Source: Dickeya lacustris (GTDB taxonomy: Bacteria; Pseudomonadota; Gammaproteobacteria; Enterobacterales; Enterobacteriaceae). From it: a stretch of DNA of 64,000 nt. Location: positions 3,038,001-3,102,000 of the forward strand of contig NZ_CP114280.1 of assembly GCF_029635795.1 (NCBI RefSeq), read 5' to 3'. Below the pieces are notes generated by a model, which did no database searches, was not told the origin of the DNA, and saw nothing but the letters and a program-made list of their open reading frames with translations. Shown here piece after piece: positions 1 through 64,000 of the stretch. The position numbers and the translations under genes were made by a program. Each line of letters opens with the position of its first letter. Position 1 is the first letter of the stretch.

Positions 1-3324
<3,324 letters not shown>

Positions 3325-3342
3325 GTCATGAGAGACTAAAAA

Positions 3343-3370
3343 AAACAGGCCGAGATAAACCGGCCTGTTT
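3343..3370. terminator. Bidirectional terminator between metH and the DASS carrier
   Basis: A perfect 10-bp stem (3343-3352 with 3361-3370) has an 8-nt loop. An A-run precedes it and its 3' arm ends in TTT, so it can act on both strands. It lies between two convergent genes. Confidence 0.75.
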
Positions 3371-3397
3371 CATTTAGCGTTGCGGATACTGATTCGT

Positions 3398-4852
3398 TTA
3401 GTACAGTCCAATCACTTTCCACCACAGCAACCCGGCAGACATAAAAATCGCCTGATTAATTAAACTAATCACAAACCCGGTGCGCCACCACACGGCGGTG
3501 GGGACGTAGCCTGCGCCAAACAAAATCGGCCCTCTGGCGTGGGTATATTGGGTGAGTGAGCAGTACAGGCTGCTGGTGAACGCCAGCATCAGCGCCATCG
3601 GTGCGGCGGGGATTTGCAAATGAATACCCACGCCAAGGAAAACGGCATACAGTGCGGCGATTTGGGCGTTGCCGCTGGCAAAAAAGTAGTGCGTGTAGAA
3701 GTAGGCGGCATTGAGCAGCAACAGTACCAGCACCCAACTGGTGCCTTGCATCATGTGGCCGATGTTGTTGCCGATAAGATCGCCAAACCACGTCGTGAAA
3801 CCCAGTTTTTTCAACTGGTTTGCCATCATCAGCAGTGCGGCGAACCAAATCAGCGTATCCCACGCGCCTTTCTCACCTTTGATATCCTCCCAGCTTAATA
3901 CGCCGCTCAGTAGCAGCAGCGAAAGGCCGACGAAGGAGGCGGTGGTCGCATCAACACCCAGCGTGTCACCGAAAATCCACAGCACCAACAAGATGAGCAC
4001 CGTTGCAGCCATCAGCCACTCGCCGCGCGTCATCCTGCCCATTTTGTTCAGCTCGTCAATCGCTATTCTCGGCGCATCCGGCGTGTGGCGAACTTCCGGT
4101 TTAACCAGCACATAGACGCACAGCGGTACCAGCAGCAGGGAAATCACGCACGGCACGACGGCGGCGACAAACCAGCTTCCCCAGGTGATGGTGACGCCCG
4201 CATTGGCCGCCAGTTTTACTGCCAGCAAATTGCCGGTATAACCAGTCATAAACAGCGCCGCAGTCACGTCGTTAACGTTGCCGATACAGGTCACTAAGAA
4301 GGTGCCGATTTTGCTGCGCGATGCATCTTCCGGTCTGGAATCGAAGCTGCGCGCCAGTGAATCGGCAATCGGGTAAATGACCCCGCCACAGCGTGCGGTG
4401 TTACTGGGCATGGCCGGGGAGAGTACCAAATCGGCGAACGCCAGCCCGTAAGCCAGCCCTAGCGTGCGTTTACCGAGCATTCTTATCATTTGCAGTGCGA
4501 TACGACGGCCCAACCCGGTTTTGATAAAACCCCGGGCAATCATAAATGCCACGACAATCAGCCAGATAAGCGAGCTGTTTAGGTCGCTCAGAGCGGTCAG
4601 GATCGCGGCATTGGCGTTTGTATCACCGGCGGCGTAGGTCAGTGCAAACAGCGTAATGCTGATAATCCCGATCGCCCCGATGGGTAACACATTGGCCACA
4701 ATACTGACGATAGTCGCAACGAATAACACCGCAGAGTGCCAGGCTGCGGGTTTCAGGCCAACGGGTGGGGTGAGCTGCCAGAAAAAGGCGGCGATAGCCA
4801 CGATGATGATCAGCGCCAGCCAATTCAATCCATACGCGGTTTTGGTCTTCAT
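3398..4852 (-). CDS. DASS-family anion transporter (citrate/dicarboxylate:sodium or antiporter type)
   Basis: This 484-residue, very hydrophobic inner-membrane protein has about a dozen predicted membrane segments. It starts with MKTKTAYGLNW. It carries the divalent-anion:sodium symporter hallmark, an SNT motif in the first half (PAMPSNTARCGG near residues 148-159), and a TQYTHARGP segment in the second half. These match the CitT/TtdT/YbhI branch, which moves citrate, tartrate or succinate, often by exchange. The substrate cannot be read from the sequence. It is transcribed towards metH and is probably monocistronic. It is not at this position in E. coli, so it is an insertion between metH and yjbB. 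Confidence 0.85.
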   Translation of the reverse strand: MKTKTAYGLNWLALIIIVAIAAFFWQLTPPVGLKPAAWHSAVLFVATIVSIVANVLPIGAIGIISITLFALTYAAGDTNANAAILTALSDLNSSLIWLIVVAFMIARGFIKTGLGRRIALQMIRMLGKRTLGLAYGLAFADLVLSPAMPSNTARCGGVIYPIADSLARSFDSRPEDASRSKIGTFLVTCIGNVNDVTAALFMTGYTGNLLAVKLAANAGVTITWGSWFVAAVVPCVISLLLVPLCVYVLVKPEVRHTPDAPRIAIDELNKMGRMTRGEWLMAATVLILLVLWIFGDTLGVDATTASFVGLSLLLLSGVLSWEDIKGEKGAWDTLIWFAALLMMANQLKKLGFTTWFGDLIGNNIGHMMQGTSWVLVLLLLNAAYFYTHYFFASGNAQIAALYAVFLGVGIHLQIPAAPMALMLAFTSSLYCSLTQYTHARGPILFGAGYVPTAVWWRTGFVISLINQAIFMSAGLLWWKVIGLY

Positions 4853-5158
4853 CTGTATTTCCTTGCAATGGAATCAAAGAGAGAGTCATCGGGAGCGCGT
4901 GAGGCGACCGTTGAGAAAAGCATAACGCTGGGCAAATGGATGATGGGAGAAATGTGTTTGGTTATTGATTTAGAGCGTGATTTTAAAAAATTTCCCCGCA
5001 TTTCCACCCATGGAGCCAGGCAGGAACAGGTAAAATGGGGGCTATTTTAACCCGCGACGGGCGATGGCCAGGAGGCTGACCCGCTGCGGTGATTCACCCG
5101 GTGATACCGGCGTACCGGCGATATGATGACGTGCTTTTGATAAGGGATAGGGGGTGTT
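4853..5158. other. Divergent intergenic region, DASS carrier / yjbB
   Basis: No gene is seen here. It must hold the promoters of both flanking genes. The part around 4960-5000 is AT-rich. I found no clear operator. Confidence 0.5.
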
Positions 5159-6805
5159 GTGTTAACGCTGCTGCATTTGTTGTCTGCTATCGCATTGCTG
5201 GTTTGGGGCACACATATTGTGCGAACCGGGATTATGCGCGTCTATGGTGCCCGGTTACGGCATACCCTCAGTGACAGCGTCAAACGTAAACCGTTGGCTT
5301 TTCTGGCTGGAATCGGCGTGACTGCGCTGGTGCAAAGCAGTAACGCCACGACGTTGCTGACCACCTCTTTTGTCGCGCAAGGGTTGATTGCGCTCTCGCC
5401 CGCGTTGGTGATTATTCTGGGCGCGGATGTCGGCACGGCGCTGATGGTGCGGGTGCTGACTTTCGACCTCTCCTGGCTGTCGCCGTTGCTGATTTTCTTT
5501 GGCGTGGTGTTCTTTTTAACACGTAAGCAGACCCGTGCCGGGCAACTGGGCCGCGTTGGTATCGGCCTTGGCTTGATTCTGCTGGCGCTGGAGCTGATTG
5601 TGCAATCCGCCACCCCGATTACGCAAACCACCGGGGTAAAAGTGCTGTTCTCTTCACTGACCGGCGACGTGATGCTGGATGCGCTGGTAGGCGCCATATT
5701 TGCCATCGTCAGTTATTCCAGCCTGGCGGCCGTATTACTGACGGCCACGCTTACCGCCAGCCACGTTATCTCGCTGGATGTCGCGTTGTGCCTGGTGATC
5801 GGCGCTAATTTGGGCAGCGGTATTTTGGCGCTCGCTAACACCAGCGCGCAGGGGCAGGCGGCAAGACAGGTGGCGCTTGGCAGCATGTTCTTCAAATTAA
5901 TCGGTTGTCTGCCCGCGTTGCCTGCGATTGGTTATTTGGCGCAGGGCATGGCGGCCGTGCCATTGCCGGACGAGGAGCGGGTTATCTATTTTCACCTGAT
6001 TTACAATCTGGTGCGCTGTGTGTTGTTACTGCCTTTTACTGGCCGAATGGCTGAACTGTGCTGCAACCTTGTGCGGGCTGAACCTGAGCTTGACCCGCGT
6101 TTGCGTCCACGCCATTTGGATGTGAGTGCGCTGGATACCCCGACGCTGGCGCTGGCGAATGCGGCGCGTGAGACATTGCGTATCGGCGATGTGATAGAGC
6201 AGATGCTGAAGATGTTTCAGGATGTCTTGCAAGGTAACACCCAGCAAGCGCGTGAGATTCGAAAACTTGATGACGATGTGGATGTGCTCTATAACGCCAT
6301 CAAGCTTTATCTGGCGCAGATTGAGAAAGCCGGTTTGCATGAGCGGGATTCCCAGCGTTGGGCGGAAGTGATTGAAATGGCGCTGAGTCTTGAGCAAGCT
6401 GGCGATATTATCGAGCGAGTGGTCTGCGATCTTGACGATCAGGCGCCGAATGGATTGCGCGGCTTTTCAGCACAAGGGCTGAATGAACTGAATGCGCTTT
6501 ATGATTTGCTGATGAATAACCTGCGCTTGGGGATGTCGGTGTTTCTCTCCTCTGATGTCACTAGCGCGAAGCGCCTGCGCCGAGCCAAACACCGCTTTCG
6601 CATTCTCAACCGGCGTTACTCCCACGCGCATGTGGACAGATTGCATCAACAGAATGTGCAAAGTCTGGAAACCAGCTCCCTGCACCTCGGTTTGCTGGGG
6701 GACATGAACCGGCTTAATTCGCTGTTCTGTTCGGTCGCCTATAACGTGCTGATGGTGACGGAAGAAGAGGATGATGGGCGTGAAGAGTCTGTTGCGCCAA
6801 TGTGA
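5159..6805 (+). CDS. yjbB: Na+/phosphate cotransporter family protein with C-terminal PhoU-like domain
   Basis: The product is 548 residues and starts with GTG (MLTLLHLLSA), colinear with E. coli YjbB, which also follows metH. The N-terminal half is the membrane Na/Pi-II transporter with two QSSNAT/SYSSLA-type repeats (ALVQSSNATT near residues 55-65 and VSYSSLAAVLL near 183-193). The C-terminal third (from about residue 330) is a helical PhoU-like domain containing the conserved FRILNRRYSHAHVDRLHQ stretch. In E. coli overproduction of YjbB is linked to phosphate efflux; that role is assumed here by homology. It is probably a single-gene unit. Confidence 0.93.
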   Translation: MLTLLHLLSAIALLVWGTHIVRTGIMRVYGARLRHTLSDSVKRKPLAFLAGIGVTALVQSSNATTLLTTSFVAQGLIALSPALVIILGADVGTALMVRVLTFDLSWLSPLLIFFGVVFFLTRKQTRAGQLGRVGIGLGLILLALELIVQSATPITQTTGVKVLFSSLTGDVMLDALVGAIFAIVSYSSLAAVLLTATLTASHVISLDVALCLVIGANLGSGILALANTSAQGQAARQVALGSMFFKLIGCLPALPAIGYLAQGMAAVPLPDEERVIYFHLIYNLVRCVLLLPFTGRMAELCCNLVRAEPELDPRLRPRHLDVSALDTPTLALANAARETLRIGDVIEQMLKMFQDVLQGNTQQAREIRKLDDDVDVLYNAIKLYLAQIEKAGLHERDSQRWAEVIEMALSLEQAGDIIERVVCDLDDQAPNGLRGFSAQGLNELNALYDLLMNNLRLGMSVFLSSDVTSAKRLRRAKHRFRILNRRYSHAHVDRLHQQNVQSLETSSLHLGLLGDMNRLNSLFCSVAYNVLMVTEEEDDGREESVAPM

Positions 6806-6822
6806 GGTTCGATAATGTGAGG
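6799..6822. repeat. 15-bp-period duplication across the yjbB stop codon
   Basis: AATGTGAGG occurs at 6799-6807 and again at 6814-6822, offset 15 bp. The first copy contains the yjbB stop codon (6803-6805). Confidence 0.6.
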
Positions 6823-6874
6823 CGCCATCGCATGGCTAACGATGGCGCACACACGCGCGCCAGCTTAGGCGCGC
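6822..6874. terminator. Two hairpins between convergent yjbB and the chemoreceptor-like gene
   Basis: Stem 1 pairs 6822-6830 with 6840-6848 (9 bp). Stem 2 pairs 6855-6861 with 6868-6874 (7 bp, all G-C). Neither is followed by a clear T-run, so intrinsic termination is uncertain; position between convergent genes supports the role. Confidence 0.4.
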
Positions 6875-6889
6875 TGGGTGTGTTGCGCC

Positions 6890-7918
6890 TCAGCGCGCCT
6901 GCTCAATCACGCCATACCAACCCAGCCCCTGATAGCTTTCATAGCCCGGCGTCAGTGCAAAAGAGACGGTTTTGTCTTGCGCCTGATAATAGCCGGAGCG
7001 TTTACCGTCGGTATGCAACGTCATACGCTCGCCCAGTGCGATACTGTTATCTGAACAGGCGATGACGCGTGACGTGGAATCGACAATCATGCAGCGTGTG
7101 CGTTGCCACTCTTCTTCGCTAAGACGCACGCTTTTCACCACGGTGTCCGCCTGTGCAGCCCAATCAAAGAAAATCAGCAATGCGCCGATGGGGTTGCCAT
7201 GCTCCTCGCCGCCTTCACGAATGGCGGTAGCGTAGGTGGCGACGGCGGCATGACGCAACTGCGGCAGAGTTTGGATATCGGCGGCGACATAATCGGCTCC
7301 GCTGCGTGTGGCGATAGCCCGGCGAAACACCTCCATGTCGGCGATGTTCTGGCCCGCAACCGGGTACTCCTGTGACCGGCCATTGGCCAGAATAGTGCCG
7401 TCCAGATCCGTTACCCACAAGTCGAGATAGACCGTGTAGCTGCCCAAAATCACGGATAAGCGCTGTGACGCGTGGCGGCGAGCGGTCATATCCGGTGCGC
7501 TGGCGCACTCAACCACCGCCGCATCGGTTGCCCACCAGCGCACATCACAAGAGCGCTCATACAGGTTACGGTCGATGATGTCTATCATGTTCAGCGCCAG
7601 ATCGACGCAGCGACCGCTTTCATGATGGTGCAGTTGCGACATCATGTTGTCGCCAAGCTCCGTCAGTTTAGAAAGCGAACCGGCCAGCTCTTGATTCAGG
7701 GATGTGGTGATTTCGCTAATCAGCGAAGCAACATGTTTCACCTGATTGGCGACAACCGCAAATCCCCGGCCAGCCTCGCCTGCCCGTGCCGCTTCAATCA
7801 GTGCATTGAGTGCTAAAAATGTGGTTTCCCGGTTTATTTGGTCAATATCGGCGATTTTATGATTAGCGACTTTTCGAATGTGGTGACTGAGCTCGACAAT
7901 TTCATGAGGATTTGCCAT
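6890..7918 (-). CDS. Soluble chemoreceptor-like protein: N-terminal MCP hairpin tip, C-terminal Cache-type sensor
   Basis: The 342-residue product has no membrane segment. Residues about 15-80 match the cytoplasmic tip of methyl-accepting chemotaxis proteins ([20 protein letters not shown], then FAVVANQVK). The flanking methylation helices and HAMP domain of a normal receptor are absent. Residues about 150-340 look like a single Cache-type ligand fold ([16 protein letters not shown] ... DYVAADIQ ... [10 protein letters not shown]). The order is thus inverted relative to transmembrane MCPs, and the sensor would be cytoplasmic. It probably signals through CheA/CheW or tunes receptor arrays; this is inference. 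The start (ATG 7916-7918) has a GGGAGAAA purine tract just upstream. No chemotaxis genes are adjacent. Confidence 0.75.
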
Positions 7919-8401
7919 GCGATTTCTCCCTGTTTCCTTTCATCGAAAAAATGAAATGTGTTTTACGCCTTAATCAATAAACCGGGCGCAGAAATAGATA
8001 GATAACTTGCCCCGAATTCTGCGGGCTGACTAATACACACGATTAATGTTAAATAAGAAAGCTAAAAAAGATTATTTCATGGTTGCTGAGGCGATATTAT
8101 TAAAAATAATCAGAATTTCTTTTTTTCTAAAACAGATTATTTTGTACGTAAATTAACAGCGGGTTTATTCTGCCATTTCGCTGATAAATGGAGCGTATTA
8201 CCAGCTACAGACTCCTTACACTGAATAATAGACTGCAATATGATGATGTGGTGGGGGCATTTGAGTATAAGTCCGGCGCATTTTCTGAACGAAACACCCA
8301 AGCGAAATACTCAAACGAAATGCCTGAACCCAATGACCTACGCAGGTATGCAATAGAGCGTGCGCTGGCACGGCATAGCGGCTTTTTCAGCCACAGTCGG
8401 T

Positions 8402-8473
8402 GTAAAGCGGTAAAGCGGTAAAGCGGTAAAGCGGTAAAGCGGTAAAGCGGTAAAGCGGTAAAGCGGTAAAACG
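8402..8473. repeat. Octamer tandem repeat GTAAAGCG, eight perfect copies plus one degenerate
   Basis: GTAAAGCG repeats head to tail from 8402 to 8465 (8 copies), followed by GTAAAACG at 8466-8473. An 8-bp unit is prone to replication slippage. No convincing gene reads through it, so any effect would be on DNA spacing or structure. Confidence 0.95.
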
Positions 8474-8681
8474 AGGGCTTTGCAATATGATTGCCTATTC
8501 TTTTTATTTGCCGAAAATAATCGGTGAGAACGGTTATTTCAGCTGACGGATCGCAGTGATAATTAGCTCAGGTAAGATAAGAGCGAAAATAAATAACGAG
8601 AGCGAAAGCGTGGTGAGCTCAGGCAGGCTGTGAGTAATGATGGCGGGGTTTTACGGCGGTGCGGGTAAATACGTTACGTGA

Positions 8682-8712
8682 AAAAAGCATGACGCCGACA
8701 GGCGGCGTCATG
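8682..8712 (-). terminator. lysC intrinsic terminator
   Basis: A 10-bp perfect stem (8688-8697 with 8703-8712, 5-nt loop) is followed on the minus strand by GCTTTTTT (A-run 8681-8686 on the plus strand). It lies about 45 bp beyond the lysC stop. Confidence 0.85.
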
Positions 8713-8729
8713 GGTTAAAATAACGGTTC

Positions 8730-8771
8730 ATTCGAATGACATTATTCGAATTACGTTATTCGAATAAATTA
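8730..8771. repeat. 14-bp tandem repeat, three copies, spanning the lysC stop codon
   Basis: Copies at 8730-8743, 8744-8757 and 8758-8771 all begin ATTCGAAT. Read on the minus strand, the first copy covers the last codons of lysC (Phe-Glu-stop) and the next two are degraded duplicates carrying the same TTCGAAT core. Confidence 0.85.
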
Positions 8772-10120
8772 CGATGCAAGGTTTGCACCACCTGTTCTGC
8801 ATCCTGCGCGGGTACCAGGAAGCAGAGGTTGTGGCTGCTGGCACCGTAACAGATAAGGCGAATATTAAACGGTTCGAGCACGCCAAATACCTCTTTACCG
8901 ACACCGCAGGCTTGCGACAGTTGATTGCCAATTAATGCCACCAGAGACATATTTTCTTCGACTTCAACCCGGCACAGTGAAGAGAGCTCGGTTAGCAATG
9001 CACTCGACAGCAGGCTGTCGCCGGTTGAAGTGGAGCCGGTGGTGTCCAGCGTCAAGGCGACGTTGACTTCTGAGGTGGTAATCAAGTCTACCGAAATATT
9101 GTGGCGCGCAAGAATACTGAACACTTCCGCCAGGAAACCGCGTGCGTGCAGCATGTTAAGGCTGTGCAGCGTTAACAGCGTTTGCTTGCGACGCAGCGCC
9201 AGTGCGCGGAACAGCGGCGGGTTGTCTGTCTGGTTGCACACCAGCGTGCCACCGGCTGCCGGGTCTTTACTGGAGCCGACAAACACCGGAATATCGCTAC
9301 GCACGGCGGGCAACAGTGTTGCCGGGTGCAGCACTTTGGCACCGAACGTCGCCATTTCAGCGGCTTCTTCAAAGGTAATTTGGTCGATGCGGTGAGCCGA
9401 CGGCACCACGCGCGGGTCAGTGGTATAAATACCGGGGACGTCAGTCCAGATGTCGATGCGCCCGACATGGAGCGCTTCGCCCAGCAGGGCGGCGGTATAG
9501 TCACTGCCGCCACGCCCGAGCGTGGTGGTGCGGCCTTTGGCTTCGCTGCCGATAAAGCCCTGGGTTATCACCAATCCTTTTGCCAGACGCGGTGCCAGTT
9601 GGCTGCGGGTCAGTTCACCCAGCGCATCGCAATCCGGTTCAGCGCGGCCAAAACGATCGTTAGTGCGCATGATTTTACGCACGTCAAACCACTCGGCGGC
9701 GACGCTGCGCTCACGCAGAATTTCGACAAACAGCAGGGTAGACATCAGCTCGCCGTGGCTGACCAGCTCGTCGGTCAGCGCATTGGATGTGGCAAGGGCT
9801 GCGGCTTCCGACAACCGCGCGACGTTATCCAGCATGCGATCAATTTCCTCGCGGATGACGGCAGGCTGGTTGAGGCGGTCAATGATAGCGTATTGAATCT
9901 GGCGCAATTTATCTAACTGCGCGAGGCGCTCTGATGCCGGCAGGCCTTCGGCCAGTGCGACCAGCAAATTGGTCACGCCCGCAGAGGCGGACAGCACCAC
10001 CACACGCACCAGTGGGTCAGCCAGTACGATATCGGCGCTGCGGTTCATGGCGTCAAAATCCGCGACGCTGGTGCCGCCGAATTTCGCAATAATCAGAGAG
10101 GTACTCGTGTTAGCAGACAT
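8756..10120 (-). CDS. lysC: Lysine-sensitive aspartokinase III
   Basis: LysC phosphorylates aspartate, the first step to lysine, threonine and methionine. The 454-residue product has the kinase motif KFGGTS at residues 13-18, the catalytic-site stretch TTLGRGGSDYTAALL in mid-protein, and two C-terminal ACT domains that bind lysine (from about residue 310; LTLHSLNMLHARGFLAEVF and SLVALIGNQL). It ends HRNLFE like E. coli LysC. It lies between yjbB and pgi as in E. coli, on the minus strand, preceded by a lysine riboswitch leader and followed by an intrinsic terminator. Expression should fall when lysine is abundant, with allosteric inhibition in addition. Confidence 0.97.
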   Translation of the reverse strand: MSANTSTSLIIAKFGGTSVADFDAMNRSADIVLADPLVRVVVLSASAGVTNLLVALAEGLPASERLAQLDKLRQIQYAIIDRLNQPAVIREEIDRMLDNVARLSEAAALATSNALTDELVSHGELMSTLLFVEILRERSVAAEWFDVRKIMRTNDRFGRAEPDCDALGELTRSQLAPRLAKGLVITQGFIGSEAKGRTTTLGRGGSDYTAALLGEALHVGRIDIWTDVPGIYTTDPRVVPSAHRIDQITFEEAAEMATFGAKVLHPATLLPAVRSDIPVFVGSSKDPAAGGTLVCNQTDNPPLFRALALRRKQTLLTLHSLNMLHARGFLAEVFSILARHNISVDLITTSEVNVALTLDTTGSTSTGDSLLSSALLTELSSLCRVEVEENMSLVALIGNQLSQACGVGKEVFGVLEPFNIRLICYGASSHNLCFLVPAQDAEQVVQTLHRNLFE

Positions 10121-10221
10121 TTAAAAAACCTCGTGTCAGGGGCGCGATTGTCATCATTGACAACAGCATTCCATCGTTAAGCCTTGGCACAAGGGAAGAG
10201 CGGTAAGCAGGGGGCAGGCGT

Positions 10222-10462
10222 AGGATCGAACTACGGCACACCCAGAAGCGCTCCACCTTGCTTATCATTGCGCGTTGCGCAACGATGCGGGTGACAACCC
10301 AGGGGATTCAGCCCCTGTAGTCGATAGCGACCACACCGCAGTGACCTGCTACCTCGGCACCGCTCCCCCTCGGGTATCATCGTCGGATACGGCTCCTCCG
10401 ATACCTCACCTGGGCGGTGCTCCTCTTCTGGCTTGCGCAACCTGTGCGCAAGTAGTCTTTTA
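10222..10462 (-). promoter_or_regulatory. Lysine riboswitch (L box) in the lysC leader
   Basis: On the minus strand the leader contains the hallmark segments of the E. coli lysC riboswitch, in order: GCCAGAAGAGG, GGAGGAGCC, GAGGGGGAGC, GTGCCGAGGT, a CAGGGGCTGAATCCCCTG hairpin followed by GGTTGTCACC, and GTGGAGCGCTTCTGGGTG. The closing CTTCTGG pairs with the opening CCAGAAG, and ACTAC near 10455 can pair with GTAGT near 10228 to close P1. About 100 nt separate the aptamer from the lysC ATG. By family knowledge, lysine binding represses lysC; a clear terminator hairpin was not found downstream, consistent with translational or Rho-linked control. Confidence 0.95.
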
Positions 10463-10640
10463 CAAATAGCGGGTAACGTCGCGGCTGTCAATCAACATTG
10501 AAATCATGATTGAAATCATGCGTGGCTTTTCGCAAGAAAAGGGCTTCCCCGTGCCGCGTTAAGGGATACAATCGGGACAAAACGCAGGCGTGATTCGCTT
10601 GCTAACTGAAAGATTTGTTCTCAAACCGAAGAGTAGTGTG

Positions 10641-12290
10641 ATGAAAAATATCAACCCGACGCAGACCGCCGCCTGGCAAGCATTGCAGCAGCATTTTGCT
10701 GCGATGAAAACGGTAACTATCAGCGAACTGTTCGCGCAGGATAGCGCGCGTTTTGCCCGCTTTTCCGCCACGTTTGCCGACCAGATTTTGGTGGATTATT
10801 CCAAAAACCGGATCACGGCTGAAACGCTGGAGAAATTGCAGGCGCTGGCACGTGAAACCGAGCTGGCCGAGGCGATTCGCGCCATGTTTAGCGGCGAGAA
10901 AATCAACCGTACCGAAGAGCGTTCGGTGCTGCATGTCGCGTTGCGCAACCGCAGTAACAGCCCGATTCTGGTGGATGGCAAAGATGTGATGCCGGAAGTC
11001 AACGCGGTGCTGGCGAAGATGAAACAGTTTAGCGAGCGGGTGATAAACGGTGACTGGAAAGGCTATACCGGCAAGACGATCACCGATGTGGTGAATATCG
11101 GTATCGGCGGCTCTGACTTAGGCCCGTTTATGGTGACGGAGGCGCTGCGTCCGTATAAAAACCATTTGAATATGCACTTTGTCTCTAACGTGGATGGCAC
11201 GCATATCGCGGAAACCCTCAAGCGCGTTAACCCGGAAACCACGCTGTTCCTGGTCGCCTCGAAGACGTTCACCACGCAGGAAACCATGACCAATGCGCAC
11301 AGCGCCCGCGACTGGTTCCTGGACACAGCGGGTGATGCGAAGCATGTCGCCAAACACTTTGCCGCGCTCTCAACCAATGCGCCAGCGGTGGCCGCGTTCG
11401 GTATTGATACTGCGAATATGTTCGAGTTTTGGGATTGGGTCGGCGGGCGCTATTCGCTGTGGTCTGCGATTGGTTTGTCGATTGCGCTGTCCGTCGGTTT
11501 CGACCATTTTGAACAACTGCTCAGTGGCGCTCATGCCATGGATCAGCACTTCGCGAGTACCCCTTTTGAGCAGAACCTGCCGGTATTGCTGGCGCTGATC
11601 GGCATCTGGTACAACAACTTTTTCGGTGCGGAAACCGAAGCCATTCTGCCCTACGACCAGTACATGCACCGTTTTGCCGCTTACTTCCAGCAGGGCAATA
11701 TGGAATCTAACGGCAAGTACATCGATCGCAATGGCAATGCGGTGGATTACCAGACTGGCCCCATTATTTGGGGAGAGCCGGGCACCAACGGCCAGCATGC
11801 GTTCTATCAACTGATCCATCAGGGCACCAAGTTGATTCCGTGCGATTTTATTGCACCAGCGGTCAGCCATAACCCGCTCAGTGATCATCACAGCAAGCTG
11901 CTGTCGAACTTTTTTGCCCAGACGGAAGCTCTGGCGTTCGGTAAATCGCGTGCGGCGGTGGATGCCGAGTTTGCACAAGCCGGGAAGTCCGCCAGTGACG
12001 TTGAGCACATCGCGCCGTTCAAAGTGTTTGAAGGCAACCGCCCGACCAATTCCATCTTACTGCGTGAAATTACGCCATATAGCCTGGGCGCATTGATCGC
12101 GCTGTATGAGCACAAGATATTCACTCAGGGTGCCATTCTGAATATCTTCACCTTCGACCAATGGGGTGTTGAGCTGGGCAAACAGTTGGCTAACCGCATT
12201 TTGCCTGAACTTCAGGATGACAGCGCAGTGAGCAGCCACGACAGCTCCACCAATGGGCTGATTAACTGCTTTAAACAGTGGCGTGCGTAA
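10641..12290 (+). CDS. pgi: Glucose-6-phosphate isomerase
   Basis: Pgi interconverts glucose-6-phosphate and fructose-6-phosphate in glycolysis. The chosen start gives [15 protein letters not shown] and 549 residues, the same length as E. coli Pgi; an in-frame extension upstream to 10590 lacks conservation. The sugar-phosphate isomerase signatures are present: [11 protein letters not shown] near residues 152-162, [11 protein letters not shown], and the C-terminal [12 protein letters not shown]. An intrinsic terminator follows 33 bp after the stop. It is divergent from lysC, separated by the riboswitch leader. Confidence 0.97.
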
Positions 12291-12323
12291 TAACGGTGAC
12301 GGCGCACATGACGCAATGATTAT

Positions 12324-12353
12324 CACAGGCCCCGCATTTGGGGCCTGTGTGTT
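12324..12353 (+). terminator. pgi intrinsic terminator
   Basis: A perfect 10-bp stem (12324-12333 with 12340-12349, 6-nt loop) is followed by TGTTT. Confidence 0.75.
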
Positions 12354-12539
12354 TACAGTGATGTGATCGCTGTCATGATGATGTCACCGTGGGTACAGCG
12401 GTGGGCGCAAATAGTGATGGCTGTGCTGCGGATTACCTGCCCGATGGTGGTAACATCAAGCGGTTTTGTCATCCAATAGGTGTGCCAGGCCTCAGTTTGG
12501 TGGGCTCTGGTTAATAGGTTGATTATCACGGAGGGGAGC

Positions 12540-12884
12540 ATGCGGATTCGCATACTGATGGTACTGGCTGGCGTGACTCTGCTGGCAGGATGTAGCACCA
12601 CGAACCCACTGACGGCAGCCGGTCAATCGGTTCGTTTCAGTGACACGAAACCGGCGGCGCAATGCCAGTTGCTGGGAAATATCACGGGTACACAATCTAA
12701 CTGGCTATCGGGCAGTGGCAATGAGGGCAGCGCAATGCGCGGTGCGGCCAATGACCTGCGTAACCGCGCGGCCGAAATGGGTGGTAACGTGATTTATGGC
12801 GTGACCACTCCCAGCCAAACCTTCCTTTCAAGCTTTGCGCCACTCGATAGCAAGATGCAAGGGCAGGTTTATAAGTGCCCATAA
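12540..12884 (+). CDS. yjeI: Small outer-membrane-type lipoprotein, DUF4156 family
   Basis: The 114-residue product starts MRIRILMVLAGVTLLAGCS, a lipoprotein signal with lipobox LLAGC, so the mature N-terminus is Cys17. The rest matches E. coli YjeI (SAAGQSVR-like, CQLLGN, then QSNWLSGS, SAMRGAANDLRNRAAEMGGN, GQVYKCP). Function is unknown. The ATG at 12540 follows a strong GGAGGGG ribosome site; a longer frame to 12480 lacks signal-peptide character. It sits between pgi and epmB, as yjeI lies next to epmB in E. coli. Confidence 0.9.
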   Translation: MRIRILMVLAGVTLLAGCSTTNPLTAAGQSVRFSDTKPAAQCQLLGNITGTQSNWLSGSGNEGSAMRGAANDLRNRAAEMGGNVIYGVTTPSQTFLSSFAPLDSKMQGQVYKCP

Positions 12885-12902
12885 TTCCGTGCCCATAATA
12901 AG
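12875..12902. repeat. 14-bp tandem duplication across the yjeI stop codon
   Basis: GTGCCCATAAT is found at 12875 and again at 12889. The first copy contains the yjeI stop codon at 12882-12884. Confidence 0.8.
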
Positions 12903-12915
12903 GGCGGCTGTTATC

Positions 12916-12937
12916 GTCACCGGTCGCTACCGGTGAC
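12916..12937. terminator. Hairpin between convergent yjeI and epmB
   Basis: An 8-bp G-C-rich stem pairs 12916-12923 with 12930-12937 around a 6-nt loop. No T-run follows, so the terminator role rests on position. Confidence 0.4.
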
Positions 12938-12947
12938 GCATCTCGGC

Positions 12948-13988
12948 TTATGCCTGACTGACTTGCTGTACCATACCGATATCAAGTAGCGTTTTACTGG
13001 CTTCACCGCCTATCTCTCTTGCCAGACTCGGCACTAAATACCCGGACACTTTCGTCATAAGCTGGCGCACCAGCGCGCGCGCTTCGTTATCCGGCACCAG
13101 AAAATGCGCGGCCCCCTGCACTTTATCCAGCACATGCAGGTAATAGGGCAGGATACCCGCATCAAACAGGGCATTACTCAGCGTGGCAAGGGCATCAGCA
13201 TTGTCGTTCACGCCACGCAATAACACACTTTGGTTCAGCAGTGTCACGTTCGCTTCACGCAGGCGCTGCATCGCATAACGCAGGCTTTGGTCTATCTCGT
13301 TAGCATGGTTGATGTGCGTCACCAGAATGACCTGCAACGGGCTGTTGGCTAACCGCTGGCAGAGCGTATCGGTGATGCGCGCAGGGATAACGACCGGTAA
13401 GCGCGAGTGAATACGCAGACGCTTAATGTGTGAAATCTGCTCGAGCTCGCTTAATAGCCAGTCAAGTTCATGGTCTTTCGCCATCAATGGGTCGCCACCC
13501 GAGAAAATGATTTCATCAAGCTCGGGGTGCTGGCGAATATAGTCTAGCGCCTGACGCCAGTTCGCCTTGTTGCCCTGATTGTCCTGATAGGGGAAGTGGC
13601 GGCGAAAGCAATAACGGCAATTCACCGCGCAACCGCCCTTCACCAGCAGCAATGCCCGATTGTGATACTTATGCAGCAGACCGGGCACAACGCTGTGTTG
13701 TTCATCGAGCGGGTCATGGCTGAAACCGGGCGTTGAGATGAACTCCTCTTGTGCCGTCAGCACCTGCAATAGCAGCGGGTCATGGGCATCACTGCGGCGC
13801 ATGCGCGCAACGAATGCGCGCGGCACGCGCAGCGGAAATAGCGTGCGCGCATCACGCCCGGCGCGCAGCTGTGGGTGATTCTCCAGCTCGAGAATGTGAA
13901 GCAGTTCATCAGGATCGGTAATAACGTCGGCCAGTTGTGCTAACCAATCTTCTCTGGAAGGTATATTTAGGGTTACAATGTGTGCCAT
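12948..13988 (-). CDS. epmB: EF-P beta-lysylation radical-SAM enzyme (lysine 2,3-aminomutase-like)
   Basis: EpmB converts (S)-alpha-lysine to (R)-beta-lysine, which EpmA attaches to elongation factor P. The 346-residue product carries the radical-SAM cluster motif CxxxCxxC at Cys120, Cys124 and Cys127 (CAVNCRYCF), and the conserved IIFSGGDPL and HSRLPVVIPARIT segments. It lacks the long C-terminal extension of catabolic lysine 2,3-aminomutases. It is divergent from efp with only 39 bp between start codons, so promoters overlap, as in E. coli. The substrate protein and partner EpmA are both in this window. Confidence 0.96.
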   Translation of the reverse strand: MAHIVTLNIPSREDWLAQLADVITDPDELLHILELENHPQLRAGRDARTLFPLRVPRAFVARMRRSDAHDPLLLQVLTAQEEFISTPGFSHDPLDEQHSVVPGLLHKYHNRALLLVKGGCAVNCRYCFRRHFPYQDNQGNKANWRQALDYIRQHPELDEIIFSGGDPLMAKDHELDWLLSELEQISHIKRLRIHSRLPVVIPARITDTLCQRLANSPLQVILVTHINHANEIDQSLRYAMQRLREANVTLLNQSVLLRGVNDNADALATLSNALFDAGILPYYLHVLDKVQGAAHFLVPDNEARALVRQLMTKVSGYLVPSLAREIGGEASKTLLDIGMVQQVSQA

Positions 13989-14027
13989 TTTTTTGGCTAA
14001 GTACCAGTATTAATGTAGAGGGCCTTT

Positions 14028-14594
14028 ATGGCGACTTATTCTAGCAACGATTTCCGTTCCGGTCTTAAAATCATGTTCGAAGGCGAGCCGTATGCCATCG
14101 AATCCAGTGAGTTTGTGAAACCGGGTAAAGGCCAGGCTTTTGCTCGTGTTAAAATGCGCCGCCTGTTGACAGGTTCCCGCGTTGAGAAAACCTTCAAGTC
14201 TACCGATTCCGCAGAAGGCGCAGACGTGATGGATACCAACATGAACTACCTGTATAACGACGGTGAGTTCTACCATTTCATGCACCCGGAAACGTTTGAA
14301 CAGCATCAGGTTGATGCTAAAACCGTTGGCGATTCCGCCAAGTGGTTGCAGGATAATGCAGAGTGTATCGTTACGCTGTGGGATGGCCGTCCGATCGCTG
14401 TTCAGCCGCCGAACTTTATCGAAGCAGAAATCACTGAGACCGACCCTGGCCTGAAAGGTGACACAGCGGGTACGGGCGGTAAACCGGCAACGCTGTCTAC
14501 CGGCGCGGTAGTGAAAGTGCCGTTGTTTGTGCAGATTGGCGAAGTGATTAAAGTGGATACCCGCTCCGGTGAATACGTTTCCCGCGTGAAGTAA
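14028..14594 (+). CDS. efp: Elongation factor P
   Basis: EF-P binds between the ribosomal P and E sites and rescues ribosomes stalled at polyproline. The 188-residue protein is colinear with E. coli EF-P, including the modified lysine at position 34 in VKPGKGQAF and the invariant C-terminal [13 protein letters not shown]. The three-domain layout is intact. Lys34 should be beta-lysylated by EpmA/EpmB. A purine-rich GTAGAGGG ribosome site precedes the ATG. Confidence 0.97.
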
Positions 14595-14602
14595 CCTCTG
14601 CT

Positions 14603-14640
14603 GTGGTACGTAAACGGCCTGACGGCGGGTTACGTACCAC
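14603..14640 (+). terminator. Hairpin downstream of efp
   Basis: A perfect 11-bp stem pairs 14603-14613 with 14630-14640 around a G-C-rich 16-nt loop, 9 bp after the efp stop. There is no T-run, so it may protect the 3' end rather than terminate. Confidence 0.4.
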
Positions 14641-14776
14641 CTGATAACGGGGCACCCCGGTATTTCCTCTTTCCCTGCATGTGACAAATTCGCTCACACT
14701 CGCCAGCGCTTGTCCGATGGTGTTTTATCCCCCATCACGTAAAATGCCGCCTTCTCTGCTATGAAGGAGCGCACCA

Positions 14777-15130
14777 ATGTCCCCATTGATTATTACCGTC
14801 TGTATGCTGACCCTCAGCAATGTGTTCATGACGTTTGCCTGGTACGGGCACTTACGCTACTTCAGTGGCCGTACCTGGATGATTGCCGCACTGGTGAGCT
14901 GGGGGATTGCGCTGTTTGAGTACCTGTTGCAGGTGCCCGCCAACCGTATCGGCTACCAGGTGGCTTCTGCCGGACAACTAAAAATTCTGCAAGAGGTGAT
15001 AAGCCTGTCGGTATTTATTCCCTTTTCAATAATCATTCTCAAAGAACCCTTCCGCACGGATTATATTTGGGCCGGTCTGTGTTTACTCGGCGCGGTATTT
15101 TTTATGTTCCGCGATAAGATTATGGGTTAA
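14777..15130 (+). CDS. DMT-superfamily small membrane protein, DUF486 family
   Basis: The 117-residue product has four hydrophobic segments (residues about 4-22, 33-50, 68-86, 92-110). The core includes FMTFAWYGHL and EYLLQVPANRIGY, followed by AGQLKILQEVISL, which I recognise as the DUF486 branch of the drug/metabolite transporter superfamily. No substrate is known. A GGAG ribosome site lies at 14765-14768. In E. coli the equivalent spot holds ecnAB and sugE, so a different small membrane gene has taken the place. Confidence 0.8.
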   Translation: MSPLIITVCMLTLSNVFMTFAWYGHLRYFSGRTWMIAALVSWGIALFEYLLQVPANRIGYQVASAGQLKILQEVISLSVFIPFSIIILKEPFRTDYIWAGLCLLGAVFFMFRDKIMG

Positions 15131-15195
15131 TTGGCACAATTATTTTTGCGTATCATTCGCGTATAAAAAGCCGGTGCCGGAAATAAGGCCTGCCG

Positions 15196-15243
15196 TCAGG
15201 CAGTAAATAAAACGCGGTTTTACTATTTTTATTTACTGCCTGA
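15196..15243. repeat. 17-bp perfect inverted repeat between convergent genes
   Basis: TCAGGCAGTAAATAAAA at 15196-15212 is exactly complementary to 15227-15243, around a 14-nt loop. A smaller 7-bp hairpin (15246-15252 with 15256-15262) abuts it and touches the blc stop. It probably serves as a two-way terminator, although the T-tract lies inside the stem. It could also be a remnant of a dispersed palindromic element. Confidence 0.7.
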
Positions 15244-15261
15244 TGACGACGCGAAGCGTCG

Positions 15262-15804
15262 TTATTTTCCGTTAACGGTGAGCTGATTCACCCAGATTAA
15301 TTTGTCGGTGTCAAAACCGTTACGTCGTGCCGCTGCAATCAGAGCCTGACGAATCAATGGCGATAATGTTGGCGTGCGAGAAAGTATCCAAAGATAGTCA
15401 CGGTTTGGCCCGCACACCACCGCATATTGGTAATCGTTATCCAGCGCGATGATGTTATAGCCGCCATAAAAGGGGCCGAAGAACGAGACTTTCAGTGCGC
15501 CTTGTGTGGGGGCTCCGGTGAAATCGCCTTTCCCGATACTTTCACGCCAGCGCTGGCTGGCTGGGTCAAATCCGCGATTCACCACCGTAATGCCGCCGCC
15601 TTCGCGCAGGCTGTAGGTGGCGCTGACGCGCTCCAGACCGCGCTCAAAGCGGTTATCGAAGCGGGCAATTTCATACCAGGTGCCGAGATAACGGGGCAGC
15701 GAGAAATTTGCCACGACATTTACGCCCGCAGGCGGTTTCGGGCTGCTGCAAGAAACGGTGAACAACGCAGTTAGCGAGACAATCCACAAACGCCAGTGGG
15801 CCAT
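15262..15804 (-). CDS. blc: Outer-membrane lipoprotein Blc (lipocalin)
   Basis: Blc is a lipocalin bound to the outer membrane that binds lysophospholipids and is stress-induced in E. coli. The chosen ATG gives 180 residues beginning MAHWRLWIVSLTALFTVSCS, a signal peptide ending in a lipid-modifiable cysteine (the lipobox is a little atypical, TVSC). The lipocalin GxW motif is seen as YLGTWYEIARFDNRFERG, with later motifs YNIIALDNDYQYAVV and RDYLWILSRTP. A longer frame reaching 15945 runs back over the frd terminator and is rejected as the start. E. coli has ampC between blc and frd; here it is absent. Confidence 0.93.
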   Translation of the reverse strand: MAHWRLWIVSLTALFTVSCSSPKPPAGVNVVANFSLPRYLGTWYEIARFDNRFERGLERVSATYSLREGGGITVVNRGFDPASQRWRESIGKGDFTGAPTQGALKVSFFGPFYGGYNIIALDNDYQYAVVCGPNRDYLWILSRTPTLSPLIRQALIAAARRNGFDTDKLIWVNQLTVNGK

Positions 15805-15876
15805 AGCTGATGCTCCCAGGTTAACATGCGTTAACGGTAGGAAAATCGGGCAGAAGATGCAATGCAGAAGATGCAA

Positions 15877-15904
15877 TAAAAAACGGCCCGCATTCGCAGG
15901 CCGT
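15877..15904 (-). terminator. frd operon terminator
   Basis: On the minus strand a 9-bp stem with one G-U pair (15896-15904 with 15883-15891, 4-nt loop) is followed by six Ts (15877-15882). It lies 22 bp past the frdD stop. Confidence 0.85.
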
Positions 15905-15925
15905 CTACCAGCGTTGACAGCGGTT

Positions 15926-16282
15926 TTACAGTGTGACGACACCAATAACGGTGACGACTGACAAAATAGCCGCCAGGCCGTAAAACACCCATTTACCGGC
16001 CGGAACGTGAATTTTCAGGTCGTGCATGGCGTGGTGGATACGGTGTAACCCACACCATAACGGCAGCACAATCATCAGCAGCAGAAAGGCGCGGCCAACA
16101 AAGCTGTGGCTAAATGCTGCGATACGATCGTAGCTCAGGGCATGGGAAAACAGCCCCAGCGGCAGCAGAATACCGACCAGCAGAATGATCACCGGCCCGA
16201 AAAAGGCGCTCCACATACCACCGGCACCGAACAGACCCCAGAATGGCGGTTCATCAGACCGTTTAGGTTGTTGATTAATCAC
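15926..16282 (-). CDS. frdD: Fumarate reductase membrane anchor subunit D
   Basis: FrdD, with FrdC, anchors the fumarate reductase complex and binds menaquinol. The product is 118 residues from a GTG start ([16 protein letters not shown]), matching the 119-residue E. coli subunit. Three membrane segments are seen, including [18 protein letters not shown] and the quinone-site region [18 protein letters not shown]. The ribosome site is GGAGAGA. It is the last gene of frdABCD; 14 bp separate it from frdC. Confidence 0.95.
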
Positions 16283-16296
16283 AATATCTCTCCTGT

Positions 16297-16692
16297 TCAG
16301 AACAGCAAGGCGATGGCTAACACCGCCAGTGTAATGACCACTGCCGTTGCCCAAAGCCCTTTCACCATCGGCTCTGGCCCCATTTTTTCGTCATTGACGA
16401 TGATAATGCTGGCTTTGGGTGCCAGATCGAACCAGGTTTTGGTGTGTAACACGGCGGCCAGTAACGCAATGATGTTAATCAGCAGCACCAGCGGATTTTG
16501 CAAAAAGCCGACAAACTGGCTCCAGCCTTCGGGCCCGCCTTTGAGCGAGAACACGCCGTGCAGCAACACGATACTGAACCAGACTGCGGGCACCGCTGTG
16601 CCTTCACGCAGCATGTAAAAGCGATAAAAACCGAGTTTCTGCCACCAGGTCGGCGTCATACCACGGACATACGCTTTGCGTTTGGTTTTCAT
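16297..16692 (-). CDS. frdC: Fumarate reductase membrane anchor subunit C
   Basis: The 131-residue hydrophobic subunit starts [17 protein letters not shown] and is colinear with E. coli FrdC. It has three membrane helices and the conserved Glu in [15 protein letters not shown] (near residue 29), implicated in quinone chemistry. It lies third in the frdABCD operon. Confidence 0.95.
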
Positions 16693-16708
16693 GAATAGAC
16701 TCCCTCCC

Positions 16709-17443
16709 TTATTGTGGTCTCAGCATGGCAATCATGAAGTCTTTGGCGCTCTCCACTTTGCTTTGCTGGATAGCCGCCGCCGGATCGACGTGCTTCGGAC
16801 ACACTTCGGAGCAGTAGCCCACGAAAGTACAAGACCAGACGCCGTTGTCGCCATTGAGCTGCGGCATACGCTCTTTTTTACCGTGATCGCGGTTATCAAG
16901 ATTGTAGCGGTGTGCCAGCGTGATGGCGGCCGGCCCGATGAACTCGGGGTTCAGACCGAACTGCGGGCAAGCGGCATAGCACAGGCCGCAGTTGATGCAG
17001 CCGGAGAACTGATGGTATTTCGCCATCTGTGCCGGCGTCTGCTGGTTCGGGCCTTGCTCTGGTGTGCGGTTGTTGCCGATGATGTAAGGCTTGATGGCTT
17101 CCAGGCTTTCGATGAAGTGCGTCATATCGACCACCAAATCGCGCTCGATAGGGAAGTTGCCCAGCGCCTCAATCTTCATGCCATTCGGATAATCGCGCAG
17201 GAAGGTCTTACAGGCCAGTTTCGGCACGTTGTTGACCATCATGCCGCAGGAGCCGCAAATCGCCATACGGCATGACCAGCGATAAGAGAGATCCGGGGCC
17301 AAATTGTCTTTGATGTAACCGAGCGCGTCTAACAGCGAGGTTTCACGGCTATACGGCACGTCATAGCTGTCGAAGTACGGCGCGCTATCCTGCTCCGGGT
17401 TATAGCGCATGACGTCCATTTTCAGGGTTTGCAACTCAGCCAT
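16709..17443 (-). CDS. frdB: Fumarate reductase iron-sulfur subunit
   Basis: FrdB passes electrons from the quinol site to FrdA. The start overlapping the frdA stop gives 244 residues ([17 protein letters not shown]), the E. coli length. Ligands for three clusters are visible: [2Fe-2S] in [12 protein letters not shown] (near 57-70) plus a later Cys, [4Fe-4S] in [12 protein letters not shown], and [3Fe-4S] in [14 protein letters not shown]. The ATG lies 8 bp inside frdA, indicating translational coupling. A longer frame upstream would only duplicate frdA sequence. Confidence 0.96.
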
Positions 17444-19232
17444 TCGCTTGCTCCTTCTTGTTTTTCTCCTGAGCTTCGGCCTCGGCACCATACACGCGTT
17501 CTGCAGGTGGCAGCTTGGTGATTTTCACGTCGCTGTACTCCAGACGGGGCGCGCCTTCCGGGGTATAAAACGCCAGCGTATGCTTCAGGAAATTGACATC
17601 ATCACGTTTGGTGCAGCCTTCATCCAAACGCTGGTGCGCACCGCGTGACTCTTTGCGGTTGATGGCAGAATGGGCCATACATTCAGCGACATCCAGTCCA
17701 TGCCCCAGTTCGATGGTGTAGAGCAAGTCGGTGTTAAACACACTGGAATGGTCGCTGATTTTCACACGTTTGAAGCGTTCTTTCAGTTCGGCCAGCTTAT
17801 CAACGGTTTTCTGCATCAGTTCGGTGGTGCGATAAATACCGCAGCCCTCTTCCATCGACAGACCCATTTCGTCACGGATTTTAGCCCAGCTTTCTGTGCC
17901 TTCCTGCTTCATCAGGGCGTTCAGACGCTGTTCTACATCACGGGCCTGAGCGTCCAGCGCGCTGCTGTTGGCCGGTGACGCTTCCCGTGAGCGCTCGACG
18001 GCTTTTTCTCCCGCCATGCGGCCAAATACCACCAGCTCGGCGAGCGAGTTAGAGCCGAGGCGGTTCGCACCATGCAGGCCGACAGAGGAACATTCGCCTG
18101 CGGCAAACAGCCCTTTGATGCGGGTTTCACACTGCTGGTCGGTTTCGATACCGCCCATGGTGTAGTGCGCGGTGGGGCGAATCGGAATCGGCTCTTTGAC
18201 CGGGTCAACGCCGACATACGCTTTGGCCAGTTCGCAAATGAACGGCAGGCGCTCTTTGAGTTTCTTCTCGCCCAGATGACGCAAATCGAGGTAGACCACG
18301 TCGCCGAGCGGGGTGGGAACGGTGCGGCCAGCGCGCCATTCATGCCAGAATGCCTGCGAGACTTTATCGCGCGGCCCCAGCTCCATGTATTTGTTTTTCG
18401 GCTCGCCCAGCGGCGTTTCCGGCCCGAGGCCGTAGTCTTGCAGGTAGCGGTAGCCGTCTTTGTTGACCATGATGCCGCCTTCGCCACGGCAGCCTTCAGT
18501 CATCAGGATACCGGAGCCCGGCAGGCCGGTTGGGTGGTACTGAACAAATTCCATATCGCGCAGCGGAACGCCGTGGCGGAATGCCATACCCATGCCGTCG
18601 CCGGTGACAATACCGCCGTTGGTGTTATAGCGATAGACGCGGCCTGCGCCGCCGGTTGCCATAATGACGGCGTTCGCGCGAATTTGAATCAGCGAACCTT
18701 CCATCATATTGATGGCGACCACACCACGGGCATGACCGTCATCGACCAGGATATCGAGAACGAAATGTTCGTCGAAACGCTGAATCTGCGGATATTGCAA
18801 TGAAGTCTGGAACAGCGTGTGCAGCATGTGGAAGCCGGTTTTGTCTGCGGCAAACCAGGTGCGCTCTATCTTCATGCCACCAAAGCGGCGTACGTTGACG
18901 GAACCATCGGGTTTACGGCTCCACGGGCAGCCCCATTGTTCGAGCTGGGTCATTTCACGCGGGCATTGCTGCACGAAGTGATCCACCACGTCCTGCTCAC
19001 ACAGCCAGTCACCGCCCGCGACGGTGTCGTGGAAGTGAAAGTCGAAGCTGTCGTGATCTTGTGTGACCGCCGCCGACCCACCTTCTGCCGCCACAGTGTG
19101 GCTACGCATTGGGTAGACTTTGGAAATCAGCGCAATCTTGAGTTGGGGATTTGCTTGTGCCGCAGCAATCGCGGCCCGTAAACCTGCTCCCCCGGCCCCG
19201 ATAATGGCCAAATCGGCATTAAAGGTTTGCAC
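17436..19232 (-). CDS. frdA: Fumarate reductase flavoprotein subunit
   Basis: FrdA reduces fumarate to succinate at the cytoplasmic face during anaerobic respiration. The 598-residue protein has the FAD dinucleotide fold [16 protein letters not shown] near residues 11-26, the covalent-FAD histidine in [11 protein letters not shown] (near residue 45), and the substrate-site segments TEGCRGEGG and [10 protein letters not shown]. It is the first gene of frdABCD, divergent from epmA. Its leader holds an FNR-like site (listed separately), consistent with anaerobic induction. Confidence 0.97.
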
Positions 19233-19755
19233 TGCATGCCTCCAGTTACTTAAGTTAAATAAATTAAATTAAGAAAATAATATGAAGTACAGCCTAATCA
19301 TTTATTTTCCGTTTTAATTCAAGGTCAATAAATTGAGTGAAAAAATATGTGCTTAGTTAGCTGCGAAGATTAAATCACTCTTTTTTGTATGGAAATGATT
19401 ATAGCGATTTGAGGCTGGCTGAAATTTGATGTGATCCAGCATTTTGCGGTTTTTTAATATCTCTTCAGCGATATTTTAGAAAACGTGGTGAGCCAGATGA
19501 TTTATTGCCTAAATAATTTTATCGCTGTAAAGCAAGGTTTGTTATGGCGTTTGTTTACCTGTGAATTGCCGTGTTTTTATCGTCAGTGACCTGTCAAAAA
19601 CAGGCGTAACAATCTGTTGTTGAGCGTAACGGGCAAGACGATTTTTCGTCTCAATGTGCGCTGAGATTCAGGGTAAAAACATTCGCCGGATAGATTTGTC
19701 TGGCCGTGGTGATGCAGGTAGACTGCACCTCCGGTTAGAGTGTGGAGTAGATATC
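19233..19755. other. frdA-epmA divergent intergenic region
   Basis: Apart from the frdA promoter, this AT-rich 520-bp stretch shows no gene. The frdA leader would be about 160 nt. The epmA promoter is not obvious. Confidence 0.5.
19391..19438 (-). promoter_or_regulatory. frdA promoter with FNR-like site
   Basis: On the minus strand a TATAAT -10 box lies at 19403-19398. The imperfect dyad TTTGATGTGATCCA (plus strand, 19425-19438) is centred about 41 bp before the expected start. The E. coli frdA FNR site, read the same way, has a very similar TTTGA...GATC layout. FNR would activate here without oxygen. The match to the TTGAT-N4-ATCAA consensus is partial. Confidence 0.6.
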
Positions 19756-20733
19756 ATGAGCGAAACGGCAAACTGGCAGCCGAGTGCCTCTGTGGCCAAC
19801 CTGTTGAAGCGGGCGTCGATAATGAGAAACATTCGGCGCTTTTTTTCAGATAGAGGCTTGCTGGAAGTAGAAACGCCGTCCATGAGTCAGGCAACGGTAA
19901 CAGACATTCATTTGTTCCCTTTCCAGACCCAGTTTGTTGGCCCTGGCGCGGCTCAAGGCATGACGCTGTATCTGATGACCAGCCCGGAATACCATATGAA
20001 GCGTTTGCTGGCGGCGGGAAGCGGGCCGATATTCCAGCTATGCCGCAGTTTTCGTAATGAAGAGTCAGGGCGCTACCATAACCCTGAATTCACGATGCTT
20101 GAGTGGTATCGCCCGCACTATGACATGTACCGGCTGATGAATGAGGTCGATGATTTACTACAGCAGGTGCTGGAGTGCGACGGTGCGGAGATGCTCTCTT
20201 ATCAGCAGGCGTTCCAGCGCCATTTGGCGGTCGATCCGCTCTCGGTAGACAAGGCGCAACTGCGTGAGGTGGCCGAGAAGATTGGCGTGGGCGAGGTGGC
20301 GAGCCGTGAAGAGGATCGCGACACGTTGCTGCAACTGCTGTTTGCATTCGGCGTCGAACCGCATATTGGCCGCGATAAACCGACATTCGTTTATCACTTC
20401 CCTGCCACGCAAGCATCGCTGGCGGAGATCAGTACCGAAGACCACCGTGTTGCCGAGCGTTTCGAGGTTTACTTTAAAGGCGTGGAACTGGCGAACGGTT
20501 TTTGTGAATTGACAGACAGTAAAGAGCAGCGCCAGCGTTTTGATCAAGATAATCGCAAACGTGCCGCGCGTGGTTTGCCGGTGCAACCGATAGATGAAAA
20601 CTTGCTGACGGCATTGGATAGCGGTATTCCGCCCTGTTCAGGGGTCGCGGTTGGGGTTGACCGCCTGATGATGCTGGCGCTGAAAGCAGACTCCATCGGT
20701 GAGGTGATTGCTTTTACGGTCGATCGCGCCTGA
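19756..20733 (+). CDS. epmA: EF-P--(R)-beta-lysine ligase (GenX/PoxA)
   Basis: EpmA activates (R)-beta-lysine and joins it to Lys34 of EF-P. The ATG at 19756 gives [12 protein letters not shown] and 325 residues, identical in length to E. coli EpmA; a 34-residue in-frame extension has no conserved content. It is a class II lysyl-tRNA synthetase catalytic core without the anticodon-binding domain: motif 2 [20 protein letters not shown] and motif 3 [12 protein letters not shown] are clear. The partner enzyme and substrate (epmB, efp) lie 6 kb upstream. Confidence 0.96.
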
Positions 20734-20768
20734 TACCGTTTTCTCTTATTCAGCATCGCGTTTGACAG

Positions 20769-20804
20769 AAACCACGGAAGCTATTGCTTACCGTGGTTTT
20801 CTTT
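20769..20804 (+). terminator. epmA intrinsic terminator
   Basis: A 9-bp stem (20769-20777 with 20791-20799, 13-nt loop) leads into TTTTCTTT. It lies between convergent epmA and mscM. Confidence 0.65.
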
Positions 20805-20832
20805 ATTCAGCGCAATGATCACGTAAGCGCCA

Positions 20833-23800
20833 TTACACCCCCCCCGTAGTACGGGTTGAGGTGGCGGCGTTACGTCCGGTTATCTGTACGGAGTCCATTT
20901 GCACCTGGAACGGCGGGAATGGCATCACCAGATGATGCTGGCGATAGCTTTCCAGAATCAACTGGTGTAATTCGTGGCGCAGCGGCATGCGGTGGCCCAT
21001 TTCGGCGGCGAAGATCCGCAGCTCGAAAATCTGGATACCCTGACGTAAATCCACCAAATACACCTCCGGCGGCGGATTATCCAGCACCAGCGAGCAGCGT
21101 TTGACCGCATTGAGCAGCAGCGCTGTCACCTCTTGGGTATTGGCCTCAGCCGGTGCCGGGATGGAGAGCACCACGCGCGTGACCGAGTCAGACAGCGACC
21201 AGTTGATAAACTGCTCGGTAATAAACGCTTTGTTGGGCACGATTATCTCTTTGCGATCCCAATCGGTGATGGTGGTGGCGCGGGTGTTAATGCGCATCAC
21301 GCTGCCGGTCAAATCGCGAATGGTGACGGTATCGCCAATGCGAATCGGTTTTTCAAACAGAATGATCAACCCGGAGATAAAGTTGGCGAAAATCTCCTGC
21401 AAACCGAAGCCTAGCCCGACACCGAGCGCGGCGACCAGCCATTGCAGTTTCGACCACTCAATGCCGATAAGCGAAAAACCGGTCAGGCCGCCGATGAGCA
21501 TCATCAGGTATTTACTGACCGTTGTAATGGCGTAGCCCGTACCGGGTGACAGTTCAATGTGCTGGAGTATCGCCAGCTCCAGCAGCGCGGGAAGATTACG
21601 CACCAGTTGTGCGGTGATGATAAACACCAGCAGGGCAATCAGCACGGCTGCGAGGGTAATCGGTTGGACGCTTTCCACGCCTTTTACCGTGCTGGTGACA
21701 TCCCACAGGTGGATGTTCTCCATAAACGCAAACGCGGAGTGGATTTCTGACCATAATGCAATCACCGACACCAGCGCGATTAATGTCAGCAGCGAACGTA
21801 CCAGCTTTAATGAGCGTGCGCTGATGGCATCCAAATCGACGACGGGCTCGTCCACGGCTTCTGCGCTGTTTTCGTGCGCGGTATTGGCCTCTTCCTCGCC
21901 TCTGGCCCGCGCCGCCAGGATTTCAGCACGGCGCTGCCTGGCGCGGTCAAACGCGATGCGGCGACGCTGAATCAGCATCCAGCGGCGGATGATATGGTAG
22001 ATGACCAGCAGGAAAAACCAGATAGACACCGAGGTTTCCAGCCTCGCCAGCAGGGCCTGCGCGGTGGTGAGATAACCGAGGCAAGAGGCCAGCGCGGCGA
22101 TGAGTGGAATACAGATCATCAGGTTCCACATTGCGCGGTTGACCGGGTTTTCGCCTGAGCCCTCTTTGTCGAGATAGAGCGGAATACCCGCACGTTTGAA
22201 ACTGGTCGTCACCAGGCTCAGTGCCATACACAGCAAAATGAAGCACAAACGCCCCAGCGTACCCGAGAATTCGCGTTCATTGAGATTATCAAAGGTGATC
22301 AGCGCCATCACCAGCGGCACGATAAAACCAATCGAGAGGCGATAGTAGCGCATCGCGCGAGCTACCTGCTTCGGCGGCCAGCCAAAGTGTACGATGAACA
22401 GTCCCTGACGGTGGGAAAAGGCCGCGCAGATCATCACTACCCACATCAAGGGGACGGTGGCGGTCACGCTGTCGCCGATGGCCACCGCGACCGGGTAAGG
22501 CCAGGCATTTTGCAGGCCATAACCCAGCACCGCCCACAAGACCGGCAAGGGCATCGCCACCATCACCGACCAGAACACGGTGCGCAGCGTCAGCATAAAA
22601 TAGTCGAGCGTGACCTTTCCGACCCGGCCACTGGCGCGCTCCAAAAAGGCATGATAATGGCGGCGTGAGCTGATACTCAGGGCAACCAGCAGCAGTGCTG
22701 CCAGCAGGGGCAGCAGCGTCGTCTGGGTGGTGCCCATCATCAGTAGTGCGCTGCTCAGTTGCGTTAGCGTATCGAGCGATAACACGCGCGAGAGATCGCG
22801 CAGCAGGTTGAGCGGATAGGCAAAACCAATTGGGTCAACATCCGCCACCCAGAACAGGTAACGATGGGCGGCATCACGGATTTCCGTCAGCGCATCTTCC
22901 AGTTGGCTGCTGGCTACCTTGAGTTTGGTGAACTCAAGGATTTGCGTATCGCAGCCGGAGATGAGCGATCCCAGCAGATCGCGCTGGGTGCGTAGCTGAT
23001 CGTTGACGATTTTCTGCTGGGCGCTGGTGAGCGGCGAGCCATCATCCTGTCGCGTTGGTTCTGCGCTGGCGGCGAGCTTATTGAGCATCTCTTCATAGTA
23101 GAGCCGGTGGGCGCGCTGTTGTGCCATGTCGCCATCAAGCTGTTGAGGCTTGGGCGTGTCCGGCAGTCGGGCCACCTGCGCACGCAGCGTTTCCCCCAGT
23201 GCGGGCGATGAACCAAGCCATTGCGCCTGTTCACGCAGGGTGCTTAATGCTTGACGAACTTGCAGTGTCTGGGCGGTCGTTTGGCGCTGGAGCGCGGCAA
23301 TGCTATCCATGCGCTGCGCCTGCTGATTCAGCGCCAGAGAGAGCTCCCGATTGGTCTGTAGCAGGCTGGTGACTGCTGAGGGCAAGTTACCCTGTTGTTC
23401 CGCCAGTTGTTCCGTTCTCTCCAGCGCCTGCTCGGCTTCGCGCTGGCGTAAGTTATTGAGCGTACTGCGTAATAGCTGTAATTGCTTATCCAGTCTGTCG
23501 CGCCGCTTTTTATAAACATCCGCTTGCAGGCGGGATAACTCTTGTCGGTTGCTGGCCGATAGCTGTGCCAGCTCCAGCTCCTCGACCCGGCTTTTACGTA
23601 GCGCAACCTCCGCCTGCAATGCGGCCAGCTGCGCCTGACCTTGGGCGGTGGCCGGGTTGCCGAGGGCTTGCAAACGCCGTTCGGCGTCGCTCAGGGCGCG
23701 GTTGGCTTCAGTTTGTTGCTGCGGTAACTGGGCCAGTGAGTCGCTGATTTCGCGCAGGCGATCCTGCTCTTGCTGTAGCTGGCGGCTTTGTTCGAGCAAC

Positions 23801-24153
23801 TGGCTACTTAACTGGACTATCTGCTGTTCCAGTTCGTTGGCTGACCCGGTTTTTGTCGGCTGGCTCGGTTTGGCCTCTTCTGCATCGGCTTGCTGACGCA
23901 GCTCTCGCGTTAACCGAGGATAATCGTCAATCGCTTGCTGATAAGCGTCGGCGCGCTGGCGCGTCTCCCGGCGCTCATCCAATAGCCGCAATGCAGACTG
24001 CCATTCCTTGATGGTGTCCGCCTGCGCAGCGGCATTCTTGCTGTTTTCCGCCTGCTGGAGCTCCTGCCTGAGTTGCGCTTCATCGGGTAATTGCGCGGCC
24101 TGCGACGTGACGGATAACCAACATCCCAACAGCAAAATCAGGATAAGACGCAC
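20833..24153 (-). CDS. mscM: Miniconductance mechanosensitive channel MscM
   Basis: The 1106-residue product matches E. coli MscM (YjeP, about 1107 residues). It has a cleavable signal peptide (MRLILILLLGCWLSVTSQA), a long periplasmic coiled-coil region rich in Gln, Leu and Arg (about residues 20-470), a run of membrane segments (about 475-900) and a C-terminal MscS domain: a pore-lining helix around ALGVGLGFGLQEIFANFISGL and the beta domain RIGDTVTIRDLTGSVMRINTRATTI. It releases solutes during hypo-osmotic shock. It is the second gene of psd-mscM, 29 bp after psd. The E. coli operon is under sigma-E and Cpx control; I did not locate those sites. Confidence 0.95.
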   Translation of the reverse strand: MRLILILLLGCWLSVTSQAAQLPDEAQLRQELQQAENSKNAAAQADTIKEWQSALRLLDERRETRQRADAYQQAIDDYPRLTRELRQQADAEEAKPSQPTKTGSANELEQQIVQLSSQLLEQSRQLQQEQDRLREISDSLAQLPQQQTEANRALSDAERRLQALGNPATAQGQAQLAALQAEVALRKSRVEELELAQLSASNRQELSRLQADVYKKRRDRLDKQLQLLRSTLNNLRQREAEQALERTEQLAEQQGNLPSAVTSLLQTNRELSLALNQQAQRMDSIAALQRQTTAQTLQVRQALSTLREQAQWLGSSPALGETLRAQVARLPDTPKPQQLDGDMAQQRAHRLYYEEMLNKLAASAEPTRQDDGSPLTSAQQKIVNDQLRTQRDLLGSLISGCDTQILEFTKLKVASSQLEDALTEIRDAAHRYLFWVADVDPIGFAYPLNLLRDLSRVLSLDTLTQLSSALLMMGTTQTTLLPLLAALLLVALSISSRRHYHAFLERASGRVGKVTLDYFMLTLRTVFWSVMVAMPLPVLWAVLGYGLQNAWPYPVAVAIGDSVTATVPLMWVVMICAAFSHRQGLFIVHFGWPPKQVARAMRYYRLSIGFIVPLVMALITFDNLNEREFSGTLGRLCFILLCMALSLVTTSFKRAGIPLYLDKEGSGENPVNRAMWNLMICIPLIAALASCLGYLTTAQALLARLETSVSIWFFLLVIYHIIRRWMLIQRRRIAFDRARQRRAEILAARARGEEEANTAHENSAEAVDEPVVDLDAISARSLKLVRSLLTLIALVSVIALWSEIHSAFAFMENIHLWDVTSTVKGVESVQPITLAAVLIALLVFIITAQLVRNLPALLELAILQHIELSPGTGYAITTVSKYLMMLIGGLTGFSLIGIEWSKLQWLVAALGVGLGFGLQEIFANFISGLIILFEKPIRIGDTVTIRDLTGSVMRINTRATTITDWDRKEIIVPNKAFITEQFINWSLSDSVTRVVLSIPAPAEANTQEVTALLLNAVKRCSLVLDNPPPEVYLVDLRQGIQIFELRIFAAEMGHRMPLRHELHQLILESYRQHHLVMPFPPFQVQMDSVQITGRNAATSTRTTGGV

Positions 24154-24182
24154 GGCAGGCCTCCTCAGGCTAAGGGGTGGGG

Positions 24183-25094
24183 TCAGGGAGTGAGGGTGTC
24201 GTCGTGTCCATCGGTGGCAGTGTTGGCTGTATTATCAATGGCCTGAGCCATGGATTCACCCATACGTGTGACACTTTGGCTTGCCAGCCCCGGCAGCAGT
24301 TCGATACTGTCTTTCACAAACAGGTTGATGACGGTTGAACCGAGCTTGAAGCGGCCCATTTCATCACCTTTCTCGAGGATGACCGCATCCTCGCCTTCCA
24401 GTGGATACGCCCAACGTTTGATGATGCCTTCACGCGGCGGGGTGATGACGCCAGCCCACACGGTTTCAATGCTGCCGACAATCGTGGCACCGACCAGAAT
24501 CTGCACCATCGGCCCGAACGGGGTATCAAACAGACAGATAACACGTTCATTGCGGGCAAACAGGTTGGGCACATTGGCGGCCGTGAGCGGGTTGACGGAA
24601 AACAGCGAACCAGGCACGTAAATCATGTCACGCAATACGCCGTCACACGGCATGTGTACGCGGTGATAGTCGCGTGGCGAGAGATAGGTGGTGACAAACA
24701 GGCCATCGCGAAACAGGTCGGCAATAATGTAATTGCCAGCGAGCAGCGCCTCGAGCGAATAGTTGTGCCCTTTGGCCTGTAAAATCATGTCGTCATCGAT
24801 AGCGCCTAATTGGGAAATCGCACCGTCGGCCGGGAACACCAACCGGTTTGGCAGCGGATCAACCGGGCGAATGCCGGGTTTTAGCGGGCGCACGAAAAAC
24901 TCGTTAAAGCTGCGATAAGAAGCGGTATCAGGCTGCTGCGCTTCTTGCATATTGACCTTATAAACACGAGCGAACAGGTCAATAACCAGCCTGGTGAGTA
25001 GGCCGCCCTGACGCTCGGCGGCCCAGCCTGCCAGTTGCGTCAGCCAAACTTTAGGGAGCAGATGGTGTAGAGCAATCTTGATGCTGTCCAGCAC
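24183..25094 (-). CDS. psd: Phosphatidylserine decarboxylase proenzyme
   Basis: Psd makes phosphatidylethanolamine at the inner membrane. The 303-residue proenzyme contains the self-cleavage motif LGST; Ser253 becomes the pyruvoyl prosthetic group of the small subunit, and upstream catalytic segments are present ([24 protein letters not shown]). The C-terminal tail after residue 280 is low-complexity (Thr/Asp rich), as in many enterobacteria. It forms an operon with mscM downstream; rsgA lies upstream on the same strand, about 100 bp away. Confidence 0.96.
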
Positions 25095-25145
25095 AGTTAA
25101 CCTCGTTATATGTTAAGGCGCGCCATTAAAGGGGGCGCATTGTCG

Positions 25146-25190
25146 CGGTGGATACCATAGCGGCGGATACCATAGCGGCGGATACAATAA
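25146..25190. repeat. 15-bp tandem repeat, three copies, just downstream of rsgA
   Basis: Copies at 25146-25160, 25161-25175 and 25176-25190 share the core CGGCGGATAC. It lies in the rsgA-psd spacer, ending 3 bp from the rsgA stop. Confidence 0.9.
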
Positions 25191-25193
25191 ATG

Positions 25194-26243
25194 TCAGTTA
25201 TCGGGCGCTGAAAAGGATTTACGTGTTTTTACCTGCGCCATGCTTTCCAGAATGCGGTGGTAATTATCGAAACGCTCAGGGGCGATGTCGCCGCGCTCCA
25301 GCGCTGCGCGAATCGCGCAACCGGGGTCGGCGTCATGCTTACAATCGCGGAACTTACAGCTGCCGAGATAATCGCGGAATTCGATAAAACCGCGCGTGAC
25401 TTGCTCAGGCTCCAAATGCCACAGGCCAAACTCGCGTACGCCCGGTGAGTCGATAACATCTCCGCCATGCGGGAAGTGGTACAACCGGGCGGCGGTGGTG
25501 GTGTGTTGGCCAAGCCCGGAGTTATCAGAGACGTTGTTGACCAGGATCTGTGCGCCCTGCGGGTAGAGCAGCGCGTTGAGCAGGCTCGATTTGCCCACGC
25601 CAGACTGCCCGGCAAAAATACTGATGCGGTCGGTAAGGGCGGCTTCGAGTTCGGCAAGCCCCTGCTGGCTATGGCTTGATACCATCAGCACCCGATAGCC
25701 GAGATGACGGTAGATATCCATCACCTCTTCGACAAATTCCCGCCCTTCGTCATCCAGCAAATCGGTTTTGTTCAACACGATCAACGGTTCAACATCCAGC
25801 GTTTCGCAAGCAACCAGATAACGGTCAACGATGTTGAGCGACAGTTCCGGTAAAATGGCCGAGACGATGACAATCTGGTCGATGTTGGCGGCAATCGGTT
25901 TCAGGCCGTCATAGTAGTCGGGTCGGGTCAGAACCGAGTGGCGTGGATGAACGGCTTCGACAATACCGCTGATGCCTGATTGCGTTTCACTGCCTGCGCG
26001 CCAGACCACCCGATCGCCTGTCACCAGCGAGCTCAGGGTGCGGCGAATATTGCAGCGGTGCAACGCGCCATCAGGTGCCTCCACATCGGCGTGCATACCA
26101 AAACGGCTGATGATCACCCCTTCTTGCGGCTCGCCTAGCTGGCTATCGTCCCATTCGACTTTGCTGTCGGCATGCTTCAGGCGACGCTGGTGGTTCGCGC
26201 TGACCCGCCGTTGCTGGCCTTTTGACAGTTTCTTTTTACTCAC
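25194..26243 (-). CDS. rsgA: Small-ribosomal-subunit biogenesis GTPase RsgA
   Basis: RsgA is a circularly permuted GTPase that checks late 30S subunit maturation. The 349-residue product shows, in permuted order, an OB-fold N-domain after a basic tail ([21 protein letters not shown]), G4 LNKTD, G1 [13 protein letters not shown]3 DSPGVREFG, and the zinc-binding [16 protein letters not shown] near the C-terminus. Length equals that of E. coli RsgA. It is divergent from orn, as in E. coli, with 120 bp between starts. Confidence 0.97.
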
Positions 26244-26363
26244 GCAGTCTCTCTTGTTTCGGCACTTATCGCCGGTGGCGATGGAAGCGACTATAATACA
26301 CGCTATTTTATTTTAATTAACCGCCGGTGGCGCTGTCAGCCTGCTGGTGAAACGTCCACGGGA

Positions 26364-26915
26364 ATGGCAACAATGGTAAACGAAAACAACCTTATCTGGA
26401 TCGATTTGGAAATGACGGGGCTAGACCCCGAGCGCGATCGCATAATCGAAATCGCCACACTGGTGACGGATGCCAACCTGAACATTCTGGCCGAAGGCCC
26501 GACGCTTGCGGTACATCAGTCAGACAGCCAGTTGGCGCTGATGGATGACTGGAATGTGCGCACCCACACCGCCAGCGGGCTGGTCGAGCGTGTCAAAGCC
26601 AGCCGCTATGATGACCGTGCCGCCGAGCTGGAAACGCTGCGTTTTCTGCAACAGTGGGTGCCAGCTGGCAAATCGCCGATTTGCGGCAACAGTATCGGGC
26701 AGGATCGCCGCTTCCTGTTTCGCTACATGCCGGAACTGGAAGCCTATTTCCATTACCGTTATCTGGATGTCAGTACCCTTAAAGAACTCGCCCGCCGCTG
26801 GAAACCCGACATGCTAACGGGCTTTAAAAAGCGTAATACCCACCAGGCGCTGGATGACATCCGTGAGTCGGTGGCGGAATTGGCTTACTACCGTGAGCAT
26901 TTTATCCAGCTTTAA
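26364..26915 (+). CDS. orn: Oligoribonuclease
   Basis: Orn degrades 2-5-nt RNAs and pGpG to mononucleotides and is usually essential. The DEDDh exonuclease motifs are visible: IDLEMTGLD near residues 12-20, [12 protein letters not shown] in the middle, and [14 protein letters not shown] near the end. The ATG at 26364 gives 183 residues ([12 protein letters not shown]); an internal ATG at 26373 would give 180 and cannot be excluded. It is divergent from rsgA and directly precedes the tRNA-Gly locus, as in E. coli. Confidence 0.97.
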
Positions 26916-27010
26916 GCACAAAAGCTGTACTGTATCGTCACTGTACTGCCTGTTTTTTCCGCACATTGCCGATTTTGTAGGCGTATGCACGGTATTTCGC
27001 ATTTCAGGGG

Positions 27011-27045
27011 TTGCACAATCACTCTTTTTTCGTATAATGCGCCCC
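27011..27045 (+). promoter_or_regulatory. Strong stable-RNA promoter of the first tRNA-Gly gene
   Basis: TTGCAC at 27011-27016 and TATAAT at 27033-27038 are 16 bp apart. They are followed by a G-C-rich discriminator (GCGCCCC), typical of stringently controlled stable-RNA promoters. The start would be near 27045, about 42 nt before the tRNA. Confidence 0.85.
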
Positions 27046-27086
27046 ACGTAACGACGCTGCAGTGCAACGTGTTATTGTCCACCCAA

Positions 27087-27162
<76 letters not shown>

Positions 27163-27198
27163 AATTTGTGATACAGAACCAGTTCTGTATCAATACAG

Positions 27199-27223
27199 AA
27201 AACCACCGAAAGGTGGTTTTTTT
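27199..27223 (+). terminator. Terminator after tRNA-Gly copy 1
   Basis: A 9-bp stem (27199-27207 with 27212-27220) closed by a GAAA loop runs into TTTTTTT. An extra 10-bp hairpin (27170-27179 with 27182-27191) sits between it and the tRNA. The transcript therefore should hold only one tRNA, unlike the E. coli three-tRNA operon. Confidence 0.9.
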
Positions 27224-27290
27224 GTGCCTGATATTCTGCTGTCAGGCGCTTGATGTGCTCTTTCTTTCCTGTCACCAACACGTTTTCTTT

Positions 27291-27320
27291 TATCGCTATC
27301 GCTATCGCTATCGCTATCGC
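27291..27320. repeat. Hexamer repeat TATCGC, five copies
   Basis: Five perfect head-to-tail copies occupy 27291-27320 in non-coding DNA. Confidence 0.95.
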
Positions 27321-27430
27321 GTGATTTCTTCATGCCGTTGACGGCTCGCTGTATGGCGATGCGGCTGGCGGGCATGGATTCATTAATCGTTTTTTTGCTT
27401 TCGTCACCTTTTGGCCAGGACTGGTCTACT

Positions 27431-27458
27431 ATAGTTCCATACATATAGTTCCATATAT
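27431..27458. repeat. 14-bp tandem duplication upstream of the HlyD gene
   Basis: ATAGTTCCATACAT at 27431-27444 is followed by ATAGTTCCATATAT at 27445-27458. It may overlap the promoter (TATATAAAG follows). Confidence 0.75.
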
Positions 27459-27550
27459 AAAGCATGACTAATTATTGAATATTCAGTCTGTTGTCTTTCA
27501 TTGTGCTGATTGGTTTACACACACCGTCGTCAGCGTTAAGGCAGGTTAAT

Positions 27551-28354
27551 GTGAAGCGTATTCATCATTGTGCGTGGCATCGTTTTTTGGCGTTGTTAAC
27601 GTTTTGCCTCAGTGGTTATCAGGCGCAGGCATTGGCCAGTGACCCGTTATTGAGCACCACCTCTCACCCCGTCCCGATAGATGTCACCGCTGATAATCAG
27701 GTGCGCGGTATGTTAGTGGCTGTTGACCAGGCGACGCTCTCCAGCGATTTGGCCGGGCGTATTGTGGAGATGCCGCTCCGGGAGGGGGAGTCGTTTAAAA
27801 AAGGCGATTTACTGGCGCGTTTTGATTGCGCGATTTATCAGGCTCAACTGGCTGCCTCACAAGCGGCGGCGCGGGCGGCTGAAGCGGAATTAAACCAGAA
27901 CCAACAATTGGCGCAGTTAAAATCGGTCGGCAAACATGCGGTGGCACTCTCTGCCGCCCGCCTTGCTCAGGCGCAAGCCGAAAGTCAGGTCTATCAGATT
28001 CAAACCAGTCGCTGTCGCTTGTCGGCCCCGTTTGACGGGCAAGTCGTGAAACGGCGGGCGCAGGCTTATGAGAGTGTCCCCGCCGGTGCCCCGGTCGTCG
28101 ATGTGGTGAATAATCATAATCTGGAAATCAGCCTGCTGGTGCCTTCGCGCTGGCTGGCGACGCTGAAACCGGGAGTGGCGTTTACCTTCACACCGGATGA
28201 AACCGGCAAGCCGCTTCGTGCGCATGTCGCCAGGCTGGGCGCGCGCATTGATGAAAGCAGCCAAACGTTAAGTCTGACTGGCGTGCTTGATAGCAAAGAG
28301 AATGCCTTGATGGCTGGCATGAGTGGTTCAGCGCATTTTTCGGAGCAACCGTGA
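27551..28354 (+). CDS. Periplasmic adaptor (HlyD/RND membrane-fusion type), first gene of the secretion locus
   Basis: The GTG at 27551 gives 267 residues with an N-terminal signal peptide (VKRIHHCAWHRFLALLTF, then SGYQAQALA). The mature part is a compact membrane-fusion protein: a biotinyl-lipoyl half (VDQATLSSDLAGRIVEMPLREGESFKKGDLLARFD), a short Ala/Gln-rich helical hairpin, the second lipoyl half (CRLSAPFDGQVVKRRAQAYESV) and a beta-barrel (LEISLLVPSRWL). It has no obvious membrane anchor after processing. It would bridge inner- and outer-membrane partners. Its stop overlaps the next start by 4 bp, indicating a coupled operon. A TTG 60 bp upstream is a less likely start. Confidence 0.8.
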   Translation: MKRIHHCAWHRFLALLTFCLSGYQAQALASDPLLSTTSHPVPIDVTADNQVRGMLVAVDQATLSSDLAGRIVEMPLREGESFKKGDLLARFDCAIYQAQLAASQAAARAAEAELNQNQQLAQLKSVGKHAVALSAARLAQAQAESQVYQIQTSRCRLSAPFDGQVVKRRAQAYESVPAGAPVVDVVNNHNLEISLLVPSRWLATLKPGVAFTFTPDETGKPLRAHVARLGARIDESSQTLSLTGVLDSKENALMAGMSGSAHFSEQP

Positions 28355-29715
28355 CCCCATCCTCTCCTCTTGCTTCTGCGTCTTCCGCGTCTGAGTCTTC
28401 AGCCTCTGCGCCGACGGCCTCCAGCGAGCGCGTATTTGCCCGCTTTCTGGATATTGAACATCAGGCGCGTGCCGCCAGTACCGTTGAGGCGTTGGCCTAC
28501 TGCATTGTTAATGACAGCCAGACGTTATTTGGTTTTCGTCATGCGGCCCTGGTGATTAACGGTCGGGTGCGGGCTGTGACCGGGGTGACGCAGCCTGCGC
28601 CGCATGCGCCGTTTGTGGCATTTGTCGAACGTGCCTGCGCGCAGCGCAGCGAGGCGCAGTCACAAACCTGCGCCGTTGTTGACGCCATGACGCTTGATGA
28701 GCAAAGCCGCGCCGACTGGCAGGCATTGTCTGCCCCCGAGGTGCTATGGTCGCCGTTTAAAGACCGGCAAGGGCGCGTGTTTGGCGGTATTTGGTATGCC
28801 AAAGATACGCCGTGGCTCCCTGCTGAACACATACTGGCGGATAGACTGGCTCAGGCATTCGGCCATGCCTGGCTGGCGCTGGAGCCGCAACCGTTGTGGC
28901 GACGCGCGCGCTGGCGCTGGAAAATCGCGCTCGCTTGTCTGATGGTGGCTGGCGCTCTGTGTATTCCGGTGCGTCAGTCAGTGCTGGCTCCGGCGGAAGT
29001 GATCCCGTTTAACGGTCAGGTGATTGCCGCTCCTCTGGATGGGGTGATTCAGTCATTTGTCGTGCGGCCAAACCAGCGGGTGCGTAAAGGCGAATTGCTG
29101 GTGCGTTTTGATGACACAACGCTAAAAGCGCAGGCGGATGTGGCCGAGCGCGCGGTTAATGTGGCTGAAGCAGAGTACCGCGCCAGCGCACAGCGTGCGT
29201 TTCAGGATGCGGACTCCAAGACCCGGCTGGATTTTCTGGCCGCTCAGGTGGCGCAAAAGCGGGCCGAGCGTGACTATGCCACGGCGTTGCTGGGGCGTGC
29301 TGACGTCCGCGCCGATCGTGATGGCATCGCCGTGTTTGCCGATGATGAACGCTGGATAGGCAAACCGGTGCGTACCGGCGAGCGCTTGATGGAACTGGCT
29401 GACCCGGCCTCCGTGTCGCTGCGCATTGAACTGGATGTCGGCGATGCGATTGACCTGCCGCCGCAAGCGAATGTGACGCTATTTCTTGATAGCGACCCGA
29501 TGACGCCACACCGCGCAAGTCTGGTGCGTTCGGCATATGAGTCGGAGCTGACGCCCGCCGGGAATCTGGCGTACCGGCTTGATGCGCGTTTTAGTGATAG
29601 CGCGCCGCGTATCGGGCTGCGAGGAACGGCCAAACTGTCTGGTGATAATGTGCCGCTGGCGGTGTACCTGTTCCGTCGGCCACTGGCGGTAGTGCGTCAA
29701 TCGGTGGGGATATGA
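28351..29715 (+). CDS. GAF-like domain fused to a membrane-anchored HlyD-type adaptor
   Basis: The 454-residue product starts at GTG 28351. After a Ser/Ala-rich leader, residues about 28-180 look like a GAF-type sensory fold (TVEALAYCIVNDSQTLFGFRHAALVI ... APEVLWSPFKDRQGRVFGGIWYA ... ILADRLAQAFGHAWLAL). One membrane segment follows (WKIALACLMVAGALCIPV, about 190-207), then an HlyD adaptor: lipoyl half VIAAPLDGVIQSFVVRPNQRVRKGELLVRFDD, helical hairpin, second half RADRDGIAVFADDERWIGKPV and a beta-barrel. The GAF-like domain would be cytoplasmic and the adaptor periplasmic. The gene overlaps both neighbours by 4 bp. The GAF call is by pattern only. Confidence 0.75.
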   Translation: MTPSSPLASASSASESSASAPTASSERVFARFLDIEHQARAASTVEALAYCIVNDSQTLFGFRHAALVINGRVRAVTGVTQPAPHAPFVAFVERACAQRSEAQSQTCAVVDAMTLDEQSRADWQALSAPEVLWSPFKDRQGRVFGGIWYAKDTPWLPAEHILADRLAQAFGHAWLALEPQPLWRRARWRWKIALACLMVAGALCIPVRQSVLAPAEVIPFNGQVIAAPLDGVIQSFVVRPNQRVRKGELLVRFDDTTLKAQADVAERAVNVAEAEYRASAQRAFQDADSKTRLDFLAAQVAQKRAERDYATALLGRADVRADRDGIAVFADDERWIGKPVRTGERLMELADPASVSLRIELDVGDAIDLPPQANVTLFLDSDPMTPHRASLVRSAYESELTPAGNLAYRLDARFSDSAPRIGLRGTAKLSGDNVPLAVYLFRRPLAVVRQSVGI

Positions 29716-31817
29716 GTGAGTTATTGCCTGTACTGCGCGCCGATTTACAGTTGGTGACAGCCGCCAGCGGTCTGGATGGCGCGCCGCGATGGGTACTGTC
29801 CGATCCGGTGACGGGCCATTACTTCACATTAACGCCTTCGGCAATCCGCCTGCTGCGCCACTGGTCTTTAGGCGATCCTCAGGCGGTGCTGGCAGCGGCG
29901 AACCGTGACCCCGGTTTACCTTTACAGGAAAACGAGCTGGCGCAGTTACTGCGCTTTTTACGCACCCACGATTTGATTGCCGCCAGCGACCCGCAGCAAC
30001 GGCTGGGATATGTGTTTAAGGCGGCACACTCTCGTGTGAGCCTGTGGAAAACGCTGCTGCATCAATACCTGTTTTTTCGTATTCCGCTGTGGCGACCCGA
30101 TCCATGGCTTAATCGCTGTTGGCCGTGGTTGCAGCGGATAGGCAGGCCGTGTTTGCGCCTGTTGTTGCCCTTGATTCTGCTGTGTGGCGTGTTTTTGGTG
30201 AGCCGCGACTGGGTGCGTTATACCCATGGTTTCCCGCATTTGTTCAGTTTGCCCGGCATGATGACATTTGGCTGCGCGCTGGTTTTCGCCAAATTTGTCC
30301 ACGAGCTCGGCCATGCGTTTATGGCAAAGCGCGCCGGGTGCCGCGTACAAACCATGGGTGTCGCATTCATTGTGCTGTTTCCGCTGTTTTATACCGATGT
30401 GTCTGATGCCTGGCGCGTGAGCGATCGGCGTGCCCGCCTGTTGATTAGCGCTGGCGGTATTTTGGCTGAGTTGTCGCTGGCGGTGCTCGCCTTGCTGGTG
30501 TGGTCGCTATTGGATGAGGGCCCACTGCGTACAGCGGCCTTTATGCTATCCGGCGTGACGTGGATAACCACACTGATGGTGAACCTGAATCCGCTGATGC
30601 GCTTCGATGGCTATTTTCTGTTGAGCGACGCCTGGCAGGTGGAGAATTTGCAGTCACGCGCTTACGCATTATGTCGCTGGCGGCTGCGAGAGCTGCTGTT
30701 TGGCTATGGCCTGGCTGCGCCGGAAACCTGGTCGCCCGCCATGCAGCGTAAACTGCTGCTCTGGGGTTATGCGTCATGGGTGTGGCGTTTTTTCCTGTTT
30801 TTCGGCATTGCGCTGGTGGTGTATCACTTTTTTATCAAAGTTATCGGTATTGGTCTGATGATGGTGGAAATCGGCTGGTTTATTGCCTTGCCAATACTTA
30901 AAGAAGCTCATATCTGGTGGTCTATGCGACAGTTGTCACACCCGTTTACCCTGTTGAGAACGTTGTTCATCGCCAGCATCGTCGCGCTGCTGCTGTGCTA
31001 CCCGTGGCGCGGCAGTGTGCGTATTCCTGCGGTGCTGGGCGCGGAGAATGTCAGCGTGCTGTATGCCCCGGTTAGCGCGCAGGTGCTGTCCGTGCAGGTG
31101 ACGGAAGGCCAGCGCGTACAGGCTGGCGACGTGCTGATGACGCTCTATTCGTCCGATCTGGAATACCGCTTATCCATTGAGCGCCAGCAAATAGCCGTAT
31201 TGCAGCAGAAATTATTGCGCGGCGCGGTGCGTCAGGAAACCGCCAGCGAAACGGAAGTCATGAGTCGGCAACTGGCTGAGTCATTGGCGCGTTATCGCGG
31301 CCTGATGGCACAGCGTCAGCGCCTGACTATCATCGCACCGCAGGCCGGTCAGGTCAGGGATATTGCCTGGGCGCTGACGCGCGATCGCTGGCTGACCACC
31401 GATTTGCCTTTGCTGCGGGTGGTTGACATCGGCGCGGGTAAACTCCAGGGCTATGTGCCCGAGCAGTCTCTCAGCCGCGTGCATTCCGGCCAGCAAGGGG
31501 TCTTTATTGCCGATGACCCGATGTTCCCCAAGGTGACAGTGAAGCTTGAGGCGATCGCGCCTACCGGTAGCCCTTATCTTCAGCAGGATATTCTCTCGTC
31601 TGATCATGGCGGGCCGGTTGCGGTACGGCGTAACAGTGAGCGCTTGCCTCAGCCCACTCAAGCCCAGTACGGCGTGCGGTTTGTCACGCTAGAGGCGCGG
31701 TCACTTCCCGTCCAACCGCTACGCGGCAGCGTCATGCTGGACGGGGAAAAAGAGTCGATGCTTGGTGCCGTGTGGCGTCGGCTCATGGCGCTGGGAATTC
31801 GGGAAAGCGGGTTTTGA
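29712..31817 (+). CDS. PqqD-like / M50 site-2-protease / HlyD fusion membrane protein
   Basis: This 701-residue protein appears to combine three modules. Residues about 10-95 resemble a PqqD-type winged-helix (WVLSDPVTGHYFTLTPSAIRLL ... LLRFLRTHDLIAA). Residues about 145-430 form a polytopic membrane core with zinc-metalloprotease motifs HELGH at 197-201 and NPLMRFDG at 293-300, both intact as in site-2 proteases. Residues about 435-690 are periplasmic adaptor-like (VSVLYAPVSAQVLSVQVTEGQRVQAGDVLMTLYSSD, a helical hairpin, then LTIIAPQAGQVRDIAW). It should therefore be an active intramembrane protease carrying its own adaptor. It takes the place of the ABC ATPase expected in a type I system. 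It is third in the operon, overlapping the previous gene by 4 bp. Confidence 0.8.
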   Translation: MSELLPVLRADLQLVTAASGLDGAPRWVLSDPVTGHYFTLTPSAIRLLRHWSLGDPQAVLAAANRDPGLPLQENELAQLLRFLRTHDLIAASDPQQRLGYVFKAAHSRVSLWKTLLHQYLFFRIPLWRPDPWLNRCWPWLQRIGRPCLRLLLPLILLCGVFLVSRDWVRYTHGFPHLFSLPGMMTFGCALVFAKFVHELGHAFMAKRAGCRVQTMGVAFIVLFPLFYTDVSDAWRVSDRRARLLISAGGILAELSLAVLALLVWSLLDEGPLRTAAFMLSGVTWITTLMVNLNPLMRFDGYFLLSDAWQVENLQSRAYALCRWRLRELLFGYGLAAPETWSPAMQRKLLLWGYASWVWRFFLFFGIALVVYHFFIKVIGIGLMMVEIGWFIALPILKEAHIWWSMRQLSHPFTLLRTLFIASIVALLLCYPWRGSVRIPAVLGAENVSVLYAPVSAQVLSVQVTEGQRVQAGDVLMTLYSSDLEYRLSIERQQIAVLQQKLLRGAVRQETASETEVMSRQLAESLARYRGLMAQRQRLTIIAPQAGQVRDIAWALTRDRWLTTDLPLLRVVDIGAGKLQGYVPEQSLSRVHSGQQGVFIADDPMFPKVTVKLEAIAPTGSPYLQQDILSSDHGGPVAVRRNSERLPQPTQAQYGVRFVTLEARSLPVQPLRGSVMLDGEKESMLGAVWRRLMALGIRESGF

Positions 31818-32078
31818 TGTAGAGAAGCAAGGGCTTTTTATGAGCAATATGGTTAATTTTATTAAATTGTTTTTTATGTGATGCTCCGAAAAGTAATTTA
31901 TTTGTGTTAGCGGAAAATCTCTCCTGTCTGGGCTATGTTTTTATTGTTAATTGAAATTTATTTCAATCTATTCAGAGCATGAACATTGCTTTTATTTATC
32001 TGGTTTTCCCCAGATACATTAATAATCATTCAATAAATTATATAGTTAAGTGTTTTTCAATGGCGAGGAGAGAGATCC
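31818..32078. promoter_or_regulatory. AT-rich spacer with a palindrome, upstream of the tail-collar gene
   Basis: The gap in the otherwise tight locus is strongly AT-rich. It contains the perfect 16-bp palindrome TTGAAATTTATTTCAA at 31951-31966, a plausible operator. It suggests the substrate genes have their own promoter, separate from the exporter operon. No gene is seen. Confidence 0.45.
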
Positions 32079-32915
32079 ATGATGCACGCTCGAAAAATGT
32101 TTACGCAAACAGCAATAACGGTAGCAATTATTGGTGGCGCTCTGTGTCCGCAGATTGCCTCAGCCTGTGGCCCGGAGGAATATATTGGTTCCATCTGTTA
32201 TACCGCAGCACAATTTTGTCCTTCCGGCTTTGTGCCAGCGGATGGGCGTTCACTGACCATTCAGCAGAATAACGCGCTCTATTCCTTATTAAGCACTGTC
32301 TACGGTGGCGATGGCAAAACAACGTTTAATGTGCCTGATTTACGTGGTCGTGTGGCGGTAGGGCAGGGGTCTATTACGGAGGCAGATTTCAGGAGTATTG
32401 GGACAAAAGCAGGCAATACCCGAGTGATGCTGGCATCCAATCAGATAGCTCCGCATCTCCACCCGGCAACCTTCACGCCCAGTACGACGCCAACAACCGA
32501 TGTGACTGTTCCGGCACAGACGGGAAATTTAGGTGTGACAGCGTTGCTGCCACTTGTGACGGCCGTGAGTGGCAGTGCAACGGCGACGCCTACACCGGCG
32601 ACGGGAGCGAATAATTTTCTCGGTGCTTTAACCGGCAAGGCAATTAATGGTTTATCAAGTTACAACGTCAACTTTACTGGGGTGTTCTCGCAAACGAGAC
32701 CTAGCCCGGTGACGGCTTCAGCGCCGGTTGATACTACCGTGACAGGTACGGCCTCAACACCCTCATTCACTTTCAAAGTACCAACTGGCGGGACGGTTGC
32801 TGTGGGGGCGAATATTCCGGCAGCAACACAGGCCCCTGTTGATGTTCGGCAGCCTTCGCTGACGTTGTTGCCGTGTATTGCCGTTGATGGTTTGTATCCA
32901 CCAAGAGATTATTGA
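32079..32915 (+). CDS. Sec-exported tail-collar-domain protein
   Basis: The 278-residue product has a signal peptide (residues 1-29, FTQTAITVAIIGGALCPQIASA, cut before CGPEEYIG). Residues about 33-95 match the phage tail-collar domain (YIGSICYTAAQFCPSGFVPADGRSL ... NALYSLLSTVYGGDGKTTFNVPDLRGRVAVGQG), also found in microcystin-dependent-type proteins. The rest is Thr/Pro/Val-rich and beta-prone. Five cysteines in the mature protein (CGPEE, SICYT, FCPSG, LPCIA and one neighbour region) suggest disulfides. It is not part of a prophage: no other phage genes surround it. It sits between the exporter genes and the giant surface protein, so I infer a surface or periplasmic accessory role. GAGGAGAGAG is a strong ribosome site. 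An alternative ATG lies 3 bp downstream. Confidence 0.8.
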   Translation: MMHARKMFTQTAITVAIIGGALCPQIASACGPEEYIGSICYTAAQFCPSGFVPADGRSLTIQQNNALYSLLSTVYGGDGKTTFNVPDLRGRVAVGQGSITEADFRSIGTKAGNTRVMLASNQIAPHLHPATFTPSTTPTTDVTVPAQTGNLGVTALLPLVTAVSGSATATPTPATGANNFLGALTGKAINGLSSYNVNFTGVFSQTRPSPVTASAPVDTTVTGTASTPSFTFKVPTGGTVAVGANIPAATQAPVDVRQPSLTLLPCIAVDGLYPPRDY

Positions 32916-33035
32916 GTGAATTCTGGCAAGGAGGTGTGGCTTCCTTGCCAGATTTTTTATGTGGGTCACATTCGTCAGAGTAGTGCTATCAGTGGGTGCT
33001 ATGTCGTTAATCATCGGTCAATATCGGAGTTTTTT

Positions 33036-36000
33036 ATGCTGTGGCGTAAATTCTTTAAAAGGCAGGCTCGCCAGTTAACCGCTGATTCTGTAACGGCGGC
33101 AGAACCGTTTATCTGCGGTTATGTTTTGGAAGCCCGTATGCTATTTGATGGTGCGGTTGCAGCTACCGTTGAGCAGACGACAAACACCGCTGAACAAACG
33201 GCAGACACACACACAGCGACGAAAGCGGTCGCCACAGAGTCAACCCAGTCTGACAGCAGCCATGCTACTCAGAATGATGCGGCGCATACCTCGGATAGCA
33301 CGGATGTTGCGGCGAGTGCGGTGACGGCGGCACATAAAGAAGTGGTGTTTATCGATACCTCGGTGGCGGGGTATCAGACGCTGGTCGCCAACGTTCCAGC
33401 CGGGATGGACGTGGTATTGCTGGACGGCAGCAAAGATGGTTTGACGCAGATGGCCGTATGGGCGCAAACACACAGCGGTTACGATGCTATTCATGTCCTC
33501 AGTCATGGTAGTGAGGGAGCCGCACAACTCGGTACCCTGACGCTAAACAGCACCACGGCTCTTGCCCGGGCTAATGATTTGGCGACGCTCGGTGCAGCTC
33601 TGAATGCCGACGGTGATCTCTTGCTGTATGGCTGTGATGTGGCGCAGGCCTCCGGGCAGCAGTTTGCCTCGCTGCTGGCGCAGTTGACTTCGGCGGATGT
33701 CGCGGCGTCAACCAATCCAACAGGGGCATCGGCGCTCGGTGGTGATTGGGTCACAGAATTTCATACCGGAGAGATTGGCGTACAGGATTTGGCTATCACC
33801 AGCTACACCAGTCTGTTGTCGGTGAGTGGCACCTCGGTCACGGTGACCGCGCCCAACGATCCGAGTACAGAGTACATATCCTTGACGTCGGTAAGTAGCG
33901 GGGTTGAATTTGATCTCGACGGTAATAACAATACGGCTGATATTAACCCGACCAATAACACAGTGACGATTACTTACAACCCTGGTGCAAACCTAGGGGG
34001 GAGTTTTGATCTGGTGTTTCAGGGAGGCAATCTCGACCATTTCACTGGTATCACCAAAACATCCAGTAGCGGGACAAACGCGAACGACGTGACAGCCTCC
34101 GTTTCCGGTAAAACCATCCATATTACTGTTAATGACGCGAACGGCGGGTTTAGTGGCGGGACGCTCGTCTTCACCTTCACTTCCGTCGATGTATCAACGG
34201 ATACCGCACCTACCGTTACCGGGAGCGCAACCAACCCCACCTATACCGAGAATGGCTCTGGCGTGAGCCTGTTTTCAGGCGTATCCGCCTCAACCCATGA
34301 CAGCGGGCAGACGTTTAGCGGCGCGGTGTTTACCGTCAGCAATGTGGCGGATACCACTGAATATCTGACCATTAACGGCGTGGGCGTTGCCCTTACTAAC
34401 GGCAATAGCCTCTCTCTCGGCAGTGGTTACGGTACGGCCAGCGTCAGCAAGAGTGGCAATACGGCGACGGTGACGCTAACCGGCGCCTCCCTCTCGGATG
34501 CCAATATGAGCACGTTATTGTCGGGGATGACCTATCGCAACAGCAGCGAAAACCCGTCAGTGACATCACGCACGGTGACGTTAAGCCAGTTAACCGACAG
34601 CGGCAGTTCGAATAATACGGCGTCGCCCGGCTTTAGCAGCCAGGTGACGGTTCATGCCGTCAATGACGCGCCGACGGATATCTCGCTCACATCAGGCAGC
34701 ATTGGCCAGTCGTTGGGCAGTAATGGCACGGTGGGCACGCTCAGTGCGACGGACGTTGACTCCAGCTCCTTTACTTATACGTTGGTGTCAGGCACTGGCA
34801 GCACAAACAACAACCTGTTTACTATCACCGGCAACACGCTGAAGGTGAATAATGCCGCCACCATGACGCCTGGGGCTTACTCGGTGCGGGTACAGGTGAG
34901 TGATGGCACGGACACCTATCAAAAAGTCTTTTCCGTCACGGTCAGTGATGATGTCAGGCCGACATTTGACGTTGCGCCTGCGGCCAGCAATATCAGCGGC
35001 AGTGGTTTTGACCTTTCCGCCAGCATCGATGAAGCGGGCACCCTTTATTATGTGATTGTCGCTGACGGGGCCTCAGCCCCGAGCGTGAGTCAGATTATCG
35101 CCGGGCAGAATGCCTCGGGGGTGACAGCAATCGGTTCTGGCAGCCAGGTCGTCAGCAGCGCGCCCTATACCACGTCCTTTAGCGTGACGGGGCTGAATGG
35201 CGCAACCAGCTACGATGTGTACATGGTGGCAAAAGACAGCGCCAACAATCAGATACTCAGCGCCACCAAGGTCGATGTCACCACCTCGTCCAATTCGGCC
35301 CCTGTTTTTAGTAACCTCAACGGTGGCGCAACCTTTACTGAAAAGGGCAGCGCGGTCGTGATAGATAGCAACGTCGCCGTCGCCGATACCGAGCTGGATG
35401 CCCTGAGTGGCGGCCTTGGCAACTACAGCGGTGCATCGCTCACTCTGGCGCGTAATGGCGGGGCAAACAGCCAGGATAGCTTCGGCAATAGCGGGCTGTT
35501 GGGGGCGCTGACTGCGGGACAAAGCTTTACCTACAACGGAACGGCGGTCGGTAACGTCACCACCCATTCGGGCGGTACACTGGCGCTGACGTTTAATGGC
35601 AACGCCACCTCGGCGATAGTGAATGCGGTGCTGCAATCGCTGACCTATGCCAACAGTTCTGATAATCCGCCAGCCAGCGTGACACTTAACTGGGTGTTCA
35701 ATGATGGCGCGCTTAACAGCAGTGGCACCAATCAGGCGATAGTGAGTATTACGCCAGTTAACGACACACCGACCATCAGCAATATGTCGGTCAGCAAAAC
35801 CTTTAATGAGGATAGCGCCCAGACCTTTAGCGCCTCGGATTTCGGTTTCAGCGATGTGGATAGCGGTGACACGCTGCAAGCCGTGACCATCGTCACCGCG
35901 CCGACCGCCGGTGAGCTGTTTATTGACGCCAACAGCGATGGGGTGCGTGGCGTCGGCGATACGCTTATCAGTGATGGTGCGACGGTCAGTGCGTCGGATA

Positions 36001-39000
36001 TCAGCAAGCTGACCTTTCGCCCGGCAGCTAATGCCAATGGCGTCGGCTATGCCAGCTTTACCTGGAAAGTCAGCGACGGTACGGTGTTATCTAACGATGT
36101 CGGCACCATGACCCTCGATGTGACGGCGGTCAACGACGCACCGGTTATCAGCGCGACGTCGGTCAGCAAAACCTTCAACGAGGATAGCACCCAGACGTTC
36201 AGCGCATCCGACTTTGGTTTCAGTGACGTAGACAGCGGCAATACGCTGCAATCCATCACCATTGTCAGCGCACCGACGGCAGGCGAGCTGTTTATTGATG
36301 CCAACAGTGACGGGGTGCGCGGCGGGGGCGATACCCTTATCAGCAATGGCTCGGTCGTCAGCGCCGCCGATATCGGTAAATTAACCTTCCGCCCGGAAGC
36401 CAATGCCAACGGAGCAAGCTACAGCAACTTTACCTGGCAAGTCAGTGACGGCACGGCATTGTCCGCCAATACCGGCACCATGACGCTGAACGTTACCCCC
36501 ATTAACGATGCACCAACGCTGAATAATTCGGCGACGGCGACACTGACCGGCACCAATGAAAATACCATGTCGGCGGCCACGGCCGTGACCTTGCTGTTGA
36601 GTCAGGCTGGTTATGGCGATGTGGACAGTGGCGCACAAATCGGCCTTGCGATTACCAGCAGCGTGGGTCGTGGCGGCTGGCAATACTCTACCGACAGTGG
36701 TGCCAACTGGTTTAACCTCGGGTCGGTATCGGCGTCTTCGGCGCTGTTACTCAACTCATCAGCGCAACTTCGCTATGTCCCAGACGGTGCAAACGGTGAA
36801 ACCGCGAGCCTGAATTTCCGGGCCTGGGATCAGACATCCGGCACGGCGACGGCGGGGGCCAGCCGTGGCCTGGCGGATACCGCCACGACCGGTGGCAGCA
36901 GCGCCTTCTCGACCAACAGCGCGCTGGCTTCACTGGCGGTGACGGACGTGAATGACACGCCGACGTTAAGCAATGCTATCGGCGCTCAAAGCGTGGTGAA
37001 GGAGACGCCTTTCAGCTTTACCGTGCCGTCGAATACTTTTGCTGATGTTGACAGCGGCGATGTGCTGACCTTAAGCGCTACGCAGGCAGACGGCTCGGCG
37101 CTGCCGGGCTGGCTCAGTTTCAACCCGGCCACGCGTACCTTCTCCGGCACGCCGGGCAGCAGCGATGTCGGCAACCTGAGTATTCGGGTGACGGCGACCG
37201 ATGGCAGCAACGCCTCGGTGAGCACCACCTTCGGCCTTGCGGTCAATAACAGCAACCAGCCGCCGGTGCTGTCCACGCCTGTTGCCGATCAGTCGGTGGC
37301 GCAAAACGGCGCATTCAGCTTTACCGTGCCGGCCAACACCTTCACCGATGCCGACAGCGGCGATGTGCTGACTTTAAGTGCTACGCAGGCAGACGGCTCG
37401 GCGCTGCCGGGCTGGCTCAGTTTCAACCCGGCCACACGTACCTTCTCCGGCACGCCGGGCAATGGCGATGTCGGCAACCTGAGTATTCGGGTAACGGCGA
37501 CCGATGGCAGCAACGCCTCGGTGAGCACCACCTTTGCGCTGGCGGTGAGCAACGTCAATGACGCGCCGGTAGTGAGCGGCACGCTGGCGGCGCAGTCGGT
37601 GGCGCAAAACGGCGCATTCAGCTTTACCGTGCCGGCCAACACCTTCACCGATGCCGACAGCGGCGATGTGCTGACCTTTAGCGCTACGCAGGCAGACGGC
37701 TCGGCACTGCCGGGCTGGCTCACCTTCAACCCGGCCACGCGCACCTTCTCCGGCACACCGGGCAGCAGCGATGTGGGCAACCTGAGTATTCGGGTGACGG
37801 CGACCGATGGCAGCAACGCCTCGGTGAGCACCACCTTTGCGCTGGCGGTGAGCAACGTCAATGACGCGCCGGTCGTGAGCGGCACGCTGGCGGCGCAGGC
37901 AGTGGTGCAAAATGGCGCATTCAGCTTTACCGTGCCGGCCAACACCTTCACCGACGCCGACAGCGGCGATGTGCTGACCCTGAGTGCTACGCAGGCAGAC
38001 GGCTCGGCGCTGCCGGGCTGGCTCAGTTTCAACCCGGCCACGCGTACCTTCTCCGGCACGCCGGGCAGCAGCGATGTGGGCAACCTGAGTATTCGGGTGA
38101 CGGCAACCGATGGCAGCAACGCCTCGGTGAGCACCACCTTTGCGCTGGCGGTGAGCAACGTCAATGATGCGCCGGTAGTGAACGGCACGCTGGCGGCGCA
38201 GGCAGTGGCGCAAAACGGCGCATTCAGCTTTACCGTGCCGGCCAACACCTTCACCGATGCCGACAGCGGCGATGTGCTGACCTTAAGCGCTACGCAGGCA
38301 GACGGCTCGGCGCTGCCGGGCTGGCTCAGTTTCAACCCGGCCACGCGTACCTTCTCCGGCACGCCGGGCAGCAGCGATGTCGGCAACCTGAGTATTCGGG
38401 TGACGGCAACCGATAGCAGCAACGCCTCGGTGAGCACCACCTTTGCGCTGGCGGTGAGTGCGGCAACGGTTGAGGCCCCGAATATCACCCAACTTCTTCA
38501 GGACAGTAGCAATACGCTCTCCAGTGTCACCGGCACGTCCGTAACGACATTACCCCCGGTGGGATCTGCCGGGAATGCCGCGCCGGTGGCGTTGGGCACA
38601 TTGATTACCTCTTCCTCTTTAGGGGCGGTCGATAACCGCGCAGAGAGCGCTAGCACCACAATTACCTCGACGATTTTTCAATCGCCCCAACGTACCTCAA
38701 CCGCTGGGGGGGCAGTGGTCAGCCAACTGGCCAGTTCATTTGCACAACTGACAAACGGCGCGGGTGCGAGCCTGTTTGATAGCGCCTTGGGATCATTTCC
38801 GAGTTTTAACACCGGTGGCGCGTTAGGGGGCAGTTCGTCGTTGTCGGGCTTGTTCTCTGGTATCCATCTGCCCTCATTGTCACCGATGGCGGTGTTCTCT
38901 GGCGGCAGCTGGCGTGATGTCAACTCGACCAGTCGCATGACGACGGCTTCGCTGCGCGCGGATGATTCAGCGCAAGCGGTTGCCGCGCAGTTCGCTGTGG

Positions 39001-39128
39001 GGTTGGATGTGCAACTACAGCAGATTGGCGCACAAGAGTGGCAGCGCTTATCGGTGATTGAGCAGGCATTACAGGAGATAGCGGCCGCAGAACCGTATCA
39101 CGATGAGGGGTCGCAACAGCAAGGGTAA
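33036..39128 (+). CDS. Giant DUF4347 / cadherin-type repeat surface protein (2030 residues)
   Basis: The ATG at 33036 follows GGAG by 6 bp; earlier in-frame codons lack a ribosome site. There is no Sec signal peptide. Residues 31-40 (LEARMLFDGA) match the N-terminal LEPR-type motif of giant surface proteins. Residues about 100-265 are DUF4347, with VLSHGSEG (His157) and LLYGCDVA (Cys200). Then come beta-rich cadherin/Ig-like modules, many ending in NDAP or NDTP: two 124-residue copies (about 919-1165) and five 101-residue CADG-type copies (about 1310-1808, TLSATQADGSALPGWLSFNPATRTFSGTPG). The last 220 residues are Ser/Ala/Gly-rich and non-repetitive. No RTX GGxGxD nonapeptides are visible. 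I infer an exported adhesin-like substrate of the flanking exporter genes. Confidence 0.85.
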   Translation: MLWRKFFKRQARQLTADSVTAAEPFICGYVLEARMLFDGAVAATVEQTTNTAEQTADTHTATKAVATESTQSDSSHATQNDAAHTSDSTDVAASAVTAAHKEVVFIDTSVAGYQTLVANVPAGMDVVLLDGSKDGLTQMAVWAQTHSGYDAIHVLSHGSEGAAQLGTLTLNSTTALARANDLATLGAALNADGDLLLYGCDVAQASGQQFASLLAQLTSADVAASTNPTGASALGGDWVTEFHTGEIGVQDLAITSYTSLLSVSGTSVTVTAPNDPSTEYISLTSVSSGVEFDLDGNNNTADINPTNNTVTITYNPGANLGGSFDLVFQGGNLDHFTGITKTSSSGTNANDVTASVSGKTIHITVNDANGGFSGGTLVFTFTSVDVSTDTAPTVTGSATNPTYTENGSGVSLFSGVSASTHDSGQTFSGAVFTVSNVADTTEYLTINGVGVALTNGNSLSLGSGYGTASVSKSGNTATVTLTGASLSDANMSTLLSGMTYRNSSENPSVTSRTVTLSQLTDSGSSNNTASPGFSSQVTVHAVNDAPTDISLTSGSIGQSLGSNGTVGTLSATDVDSSSFTYTLVSGTGSTNNNLFTITGNTLKVNNAATMTPGAYSVRVQVSDGTDTYQKVFSVTVSDDVRPTFDVAPAASNISGSGFDLSASIDEAGTLYYVIVADGASAPSVSQIIAGQNASGVTAIGSGSQVVSSAPYTTSFSVTGLNGATSYDVYMVAKDSANNQILSATKVDVTTSSNSAPVFSNLNGGATFTEKGSAVVIDSNVAVADTELDALSGGLGNYSGASLTLARNGGANSQDSFGNSGLLGALTAGQSFTYNGTAVGNVTTHSGGTLALTFNGNATSAIVNAVLQSLTYANSSDNPPASVTLNWVFNDGALNSSGTNQAIVSITPVNDTPTISNMSVSKTFNEDSAQTFSASDFGFSDVDSGDTLQAVTIVTAPTAGELFIDANSDGVRGVGDTLISDGATVSASDISKLTFRPAANANGVGYASFTWKVSDGTVLSNDVGTMTLDVTAVNDAPVISATSVSKTFNEDSTQTFSASDFGFSDVDSGNTLQSITIVSAPTAGELFIDANSDGVRGGGDTLISNGSVVSAADIGKLTFRPEANANGASYSNFTWQVSDGTALSANTGTMTLNVTPINDAPTLNNSATATLTGTNENTMSAATAVTLLLSQAGYGDVDSGAQIGLAITSSVGRGGWQYSTDSGANWFNLGSVSASSALLLNSSAQLRYVPDGANGETASLNFRAWDQTSGTATAGASRGLADTATTGGSSAFSTNSALASLAVTDVNDTPTLSNAIGAQSVVKETPFSFTVPSNTFADVDSGDVLTLSATQADGSALPGWLSFNPATRTFSGTPGSSDVGNLSIRVTATDGSNASVSTTFGLAVNNSNQPPVLSTPVADQSVAQNGAFSFTVPANTFTDADSGDVLTLSATQADGSALPGWLSFNPATRTFSGTPGNGDVGNLSIRVTATDGSNASVSTTFALAVSNVNDAPVVSGTLAAQSVAQNGAFSFTVPANTFTDADSGDVLTFSATQADGSALPGWLTFNPATRTFSGTPGSSDVGNLSIRVTATDGSNASVSTTFALAVSNVNDAPVVSGTLAAQAVVQNGAFSFTVPANTFTDADSGDVLTLSATQADGSALPGWLSFNPATRTFSGTPGSSDVGNLSIRVTATDGSNASVSTTFALAVSNVNDAPVVNGTLAAQAVAQNGAFSFTVPANTFTDADSGDVLTLSATQADGSALPGWLSFNPATRTFSGTPGSSDVGNLSIRVTATDSSNASVSTTFALAVSAATVEAPNITQLLQDSSNTLSSVTGTSVTTLPPVGSAGNAAPVALGTLITSSSLGAVDNRAESASTTITSTIFQSPQRTSTAGGAVVSQLASSFAQLTNGAGASLFDSALGSFPSFNTGGALGGSSSLSGLFSGIHLPSLSPMAVFSGGSWRDVNSTSRMTTASLRADDSAQAVAAQFAVGLDVQLQQIGAQEWQRLSVIEQALQEIAAAEPYHDEGSQQQG
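35755..36510 (+). repeat. Two 372-bp (124-residue) repeats within the giant gene
   Basis: The segment containing SVSKTFNEDS starts equivalently at 35793 and 36165, 372 bp apart. Both copies continue through FGFSDVDSG, TAGELFIDANSDGVRG and LTFRP. Confidence 0.85.
36950..38460 (+). repeat. Five near-identical 303-bp (101-residue) repeats within the giant gene
   Basis: TTCAGCTTTACCGTGCC recurs at 37011, 37314, 37617, 37920 and 38223, exactly 303 bp apart. Copies 2-5 are nearly identical in DNA, copy 1 somewhat diverged. This indicates recent amplification or gene conversion and likely copy-number variation between strains. Confidence 0.95.
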
Positions 39129-39217
39129 TGCGACCGGGAAATGATGAACGCATAGCAATTCATTGAGAACAACACATAAAAAACAATAACAGTCAGTTCA
39201 GGAACAGGAGTGGGATC

Positions 39218-40726
39218 GTGTCAAACTGTCGGAAATTCTTTAGCCTCAGCGTGATGGTGATGGCCATGACCGGTTGTGCCGTTACCAGTCAGCCGCTATC
39301 AAAAGAGCAGCGTGAACAGCACATCGCGCAGGATAAGGTCGCCATGTTCAGCCAGCAGGAGCCGGTGACAGCACCGATTACGCTGTATGACGCGATGGCA
39401 CGGGCACTGAAATATAACCTCGAAGCGCGGCTCAAGGTGATGGAGCAGGCTCTGTCGCAGCAACAGCTGGAGCTGGCCCGCTATGATATGTTGCCGCAGG
39501 TGGCGATGTCGGCCGGGTATGTCGGGCGCAGCAATACCAGTGCTTCGAGCAGCCGCAGTATCTCCAGTGGCCAGCAATCTCTCGAACCGTCCACCTCGCT
39601 TGACAGAAACCGGGGTGTGGCCGATTTGACGATGGTCTGGAACGTACTGGACTTTGGTGTCAGCTACGTTGGTGCGAAGCAAAAGGCTGACCAGCGCTGG
39701 ATTGCGGATGAGCGCAAACGCAAAGTGGTGCATACCATTTTGCAGGACGTGCGTTCGGCATACTGGCGCGCGGTCGCTGCCGAGCGTTTGCTTGGACGCA
39801 TCGACAGCCTGATTGCGCGCGTGAATCAGGCGCGTGAAGCCAGTGAGCACATGAGTTCTCAGCAGGTTGGCGACCCGGTGGAGGCGTTGACGTATCGCCG
39901 CGCGCTGATTGAAGCGGTGCGCCAACTGGAAGAACAGCGCCGTGCCTTGTCGCTGGCAAAAACCGAGCTGGCGACGCTGATGAACCTGCCGCTCGATACG
40001 CCCTACACGCTAGCCTTGCCAGACAACCACGAGCTGGCGGTGCCTGCGCTGAATGTGGATGTGAACACGCTGGAGCAGGCGGCATTACTGAGTCGCCCTG
40101 AGCTTCGCGAGCAAGAGTATCAGGTACGTATCCACGCCGCCGAAACCCGTAAAACCCTATTGCGTATGTTGCCGGGGCTGGAGGTCAGCGCTGGCGGCCA
40201 TTATGACAGTAACTCTTTTATGGTGAATCAGAGCTGGGCGGATGTTGGCGTCAAAGTGACCTGGAACCTGTTTAATCTGTTCTCCGGGCCTGCCGCTTAT
40301 CAGACGGCGCAGGCTGGCGAGCGCGTCTCACAAGTGCAGCGGCAAGCGATGTCGCTCGCTATCATGGCGCAGCTATATATTGCCCGGGCCAATTTCAACG
40401 AAGCGCTGCGACAGTATAAAACCAGCGCGGAATTGCGCGACCTTGACGGCCAGATAGCCGAACAGCTGAGAAACCGTTACAAAGCCAACAGCATTGGCGA
40501 ACTGCAACTGATTCAAGGCGAACTGAACGCGCTGAATGCGAATTTGCGTCAGGATCTGGCGTATGCGGAACTGCGCAATACCTACGGGCAGATCCTCTCG
40601 ACCGTCGGGTTGGATTTGCTGCCGAAAACGCTGCCGTCTACCCGCCTTGCTGATTTGAGCCAGGCATTGCGCCAGTCAGAAGCGCAGTGGCAGCAGGGCA
40701 AAATCAGCGCGTTGCAGTCATTCTAA
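39218..40726 (+). CDS. TolC-family outer-membrane lipoprotein
   Basis: The 502-residue product starts at GTG 39218 after an AGGAG ribosome site. It has a short lipoprotein signal (FFSLSVMVMAMTGC, lipid on Cys20). Two outer-membrane efflux repeats follow: ITLYDAMARALKYNLEARLKVMEQALSQQQ... DLTMVWNVLDFG, and the second with RPELREQEYQVRIHAAETRKTLLRMLPGLEVSAGG ... VTWNLFNLFSGP. This is a channel-tunnel protein for the adaptors encoded upstream. It is the last gene of the locus, 89 bp after the giant gene, and is followed by a strong terminator. Confidence 0.88.
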   Translation: MSNCRKFFSLSVMVMAMTGCAVTSQPLSKEQREQHIAQDKVAMFSQQEPVTAPITLYDAMARALKYNLEARLKVMEQALSQQQLELARYDMLPQVAMSAGYVGRSNTSASSSRSISSGQQSLEPSTSLDRNRGVADLTMVWNVLDFGVSYVGAKQKADQRWIADERKRKVVHTILQDVRSAYWRAVAAERLLGRIDSLIARVNQAREASEHMSSQQVGDPVEALTYRRALIEAVRQLEEQRRALSLAKTELATLMNLPLDTPYTLALPDNHELAVPALNVDVNTLEQAALLSRPELREQEYQVRIHAAETRKTLLRMLPGLEVSAGGHYDSNSFMVNQSWADVGVKVTWNLFNLFSGPAAYQTAQAGERVSQVQRQAMSLAIMAQLYIARANFNEALRQYKTSAELRDLDGQIAEQLRNRYKANSIGELQLIQGELNALNANLRQDLAYAELRNTYGQILSTVGLDLLPKTLPSTRLADLSQALRQSEAQWQQGKISALQSF

Positions 40727-40744
40727 GCAGCGGTTGCATGACAA

Positions 40745-40776
40745 GAGGGCAACAACGCGTTGCCCTCATATTTTTT
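40745..40776 (+). terminator. Intrinsic terminator of the secretion locus
   Basis: A perfect 9-bp stem (40745-40753 with 40759-40767, 5-nt loop) is followed by ATATTTTTT. Confidence 0.9.
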
Positions 40777-42367
40777 AGCGTGGTGCGCTGATTGACAGCG
40801 CAGGCGCGCTTTCCAGATTGAAGAACATCATCGTGTCATCCAGGCTTTTCGCCTGCTCGTGCAGTGAGGTGCTGGCAGAGGCGGACTCTTCCACCAGCGC
40901 GGCATTTTGCTGCGAAGTCTGTTCCAGTTGCGAAATAGCCACATTCACCTGTTCAATGCCTTTCACCTGTTCTGCCGAGGCCATGGCAATGTGCGTCATA
41001 AAATCGTGTACGCGCGCAATTTCCTCGACCAGCCGCGTCATATCCTGCGTGGAGTGAGACGCCACTTTTTCGCCAAACTCAATTTCTTGTGCCGTTTTCT
41101 CAATCAACTCTTTGATTTCACGCGCTGAACCGGCGCTGCGCTGCGCCAGGCTGCGCACTTCGGCGGCGACCACGGCGAAACCTTTACCGGCTTCACCGGC
41201 GCGGGCGGCTTCCACGGCGGCATTGAGCGCCAGAATGTTGGTTTGAAACGCGATGCCGTCCATGATGCTGATAATGTCATTGATCTTGTTGGAGCTCTCG
41301 GAAATGTGCTGGATCCGCTCGATCATCTGGCTGAAATTGGTGGCATTCTTTTGCGCCAGTGTTGATACCGAATCGGTCAGTTCCATGGCCTTGCCGGTAT
41401 TGGCGGTATTTTCCTGCACCGACGAGGTTATCTGTTCCATGCTGGCGGCCGTCTGCTCTACGGAGGCAGCCTGTGCTTCCGTGCGGGCGGCAAAGTCGCG
41501 GTTGGCGGCGGAGATCTGTTCGGCGCCGGTGGCAACAGAGCTGGCGGAGTCCCTGACCGTCAGCACGATGTGACGAAACGCCTGTTGCATATCCTGTAGC
41601 GAGTGCATCAGCTCGCCCATTTCTGTGTTGTGCTGCGGCGGAATATCCAGCGTCAGTACGCCTTTTTCCATCATGCCGAAATAGGTTCGGACCTGTTTTA
41701 TCGGTCTTAGCACCACGGTACGCACAAACTTCAGCGTAAACAGGCTCAGGAGCAACACCGCAATCAGCGTAACGGTTAAAACCTTCAGCGTATGCTGGTA
41801 GAAATGGTCTGCATTCTCTATCTCTTCGTGGCCAATGTTCTGGGCCAGCGTGACAAACTGGGTGAGTTTTTGGCGAAAGGTGACGCCTTTCTCCAGCGCC
41901 GTCGGCACCAGTGTCGTGTAGAAACGATCGACGTTGCGCTCGCGCAGCGTGGTGAGCATCGGGGCGATGGCATTATTCATGTAGTCATTGAAATCATTGT
42001 CGATTTCACCACGCAGCACGCGGCCCTGAGCACTCAGCGCCGGGGTCGCACGCAGTTCTTTCATGGCTGCATTGGCTGAATCGATATAACCGGCCAGACG
42101 AGTGAGCGCAGACTCGATGGCGGCATTGTCTTTTTTATCCTCAATGGCCAATGCAGCATTAATGCCTGCCAGACGCGCGTTGAGCATTTCGGCATACGCA
42201 GCATACAGTGGAACCAGTTGGTCGCCTTCAATGGCGCTGACTTTGCGGATGGATTGATTACTTTGCACCGAAGAGTACAAACTGAATGTGCATACCGTGA
42301 GCAACAACAGTGCAAATAACGCGATAACGCCATACAAGCCATGACTGATTCTGACTTTTTCTAACAT
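40775..42367 (-). CDS. Methyl-accepting chemotaxis protein, transmembrane
   Basis: The ATG at 42365-42367, preceded by AAGGAG, gives 530 residues; a 40-residue longer frame lacks a start signal. Layout: membrane segment 1 ([22 protein letters not shown]), a periplasmic four-helix-bundle sensor (about 35-190), membrane segment 2 ([19 protein letters not shown]), HAMP, and the signalling hairpin with tip [31 protein letters not shown]. Methylation-type stretches are visible ([32 protein letters not shown]). No CheR-tethering NWETF-like pentapeptide is at the C-terminus. The ligand is unknown. It converges on the secretion locus. Confidence 0.95.
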
Positions 42368-42749
42368 CCCTTGTCTCCTTAGTACAACGGGTTTCCCTGC
42401 CTGACGACGCTCTCTTGCTGCCGTTACGCGCAAGAAATGGCTGGTAAGGCAATACTGTGTGACATCAGTGATGAGCGACACCAGCAATTGTCACGCAACC
42501 TGATTGCGCGCCAGCCTAATACTTTTATGACAAAGGGTTGTTGACGTAGATTAAAATGAGAATCCATCACGCTTGCGAATTGCGGTGATTGCGTAACGAA
42601 TGAGCAGGCTGGTCGCTACCGTGTGTTGGTAAAACCGTATTATTAAAACCGTATTAGTAACAAGGTTTTAGTAAAGCAGTCTTCAGCGGGAGGCTGTTTT
42701 TCATCTAAATCGCTTGCTATTTAATTTCGAGCGATGTAGATTCAACGCC
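42368..42749. other. Divergent region, MCP / ohrR, with a 14-bp repeat
   Basis: No gene is seen. TAAAACCGTATTAT at 42630-42643 and TAAAACCGTATTAG at 42644-42657 are tandem 14-bp copies, with a degenerate third at 42658-42671. Promoters of both genes must lie here; none is clear. Confidence 0.55.
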
Positions 42750-43220
42750 ATGAACAGCAACGACACCCAAACGATGCCCACACTGAGTGATGACGCCTTC
42801 CGGCTGGACGGCCAGCTCTGTTTCGCACTCTACTCGGCAAACCTGGCGATGAACAAATTGTATCGCCGCCTGCTGAGTGAACTGAACCTCACTTATCCAC
42901 AGTATCTGGTGATGCTGGTGTTGTGGGAGCGTGATGGGTTAACCGTGTCTGAACTGGGCGAGCGCTTGTTTCTTGATTCAGCAACGCTTACCCCGTTGTT
43001 AAAACGCCTGCAAAGCGCCGGGTTGTTGAGCCGCCATCGCGGTGTGCAGGACGAACGTCAGGTCTTGATTATGCTGACGGACGAGGGCCGTGCGCTGCAA
43101 CAACGCGCGAAAGCGGTGCCGGAAGGGGTGTTTTGCGCCACAGAGTGCAATGCCGAACAGTTGCGCGCCATCAAGCAAGATCTGGAGACGCTGCGCAGCA
43201 GCCTGATACGGCATGTTTAA
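42750..43220 (+). CDS. ohrR: Organic-peroxide-sensing MarR-family repressor OhrR
   Basis: The ATG at 42750 gives 156 residues. The sensing cysteine lies near the N-terminus in [13 protein letters not shown], the signature position of OhrR (oxidised by organic hydroperoxide). The MarR winged helix follows ([47 protein letters not shown] and [14 protein letters not shown]). A second region, [11 protein letters not shown] near 125-135, carries further cysteines of the two-Cys type. It precedes ohr on the same strand and should repress it and perhaps itself. Promoter-proximal AT-rich DNA at 43221-43332 is the likely operator, though I cannot mark a definite dyad. Confidence 0.93.
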
Positions 43221-43332
43221 GCCAGTGAATACGCAGGTCGCACGATCTGCTTTTTTAGATCTAATTAAGTAGTGTGCGATTTAATTTTTCGCAATTTAAA
43301 TGATTTTTTCTTCACTCAACAGGAGTCACACC

Positions 43333-43758
43333 ATGTCTATTGAAAACGTTCTGTACGTCGCTCATGCCCAGGCTAACGGTGGTCGTGATGGCCGCGCGGT
43401 CTCTTCCGATCAACAACTGGATGTTAAACTGACCACCCCGCGTGAGCTGGGCGGTGCCGGTGGTGAGGGCACCAACCCGGAGCAACTGTTTGCCGCCGGT
43501 TATTCAGCCTGCTTCCTTGGTGCGCTGAAGTTTGTTGGCGCGCGCGATAAAATCGCCATTCCGGCAGGCACCACCATTAATGGCAGCGTCGGTATCGGTG
43601 CGATTCCAAATGGCTTTGGCATTGAAGTCGAACTGAAAATTGCGCTGCCGGGGCTGGATCGCGCTGTGGCCGAAGCGCTGGTCGAGAAAGCGCACATCGT
43701 TTGCCCGTACTCCAACGCCACGCGCGGCAACATTGATGTCACGCTGACGGTTATCTGA
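43333..43758 (+). CDS. ohr: Organic hydroperoxide resistance peroxidase Ohr
   Basis: Ohr reduces organic hydroperoxides with lipoylated partners. The ATG at 43333, after AGGAG, gives 141 residues. Both active-site cysteines are present: YSACFLGAL near residue 60 and [13 protein letters not shown] near residue 124. The fold is OsmC/Ohr. It forms a sensor-effector pair with ohrR, 112 bp upstream. Confidence 0.95.
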
Positions 43759-43803
43759 ACCCGGTGACAAGCGGGCCCGGCCACGCGGTGCCAGGGCCTG
43801 AAA

Positions 43804-43835
43804 GCATCCCGGTTTTTCACCAAAAATCGGGATGC
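43804..43835. terminator. Bidirectional terminator, ohr / ABC operon
   Basis: A 14-bp stem with one G-U pair (43804-43817 with 43822-43835) is closed by a 4-nt loop. Internal T5 and A5 runs give U-tracts for either direction. It lies between convergent operons. Confidence 0.75.
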
Positions 43836-43836
43836 G

Positions 43837-44655
43837 CTAAAGTACCTTATTTAGAAAGCTGGCGGTGCGCGGATGGGCGGGGTGATTAAGCACCTGATGC
43901 GCGTCGCCGCTTTCCACGATTTTGCCATCCACCATGAACACCACCCGATCGGCCACTTCGCGGGCAAAACCTATCTCATGGGTGACGATCACCATCGTGA
44001 CGCCCGACCGCGCCAAATCTTTAATCACGTCCAGCACCTCGCCCACCAGTTCCGGGTCGAGCGCGGAGGTCGGTTCGTCAAACAACATCACTTTTGGGTT
44101 GAGCGCCAGCGCCCGGGCAATGGCAATACGCTGCTGTTGACCGCCGGACAGGTGGCGCGGGTAGGCATGCGCTTTGTGGCGTAGCCCCACTTTGTCCAGC
44201 AACGCCAGCGCCACATGCTGGGCTTTGGCGCGGCTGTACAAGCGGTGCGCGCGCGGCGCTTCGATAATGTTTTCCAGCACCGTCAGGTGGGGAAACAGGT
44301 TGAAATTCTGAAAGACGTAGCCGACGCCGATGCGCTGGCGCAGGATGTCGTGCTCTTTCAGTTCATACAGCGTATCCCCCGCGCGGCGGTAGCCGATGTA
44401 GTCACCGTCAATACGGATGGTGCCTTCATCCACCCGCTCCAGGTGGTTGATGGTGCGCAACAGCGTGGACTTACCGGAGCCGGACGGCCCGATAATCACC
44501 GTTACCGAGCCGGGCGGCAGCGTCAGGTTAATATTGTCCAGCGCCCGGTGCGTACCGAACCATTTGCCCACCCCGTGAATATCTATCCGGCCTTGTTCGC
44601 TGATGGCGCGCGGCGCGGTACGTGGAACCGAGTAGAGATCAATGGCTTCAGACAT
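43837..44655 (-). CDS. Polar-amino-acid-type ABC transporter ATPase
   Basis: The 272-residue ATPase has Walker [10 protein letters not shown] (about 57-65), a Q-loop ([12 protein letters not shown]), the signature [15 protein letters not shown], Walker B VMLFDEP and the switch VTHE. It belongs to the GlnQ/HisP type. It is the last gene of a minus-strand operon that begins with a flavin monooxygenase at 49600, so the imported compound is probably oxidised by that enzyme. Confidence 0.93.
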
Positions 44656-44673
44656 CGTGCTTCTCCCTGAAAA

Positions 44674-45675
44674 TCAATGCGGGCGACGCGCTATGCGTCG
44701 TTGAAAGATATACCGTTGAAAGATATACCGTTGAAAGAGGCGTCGTTGGACTATGTGCCGCTCAACGATCCGCCACAGCGGGTGGGGCGGTATTTCACGC
44801 ACGGCACCCCGTGCCACATAGCGCTCGACGAAATACTGCAACACCGACAGCACGCTGGTGAGAACCAGATACCAGATGGCCGCTACCATCAGCAGCGGAA
44901 TGACCTGTTGGGTGCGGTTGTAAATCACCTGTACGGTGTAAAACAGCTCGGGCAGCGCCAGCACGTATACCACCGAGGTGCCTTTGGCGAGGCTGATGAT
45001 TTCGTTGAAGCCGGTCGGCAGTATTGAGCGCAGCGCCTGCGGCAAAATAATGCGCCAGGTACGCCGATACCCCGGCAGGCCGAGTGCGGCTGCCGCCTCA
45101 AACTGCCCGGCATCGACGCCGAGAATGCCGCCGCGAATAATTTCTGCGGTGTAGGCCGATTGCACCAGCGTCAGCCCCAGCACCGCCACGGCAAACGGGC
45201 CGAGCACATCGATGGTGGGGTAGCGGAAAAACTCGAAAGATGTGAAAGGGATGCCCAGCGCCAGCGCGTCATACAGGTATGAAAAATTGTAGAGAATAAT
45301 CAGCACCAGAATCAACGGCAGCGATCGAAACAGCCAGATGTACAGCCACGCCAGCGTACTGAGCAGCGCGGACGATGACAGCCGGGCCAGCGCCAGCGCG
45401 GTGCCCGCAATAATGCTAAACAGGGTGCCGAGTAGCGTCAGCAGCAGCGTGCGCCCGAGCCCTTCCAGAATCACCGGATGAAAGAAATAACTGGCGAATA
45501 CCGGCCACTCCCAGCGCTCATTGAGTGCCACGGACTCAACGATACCGGCGAGAATAAACAGCGAAAAGAACGCACCCGCGATACGCAGCGGGTAACGCGC
45601 TGGCACGACGCGCAATGGCGTTGCCGGGGCATCGGCCAGGCGCTCGGGCGCTGAAGCATGGAGAGATGAGGTCAT
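44674..45675 (-). CDS. Polar-amino-acid-type ABC transporter permease
   Basis: The 333-residue permease has an N-terminal extra membrane segment (AGAFFSLFILAGIVESVAL), then the HisM/GlnP-type core (ILEGLGRTLLLTLLGTLFSIIAGTALALAR ...) and the EAA loop FEAAAALGLPGYRRTWRIILPQALR that docks the ATPase. The last 35 residues are unusual: a basic, repeated tail (RLFQRYIFQRYIFQRR) encoded by 15-bp tandem repeats, probably a recent extension. It lies 18 bp before the ATPase gene. Confidence 0.9.
   Translation of the reverse strand: MTSSLHASAPERLADAPATPLRVVPARYPLRIAGAFFSLFILAGIVESVALNERWEWPVFASYFFHPVILEGLGRTLLLTLLGTLFSIIAGTALALARLSSSALLSTLAWLYIWLFRSLPLILVLIILYNFSYLYDALALGIPFTSFEFFRYPTIDVLGPFAVAVLGLTLVQSAYTAEIIRGGILGVDAGQFEAAAALGLPGYRRTWRIILPQALRSILPTGFNEIISLAKGTSVVYVLALPELFYTVQVIYNRTQQVIPLLMVAAIWYLVLTSVLSVLQYFVERYVARGAVREIPPHPLWRIVERHIVQRRLFQRYIFQRYIFQRRIARRPH
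44701..44760. repeat. 15-bp tandem repeat inside the permease 3' end
   Basis: TTGAAAGATATACCG occurs at 44701-44715 and 44716-44730, with degenerate copies at 44731-44745 and 44746-44760. In the permease frame it encodes a five-residue unit (about IFQRY). Confidence 0.9.
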
Positions 45676-45688
45676 GAGCGTATACCTT

Positions 45689-45756
45689 TTATATTTTTAG
45701 CCGTCTTAAACCTTTATCCGTTTTAAACCTTTATCCGTTTTATACCTTCACCCGTT
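45689..45756. repeat. 17-bp tandem repeat, four copies, spanning the stop codon of the GNAT gene
   Basis: Copies at 45740-45756, 45723-45739, 45706-45722 and 45689-45705. On the minus strand the first contains the last codons and TAA stop of the acetyltransferase; the following copies keep a TAA at the same place and decay with distance. Confidence 0.9.
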
Positions 45757-46270
45757 CTGGCGGCGTGGCGCGCGCAGGCGTCGGTTTATGCAGCGGTTTA
45801 CGAAACGGCAGCCGACCATCGTGCGGAGGCAGGCTGTAATATTCGCTGTCGATGGTGGTATCAAACTGCGGCTGATAGCCTGCGCTGAGGTAAAGTCCGA
45901 CCGCCTCCGGCTGGCGAAAGCCGGTGGTCAGGAAGACCTCGCTGTAGCCGAGCCTGCGGGCGTGATGTTCCAGTTCGCGCAGCACCCGTCTGGCCAGCCC
46001 CTGACGTCGCAGGGTTTTATCCGTCCAGATGCGTTTTAGCTCGGCGGTTGTGGCGTCATAACGTTTGAATGCGCCGGTGGCGATGGGGCGCTCATCGCGC
46101 AGCAGCACGATAAAAATACCGTCAGGCTGCTGATAAAGTCCTTGCGGCTCTGGTTCGTGGTTATCGAAGTAATCGCCGTAGCGCTGTCGGTATTCGTCAA
46201 ACAGCCCATCAATAATGGGCACGATACGCGCCTCTTGCGGGTCAGTGATGATGAAACGCTCGTCAGACAT
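45740..46270 (-). CDS. GNAT-family N-acetyltransferase
   Basis: The 176-residue protein has the acetyl-CoA pyrophosphate loop RRQGLARRVLRELEHHARRLG (about 88-108) after beta-strand ELKRIWTDK, and the closing FRQPEAVGLYLSAGY. It is within the ABC/monooxygenase operon, between the second binding protein and the permease. It may acetylate the imported substrate or a product; this is inferred from context. Confidence 0.88.
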   Translation of the reverse strand: MSDERFIITDPQEARIVPIIDGLFDEYRQRYGDYFDNHEPEPQGLYQQPDGIFIVLLRDERPIATGAFKRYDATTAELKRIWTDKTLRRQGLARRVLRELEHHARRLGYSEVFLTTGFRQPEAVGLYLSAGYQPQFDTTIDSEYYSLPPHDGRLPFRKPLHKPTPARATPPERVKV

Positions 46271-46320
46271 GCTCTGCTCCTTATGCGGTCCTACCGGTTG
46301 CCCTCTAGGAGGCCGGGCGA

Positions 46321-47268
46321 TTAGGGCGCGACGTCGCCCAGTCCCGGCGGGTTAATTTCCGAGCGGCTGATACGCTCGACGCTCTCCCCCCAACGGTTCA
46401 ACACCTGGTCATATTCGCCCTGCTGAATCACGCCGTTCAGCGCGCTGTTAATGGCATTCACCAGGCCGTTGCCTTTGCGGGTCGCCACCGCGATGTGCGC
46501 CACTTGCGGCCAGCCGCCGTTAATGGTTCCGACCAGGCGGGTTTGCCCGTTTAGTGCGGCTTTGTACGCGCCGGTAACGTTAGGGCCAAAGGTGGCATCG
46601 GCGCGTCCAGACTGAAGGTTCAGGTTGGCGGCAGCGGTATCGGTAACGTAGACAGGCACAAACGCGGGCAGCCCGGCGGCGCGGTTTTGTTTATCCCAGT
46701 CGAGCAGGATGGCTTCCTGATTGGTGCCGGAACCGACGATGATTTTCAGCCCGGCGATATCTTTAGCGCTCTGAATCGTTTTGATTTTACTGGTAGATTT
46801 TACGTAAAAACCCAGCGTATCGGCGCGGTAGGTCGCAAAGTCAAAGCGCTCTTTGCGCGCTTTTGTCACGGTGACGTTGGTAATCGCCGCATCGTATTTG
46901 CCGGATGCCACGCCGAGCGGCCAGTCTTCCCACGAGGTTGCAACCAGTTTCAGCTCCAGGCCAAGGCTGTCGGCCACCAGTCTGGCAATGTCCGGTTCGC
47001 TGCCGATAAGACTCTTATTGTCGTCAGCCAGAAACATCAGCGGCGGTGAGGAGCCGACTACCGCCACCGCGACGGTGAGTTTACCGGGCTCGACGAACGT
47101 GAACCCCGGTGGGATTTGTGCAATGGCCTGCGGGTTCTTGGGCGCATGAATCGGCTGTTGGTTGGCTTTGAGATCGATGCCAGCCGCATGGGTATTGGCG
47201 AGTAATAATCCGCCAGTCAGTAAGGCGACGGCGAGCCGATAAAACGAACGAGCGGTGAACGTCTGCAT
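46321..47268 (-). CDS. ABC transporter substrate-binding protein (family 3), paralogue 1
   Basis: The 315-residue protein has a Sec signal peptide (SFYRLAVALLTGGLLLANTHAAG) and a periplasmic amino-acid-type binding fold: PPGFTFVEPGKLTVAVAVVGSSPPLMFLADD, then IGSEPDIARLVADSLGLELKLV and NVTVTKARKERFDFATYR. No lipobox, so it is a soluble periplasmic protein. Strongly similar to the next upstream gene (same motifs throughout), so a tandem duplication. It feeds the permease/ATPase pair. Confidence 0.92.
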   Translation of the reverse strand: MQTFTARSFYRLAVALLTGGLLLANTHAAGIDLKANQQPIHAPKNPQAIAQIPPGFTFVEPGKLTVAVAVVGSSPPLMFLADDNKSLIGSEPDIARLVADSLGLELKLVATSWEDWPLGVASGKYDAAITNVTVTKARKERFDFATYRADTLGFYVKSTSKIKTIQSAKDIAGLKIIVGSGTNQEAILLDWDKQNRAAGLPAFVPVYVTDTAAANLNLQSGRADATFGPNVTGAYKAALNGQTRLVGTINGGWPQVAHIAVATRKGNGLVNAINSALNGVIQQGEYDQVLNRWGESVERISRSEINPPGLGDVAP

Positions 47269-47312
47269 AGCATATTCCTTGGAAATAAATATCTCGGTAT
47301 GAAACGCGGCGG

Positions 47313-48227
47313 TTACTCATCCAGCCCGCGTGGGTTGACCTCGGAGCGCGTGACTTTTTCGTCATTCTCACCCCAGCGATCGAGCACCTGTGCGTATTGC
47401 CCACCGGCAATCAGGCCGTTGAGCGCAGTGCTGATAGGTTGCGCCAGCCCATTGCCCTTTCGGGTGGTGACAGCTACTGAGGCAACGCTTGGGCCGATGC
47501 CGACCATCCGCGTTTGCCCGGTCAGCGCGGCCTTGTATGCCCCGATGGCGTGCGGGCCGAAAAAGGCATCCACCCGGCCAGACTGGATGCTCAGGTTGGC
47601 GGCGGCATCGTCGGTCACGTAGACCGGCTGCACCGGCGGCAAGCCCTGCGCGCGGTTCTGACTGTCCCAGCGCAGCAGGATGTATTCCTGATTGGTGCCG
47701 GAACCGACTATCACCTTCAGCCCCGCCACGTCTGCGGGCCCGCGAATGGCCTGAATCCGGCTGTTGGTTTTGACATAAAAACCCAGCGTATCAATACGGT
47801 ACGTCGCAAAATCGAATTTCTCTTTGCGCGCTTTGGTGACGGCAATATTGATGATGGCGGCATCAAAGCGGCCTGCCGCTATCCCCAGCGGCCAGTCTTC
47901 CCAGGCCGTTGGCACCAGCTTGAGCCTGAGGCCCAGAGCGTCGGCAAGCAGCCGGGCGATGTCCGGGTCGCTGCCGATATGGGTTTTGTTGTCATCAGCC
48001 AGCAAAGCCAGCGGCGGTGAGCTGAGATGGCTGATTGCCACCGTCAGCGTGCCGGGTGAGGCAAAGGCAAATCCGGCGGGGATTTCGCCAATCGCCTGTG
48101 CATTTGGGGGGGCATGTATCGGCAATTGGTTTGCTTGCAGGTCGATACGCCCAGCGTTTGCTGCTTGCACGGCGGCAGACAAAAGCAGCGCCGCCAGCTG
48201 CCACTGCGTTACCCGGCGCGTTTTCAT
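47313..48227 (-). CDS. ABC transporter substrate-binding protein (family 3), paralogue 2
   Basis: The 304-residue protein has a signal peptide ([21 protein letters not shown]) and aligns along its whole length with paralogue 1 ([65 protein letters not shown]). Differences lie mainly around the presumed ligand pocket, suggesting two related ligands. Its start overlaps the monooxygenase stop by 4 bp. Confidence 0.92.
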
Positions 48228-49600
48228 GGTGCCGCTTCCTCGCTGGTCTGGCGGGCGGCGGCGTAACGATTATGCGGATACTCCAGCGCCAGGTTTTCCC
48301 GCAGCGTGTGGCCGGAATACGCCTGGCGAAATAGGCCGCGCTGTTGCAGCAGCGGCACGACGCTATCGACAAAGCGCGTGAAGTTATCCGGCGTGGCGCT
48401 CTGGATAATAAAACCGTCAGCGGCGCGCTGTTCGAACCACTGTTGCAGCCCGTCAGCCACCTGTTGCGGCGTGCCGCTAAACAGCGGGCGCGGCGTGGCC
48501 GCTTCCAGCGCCACCTGGCGCAGCGTCAGGCCGCGTTCACGGGCGTTGCGTTTGATTTCATCGGTGGTGCTGCGAAAACTGTTTTGCCCGAGCGAGCCGA
48601 TATCCGGGAAGGGTTCATCCAGCGGGTGTTGTGAAAAATCGTAATGCTCGAAATAACGGCCAAGATAATTGAGCGCCTCATCCACCGTGACCAGCGCGGC
48701 AGTTTCCTGATACTGGCGCTCGACGTCCGCTGCATCGTCGCCGACCAGCACGCTCACGCCCTGAAAAATGTGCAGCTGATCTTCGCGCCGCCCATGCTGC
48801 GGCAGTTGTTGCTTAACATCACGGTAGAAAGCCTGCGCCTCGGCCAGCGTGTGCTGGTGCGTGAAAATAGCGTCAGCATGGCTGGCGGCCAGTTGCTTGC
48901 CATCATCCGATGCGCCAGCCTGAAAGATAATTGGCCGGCCTTGCGGCGTGCGGCCAATATTCAGCGGCCCGGCCACCGAGAAGAACTCGCCGTGATGATT
49001 GAGCGGGTGCAGTTTTTGCGGGTCGAAAAAGCGGCCGCTGGCCTGGTCGCGGATAAAGGCGTCATCCTCCCAGGAATCCCACAGCCCTTTCACTACCTGT
49101 AAGAATTCGTCGGCGATGCGATAGCGCAGGGCGTGTTCCGGGTGCTGGCTACGCGAGAAATTTTTCGCCGAGCCCTCCAGCGGTGATGTCACCACGTTCC
49201 AACCGGCACGGCCATGGCTCAGGTGGTCGAGGCTGGCGAACTGCCTTGCGGCGGTAAAGGGTTCGCTGTAGGAGGTGGATAACGTACCGACCAGGCCAAT
49301 ATGCTCGGTGGTGGCCGCCAGTGCGGATAACAGCGTCAGCGGTTCGAAGCGGTTAAGAAAATGGGGGATCGATTTCTCGTTGATATACAGGCCATCGGCA
49401 ACAAAGGCGAAGTCAAATTTCCCTTGTTCAGCTTTTTTCACCGTATCGAGCACAAAGCCGAAATTAATGCTGGCGTCCGGCACCACGTTCTTGTGCCGCC
49501 AGGCCGACATATTACCGGCTGCGCCCTGCAATATTACCCCTAGCCTGAGCTGGCGCGCAGCGGGGCTTGTATTTTGTTTATGAAGCGTTTTTTCACTCAT
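48224..49600 (-). CDS. LLM-class FMN-dependent monooxygenase, NtaA/SnaA/DszA type
   Basis: The 458-residue protein is a two-component flavin monooxygenase of the nitrilotriacetate/dibenzothiophene group: [80 protein letters not shown]. It needs reduced FMN from a separate reductase; none is encoded here. It is the first gene of the six-gene operon, translationally coupled to the binding-protein genes. Related operons handle organosulfur or aminopolycarboxylate compounds; the actual substrate is unknown. Confidence 0.92.
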
Positions 49601-50073
49601 TCACCGCATGCTCCCTGTCAGAATATGTCGCGAAAAGCCGCCTGTTTCCGGCACGGGTTACGTACCGGACTGGCCCGCTGTTTTGATGGTTAATCGATGG
49701 TTAATAAAACTGAAAAATACTATTGATGAGAGGATACAAGATGTAAAACAACAAAATTGAATATGGAAAATCAAAAAAACGTTTCAGTTTGAGTTGTGAT
49801 TTATTTATTCATAAATCGGGATTTGAAAATGAGAAATAAAACCGTTTGCCGAATGGTTCTCGACAGGAAAGTAACGCAATGAGATGAGTTAGTTCATTAT
49901 GCGGATTATTTCCAGCCTTATTTAATAAGTCGTGACGCGTGATGAAGATGAAATAGTAAAAAACGATGAATAGTGAAAAAGTTCACTAACGAAATCCTGT
50001 TTTGTTATTTATAAATTTTTACTGTCTATGAAAGTATGCGGAAAATCTAATCAGGATCACAGAAGGAAAATAT
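49601..50073. other. AT-rich divergent region between two flavin monooxygenase genes
   Basis: No gene is seen in 473 bp. It must hold the promoter of the ABC/monooxygenase operon (minus strand) and of the luciferase-like gene (plus strand). Sulfur-starvation control by CysB/Cbl is possible from gene content, but I cannot point to a site. Confidence 0.5.
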
Positions 50074-51081
50074 ATGGGTTATCGCCTTAGCTTATTGGAT
50101 CAAAGCCCGATTACCGAGGGGATGACGGCGGCCGATGCGCTGGCTCAGACGGTTGAGCTCGCTCGCCTTGCTGAGGCGTCGGGATATTTCCGTTTCTGGG
50201 TTTCAGAGCATCACAATAGCGATGGATTGGCCGGTTCCTCGCCGGAAGTCTTGATAGCCTGGTTACTGGCGCATACCCGCCATATTCGTATTGGTTCCGG
50301 TGGCGTGATGTTACAGCATTACAGCCCTTATAAAGTCGCGGAGAATTTTCATGTGTTGTCTTCGCTGGCGTCAGGGCGCGTTGATATAGGCATTGGCAAA
50401 GCGCCCGGCGGTTTTCCGCTTGCAACTCAGGCGCTACAGCAGGAAATTGCGCCGACGCATCGCGTCCTCTTTGACGATAAGCTGCGGCAACTGGATACCT
50501 TGCTGAAGGCTACGTCAGCAACGGATGATGCGTTGCGCGCTACGCCAATACCCCCGCAGTCGCCAGCGCGTTTTCTGCTGGGGGCGAGTGCGCAAAGCGC
50601 CCGGCTTGCGGCGTCGCTGGGGTGGAATTTCGTTTTCGCCGGGTTTATTCAACCCAGCGAAAATCTCCTGACCGAAGCACTACTGACCTGGCGCGAGTAT
50701 CAACCAGAGCAGGCGCAGGCGCTGTTATCGCTGGCGGTAATTGTGGCTGACAGCCATGAGGAGGCGAAAGCGCTGGCGGGAGAGCGCTACAACTACAAGG
50801 TCTACATTGAAGACCGTGCGCCGCTGAATGTGTTAACGCAAGAGCAAGCCGAGACATTGGTTCAGCAGTCGGGCAGCACGCAGTTTCGTATCGAGCAACA
50901 AGCGCAGAACATTCTGTACGGCACGGTGCAGGAGGTACACCGTCAGTTGCAGGTTTACCAGCAGCGTTTTGGTATTAACGAATTCATCATTCATACCCCG
51001 ATTAGCGAACCCGCTGCGCGGCGGGCATCCATTCTGGGGTTGGCCGCCGGACTTAAGGCGTTTGATGCACATCAGGAGTGA
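50074..51081 (+). CDS. Luciferase-like (LLM-class) flavin oxidoreductase
   Basis: The 335-residue protein belongs to the bacterial-luciferase-like family of the YhbW/MsnO8 type: YRLSLLDQSPITEGMTAADAL at the N-terminus, FWVSEHHNSDGLAGSSPEV (residues about 48-66), RIGSGGVMLQHYSPYKVAENF and GRVDIGIGKAPGG. It is distinct from the NtaA-type enzyme across the divergent promoter. AGAAGGAAA is the ribosome site. The pairing suggests shared use of flavin or a common substrate class. Its 3' end overlaps the converging gene at 51053 by 29 bp. Confidence 0.9.
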   Translation: MGYRLSLLDQSPITEGMTAADALAQTVELARLAEASGYFRFWVSEHHNSDGLAGSSPEVLIAWLLAHTRHIRIGSGGVMLQHYSPYKVAENFHVLSSLASGRVDIGIGKAPGGFPLATQALQQEIAPTHRVLFDDKLRQLDTLLKATSATDDALRATPIPPQSPARFLLGASAQSARLAASLGWNFVFAGFIQPSENLLTEALLTWREYQPEQAQALLSLAVIVADSHEEAKALAGERYNYKVYIEDRAPLNVLTQEQAETLVQQSGSTQFRIEQQAQNILYGTVQEVHRQLQVYQQRFGINEFIIHTPISEPAARRASILGLAAGLKAFDAHQE

Positions 51082-51727
51082 CGCTCTCCCGCTTGCTGCC
51101 GTTCTGTCGGATAGTGAGTAACATTTCCAGCAGGCTTGGGTAATCGAGCAGGCTGGAGAAATCCGCTTCTTCTCCATCGCGACGGGGCAGAATATGGCAC
51201 TGTAATTCCCGCTCGTAATGGCGTGGATATTGTGCTTTTTCAATTGCGGGCAGCGCGCGATAGTTTCTGAGCACTTCGGTAAAAAAGCGTATTTGCCATT
51301 GTGGCTGGTGATAGTGTTGGCAGGCGTGTTTGACAATTTTCTGTCGCCACGCTCTATCTTGCGCGTAGGCTTCGCTCCAGGCGGCACGCCTTTCATTGAG
51401 GGTAAAGACACCGCTTTCGTCATAAACAATGAGCGACAACTGGTGATAAGCCAGCCCGCAGAATGGATTTTTGCTGGTGCCGTTGATAAATGCGGTTGCC
51501 TGACGGGTACGCGCTAACTGCTCGGGAGGCAGGCCAGTCTGCGGCTCTAAGCGCTCATCCTGATGGGCGGTGTGGTGCTCGATGCCGGTGAGCTGATCGA
51601 GCAGCGCTCTGGCTTTGCAGTGCAATTCCCGTCGGCTTAATGCGTTTGCACGAGTCTCGGCACGCAGGGCTGCATCATGTAGTTGCCTTTCAAGCAGGTA
51701 AGATAAAAATATATTGCTATATGACAT
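51053..51727 (-). CDS. Unrecognised 224-residue protein
   Basis: I do not recognise this family. The sequence is soluble, mostly helical, rich in Arg, Gln, His and Leu, with no signal peptide or membrane segment. Features include the N-terminal helix MSYSNIFLSYLLERQLHDAALRAETRANALSRREL, a central GTSKNPFCGLAYHQLSLIVYDESGVFTLNERRAAW and a C-terminal YPSLLEMLLTIRQNG. A GGAGAGAACG purine stretch precedes the ATG. It overlaps the convergent luciferase-like gene by 29 bp. Base composition looks like its coding neighbours, which supports a real gene. Confidence 0.6.
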   Translation of the reverse strand: MSYSNIFLSYLLERQLHDAALRAETRANALSRRELHCKARALLDQLTGIEHHTAHQDERLEPQTGLPPEQLARTRQATAFINGTSKNPFCGLAYHQLSLIVYDESGVFTLNERRAAWSEAYAQDRAWRQKIVKHACQHYHQPQWQIRFFTEVLRNYRALPAIEKAQYPRHYERELQCHILPRRDGEEADFSSLLDYPSLLEMLLTIRQNGSKRESVTPDVHQTP

Positions 51728-52418
51728 AGGCGTTCTCTCCAGGAATGAGCCAGCAACCTGCTTCTAAAAAGCTTGCATAAATAAAGAATGAATAGTGGTT
51801 GTGGTGTTGTCAGATATTAACGCTATGCGAAATAGGCAGTTTTTATTTTTGCTTTGCTCTGCCTTTCATTGATACTTTATTTCTTGTCGGCTTAATCTGC
51901 CAGAATGAAGGTTCGTGCTCAATAAGATTTTATCGTCAGACTACTATATTCATTTTTTCGCAACATACGGCGTACTTTATGGCTGAAGTTATTTACCTCC
52001 GTCAATCAGTAAAATCATAGAGTGTGCGCGCTGTTACTCTCTTTTTGATAACTTGAATGATGATATATATAGCAAGATTATATCAAAAATAAATATTCAC
52101 GGGCTGCACGGAATTTCCCTGTCGGCGCGAAACAAATAGCCTATTGCGGTCGCTACAGCATATAAATGCGCAGATAAATAAGCGCAATAGGGGAGGGCGA
52201 GATAAACCTGTGTGTGGTGAGCCATGCTGTGCGGCGGTATGCTGGCGACATAATCATCAAACAGTACATAGGGCATAAAAAATGGCTTGCCATCGCCATT
52301 AAAGGCGTCCATAATCAGCGCCATTCCAAACGCCTTAAAGTGTTAAAGCCTTTATAATCAACCAGTTAGGTATGATTAAGAATTAGATGCTTCAAGGCGC
52401 TTTGAATACCTTTCCTAA
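51728..52418. other. Gene-poor AT-rich stretch before tRNA-Gly copy 2
   Basis: Two small open frames (73 codons at 51799-52020 on plus, 75 codons at 52097-52324 on minus) lack start signals and recognisable content. A TATAAT at 52353-52358 could be the -10 box for the tRNA, but the matching -35 is poor. I see nothing else. Confidence 0.5.
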
Positions 52419-52494
<76 letters not shown>

Positions 52495-52592
52495 AGTTTC
52501 TCCTCAGTGTTATCACTTTTTCCTGTGTCAAAATTGTTCTGTGCGACAACGCGTTACGTTATCATCAGCGTTATTTTACGGTGATAAGCGTT

Positions 52593-53519
52593 ATGACCTC
52601 TATTCTGTTGCTTGATGCTCGTGCTGAGGAATTGCAGGCTGCATTAAGTCATTCATCTCTGGCGTTGCCGCTGGTGCTTGGCAACGGCGATATTCGCCAG
52701 GCTGCACAATGCGACATTTGGGTTGGTGAGCCGGATAAAGCGGCGGCATTACTGGCGCAGGGTATTAAACCTCGCTGGTTACAATCGACGTGGGCGGGTT
52801 ATAAACCGCTGCTGGCACCGTCATTGCCGCGTGACTACCGTCTGAGCCGGGCGGTTGGCGTGTTCGGCCAGGCGATAGCTGAATATATACTGGCGTATCT
52901 GTTGCACCATGAATTGCACTTGTCCGAACGTTGGCAGCGCCAGCAGGCTGGCGAGTGGAAAGCGATTCTGCCGGGATCGTTAGCCGGTCGGCAGGTGCTG
53001 ATTGTCGGGGCGGGGGATATAGGCTGTGAAGTCGCCGGATTTTTGCGTCCTTTTGGTGTGACGCTGCACGGTATTGCACGCACGCCGCGCGAGATGGCCG
53101 CGTTTGATCGCGTGGACGGGCTGGCTTCTTTAGCCTCAGCGCTGGCGGATGCCGACTACGTGATTAACATTTTGCCCGACACCCCAGCGACGACGGATAT
53201 TTATCATGCCGATGTTTTTGCGGCGATGAAGCGTTCGGCGTTGTTTATCAATGTGGGGCGCGGCAGTGCGGTCGTGGATGCTGATTTATGTATGGCGCTG
53301 ACGCAAGGGTGGATTGCGGCAGCGGTGCTGGATGTCTTTCGTCAGGAGCCTCTACCGGCCGGGCATCCGTTTTGGCACACGCCGAATTTAACCCTGACTG
53401 CACATGTGGCAGGCCCATTGGTTCCGGCTCGTTTGGCCCGATTATTGCTCGATAACGTGCCGCGCTATCTGGCGGGCCAGCCCCTGCAAGGTGAGGTCGA
53501 TTTTTCGTTGCCTTATTAA
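52593..53519 (+). CDS. D-2-hydroxyacid dehydrogenase (NAD(P)-dependent, GhrA-like)
   Basis: The ATG at 52593 gives 308 residues (MTSILLLDARAEELQ); an open frame continuing back into the tRNA is an artefact. The Rossmann motif VGAGDIGCEVAGF lies near residues 135-147, and the catalytic triad is complete: Arg in NVGRGSAVVD, Glu in RQEPLP and His in LTAHVAGP. It probably reduces a 2-oxo acid such as glyoxylate or hydroxypyruvate. It lies between tRNA-Gly copies 2 and 3, a position with no counterpart in E. coli. Confidence 0.9.
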   Translation: MTSILLLDARAEELQAALSHSSLALPLVLGNGDIRQAAQCDIWVGEPDKAAALLAQGIKPRWLQSTWAGYKPLLAPSLPRDYRLSRAVGVFGQAIAEYILAYLLHHELHLSERWQRQQAGEWKAILPGSLAGRQVLIVGAGDIGCEVAGFLRPFGVTLHGIARTPREMAAFDRVDGLASLASALADADYVINILPDTPATTDIYHADVFAAMKRSALFINVGRGSAVVDADLCMALTQGWIAAAVLDVFRQEPLPAGHPFWHTPNLTLTAHVAGPLVPARLARLLLDNVPRYLAGQPLQGEVDFSLPY

Positions 53520-53524
53520 ACGCC

Positions 53525-53556
53525 CCCGCCATTGCGCCAGAGGACGTCATGGCGGG
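53525..53556 (+). terminator. Hairpin after the hydroxyacid dehydrogenase gene
   Basis: An 8-bp stem (53525-53532 with 53549-53556, 16-nt loop) lies 5 bp past the stop, with AAAATTATTT after. A second small hairpin overlaps its 3' arm. Intrinsic termination is plausible but not canonical. Confidence 0.4.
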
Positions 53557-53748
53557 AGAGAAAATTATTTCTCCCCCCTCTTGTCAGCGCATCCGGTTTC
53601 GTTCATAATGCTGCCCTCTTCGCGATGAAGTGTTTTAAATTACAGGAAAATCAAGTAGTTATCTGTAAATTAGCGAAGTAAACCAACGCAGTGTTATCTC
53701 TTTTGTTGGCAGGTTTAAGAAAAACCTCAGCAATAAGATGCCTTAAAT

Positions 53749-53824
<76 letters not shown>

Positions 53825-54109
53825 GTTTTCTTCTTCTCTCTTGTTGTCTTTTTAGCCAGTTTGTCATGGCGATTTACATTTTCCTAAACAGACTTATCCA
53901 CAGCTCTGGAACAGGATATTCGCTTGACAATACCCGCTGTTGTTAATTCGCCGTAATTTCAACTTATTGAAATTAGAAGATAATTTTATGATAAAAAACG
54001 CTATCAGGATCACTTGTACTTTTTGTGATGCTTGATTGACAACGTTTTTTTTAAATTATCCACAGCCAAATGGGGTAATCGCGCGCTCTTGCTGCGAATG
54101 GGAAAAGTC

Positions 54110-55249
54110 TCAGGCATCACGCGGTAAACCCTTTTCAACGGCGCGCACGAGGCGTTTCTTTTGTGCTGGCTGCACGTCAAGTGCGTGTTGTTCGCGCCGT
54201 GCCTGCTGTTGCGCTATCGCCCAGTGAATATGTTCGTCAAGCAGGGCGCTTTCGCCGAGCCGGGCTTGCAGCGCCAGTACAATTTGTGCGTCATACGGCG
54301 CATTGCCCAGCGCCACGGCGATATTGCGTAGCCAGCGCTGATGGCCGATACGGCGAATGGCCGAACCTTCGGTAATGCGTAGGAAGTGAGCTTCATCCCA
54401 ACGGAATAATGTCAATAATTCAGGGGCATGTAATGCCGCGCGTGGGCTGAAGTCGGGCTCATCGGTTAACGATGAAAAGCGGTTCCAGGGGCAAATAAGC
54501 TGGCAGTCATCGCAGCCGTAAATGCGATTGCCCATCAAGGGGCGTAATGCTTCGGGAATGGCGCCTTCAAGCTCAATGGTCAGATAGGAAATGCAGCGTC
54601 GGGCATCAATGGTATAAGGCTCGACAATTGCACCGGTCGGGCAGGTGGTCATGCACGCGACACACTTGCCGCACTGTTCTGCAACGGGTTGATCAACGGG
54701 CAAGGGCAAATCTATCAGCAATTCACCCAAAAAAAACCAGGAGCCCGCGTCGCGGCTTAATATCAGTGAGTGCTTGCCAACCCAACCAAGCCCGGCTTTA
54801 GCGGCTAATGGCCGCTCCATTATGGGGGCTGAGTCAACAAACGGGCGAAATTGCAATGCGCCGCAGTGTTCTGCTATCTGTTCACCTAACTTTTTCAGCC
54901 GTTGACGCAGTAACTTGTGGTAATCACGTCCCAGCGCATAGCGGCTGACATAACCGAGGTGCGGGTTTTTCAAGGTACTGGCAAAGGCGGCTTTGGCTGG
55001 CAGGTAATTCATGCGTACGCTGATAACCCGCAAGGTGCCGGGCAGCAGCTCATGCGGGCGGGCGCGCATCATGCCGTGGCGAGCCATCCATGCCATCTCA
55101 CCGTGATACTGTTTATCGAGCCAGGCTTGCAGGCGCGGTTCTTCATGGGATAAGTCGGTATCGCAAATACCGACATGCTGGAAACCCAGTTCCTGCCCCC
55201 ACTGTTTGATATGTAGCGCGAGTTCGTCGAGATCGAAGGGATAAGTCAT
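54110..55249 (-). CDS. queG: Epoxyqueuosine reductase
   Basis: QueG catalyses the last step of queuosine synthesis in tRNA, using cobalamin and two [4Fe-4S] clusters. The 379-residue product has E. coli length, a CGKCVACMTTCPTGAI cluster motif near residues 195-210 and a second, CDDCQLICPWN, near 248-258. It is divergent from nnr, as in E. coli. Confidence 0.96.
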   Translation of the reverse strand: MTYPFDLDELALHIKQWGQELGFQHVGICDTDLSHEEPRLQAWLDKQYHGEMAWMARHGMMRARPHELLPGTLRVISVRMNYLPAKAAFASTLKNPHLGYVSRYALGRDYHKLLRQRLKKLGEQIAEHCGALQFRPFVDSAPIMERPLAAKAGLGWVGKHSLILSRDAGSWFFLGELLIDLPLPVDQPVAEQCGKCVACMTTCPTGAIVEPYTIDARRCISYLTIELEGAIPEALRPLMGNRIYGCDDCQLICPWNRFSSLTDEPDFSPRAALHAPELLTLFRWDEAHFLRITEGSAIRRIGHQRWLRNIAVALGNAPYDAQIVLALQARLGESALLDEHIHWAIAQQQARREQHALDVQPAQKKRLVRAVEKGLPRDA

Positions 55250-55378
55250 GGTGAATCATCTGGCAGCAAGATAGGGCGGAATTTTACCATACCGTCATGC
55301 GGGCGTGTGCCGCCTGTGGCGACAATGCCTGTCCCTTGCTAACGTGCATGCTATCGTTGTACATACCGCAGAGAAACC

Positions 55379-56977
55379 ATGTGTCAGAACACGCCTATGT
55401 CTCAGAACATGCATTTACCTCACAATACCCCGCCTGTTGCGCATATTGATGGCGTGACGGTAGCGCCGATGCGCCCCGGCAGCTTACCTGAAGCCGTTTT
55501 TCCCTCGGAGTGGATACGCCGTGAGGAGAGTCGGGCCGCGCAGGAAAGCGGTACGTCATTGGACGGGCTCATGCAGCGAGCCGGGGAAGCGGCATTCAAC
55601 CTGGTGCGTGAGTTGTATCCGACGGCGCGCCATTGGCTGATTTTATGCGGGCACGGTAACAATGGCGGCGACGGTTATGTCGTGGCGCGGCTGGCTAAAG
55701 CGGCGGGCATTACCGTAACGCTGGTTTCCTGTATCGGCGATCGTCCATTGCCGCCTCAGGCGCAGCGGGCGTATCAGGCATGGCGGGCATCGGGCGGCGA
55801 GGTACTGATAGCTGACGCCGCCTGGCCGCAAACGGTGGATGTGATTATTGATGCACTGCTTGGCAGCGGGCTGACCCACGCGCCGCGTGCGCCTTATGAT
55901 GCGCTGATAGCCGCAGCGAATCGTCATCCGGCACCGGTGATTGCGCTGGATGTTCCTTCCGGGCTGAATGCACAGACCGGCGCGTGTGGCGGCGAGGTGA
56001 TTGTGGCGTCGCATACGCTGACGTTTATTGCGCTCAAACCGGGCTTGCTGACAGGCAATGCGCGCAATGTGGTGGGGCAGTGTCATTATCATGCGCTGGG
56101 GCTTGCGGCGTGGCTCTCTTTGCAATCTGCGCCAATACACCGGTTTGATGCGTTTTCGTTGCCGATGTGGTTGAAACCACGGCGCGCGACAGCACATAAA
56201 GGCGACCATGGCCGATTGCTGCTCATCGGCGGCGATGAAGGCACCGGCGGCGCGATTTTCATGGCTGGAGAGGCCGCATTACGTAGCGGCGCGGGTTTAG
56301 TGCGGGTGCTTACTCACCGCACCTATCTGGCGGCGCTTCTGGTGGCGCGCCCTGAATTGATGGTGCAGGCGTTAAGCGCCGAGACATTGCATCAGGGCCT
56401 TGAATGGGCCGATGTGGTCGTGATTGGGCCGGGGCTTGGCCTGCGAGAGTGGGGGAAAAACGCACTGCGCGAGGTAGAAAATTGTAACAAACCAATGTTA
56501 TGGGACGCGGATGCGCTCAACTTGCTGGCAATCAGCCCGCATAAACGTCAGAATCGCGTGCTAACGCCCCATCCCGGTGAGGCGGCTCGTCTGCTGAATT
56601 GCCGCATTGCCGAGGTAGAAAGTGACCGCTTACTTGCGGCACAACGGCTGGTAAAACGCTACGGCGGTATCGTGGTGTTAAAAGGTGCCGGTACGGTATT
56701 AGCCAGCGCTGACGGCGAAATGGCGATTGCGGATGTCGGCAACCCCGGTATGGCCAGCGGCGGTATGGGCGATGTGCTGTCAGGCATGATTGGCGCGATG
56801 CTGGCGCAGGGGCTGCCGATGTATGACGCCGCATGCGCCGGCTGCGTCGCCCACGGTGCCGCCGCTGATGAGCTGGCGCGCATACGCGGTACCCGAGGCA
56901 TGCTGGCGACCGATCTGATGGCGGTATTAGCGAAATATGTCAATCCTGAGCAGATATCTTTAGAAAAGACACAATGA
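55379..56977 (+). CDS. nnr: Bifunctional NAD(P)H-hydrate epimerase / ADP-dependent dehydratase
   Basis: Nnr repairs hydrated NAD(P)H. The N-terminal epimerase domain shows [15 protein letters not shown] (about 97-111); the C-terminal ribokinase-like dehydratase shows [13 protein letters not shown] and [19 protein letters not shown]. The first 45 residues are variable and the start is uncertain: the ATG at 55379 and one at 55397 lie in an 18-bp imperfect duplication (ATGTGTCAGAAC / ATGTCTCAGAAC). The longer start gives 532 residues against about 515 in E. coli. The stop overlaps tsaE by 4 bp. Confidence 0.94.
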
Positions 56978-57447
56978 AAACGCTTTTGTTACCTTTGCCC
57001 GATGAGGCAGCCACCGTCGCGCTGGGCGCGGCATTAGCCACGGCTTGTGATAAAGCCACCACGATTTATCTTTTCGGCGATCTGGGCGCAGGTAAAACCA
57101 CGTTGAGCCGAGGTTTTTTGCATGCGCTTGGCCATCAGGGCAACGTAAAAAGCCCGACGTATACACTGGTTGAGCCTTACGCATTATTGCCACGGCCAGT
57201 GTATCACTTTGATCTTTATCGTCTGGCTGACCCTGAAGAACTTGAGTTTATGGGCATCCGTGATTATTTGTCACAGGATGCGATTTGTCTTATCGAATGG
57301 CCGGAGCAAGGCGCTGGCGTGTTGCCACAGGCCGATGTTGAATTGCGCCTGGACTATCAGGGCGGCGGACGCCAGGCCAGCGTTTGTGCCCGTACTGCTC
57401 TGGGCGAGACCATTGTAACGGCGCTGGCAGAGCGCATGCGGTCATGA
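56974..57447 (+). CDS. tsaE: tRNA threonylcarbamoyladenosine synthesis ATPase TsaE
   Basis: TsaE works with TsaB, TsaD and TsaC on the t6A modification at tRNA position 37. The 157-residue P-loop protein has Walker [16 protein letters not shown] (about 36-50), plus [10 protein letters not shown] and YHFDLYRL, typical of the family. It overlaps nnr by 4 bp and amiB by 4 bp, so these three are coupled. Confidence 0.95.
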
Positions 57448-59198
57448 TGGCGCGGCTGATTCACACCGTCTTGCTTGGGCTGTTGCTGCTGGCCTCGCCG
57501 CTGTGGGCCAGTAACCTGACGGATATTCAGGTGAATAACGCCGCAGGTGATGCCGTAGTCACGCTAAGTTTCAGCGGGCCGCCGGTATATGAGTATGCGC
57601 TGGCAACTAATCCGAGCCGGGTGACGATTGATATCAACCAGTCTGGCGCGATGAAAGGGCTACCGCTGACATTTAACGGCCAGAACCTGATTGCCCGCAT
57701 TCGAACCAGCCCGACCAACGATCGGAAAAGCCTGCGATTGGTGCTGGAGTTGACGCAAAAAGCGCAGGTTCGGGCGGTAAAAGAGAGCAATCGCGCAATT
57801 TTTACGCTCACGGCTGAACGCAAGCCGCCCCCGGCAAAACCGGTATCGTCTCCCACGCAACCGGCGGTTCAGGCAGGGCGTAACCCGATGTTATCTCAGG
57901 CCTCTTCTGCGTCTCCTGCCTCCGGGGTAGCAAACCGAGCCGCCGGGCGGATCAACGGTGAGAGAATTACGGTGGCGATCGACGCCGGTCACGGTGGTCA
58001 GGACCCTGGTGCGATTGGCCCTGGCGGACTACACGAAAAAACGGTGACTATCGCTATCGCCCGTAAATTGCGCGCCATGATGAGCAGCGATCCGGCATTT
58101 AAGCCGGTGCTTACCCGCGATGGCGATTACTTTATTTCCGTGATGGGGCGCTCTGAGGTTGCGCGCAAGCAAGGGGCGAATCTGCTGGTCTCGATTCATG
58201 CCGATGCCGCGCCAAACCGGGGTGCAACGGGCGCGTCGGTTTGGGTGTTGTCGAATCGGCGGGCGAACAGTGAAATGGCCGGTTGGCTGGAGCAGCATGA
58301 AAAGCAGTCTGAGTTACTGGGCGGCGCGGGTGATCTGTTAGCCAATAGCGCGGCTGACCCTTATCTTAGCCAGGCGGTGCTGGATCTGCAGTTTGGTCAT
58401 TCACAGCGCGTCGGGTATGACGTTGCGGTAAAAGTATTGCGTGAATTACAGCGCGTGGGGAGTTTGCACAAACGCAGGCCAGAGCATGCCAGTCTGGGGG
58501 TTCTGCGCTCACCGGATATTCCATCTTTACTGGTGGAAACCGGGTTTATTTCTAATCCAAGCGAGGAGCGGCTGCTGGGCAGCAGTGAGTATCAGGAGAA
58601 AATTGCCAATGCCATTTATCAGGGATTGCGCAGTTATTTCCAGACTCATCCGTTACAAAACGTCCCAAAGCAGGAAAACCGTCCGCTTCATACGCAGACG
58701 GTGAAAAACACAGCGGCTGAGTCAAACCGCCACACATCAGCGGCCTCTGCCGCAGCCGGGAGCACGCGCCATACGGTTGTCAGCGGCGAGACGCTCTCTG
58801 GTATTGCGGCGCGCTATGGCGTCAGTATGGCGGTGATTCGCGAGATGAATCATCTAAAGAAAGATGTTGTATGGGTCGGCCAGCGCTTGAAAATTCCCTC
58901 GGGTGTGACACAAACGGCCAACCGTTCTGCAACGCCGGGGGGCGTCGCGGTAACGCCCCCGGCGGCTAAACAGCCATCGGCCAAAATCTCCCCTTCGAAG
59001 GCAACATCCACGGCAGCGGCGCAAAAATCGCCTCCTTTAAAAGAGGCAACGGTGAGAAAACACAAAGTGGTGCAGGGCGATACACTGAGCGCCATTGCCA
59101 GTCGTTATCGGGTGAGTATGAAAGCCATCCAGCAAGTGAATAATATGTCTACCGGTACTGTGCAGTTAGGACAGACGCTGATTATCCCTTCTGCCTGA
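57444..59198 (+). CDS. amiB: N-acetylmuramoyl-L-alanine amidase AmiB with two LysM domains
   Basis: AmiB splits septal peptidoglycan at division. The ATG at 57444 overlaps the tsaE stop and gives 584 residues; a second ATG at 57447 is equally possible. A signal peptide ([19 protein letters not shown]) precedes an AMIN domain ([21 protein letters not shown]), a Ser/Pro linker, the zinc amidase domain ([40 protein letters not shown]), then two LysM repeats ([19 protein letters not shown] and [19 protein letters not shown]) joined by a low-complexity linker. It is longer than the E. coli protein as I recall it (445 residues), because of the C-terminal LysM part. Confidence 0.95.
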
Positions 59199-59226
59199 AA
59201 CCCAAGTGGGTGAAATGAGGAGAGCC

Positions 59227-61149
59227 ATGCCGATTCAGGTGCTGCCACCCCAGTTAGCCAACCAGATAGCCGCCGGTGAAGTGGTGGAAAGACCGGCTTC
59301 TGTGGTGAAAGAACTCGTGGAAAACAGTCTCGATGCCGGGGCAACGCGCATCGATATTGAAATTGAGCGCGGCGGCGCCAGGCTCATTCGCATTCGTGAT
59401 AACGGGTGTGGTATTGGCAAAGAGGAGCTGGCGCTGGCGCTGTCACGCCATGCGACCAGTAAAATCGCCACGCTGGATGACCTGGAAGCCATCGTGAGCC
59501 TGGGATTCCGGGGCGAAGCGCTGGCCAGTATCAGCTCAGTCTCCCGGCTGACTTTAACGTCACGCACTGAGGCCCAGAGCGAAGCCTGGCAGGCTTACGC
59601 GGAAGGCCGTGATATGGCTGTCACCGTCAAACCGGCGGCTCATCCGGTGGGGACAACGCTTGAAGTGCTGGATTTGTTTTATAACACCCCGGCGCGCCGT
59701 AAATTTCTGCGCACGGAGAAAACCGAATTCATGCACATCGATGAAGTGGTGCGGCGCATCGCGCTGGCACGTTTCGATGTGGCTATCACCTTGCATCATA
59801 ACGGGAAAATTATCCGGCAATACCGTGCGGTGACGGAAGCCGGGCCGCGTGAGAAACGCCTTGGCAGCATCTGCGGTGCGGCCTTTTTACAGCACGCGCT
59901 AGCCCTTTCCTGGCAGCATGGCGATTTAAATATTCATGGCTGGGTGGCCGACCCGGCGGGGTCTCGCCAGTTGCCTGAGATGCAATATTGCTATGTTAAC
60001 CAGCGTATGATGCGCGATCGCCTGATTAATCATGCCATCCGACAGGCTTATCAGGAGCAATTGCAGGGCGAACAGCAGCCAGCCTATGTACTGTATCTGG
60101 ATGTCGATCCTCATCAAGTGGATGTCAATGTGCATCCGGCCAAGCATGAAGTTCGTTTTCATCAGGCCCGTCTGGTGCATGACTTCATCTATCAGGCGGT
60201 GATGAGCGTTCTGCAACAGGCAGCATCGCCAACGCATGATATGGCGGCGGCATCCGTCCCTTCACCCACGCCATGGCAGCAGGAGAATCGCCCGGCTGCG
60301 GGTGATAATCACTTTGCCCGACCGGCACCCTCGCGCGGCGATGAGTCCCCGACGGAGCCCGCCGCCCGTTCTCCCTCAGCAGCGCCGCGTGCGCGTGCCG
60401 GTCACTATGGCGAGGGATACCAGAAAAAGCAGGGGGAGGTATACCAGCGATTGTTACATCCTGAACCTGTAACGCCGCGTTCGGCCCAGGAAGCGCCCCC
60501 CGCGCCATCGCTCGCGCCGACAACACGGCGGCAGGTCGATACGGCGCATGCGCATCAGGTGCAGGATAGGGATACACCGCTGGAAAGCCACACGCTGGGG
60601 CTTGGACGAGTCTTGATGATCTGCCCACCCAGTTATGCGCTGGTGGAGTATCATCAACGTGTGGCGCTGTTATCACTGACAGTGGCGCAGCGCTATTTAT
60701 GGCAAGCGCAACTGACCCCGACGGAACAGGAAGGGTTACGGCCACAGCCGTTGCTTATTCCCCAGCGCCTGATGCTGACTGACGACGAACGCGCGGTTTT
60801 ACAGCAGCATCAGCCCTTGCTGGCTCGTATGGGGATTGAGGTTGAGGTGGCCGCCGCACACGTTACGTTGCGGGCAGTACCTTTACCATTGAGACAACAA
60901 AATTTACAAAACTTGATCTCTGAACTGTTAGGCTATCTCACTGATTCTCATGATGTGATGCCCGCTGCGCTGGCAGCGTGGATGGCCAGGCAGTTAGGCG
61001 GTGAGCGTGATAACTGGACGCAGGCACAGGCGATACAACTGCTGGCAGAGGTAGAGCGATTGTGCCCGGAATGCGTTAAGTCACCGCCATCAGAATTGTT
61101 ACAGATGATGGATATTGAGGCCGCCATCAAGGCGTTAAAACATGAGTGA
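59227..61149 (+). CDS. mutL: DNA mismatch repair protein MutL
   Basis: MutL links MutS to MutH and UvrD in mismatch repair. The ATG at 59227 ([20 protein letters not shown]), after GAGGAG, gives 640 residues; an upstream ATG at 59206 lies in the amiB spacer. GHKL ATPase motifs are clear: [20 protein letters not shown], and [17 protein letters not shown] Pro/Ala-rich linker (about 350-440) precedes the C-terminal dimerisation domain. No DQHAAxERxxYE endonuclease motif is seen, as expected alongside MutH. The stop overlaps miaA by 8 bp. Confidence 0.97.
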
Positions 61150-62104
61150 GTTTGCAACAGCACATCAGCATTCGGGCACATCATCGTATCCTCCGGCCAT
61201 TTTTATTATGGGGCCGACGGCGTCGGGGAAAACGGCGCTGGCAATGGCGCTCTGCGCGCACTTGCCGGTTGAGATAATCAGCGTTGATTCAGCGCTGATT
61301 TATCGCGGAATGGATATTGGTACGGCGAAACCAAGCCCGGATGAACTGGCCCGTACCCCGCATCGATTGATCGATATTCTTGATCCGGCCCAGGCGTATT
61401 CAGCAGCGGATTTCCGCCGTGATGCGCTAGAGGCCATGGCAGAGATTACCGCCGCCGGACGCATCCCGTTATTGGTCGGCGGCACCATGTTGTATTTTAA
61501 GGCGCTGTTGGAAGGGTTGTCGCCACTGCCGCCTGCGGATGCGCAGGTACGCCAGGAAATTGAAGAGCGTTCGCGTGTTGAGGGATGGGAGGCGCTACAT
61601 CGCCAGTTGAGTGTTATCGATCCCGTTGCGGCTGCTCGGATTCATCCAAATGATCCACAGAGACTGTCGCGAGCACTGGAAGTTTTTTTCGTTTCAGGTA
61701 ACACTTTAACTGAGTTGACAAAGACATCCGGTGAAGCGTTACCCTACCGTGCTCATCAGTTTGCGATTGCACCTTCAAGCCGTGAACTGTTGCACGAGCG
61801 CATAGCGCTACGCTTTCAGTTGATGTTGGAAGCAGGTTTTGAAACCGAAGCCCGGGCATTATTCGCCCGATCTGATCTGCATCCTGCATTACCTTCTATC
61901 CGTTGTGTCGGATATCGCCAGATGTGGTCATATCTTTCTGGTGAGATAGATTACGATGAGATGGTGTATCGTGGTGTTTGCGCAACCCGGCAGTTGGCGA
62001 AACGTCAAATGACCTGGCTGCGCGGTTGGGAACAGGTTTGCTGGCTTGACAGCGATCGTCCCGAAGAGGCGTTACACAAGGTGATACAGGTTGTTGGTGC
62101 ATAG
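61142..62104 (+). CDS. miaA: tRNA dimethylallyltransferase
   Basis: MiaA adds the isopentenyl group to A37 of tRNAs reading UNN codons. The 320-residue protein has P-loop [14 protein letters not shown] (about 23-36), [18 protein letters not shown], and [16 protein letters not shown]. It overlaps the mutL end by 8 bp and precedes hfq, as in E. coli. Confidence 0.97.
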
Positions 62105-62231
62105 AATGGACGATTGTGTACAATCATTTGCGTCTACAATTGACTGATTCTCGGCACAAAACTTTTATAACGTTATTTTAGGGCCGCGAGGCTCTTTGTT
62201 ACAAACAACAAGCAAATAAGGAAAATATAGA

Positions 62232-62531
62232 ATGGCTAAGGGGCAATCTTTGCAAGATCCGTTCTTGAACGCTCTGCGTCGCGAACGTGTTCCGGTTTCG
62301 ATTTATTTAGTTAACGGTATCAAGTTGCAAGGTCAGATCGAGTCTTTCGATCAGTTTGTGATCCTGCTGAAGAACACGGTCAGCCAGATGGTATACAAAC
62401 ACGCCATTTCCACGGTAGTGCCGTCACGTCCGGTGTCTCATCACAGTAATAATCCTGGTTCAAATAACTACCACTCCAATAACCAGTCTGCGTCGCAACA
62501 GCCGCAGCAGGAAAGTGATGACGCGGAATAA
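62232..62531 (+). CDS. hfq: RNA chaperone Hfq
   Basis: Hfq pairs small RNAs with mRNAs. The 99-residue protein has the Sm1 and Sm2 motifs ([25 protein letters not shown] and [13 protein letters not shown]) and a Ser/Asn/Gln-rich flexible C-terminal tail ending in acidic residues (ESDDAE). AAGGAAAATAT forms the ribosome site. In E. coli several promoters, some inside miaA, drive it. Confidence 0.97.
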
Positions 62532-62548
62532 CGCGTCTTTACCCGTCT

Positions 62549-62595
62549 ACCACGGCGGAAAATGTGCTGACTACAGCTTTTTTCACCGCCGTGGT
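62549..62595 (+). other. Hairpin between hfq and hflX
   Basis: A perfect 10-bp G-C-rich stem (62549-62558 with 62586-62595) closes a 27-nt loop with a T-run inside. It could attenuate read-through into hflX or shield the hfq 3' end. Confidence 0.45.
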
Positions 62596-62620
62596 TGCTT
62601 CTATCTAAGAGGGCGTCCGG

Positions 62621-63901
62621 TTGTTTGACCGTTATGAAGCCGGTGAACAGGCCATATTAGTTCATATTTACTTTTCGCAAGAGAAAGATACTGAAGACTT
62701 GCTGGAGTTCGAATCTCTGGTTTCTTCAGCCGGAATTGAGGCGATGCAGGTGATTACCGGCAGTCGCAAGGCCCCGCACCCCAAATATTTTGTCGGCGAA
62801 GGCAAGGCGGAAGAGATTGCTGCTGCCGTGAAAGCGACAGGGGCTTTCGTCGTTCTGTTTGATCACGCATTAACACCTGCTCAAGAGCGCAACTTAGAAC
62901 GGCTGTGTGAATGCCGGGTTATCGATCGTACCGGCCTGATTTTAGATATTTTTGCTCAACGGGCACGCACCCATGAGGGGAAATTGCAGGTTGAGCTGGC
63001 GCAATTGCGCCATCTGGCGACACGCCTGGTACGCGGCTGGACTCACCTTGAGCGCCAGAAAGGCGGGATCGGCTTACGTGGCCCAGGTGAAACACAGTTG
63101 GAAACAGACCGACGTCTGTTACGCAATCGCATTAGTCAGATTTTGTCTCGACTTGAGCGGGTCGAGAAGCAGCGTGAGCAAGGGCGACGCGCCCGAACGC
63201 GAGCCGATGTACCGACGGTGTCATTGGTTGGGTATACCAATGCCGGTAAGTCTACCCTGTTTAATCACATGACATCGGCGCAGGTGTATGCAGCGGATCA
63301 GCTGTTTGCCACATTAGATCCAACCTTACGGCGTATCGATGTCGATGACGTTGGCGATGTGGTCTTGGCCGATACCGTTGGTTTTATTCGTCAACTGCCG
63401 CACGATTTGGTCGCTGCGTTCAAAGCGACATTACAGGAGACGCGAGAAGCGTCGCTGTTACTGCATGTGGTCGATGCTTCAGATGCGCGTGTTGACGAAA
63501 ATATCGATGCAGTAAACGAAGTGCTCTGTGAAATTGAAGCGGATGATATCCCGTTTCTCTTCATTATGAATAAGATCGATAGACTTGAGCATTTCGAGCC
63601 CCGTATTGACAGGGATGAAGAGAATCGGCCTGTCAGAGTCTGGCTTTCCGCGCAGACCGGGGAAGGCATCCCGTTGTTATTTCAGGCGCTGACGGAGCGA
63701 CTCTCTGGCGAGATAGCCCAGTATTCCTTGCATCTGCCGGTGCAGGCCGGGCGGTTGCGAAGCCGTTTTTATCAGCTTCAGGCAATAGAAAAAGAGTGGA
63801 TTGAAGAAGACGGCAGCGTAGGGTTGATAGTCAGAATGCCGATTATCGACTGGCGGCGTCTGTGTAAGCAGGAACGAGAATTACAGGATTATATTGTCTG
63901 A
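62621..63901 (+). CDS. hflX: Ribosome-splitting GTPase HflX
   Basis: HflX binds the large subunit and splits stalled ribosomes under heat stress. The start codon is TTG at 62621 ([18 protein letters not shown]), fixed by alignment with E. coli HflX (426 residues in both). The N-terminal HflX domain ([22 protein letters not shown]) precedes a GTPase domain with G1 [13 protein letters not shown]3 DTVGFI and G4 NKID. It is preceded by AAGAGGG and followed by hflK. Confidence 0.97.
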
Positions 63902-63972
63902 GTAACACAGACGTCTCATGACTCTGGGACATTGACCCCGAAAAATACCTATCATAATGAATGGAGCTAAAC

Positions 63973-64000
63973 ATGGCGTGGAATCAGCCCGGTAACAACG
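63973..64000 (+). CDS. hflK: FtsH protease modulator HflK, 5' fragment
   Basis: Only nine codons are in the window: MAWNQPGNN, the conserved start of HflK, after a GGAGCTAAAC ribosome region. Gene order hflX-hflK supports it. It continues past the window end. Confidence 0.85.

Follow-up and report, generated by a model that had tools for sequence, protein, structure and literature searches.

A Candidate ABC-less Exporter Pairing an M50-HlyD Fusion with a Giant Repeat Protein in Dickeya lacustris

How could a giant repeat protein be exported from an operon that encodes HlyD-type adaptors and a TolC-type outer-membrane factor but no ABC ATPase? The question is raised by a locus in the window, by which we mean the whole 64,000-nucleotide stretch of Dickeya lacustris contig NZ_CP114280.1 (positions 3,038,001 to 3,102,000) that was analysed. 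Classical type I secretion is represented by HlyB-HlyD-TolC and by LapB-LapC-LapE, the latter with LapA adhesins. The window locus resembles these systems in its HlyD-type adaptors, its TolC and its giant repeat protein, and differs from them in having no ABC, three adaptors, and an N-terminal motif on the giant. An earlier note on this DNA had described six co-directional genes, three of them coupled by 4-bp overlaps, and had read them as a dedicated exporter in which an M50-HlyD fusion replaces or assists an unlinked motor.

Genes and domains of the locus

ORF calls together with Pfam and NCBIfam matches confirm six co-directional ORFs on the + strand between 27551 and 40726, with the following features.

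27551..28354, +, HlyD-family periplasmic adaptor (HlyD_3, 1.9e-16)
28351..29715, +, GAF-like and HlyD adaptor (HlyD_3, 2.4e-11)
29712..31817, +, PqqD-like / M50 site-2-type protease / HlyD fusion, 701 aa
30300..30314, +, HExxH zinc motif of the M50 domain, residues 197-201
32079..32915, +, phage-tail-collar-domain protein (Collar, 1.1e-21, Pfam)
33036..39128, +, giant protein, 2030 aa, predicted substrate (DUF4347, cadherin/tandem-95, He_PIG Ig repeats)
33126..33154, +, candidate address motif LEARMLFDGA, from residue 31 counted from the ATG (pattern match; contig 3071126-3071154)
33342..33791, +, DUF4347 domain (1.5e-47; residues 143-292 of the 2070-aa ORF)
37011..38458, +, 303-bp tandem repeat, 4.8 copies (He_PIG domains)
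39218..40726, +, TolC/OEP outer-membrane factor (OEP, 9.7e-39, Pfam)

The 4-bp overlaps at two junctions (27551-28354/28351-29715/29712-31817) indicate that the first three genes are coupled. HlyD_3 is found in each of the three, none of which exceeds the type I HlyD cut-off of 208.65. By eye, the N-terminus of the first adaptor is signal-sequence-like, and a TTG at 27491 is an alternative possible start. A single hydrophobic segment appears by eye to separate the two parts of the second adaptor, for which the AF2 model has a pLDDT of 91.9 and the matches listed from a fold search are HlyD-type adaptors only. GAF gave no Pfam match in this protein; its GAF part is assigned by comparison with the counterpart in the relative L088 only, where GAF (PF01590) matches at 9.5e-10. 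The giant is 2030 residues long from the ATG at 33036, with the DUF4347 domain and cadherin-type repeats that the note had assigned to it, and the longest ORF (2070 aa) begins at a GTG at 32916. The collar protein has a signal-peptide-like, Sec-type N-terminus by eye, and that of the TolC/OEP protein is lipobox-like (MTGC), also Sec-type. Collar genes lie mostly near close-branch fusions and are not conserved family-wide; the gene is accessory, and a phage origin was rejected.

The third gene is the most distinctive. Its product matches Peptidase_M50 (PF02163, 4.3e-8) and, below the respective cut-offs, the daptide protease model NF041824 (1.7e-41) and the curated YydH/LiaK model NF058609 (1.4e-9). 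The likeness to these M50 RiPP leader proteases extends over the M50 core and the N-terminal region; unlike them, the window's M50 shares one polypeptide with HlyD, and its operon encodes a giant rather than a peptide. The M50 zinc-site residues (HExxH and the distal Asp) are invariant in the three sets of fusions (22/22, 50/50 and 20/20), with H197, E198 and H201 as invariant alignment columns. For the N-terminus, a profile alignment and a beta3-alpha3 model agree with a PqqD-like domain. The matches listed from a fold search of the fusion are of HlyD type or, over the same HlyD-type part, biotinyl-domain proteins. Pfam detects PqqD in none of 22 fusions of the window's own branch at E<=1, the window's included, and in 14 of 20 from a sister branch that carries a SecA-like ATPase, and hhalign joins the fusions of the two branches with a probability of 100 over 692 columns. 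The note's HlyD, M50, tail-collar, DUF4347 and TolC labels are thus borne out by Pfam in the window, and GAF and PqqD are matched in relatives only.

Co-occurrence of the fusion, the giants and an N-terminal motif

Across 398 Pseudomonadota genomes, the fusion and DUF4347 giants occur together in 75; the fusion occurs without DUF4347 in 14, DUF4347 without the fusion in 19, and neither in 290. The motif LE[PAQ]RxxFD[GA]A is present in 57 of 89 fusion genomes versus 3 of 309 fusion-less ones, with the reversed pattern found in 3 of 398 as a control. The association among fusion, DUF4347 and motif exceeds chance, with p-values that overstate it given that the genomes are related to one another. 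Among DUF4347 genomes, the motif is found in 54/75 with the fusion and 1/19 without, and among DUF4347-less genomes in 3/14 and 2/290, respectively. Since the motif splits by fusion in both groups, it goes with the fusion rather than with the domain, and it is the better marker of the fusion than DUF4347. The strict DNA pattern is absent from 32 of the 89 fusion genomes, and variants explain only part of this.

The same picture is seen at individual loci. Our count of loci, from which seven with short upstream sequence were left out as well as L151, L214 and L216, whose fusions are weak or broken, includes 122 of the window branch (82 diverse and 40 close). A same-strand ORF of at least 900 aa is present at 62 of the 82 diverse loci. 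Of the 67 DUF4347 giants encoded at fusion loci of the window branch, 63 carry the motif, compared with 1 of 8 at fusion-less loci (L109, whose genome has a fusion elsewhere; 0 of 5 from fusion-less genomes). A stop interrupts the L109 gene, and the motif is in its upstream part. At L106, the ORF begins inside DUF4347, and no motif was found in any frame of its strand between 900 bp upstream and 450 bp downstream of where the ORF starts.

The window giant carries the LEAR form. This is the same kind of N-terminal motif as in the LEPR-8K (NF012209) and "LEPR-XLL" giants, yet the NF012209 model does not match the window giant, and its best score in the same genome is 12.1 bits elsewhere (cut-off 17). 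In the literature searched, we found no link of LEPR giants to an M50-HlyD machine, and no report of M50, HlyD, TolC and GAF with an adhesin or of a SecA-like protein, TolC and HlyD together; DUF4347 appears in a proteome table in the accessible part of one source. The co-occurrence of the fusion, a DUF4347/LEPR giant and TolC, and their encoding at shared loci, lend sequence-level support to the dedicated exporter that had been proposed.

A SecA-like sister branch and the source of power

A tree of the fusions (omitting L214, L216, L110-L151 and L189) splits the window branch from the sister branch with a support of 100. In the latter, the next gene encodes a short SecA-like ATPase in 26 of 29 tree rows, of which 18 were picked on that ground; the 20 loci L199-L218 were chosen for carrying the gene. 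It adjoins the fusion in 20/20 regions fetched for the SecA-like gene and in 8/11 fetched for the fusion, and it is present in at least 32 genomes (picked by eye from matches extending to query residue 660 or further), each of which also has the fusion. It matches SecA_DEAD (5e-98, Pfam), and the three that were scanned fall under the cut-off of every SecA/SecA2 model matched. In the window and at the 122 loci of its branch, no SecA-like gene was found (0/122); a 650-aa ORF at L084 reaches 120 bits to the SecA profile, has no Pfam match at 0.001 and was not counted. The giants of the SecA branch carry a sister motif, LExRxxLS[GA][ED]. Motif forms recognised by eye include IEPRILLSAD (L242), LEPRMLFAAD (L233) and MEPR forms.

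A linked SecA-like ATPase, which the note had asked about, is therefore found in the sister branch, where it is already in print, and not in the window branch. Kamneva et al. 2015 (PMC4452313) described a SecA_DEAD/Peptidase_M50/GAF-HlyD/HlyD locus and proposed the M50 protein as a pore; in the accessible part of that paper, the broader biological role of the module is called completely unknown, no substrate is named, and the terms LEPR and giant are absent. A literature search on secondary SecA_DEAD proteins led to that paper and to PMC5313232. The window shares with this module the homologous M50-HlyD fusion, the GAF-like/HlyD and HlyD partners and the lack of an ABC, and differs from it in the missing SecA-like gene. 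Our best reading is that the window locus is a SecA-less, ABC-less variant of the module; what we add to the known SecA branch is the SecA-less branch, the likely substrates and the motif. Like SecA2 of the accessory Sec system, the sister-branch ATPase is a SecA paralogue, but it is coupled to HlyD genes.

We favour the Sec machinery as the source of power for the window machine, since it is the SecA-less relative of a module with a SecA-like next gene. One SecA match and no second was found in the window's own genome, and it is therefore by analogy with the sister branch that a Sec role is proposed. Genomes of the SecA branch keep a second SecA beside the housekeeping one, which could mean that housekeeping SecA is insufficient there.

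Four alternatives were weighed against a Sec-driven exporter. The one that survives best, though we consider it unlikely, is that the membrane domain of the M50-HlyD fusion is itself a channel driven by the proton-motive force, with no nucleotide-driven motor in the window branch. Neighbor clustering in this branch found no conserved ATPase beyond an ABC cluster of mixed kinds, which spans 14 loci and has 6 of its 18 ORFs on the same strand as the fusion, and many invariant fusion residues lie outside HExxH, both of which would suit a channel, as would the pore proposal of PMC4452313; the SecA-like ATPase of the sister branch argues against it.

We give somewhat less credence to the giant being a classical type I substrate, moved by an unlinked LapB- or PrtD-type ABC while the M50-HlyD fusion only processes or retains it. 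The Dickeya genome does encode unlinked LapB-type (864 bits) and PrtD-type (812 bits) ABCs, and the LssB model matches at 1e-100 in 45 of 53 fusion genomes (29 over its cut-off). Membrane-fused ABCs also accompany HlyD at L132 (721 aa, upstream of the operon along with an HlyD of 455 aa) and at L078 (565 aa, adjoining an HlyD-like ORF, opposite strand), and the fetched stretch contains some type of ABC ORF at 20 of 40 close loci (Pseudomonas for the most part) and at 16 of 82 diverse ones. These ORFs are, however, of mixed kinds, with no single kind conserved beside the fusion across diverse loci. The window operon has none, as the note had observed; the nearest, at 43837-44655 (-), is accompanied by a permease and a solute-binding protein and is thus an importer, and a type I system with a local ABC was rejected. 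Moreover, in 8 of the 53 fusion genomes, neither a type I ABC (LssB and PrtD models, over cut-off; the HlyB model TIGR01846 lay outside the search) nor a type I HlyD was found, and five of the eight carry motif-bearing giants. The screen covered 53 of the 89 fusion genomes, mostly near complete, with 16 genomes in the follow-up steps, and the eight are drafts (G176 is 87% and G088 95% complete). An unlinked type I motor is therefore not generally needed, and the note's proposal that the fusion replaces or assists one stands to that extent qualified. RTX nonapeptides, the mark of a C-terminal RTX-type secretion signal, number zero in the window giant; of the 25 motif giants not cut off by the fetched stretch, 19 have none and 0 have at least five. 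A Vibrio LEPR-XLL giant has been reported with a C-terminal RTX region (PMC10868602, in the portion available); LEPR proteins may therefore travel by the classical type I route as well.

A further alternative, slightly less probable again, has the giant reaching the periplasm by Sec alone, with the M50-HlyD fusion, HlyD and TolC acting only at the outer step or sensing the giant. Sec remnants are a frequent target of site-2 proteases, and the Sec-type N-termini of the operon's collar and TolC proteins would fit. Motif giants, however, are missing the hydrophobic signal: the maximum 12-residue hydropathy of their N-termini has a median of 1.47 versus 2.36 for TolC, and reaches 2.0 or more in 3/67 versus 50/59. 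By eye, some fusion-less DUF4347 giants (L104 and L105) look Sec-type instead. Finally, a small-molecule efflux pump with a giant adjacent by chance is very improbable and was rejected on co-occurrence: an RND adaptor model (RND_mfp TIGR01730, 130 bits, cut-off 94.9) is the best score of the first adaptor, but the operon has no pump gene, DUF4347 accompanies the fusion in 75 of its 89 genomes, the motif tracks the fusion, and large same-strand ORFs recur at most diverse loci.

Proposed mechanism and significance

We regard it as about an even call that the locus is a dedicated one-substrate exporter, Sec-driven and without an ABC. An N-terminal address, LExR-x-[ML]-[FL]-D-[GA]-A, would mark the giant, which would lack a signal peptide of the usual kind. 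Docking of this address may fall to the fusion's cytosolic PqqD-like domain, and the intramembrane M50 active site may then clip the address segment or gate entry. The HlyD, GAF-HlyD and M50-HlyD adaptors, together with the TolC lipoprotein, would conduct the unfolded giant to the surface. We infer that housekeeping SecA/SecYEG, possibly together with the proton-motive force, supplies the push at the inner membrane, and that an ABC does not.

More tentatively, these loci may form a widespread exporter with neither an ABC nor a dedicated SecA, in which a PqqD-like/M50/HlyD protein reads and clips an LExRxxFD[GA]A tag, so that the leader logic of RiPPs would launch giants of 1,000 to >10,000 residues; with LExRxxLS[GA][ED] in the SecA branch, tag and motor would have diverged together.

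For both branches, these findings suggest which class of proteins is exported and propose a short tag as its address, in a module whose role PMC4452313, in its accessible part, leaves blank, and they set a large branch without a linked motor apart from the SecA branch. The combination of fusion and motif offers a simple route to the exporters of giants that are annotated by their repeats alone. The cargo of the module, the reader of its signal and the motor behind an HlyD/TolC conduit without an ABC are now testable, and the SecA-like motor of the sister branch gives a hint of what may power export.

The operon and its distribution

ORF and domain searches recover all six genes of the operon where the earlier note had placed them. 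The genes for an HlyD protein, a GAF-like-HlyD protein and a PqqD-like/M50 protease/HlyD protein (29712-31817, plus strand; hereafter the fusion) are joined by 4-bp overlaps at two junctions. They are followed by genes for a collar protein, a 2030-aa DUF4347/cadherin/He_PIG protein (ATG at 33036), which is the putative substrate and is referred to here as the giant, and a TolC lipoprotein. A chemotaxis receptor gene on the opposite strand flanks the operon on one side, and on the other lie an orn-like exonuclease gene and a tRNA gene at which the locus may have inserted:

27087-27162: tRNA-Gly(gcc), between the orn-like exonuclease gene and the operon, immediately upstream of the latter

The nearest database relative of the fusion is a Dickeya protein (89% identical), and the D. 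lacustris genome encodes one such fusion only. Elsewhere in the window, a minus-strand cluster at 43837-49600 encodes an ABC importer ATPase, a permease, a solute-binding protein and a luciferase-like monooxygenase (48227-49600), and is perhaps devoted to the uptake of sulfur compounds.

We surveyed 398 Pseudomonadota genomes for the fusion (E ≤ 1e-30), which is present in 89, and for DUF4347, which is present in 94. The co-occurrence that the earlier note had suggested looking for is found: 75 genomes have both, 14 the fusion only and 19 DUF4347 only (Fisher p = 5e-48, kinship among genomes ignored). Fusions fall into a window branch, with no linked SecA-like gene, and a sister branch, usually with a SecA-like ATPase gene alongside (the SecA branch). 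Among 82 diverse window-branch loci with sufficient upstream sequence, at least one HlyD gene lies within 3.5 kb upstream of the fusion in 76 and at least two in 65; TolC is encoded within the fetched stretch in 58, and an ORF of at least 900 aa on the same strand is present in 62. Many Pseudomonas-type loci (L043, L044, L048, L049, L111-L149) encode tail-collar proteins of ~180-280 aa, whose genes frequently lie between fusion and giant on the opposite strand, and a ~171-aa ORF that by eye is acetyltransferase-like occurs near the fusion in L043, L044, L048, L049 and L172. The locus of Candidatus Symbiopectobacterium (L151) is decaying, with HlyD, M50 and giant split into several ORFs.

A putative address motif on the giants

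By reading the N-termini of the giants, we recognised the motif LE[PAQ]R-x-x-[FL]-D-[GA]-A. At fusion loci of the window branch, the N-terminus can be read in 67 DUF4347 giants, and 63 of them carry the motif; many of the 67 are Pseudomonas proteins and hence not independent. Three of the four misses have near forms (LEQRIAFDAA, LERRIAFDAA), and the fourth is the broken Symbiopectobacterium locus, L151. The motif is also found on giants beside fusions in which the DUF4347 profile is not matched (L068, L159, L185, L188, L249). Only one of eight DUF4347 giants at fusion-less loci carries it (L109, from 7211; LEPRYMFDAA); this unlinked gene is interrupted by a stop inside DUF4347, and its genome, G016, has a fusion locus elsewhere. 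None of five DUF4347 giants from genomes without the fusion has the motif. In one of these five, L106, the ORF begins inside DUF4347, and the 900 bp upstream contain no motif in any frame of that strand. The giants of the fusion-less loci L104, L105 and L107 have other N-termini, some resembling ordinary signal peptides, which suggests that DUF4347 proteins can also be exported by another route.

As a DNA pattern, the motif matches in 60 of the 398 genomes, while the backwards pattern, used as a control, matches in 3. The fusion is present in 57 of these 60; two of the others appear to be chance matches, and the third, a genome that is 57% complete, has DUF4347. The pattern is thus found in 57/89 fusion genomes versus 3/309 without the fusion. 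The difference holds among genomes with DUF4347 (54/75 with the fusion versus 1/19 without) and among those lacking it (3/14 versus 2/290). The best 12-residue hydropathy has a median of 1.47 in 67 motif-bearing giants (64 of the window branch and 3 of the SecA branch) versus 2.36 in 59 TolC proteins encoded on the same stretches; judged from sequence, the N-termini of the motif-bearing giants are unlike signal peptides.

ABC exporters and a SecA-like ATPase

No ABC gene is conserved beside the fusion across 149 fetched stretches (8 of them without a fusion), where 44 ABC-profile ORFs are spread over 39 stretches. Ten of these ORFs were domain-scanned; one is not an ABC, two are the membrane-fused exporters listed here, and the others are ATPase-only, with importer features in several.

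L132:890-4409: membrane-fused ABC exporter, 721 aa, with its own HlyD, adjoining the M50 operon of a Pseudomonas fluorescens strain
L078:5247-8200, opposite strand: membrane-fused ABC exporter, 565 aa, adjoining an HlyD-like ORF, beside the M50 operon of genome G034

Of the 82 diverse window-branch loci, 16 have some ABC ORF in the stretch; among 40 close ones the number is 20, and there it is for the most part a single neighbour in Pseudomonas, lying several kb upstream. A ~300-aa ABC ATPase with an extra HlyD (~356-393 aa) recurs in the first 1-6 kb of many of the Pseudomonas stretches L112-L146, several kb upstream of the operon.

Unlinked type I systems were sought in 53 of the 89 fusion-bearing genomes. 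At 1e-100, a loose threshold that also lets in MsbA-like proteins, the LssB model is matched in 45 (29 over cut-off) and unmatched in 8. Searched with the LssB, PrtD and type I HlyD models, these 8 draft genomes likewise lack a PrtD-type ABC over cut-off and, at 1e-20, a type I HlyD. Five of them encode a motif-bearing giant (G023, G213 and G298 by DNA pattern, G064 and G088 by fetched giants), so a type I motor is not needed in general. The D. lacustris genome does contain LapB-type and PrtD-type ABCs, both unlinked to the operon. What the earlier note had observed is confirmed. Its interpretation, a dedicated giant-protein exporter in which the M50-adaptor fusion replaces or works beside an unlinked motor, is supported in part: no ABC is conserved at the locus, but an unlinked type I motor is not a general need.

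The earlier note had also asked whether a SecA-like ATPase is ever linked. In the most distant fusions (~25% identical) the next gene encodes one, of ~670 aa, with SecA_DEAD, SecA P-loop and SecA_PP_bind domains; none is present at the 122 window-branch loci. Three of these proteins were scanned; against each SecA or SecA2 model that they match, they score under its cut-off. The gene occurs in at least 32 of the 398 genomes, all 32 of which have the fusion. All 20 regions fetched for the SecA-like gene have a fusion beside it (at L216 the contig breaks off so that just the end of the fusion remains, and L214 has a split one); of 11 regions fetched for the fusion, 8 have the two side by side. 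A quick-method tree with SH-aLRT supports, built from 116 fusions, separates a 29-row SecA branch from an 87-row branch that includes the window, with support of 100 for both. The former has the SecA-like gene in 26 rows, 18 of them chosen for having it, and lacks it in L083, L084 and L090; the latter has it in none. L083 and L090 sit on long tree branches, and their giants carry LEPRLLFSA and MEPRLLLSAE. A profile alignment of the two branches spans the fusion end to end, and the zinc-site residues of the protease are invariant in both, with PqqD detected in 14/20 SecA-branch versus 0/22 window-branch fusions.

All 15 fetched DUF4347 giants of SecA-bearing genomes contain [LM]E[PEQ]R, followed in 14 by x-[LM]-L-S-[GA]-[ED], as called by regex in 7 and by eye from printed sequence heads in the other 8. 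More examples of this sister motif came up beyond these 15. Five control giants from genomes without the SecA-like gene (L234-L238) all have LEPRxLxD[GA]A or the near form LEPRLMYDAS. Because most SecA-bearing genomes also contain window-branch fusions, it is by position that each motif flavour is assigned to its branch. From coordinate arithmetic it is inferred that giants with open frames of 6,562 to 14,920 aa end upstream of the SecA-type operon, within ~450 bp of it in G006, G014, G065, G105 and G117 and at ~3.8 kb in G061. The DUF4347 frames of 14,920 (G006), 11,649 (G014) and 10,907 aa (G304) all come from genomes with the SecA-type module.

Relation to published work and a proposed mechanism

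Secondary SecA_DEAD proteins have been described in loci with GAF-HlyD, M50, HlyD and sometimes OEP genes, where the absence of an ABC was remarked upon and SecA was proposed as the ATPase and M50 as the pore (Kamneva, Poudel, Ward 2015, PMC4452313). In the sections consulted, that paper gives no substrate and describes the wider biological role as completely unknown. Neither those sections nor the literature searched (main texts, with few subscription papers and no bioRxiv preprints) yielded a mention of the SecA-less branch, the motif, the giants or the type-I-free genomes. The SecA-bearing form of the module is already published, and the window operon is a variant of it.

In an AF2 model of the fusion, the N-terminal domain is beta3-alpha3, the membrane part helical and the HlyD part MacA-like. 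RiPP recognition elements are binders of leader peptides, and the M50 core of the fusion matches daptide and YydH/LiaK leader proteases (NCBIfam models), which leads us to suggest that the PqqD-like domain docks the address motif of the giant. M50 would then clip or gate, HlyD and TolC would conduct the giant outward, and Sec may provide the drive. The full tag-reading and clipping scheme is tentative, and we hold it to be somewhat improbable as it stands; a dedicated exporter with a Sec-type motor we regard as an even bet. That the operon is a dedicated exporter of the motif-bearing giant is quite probable.
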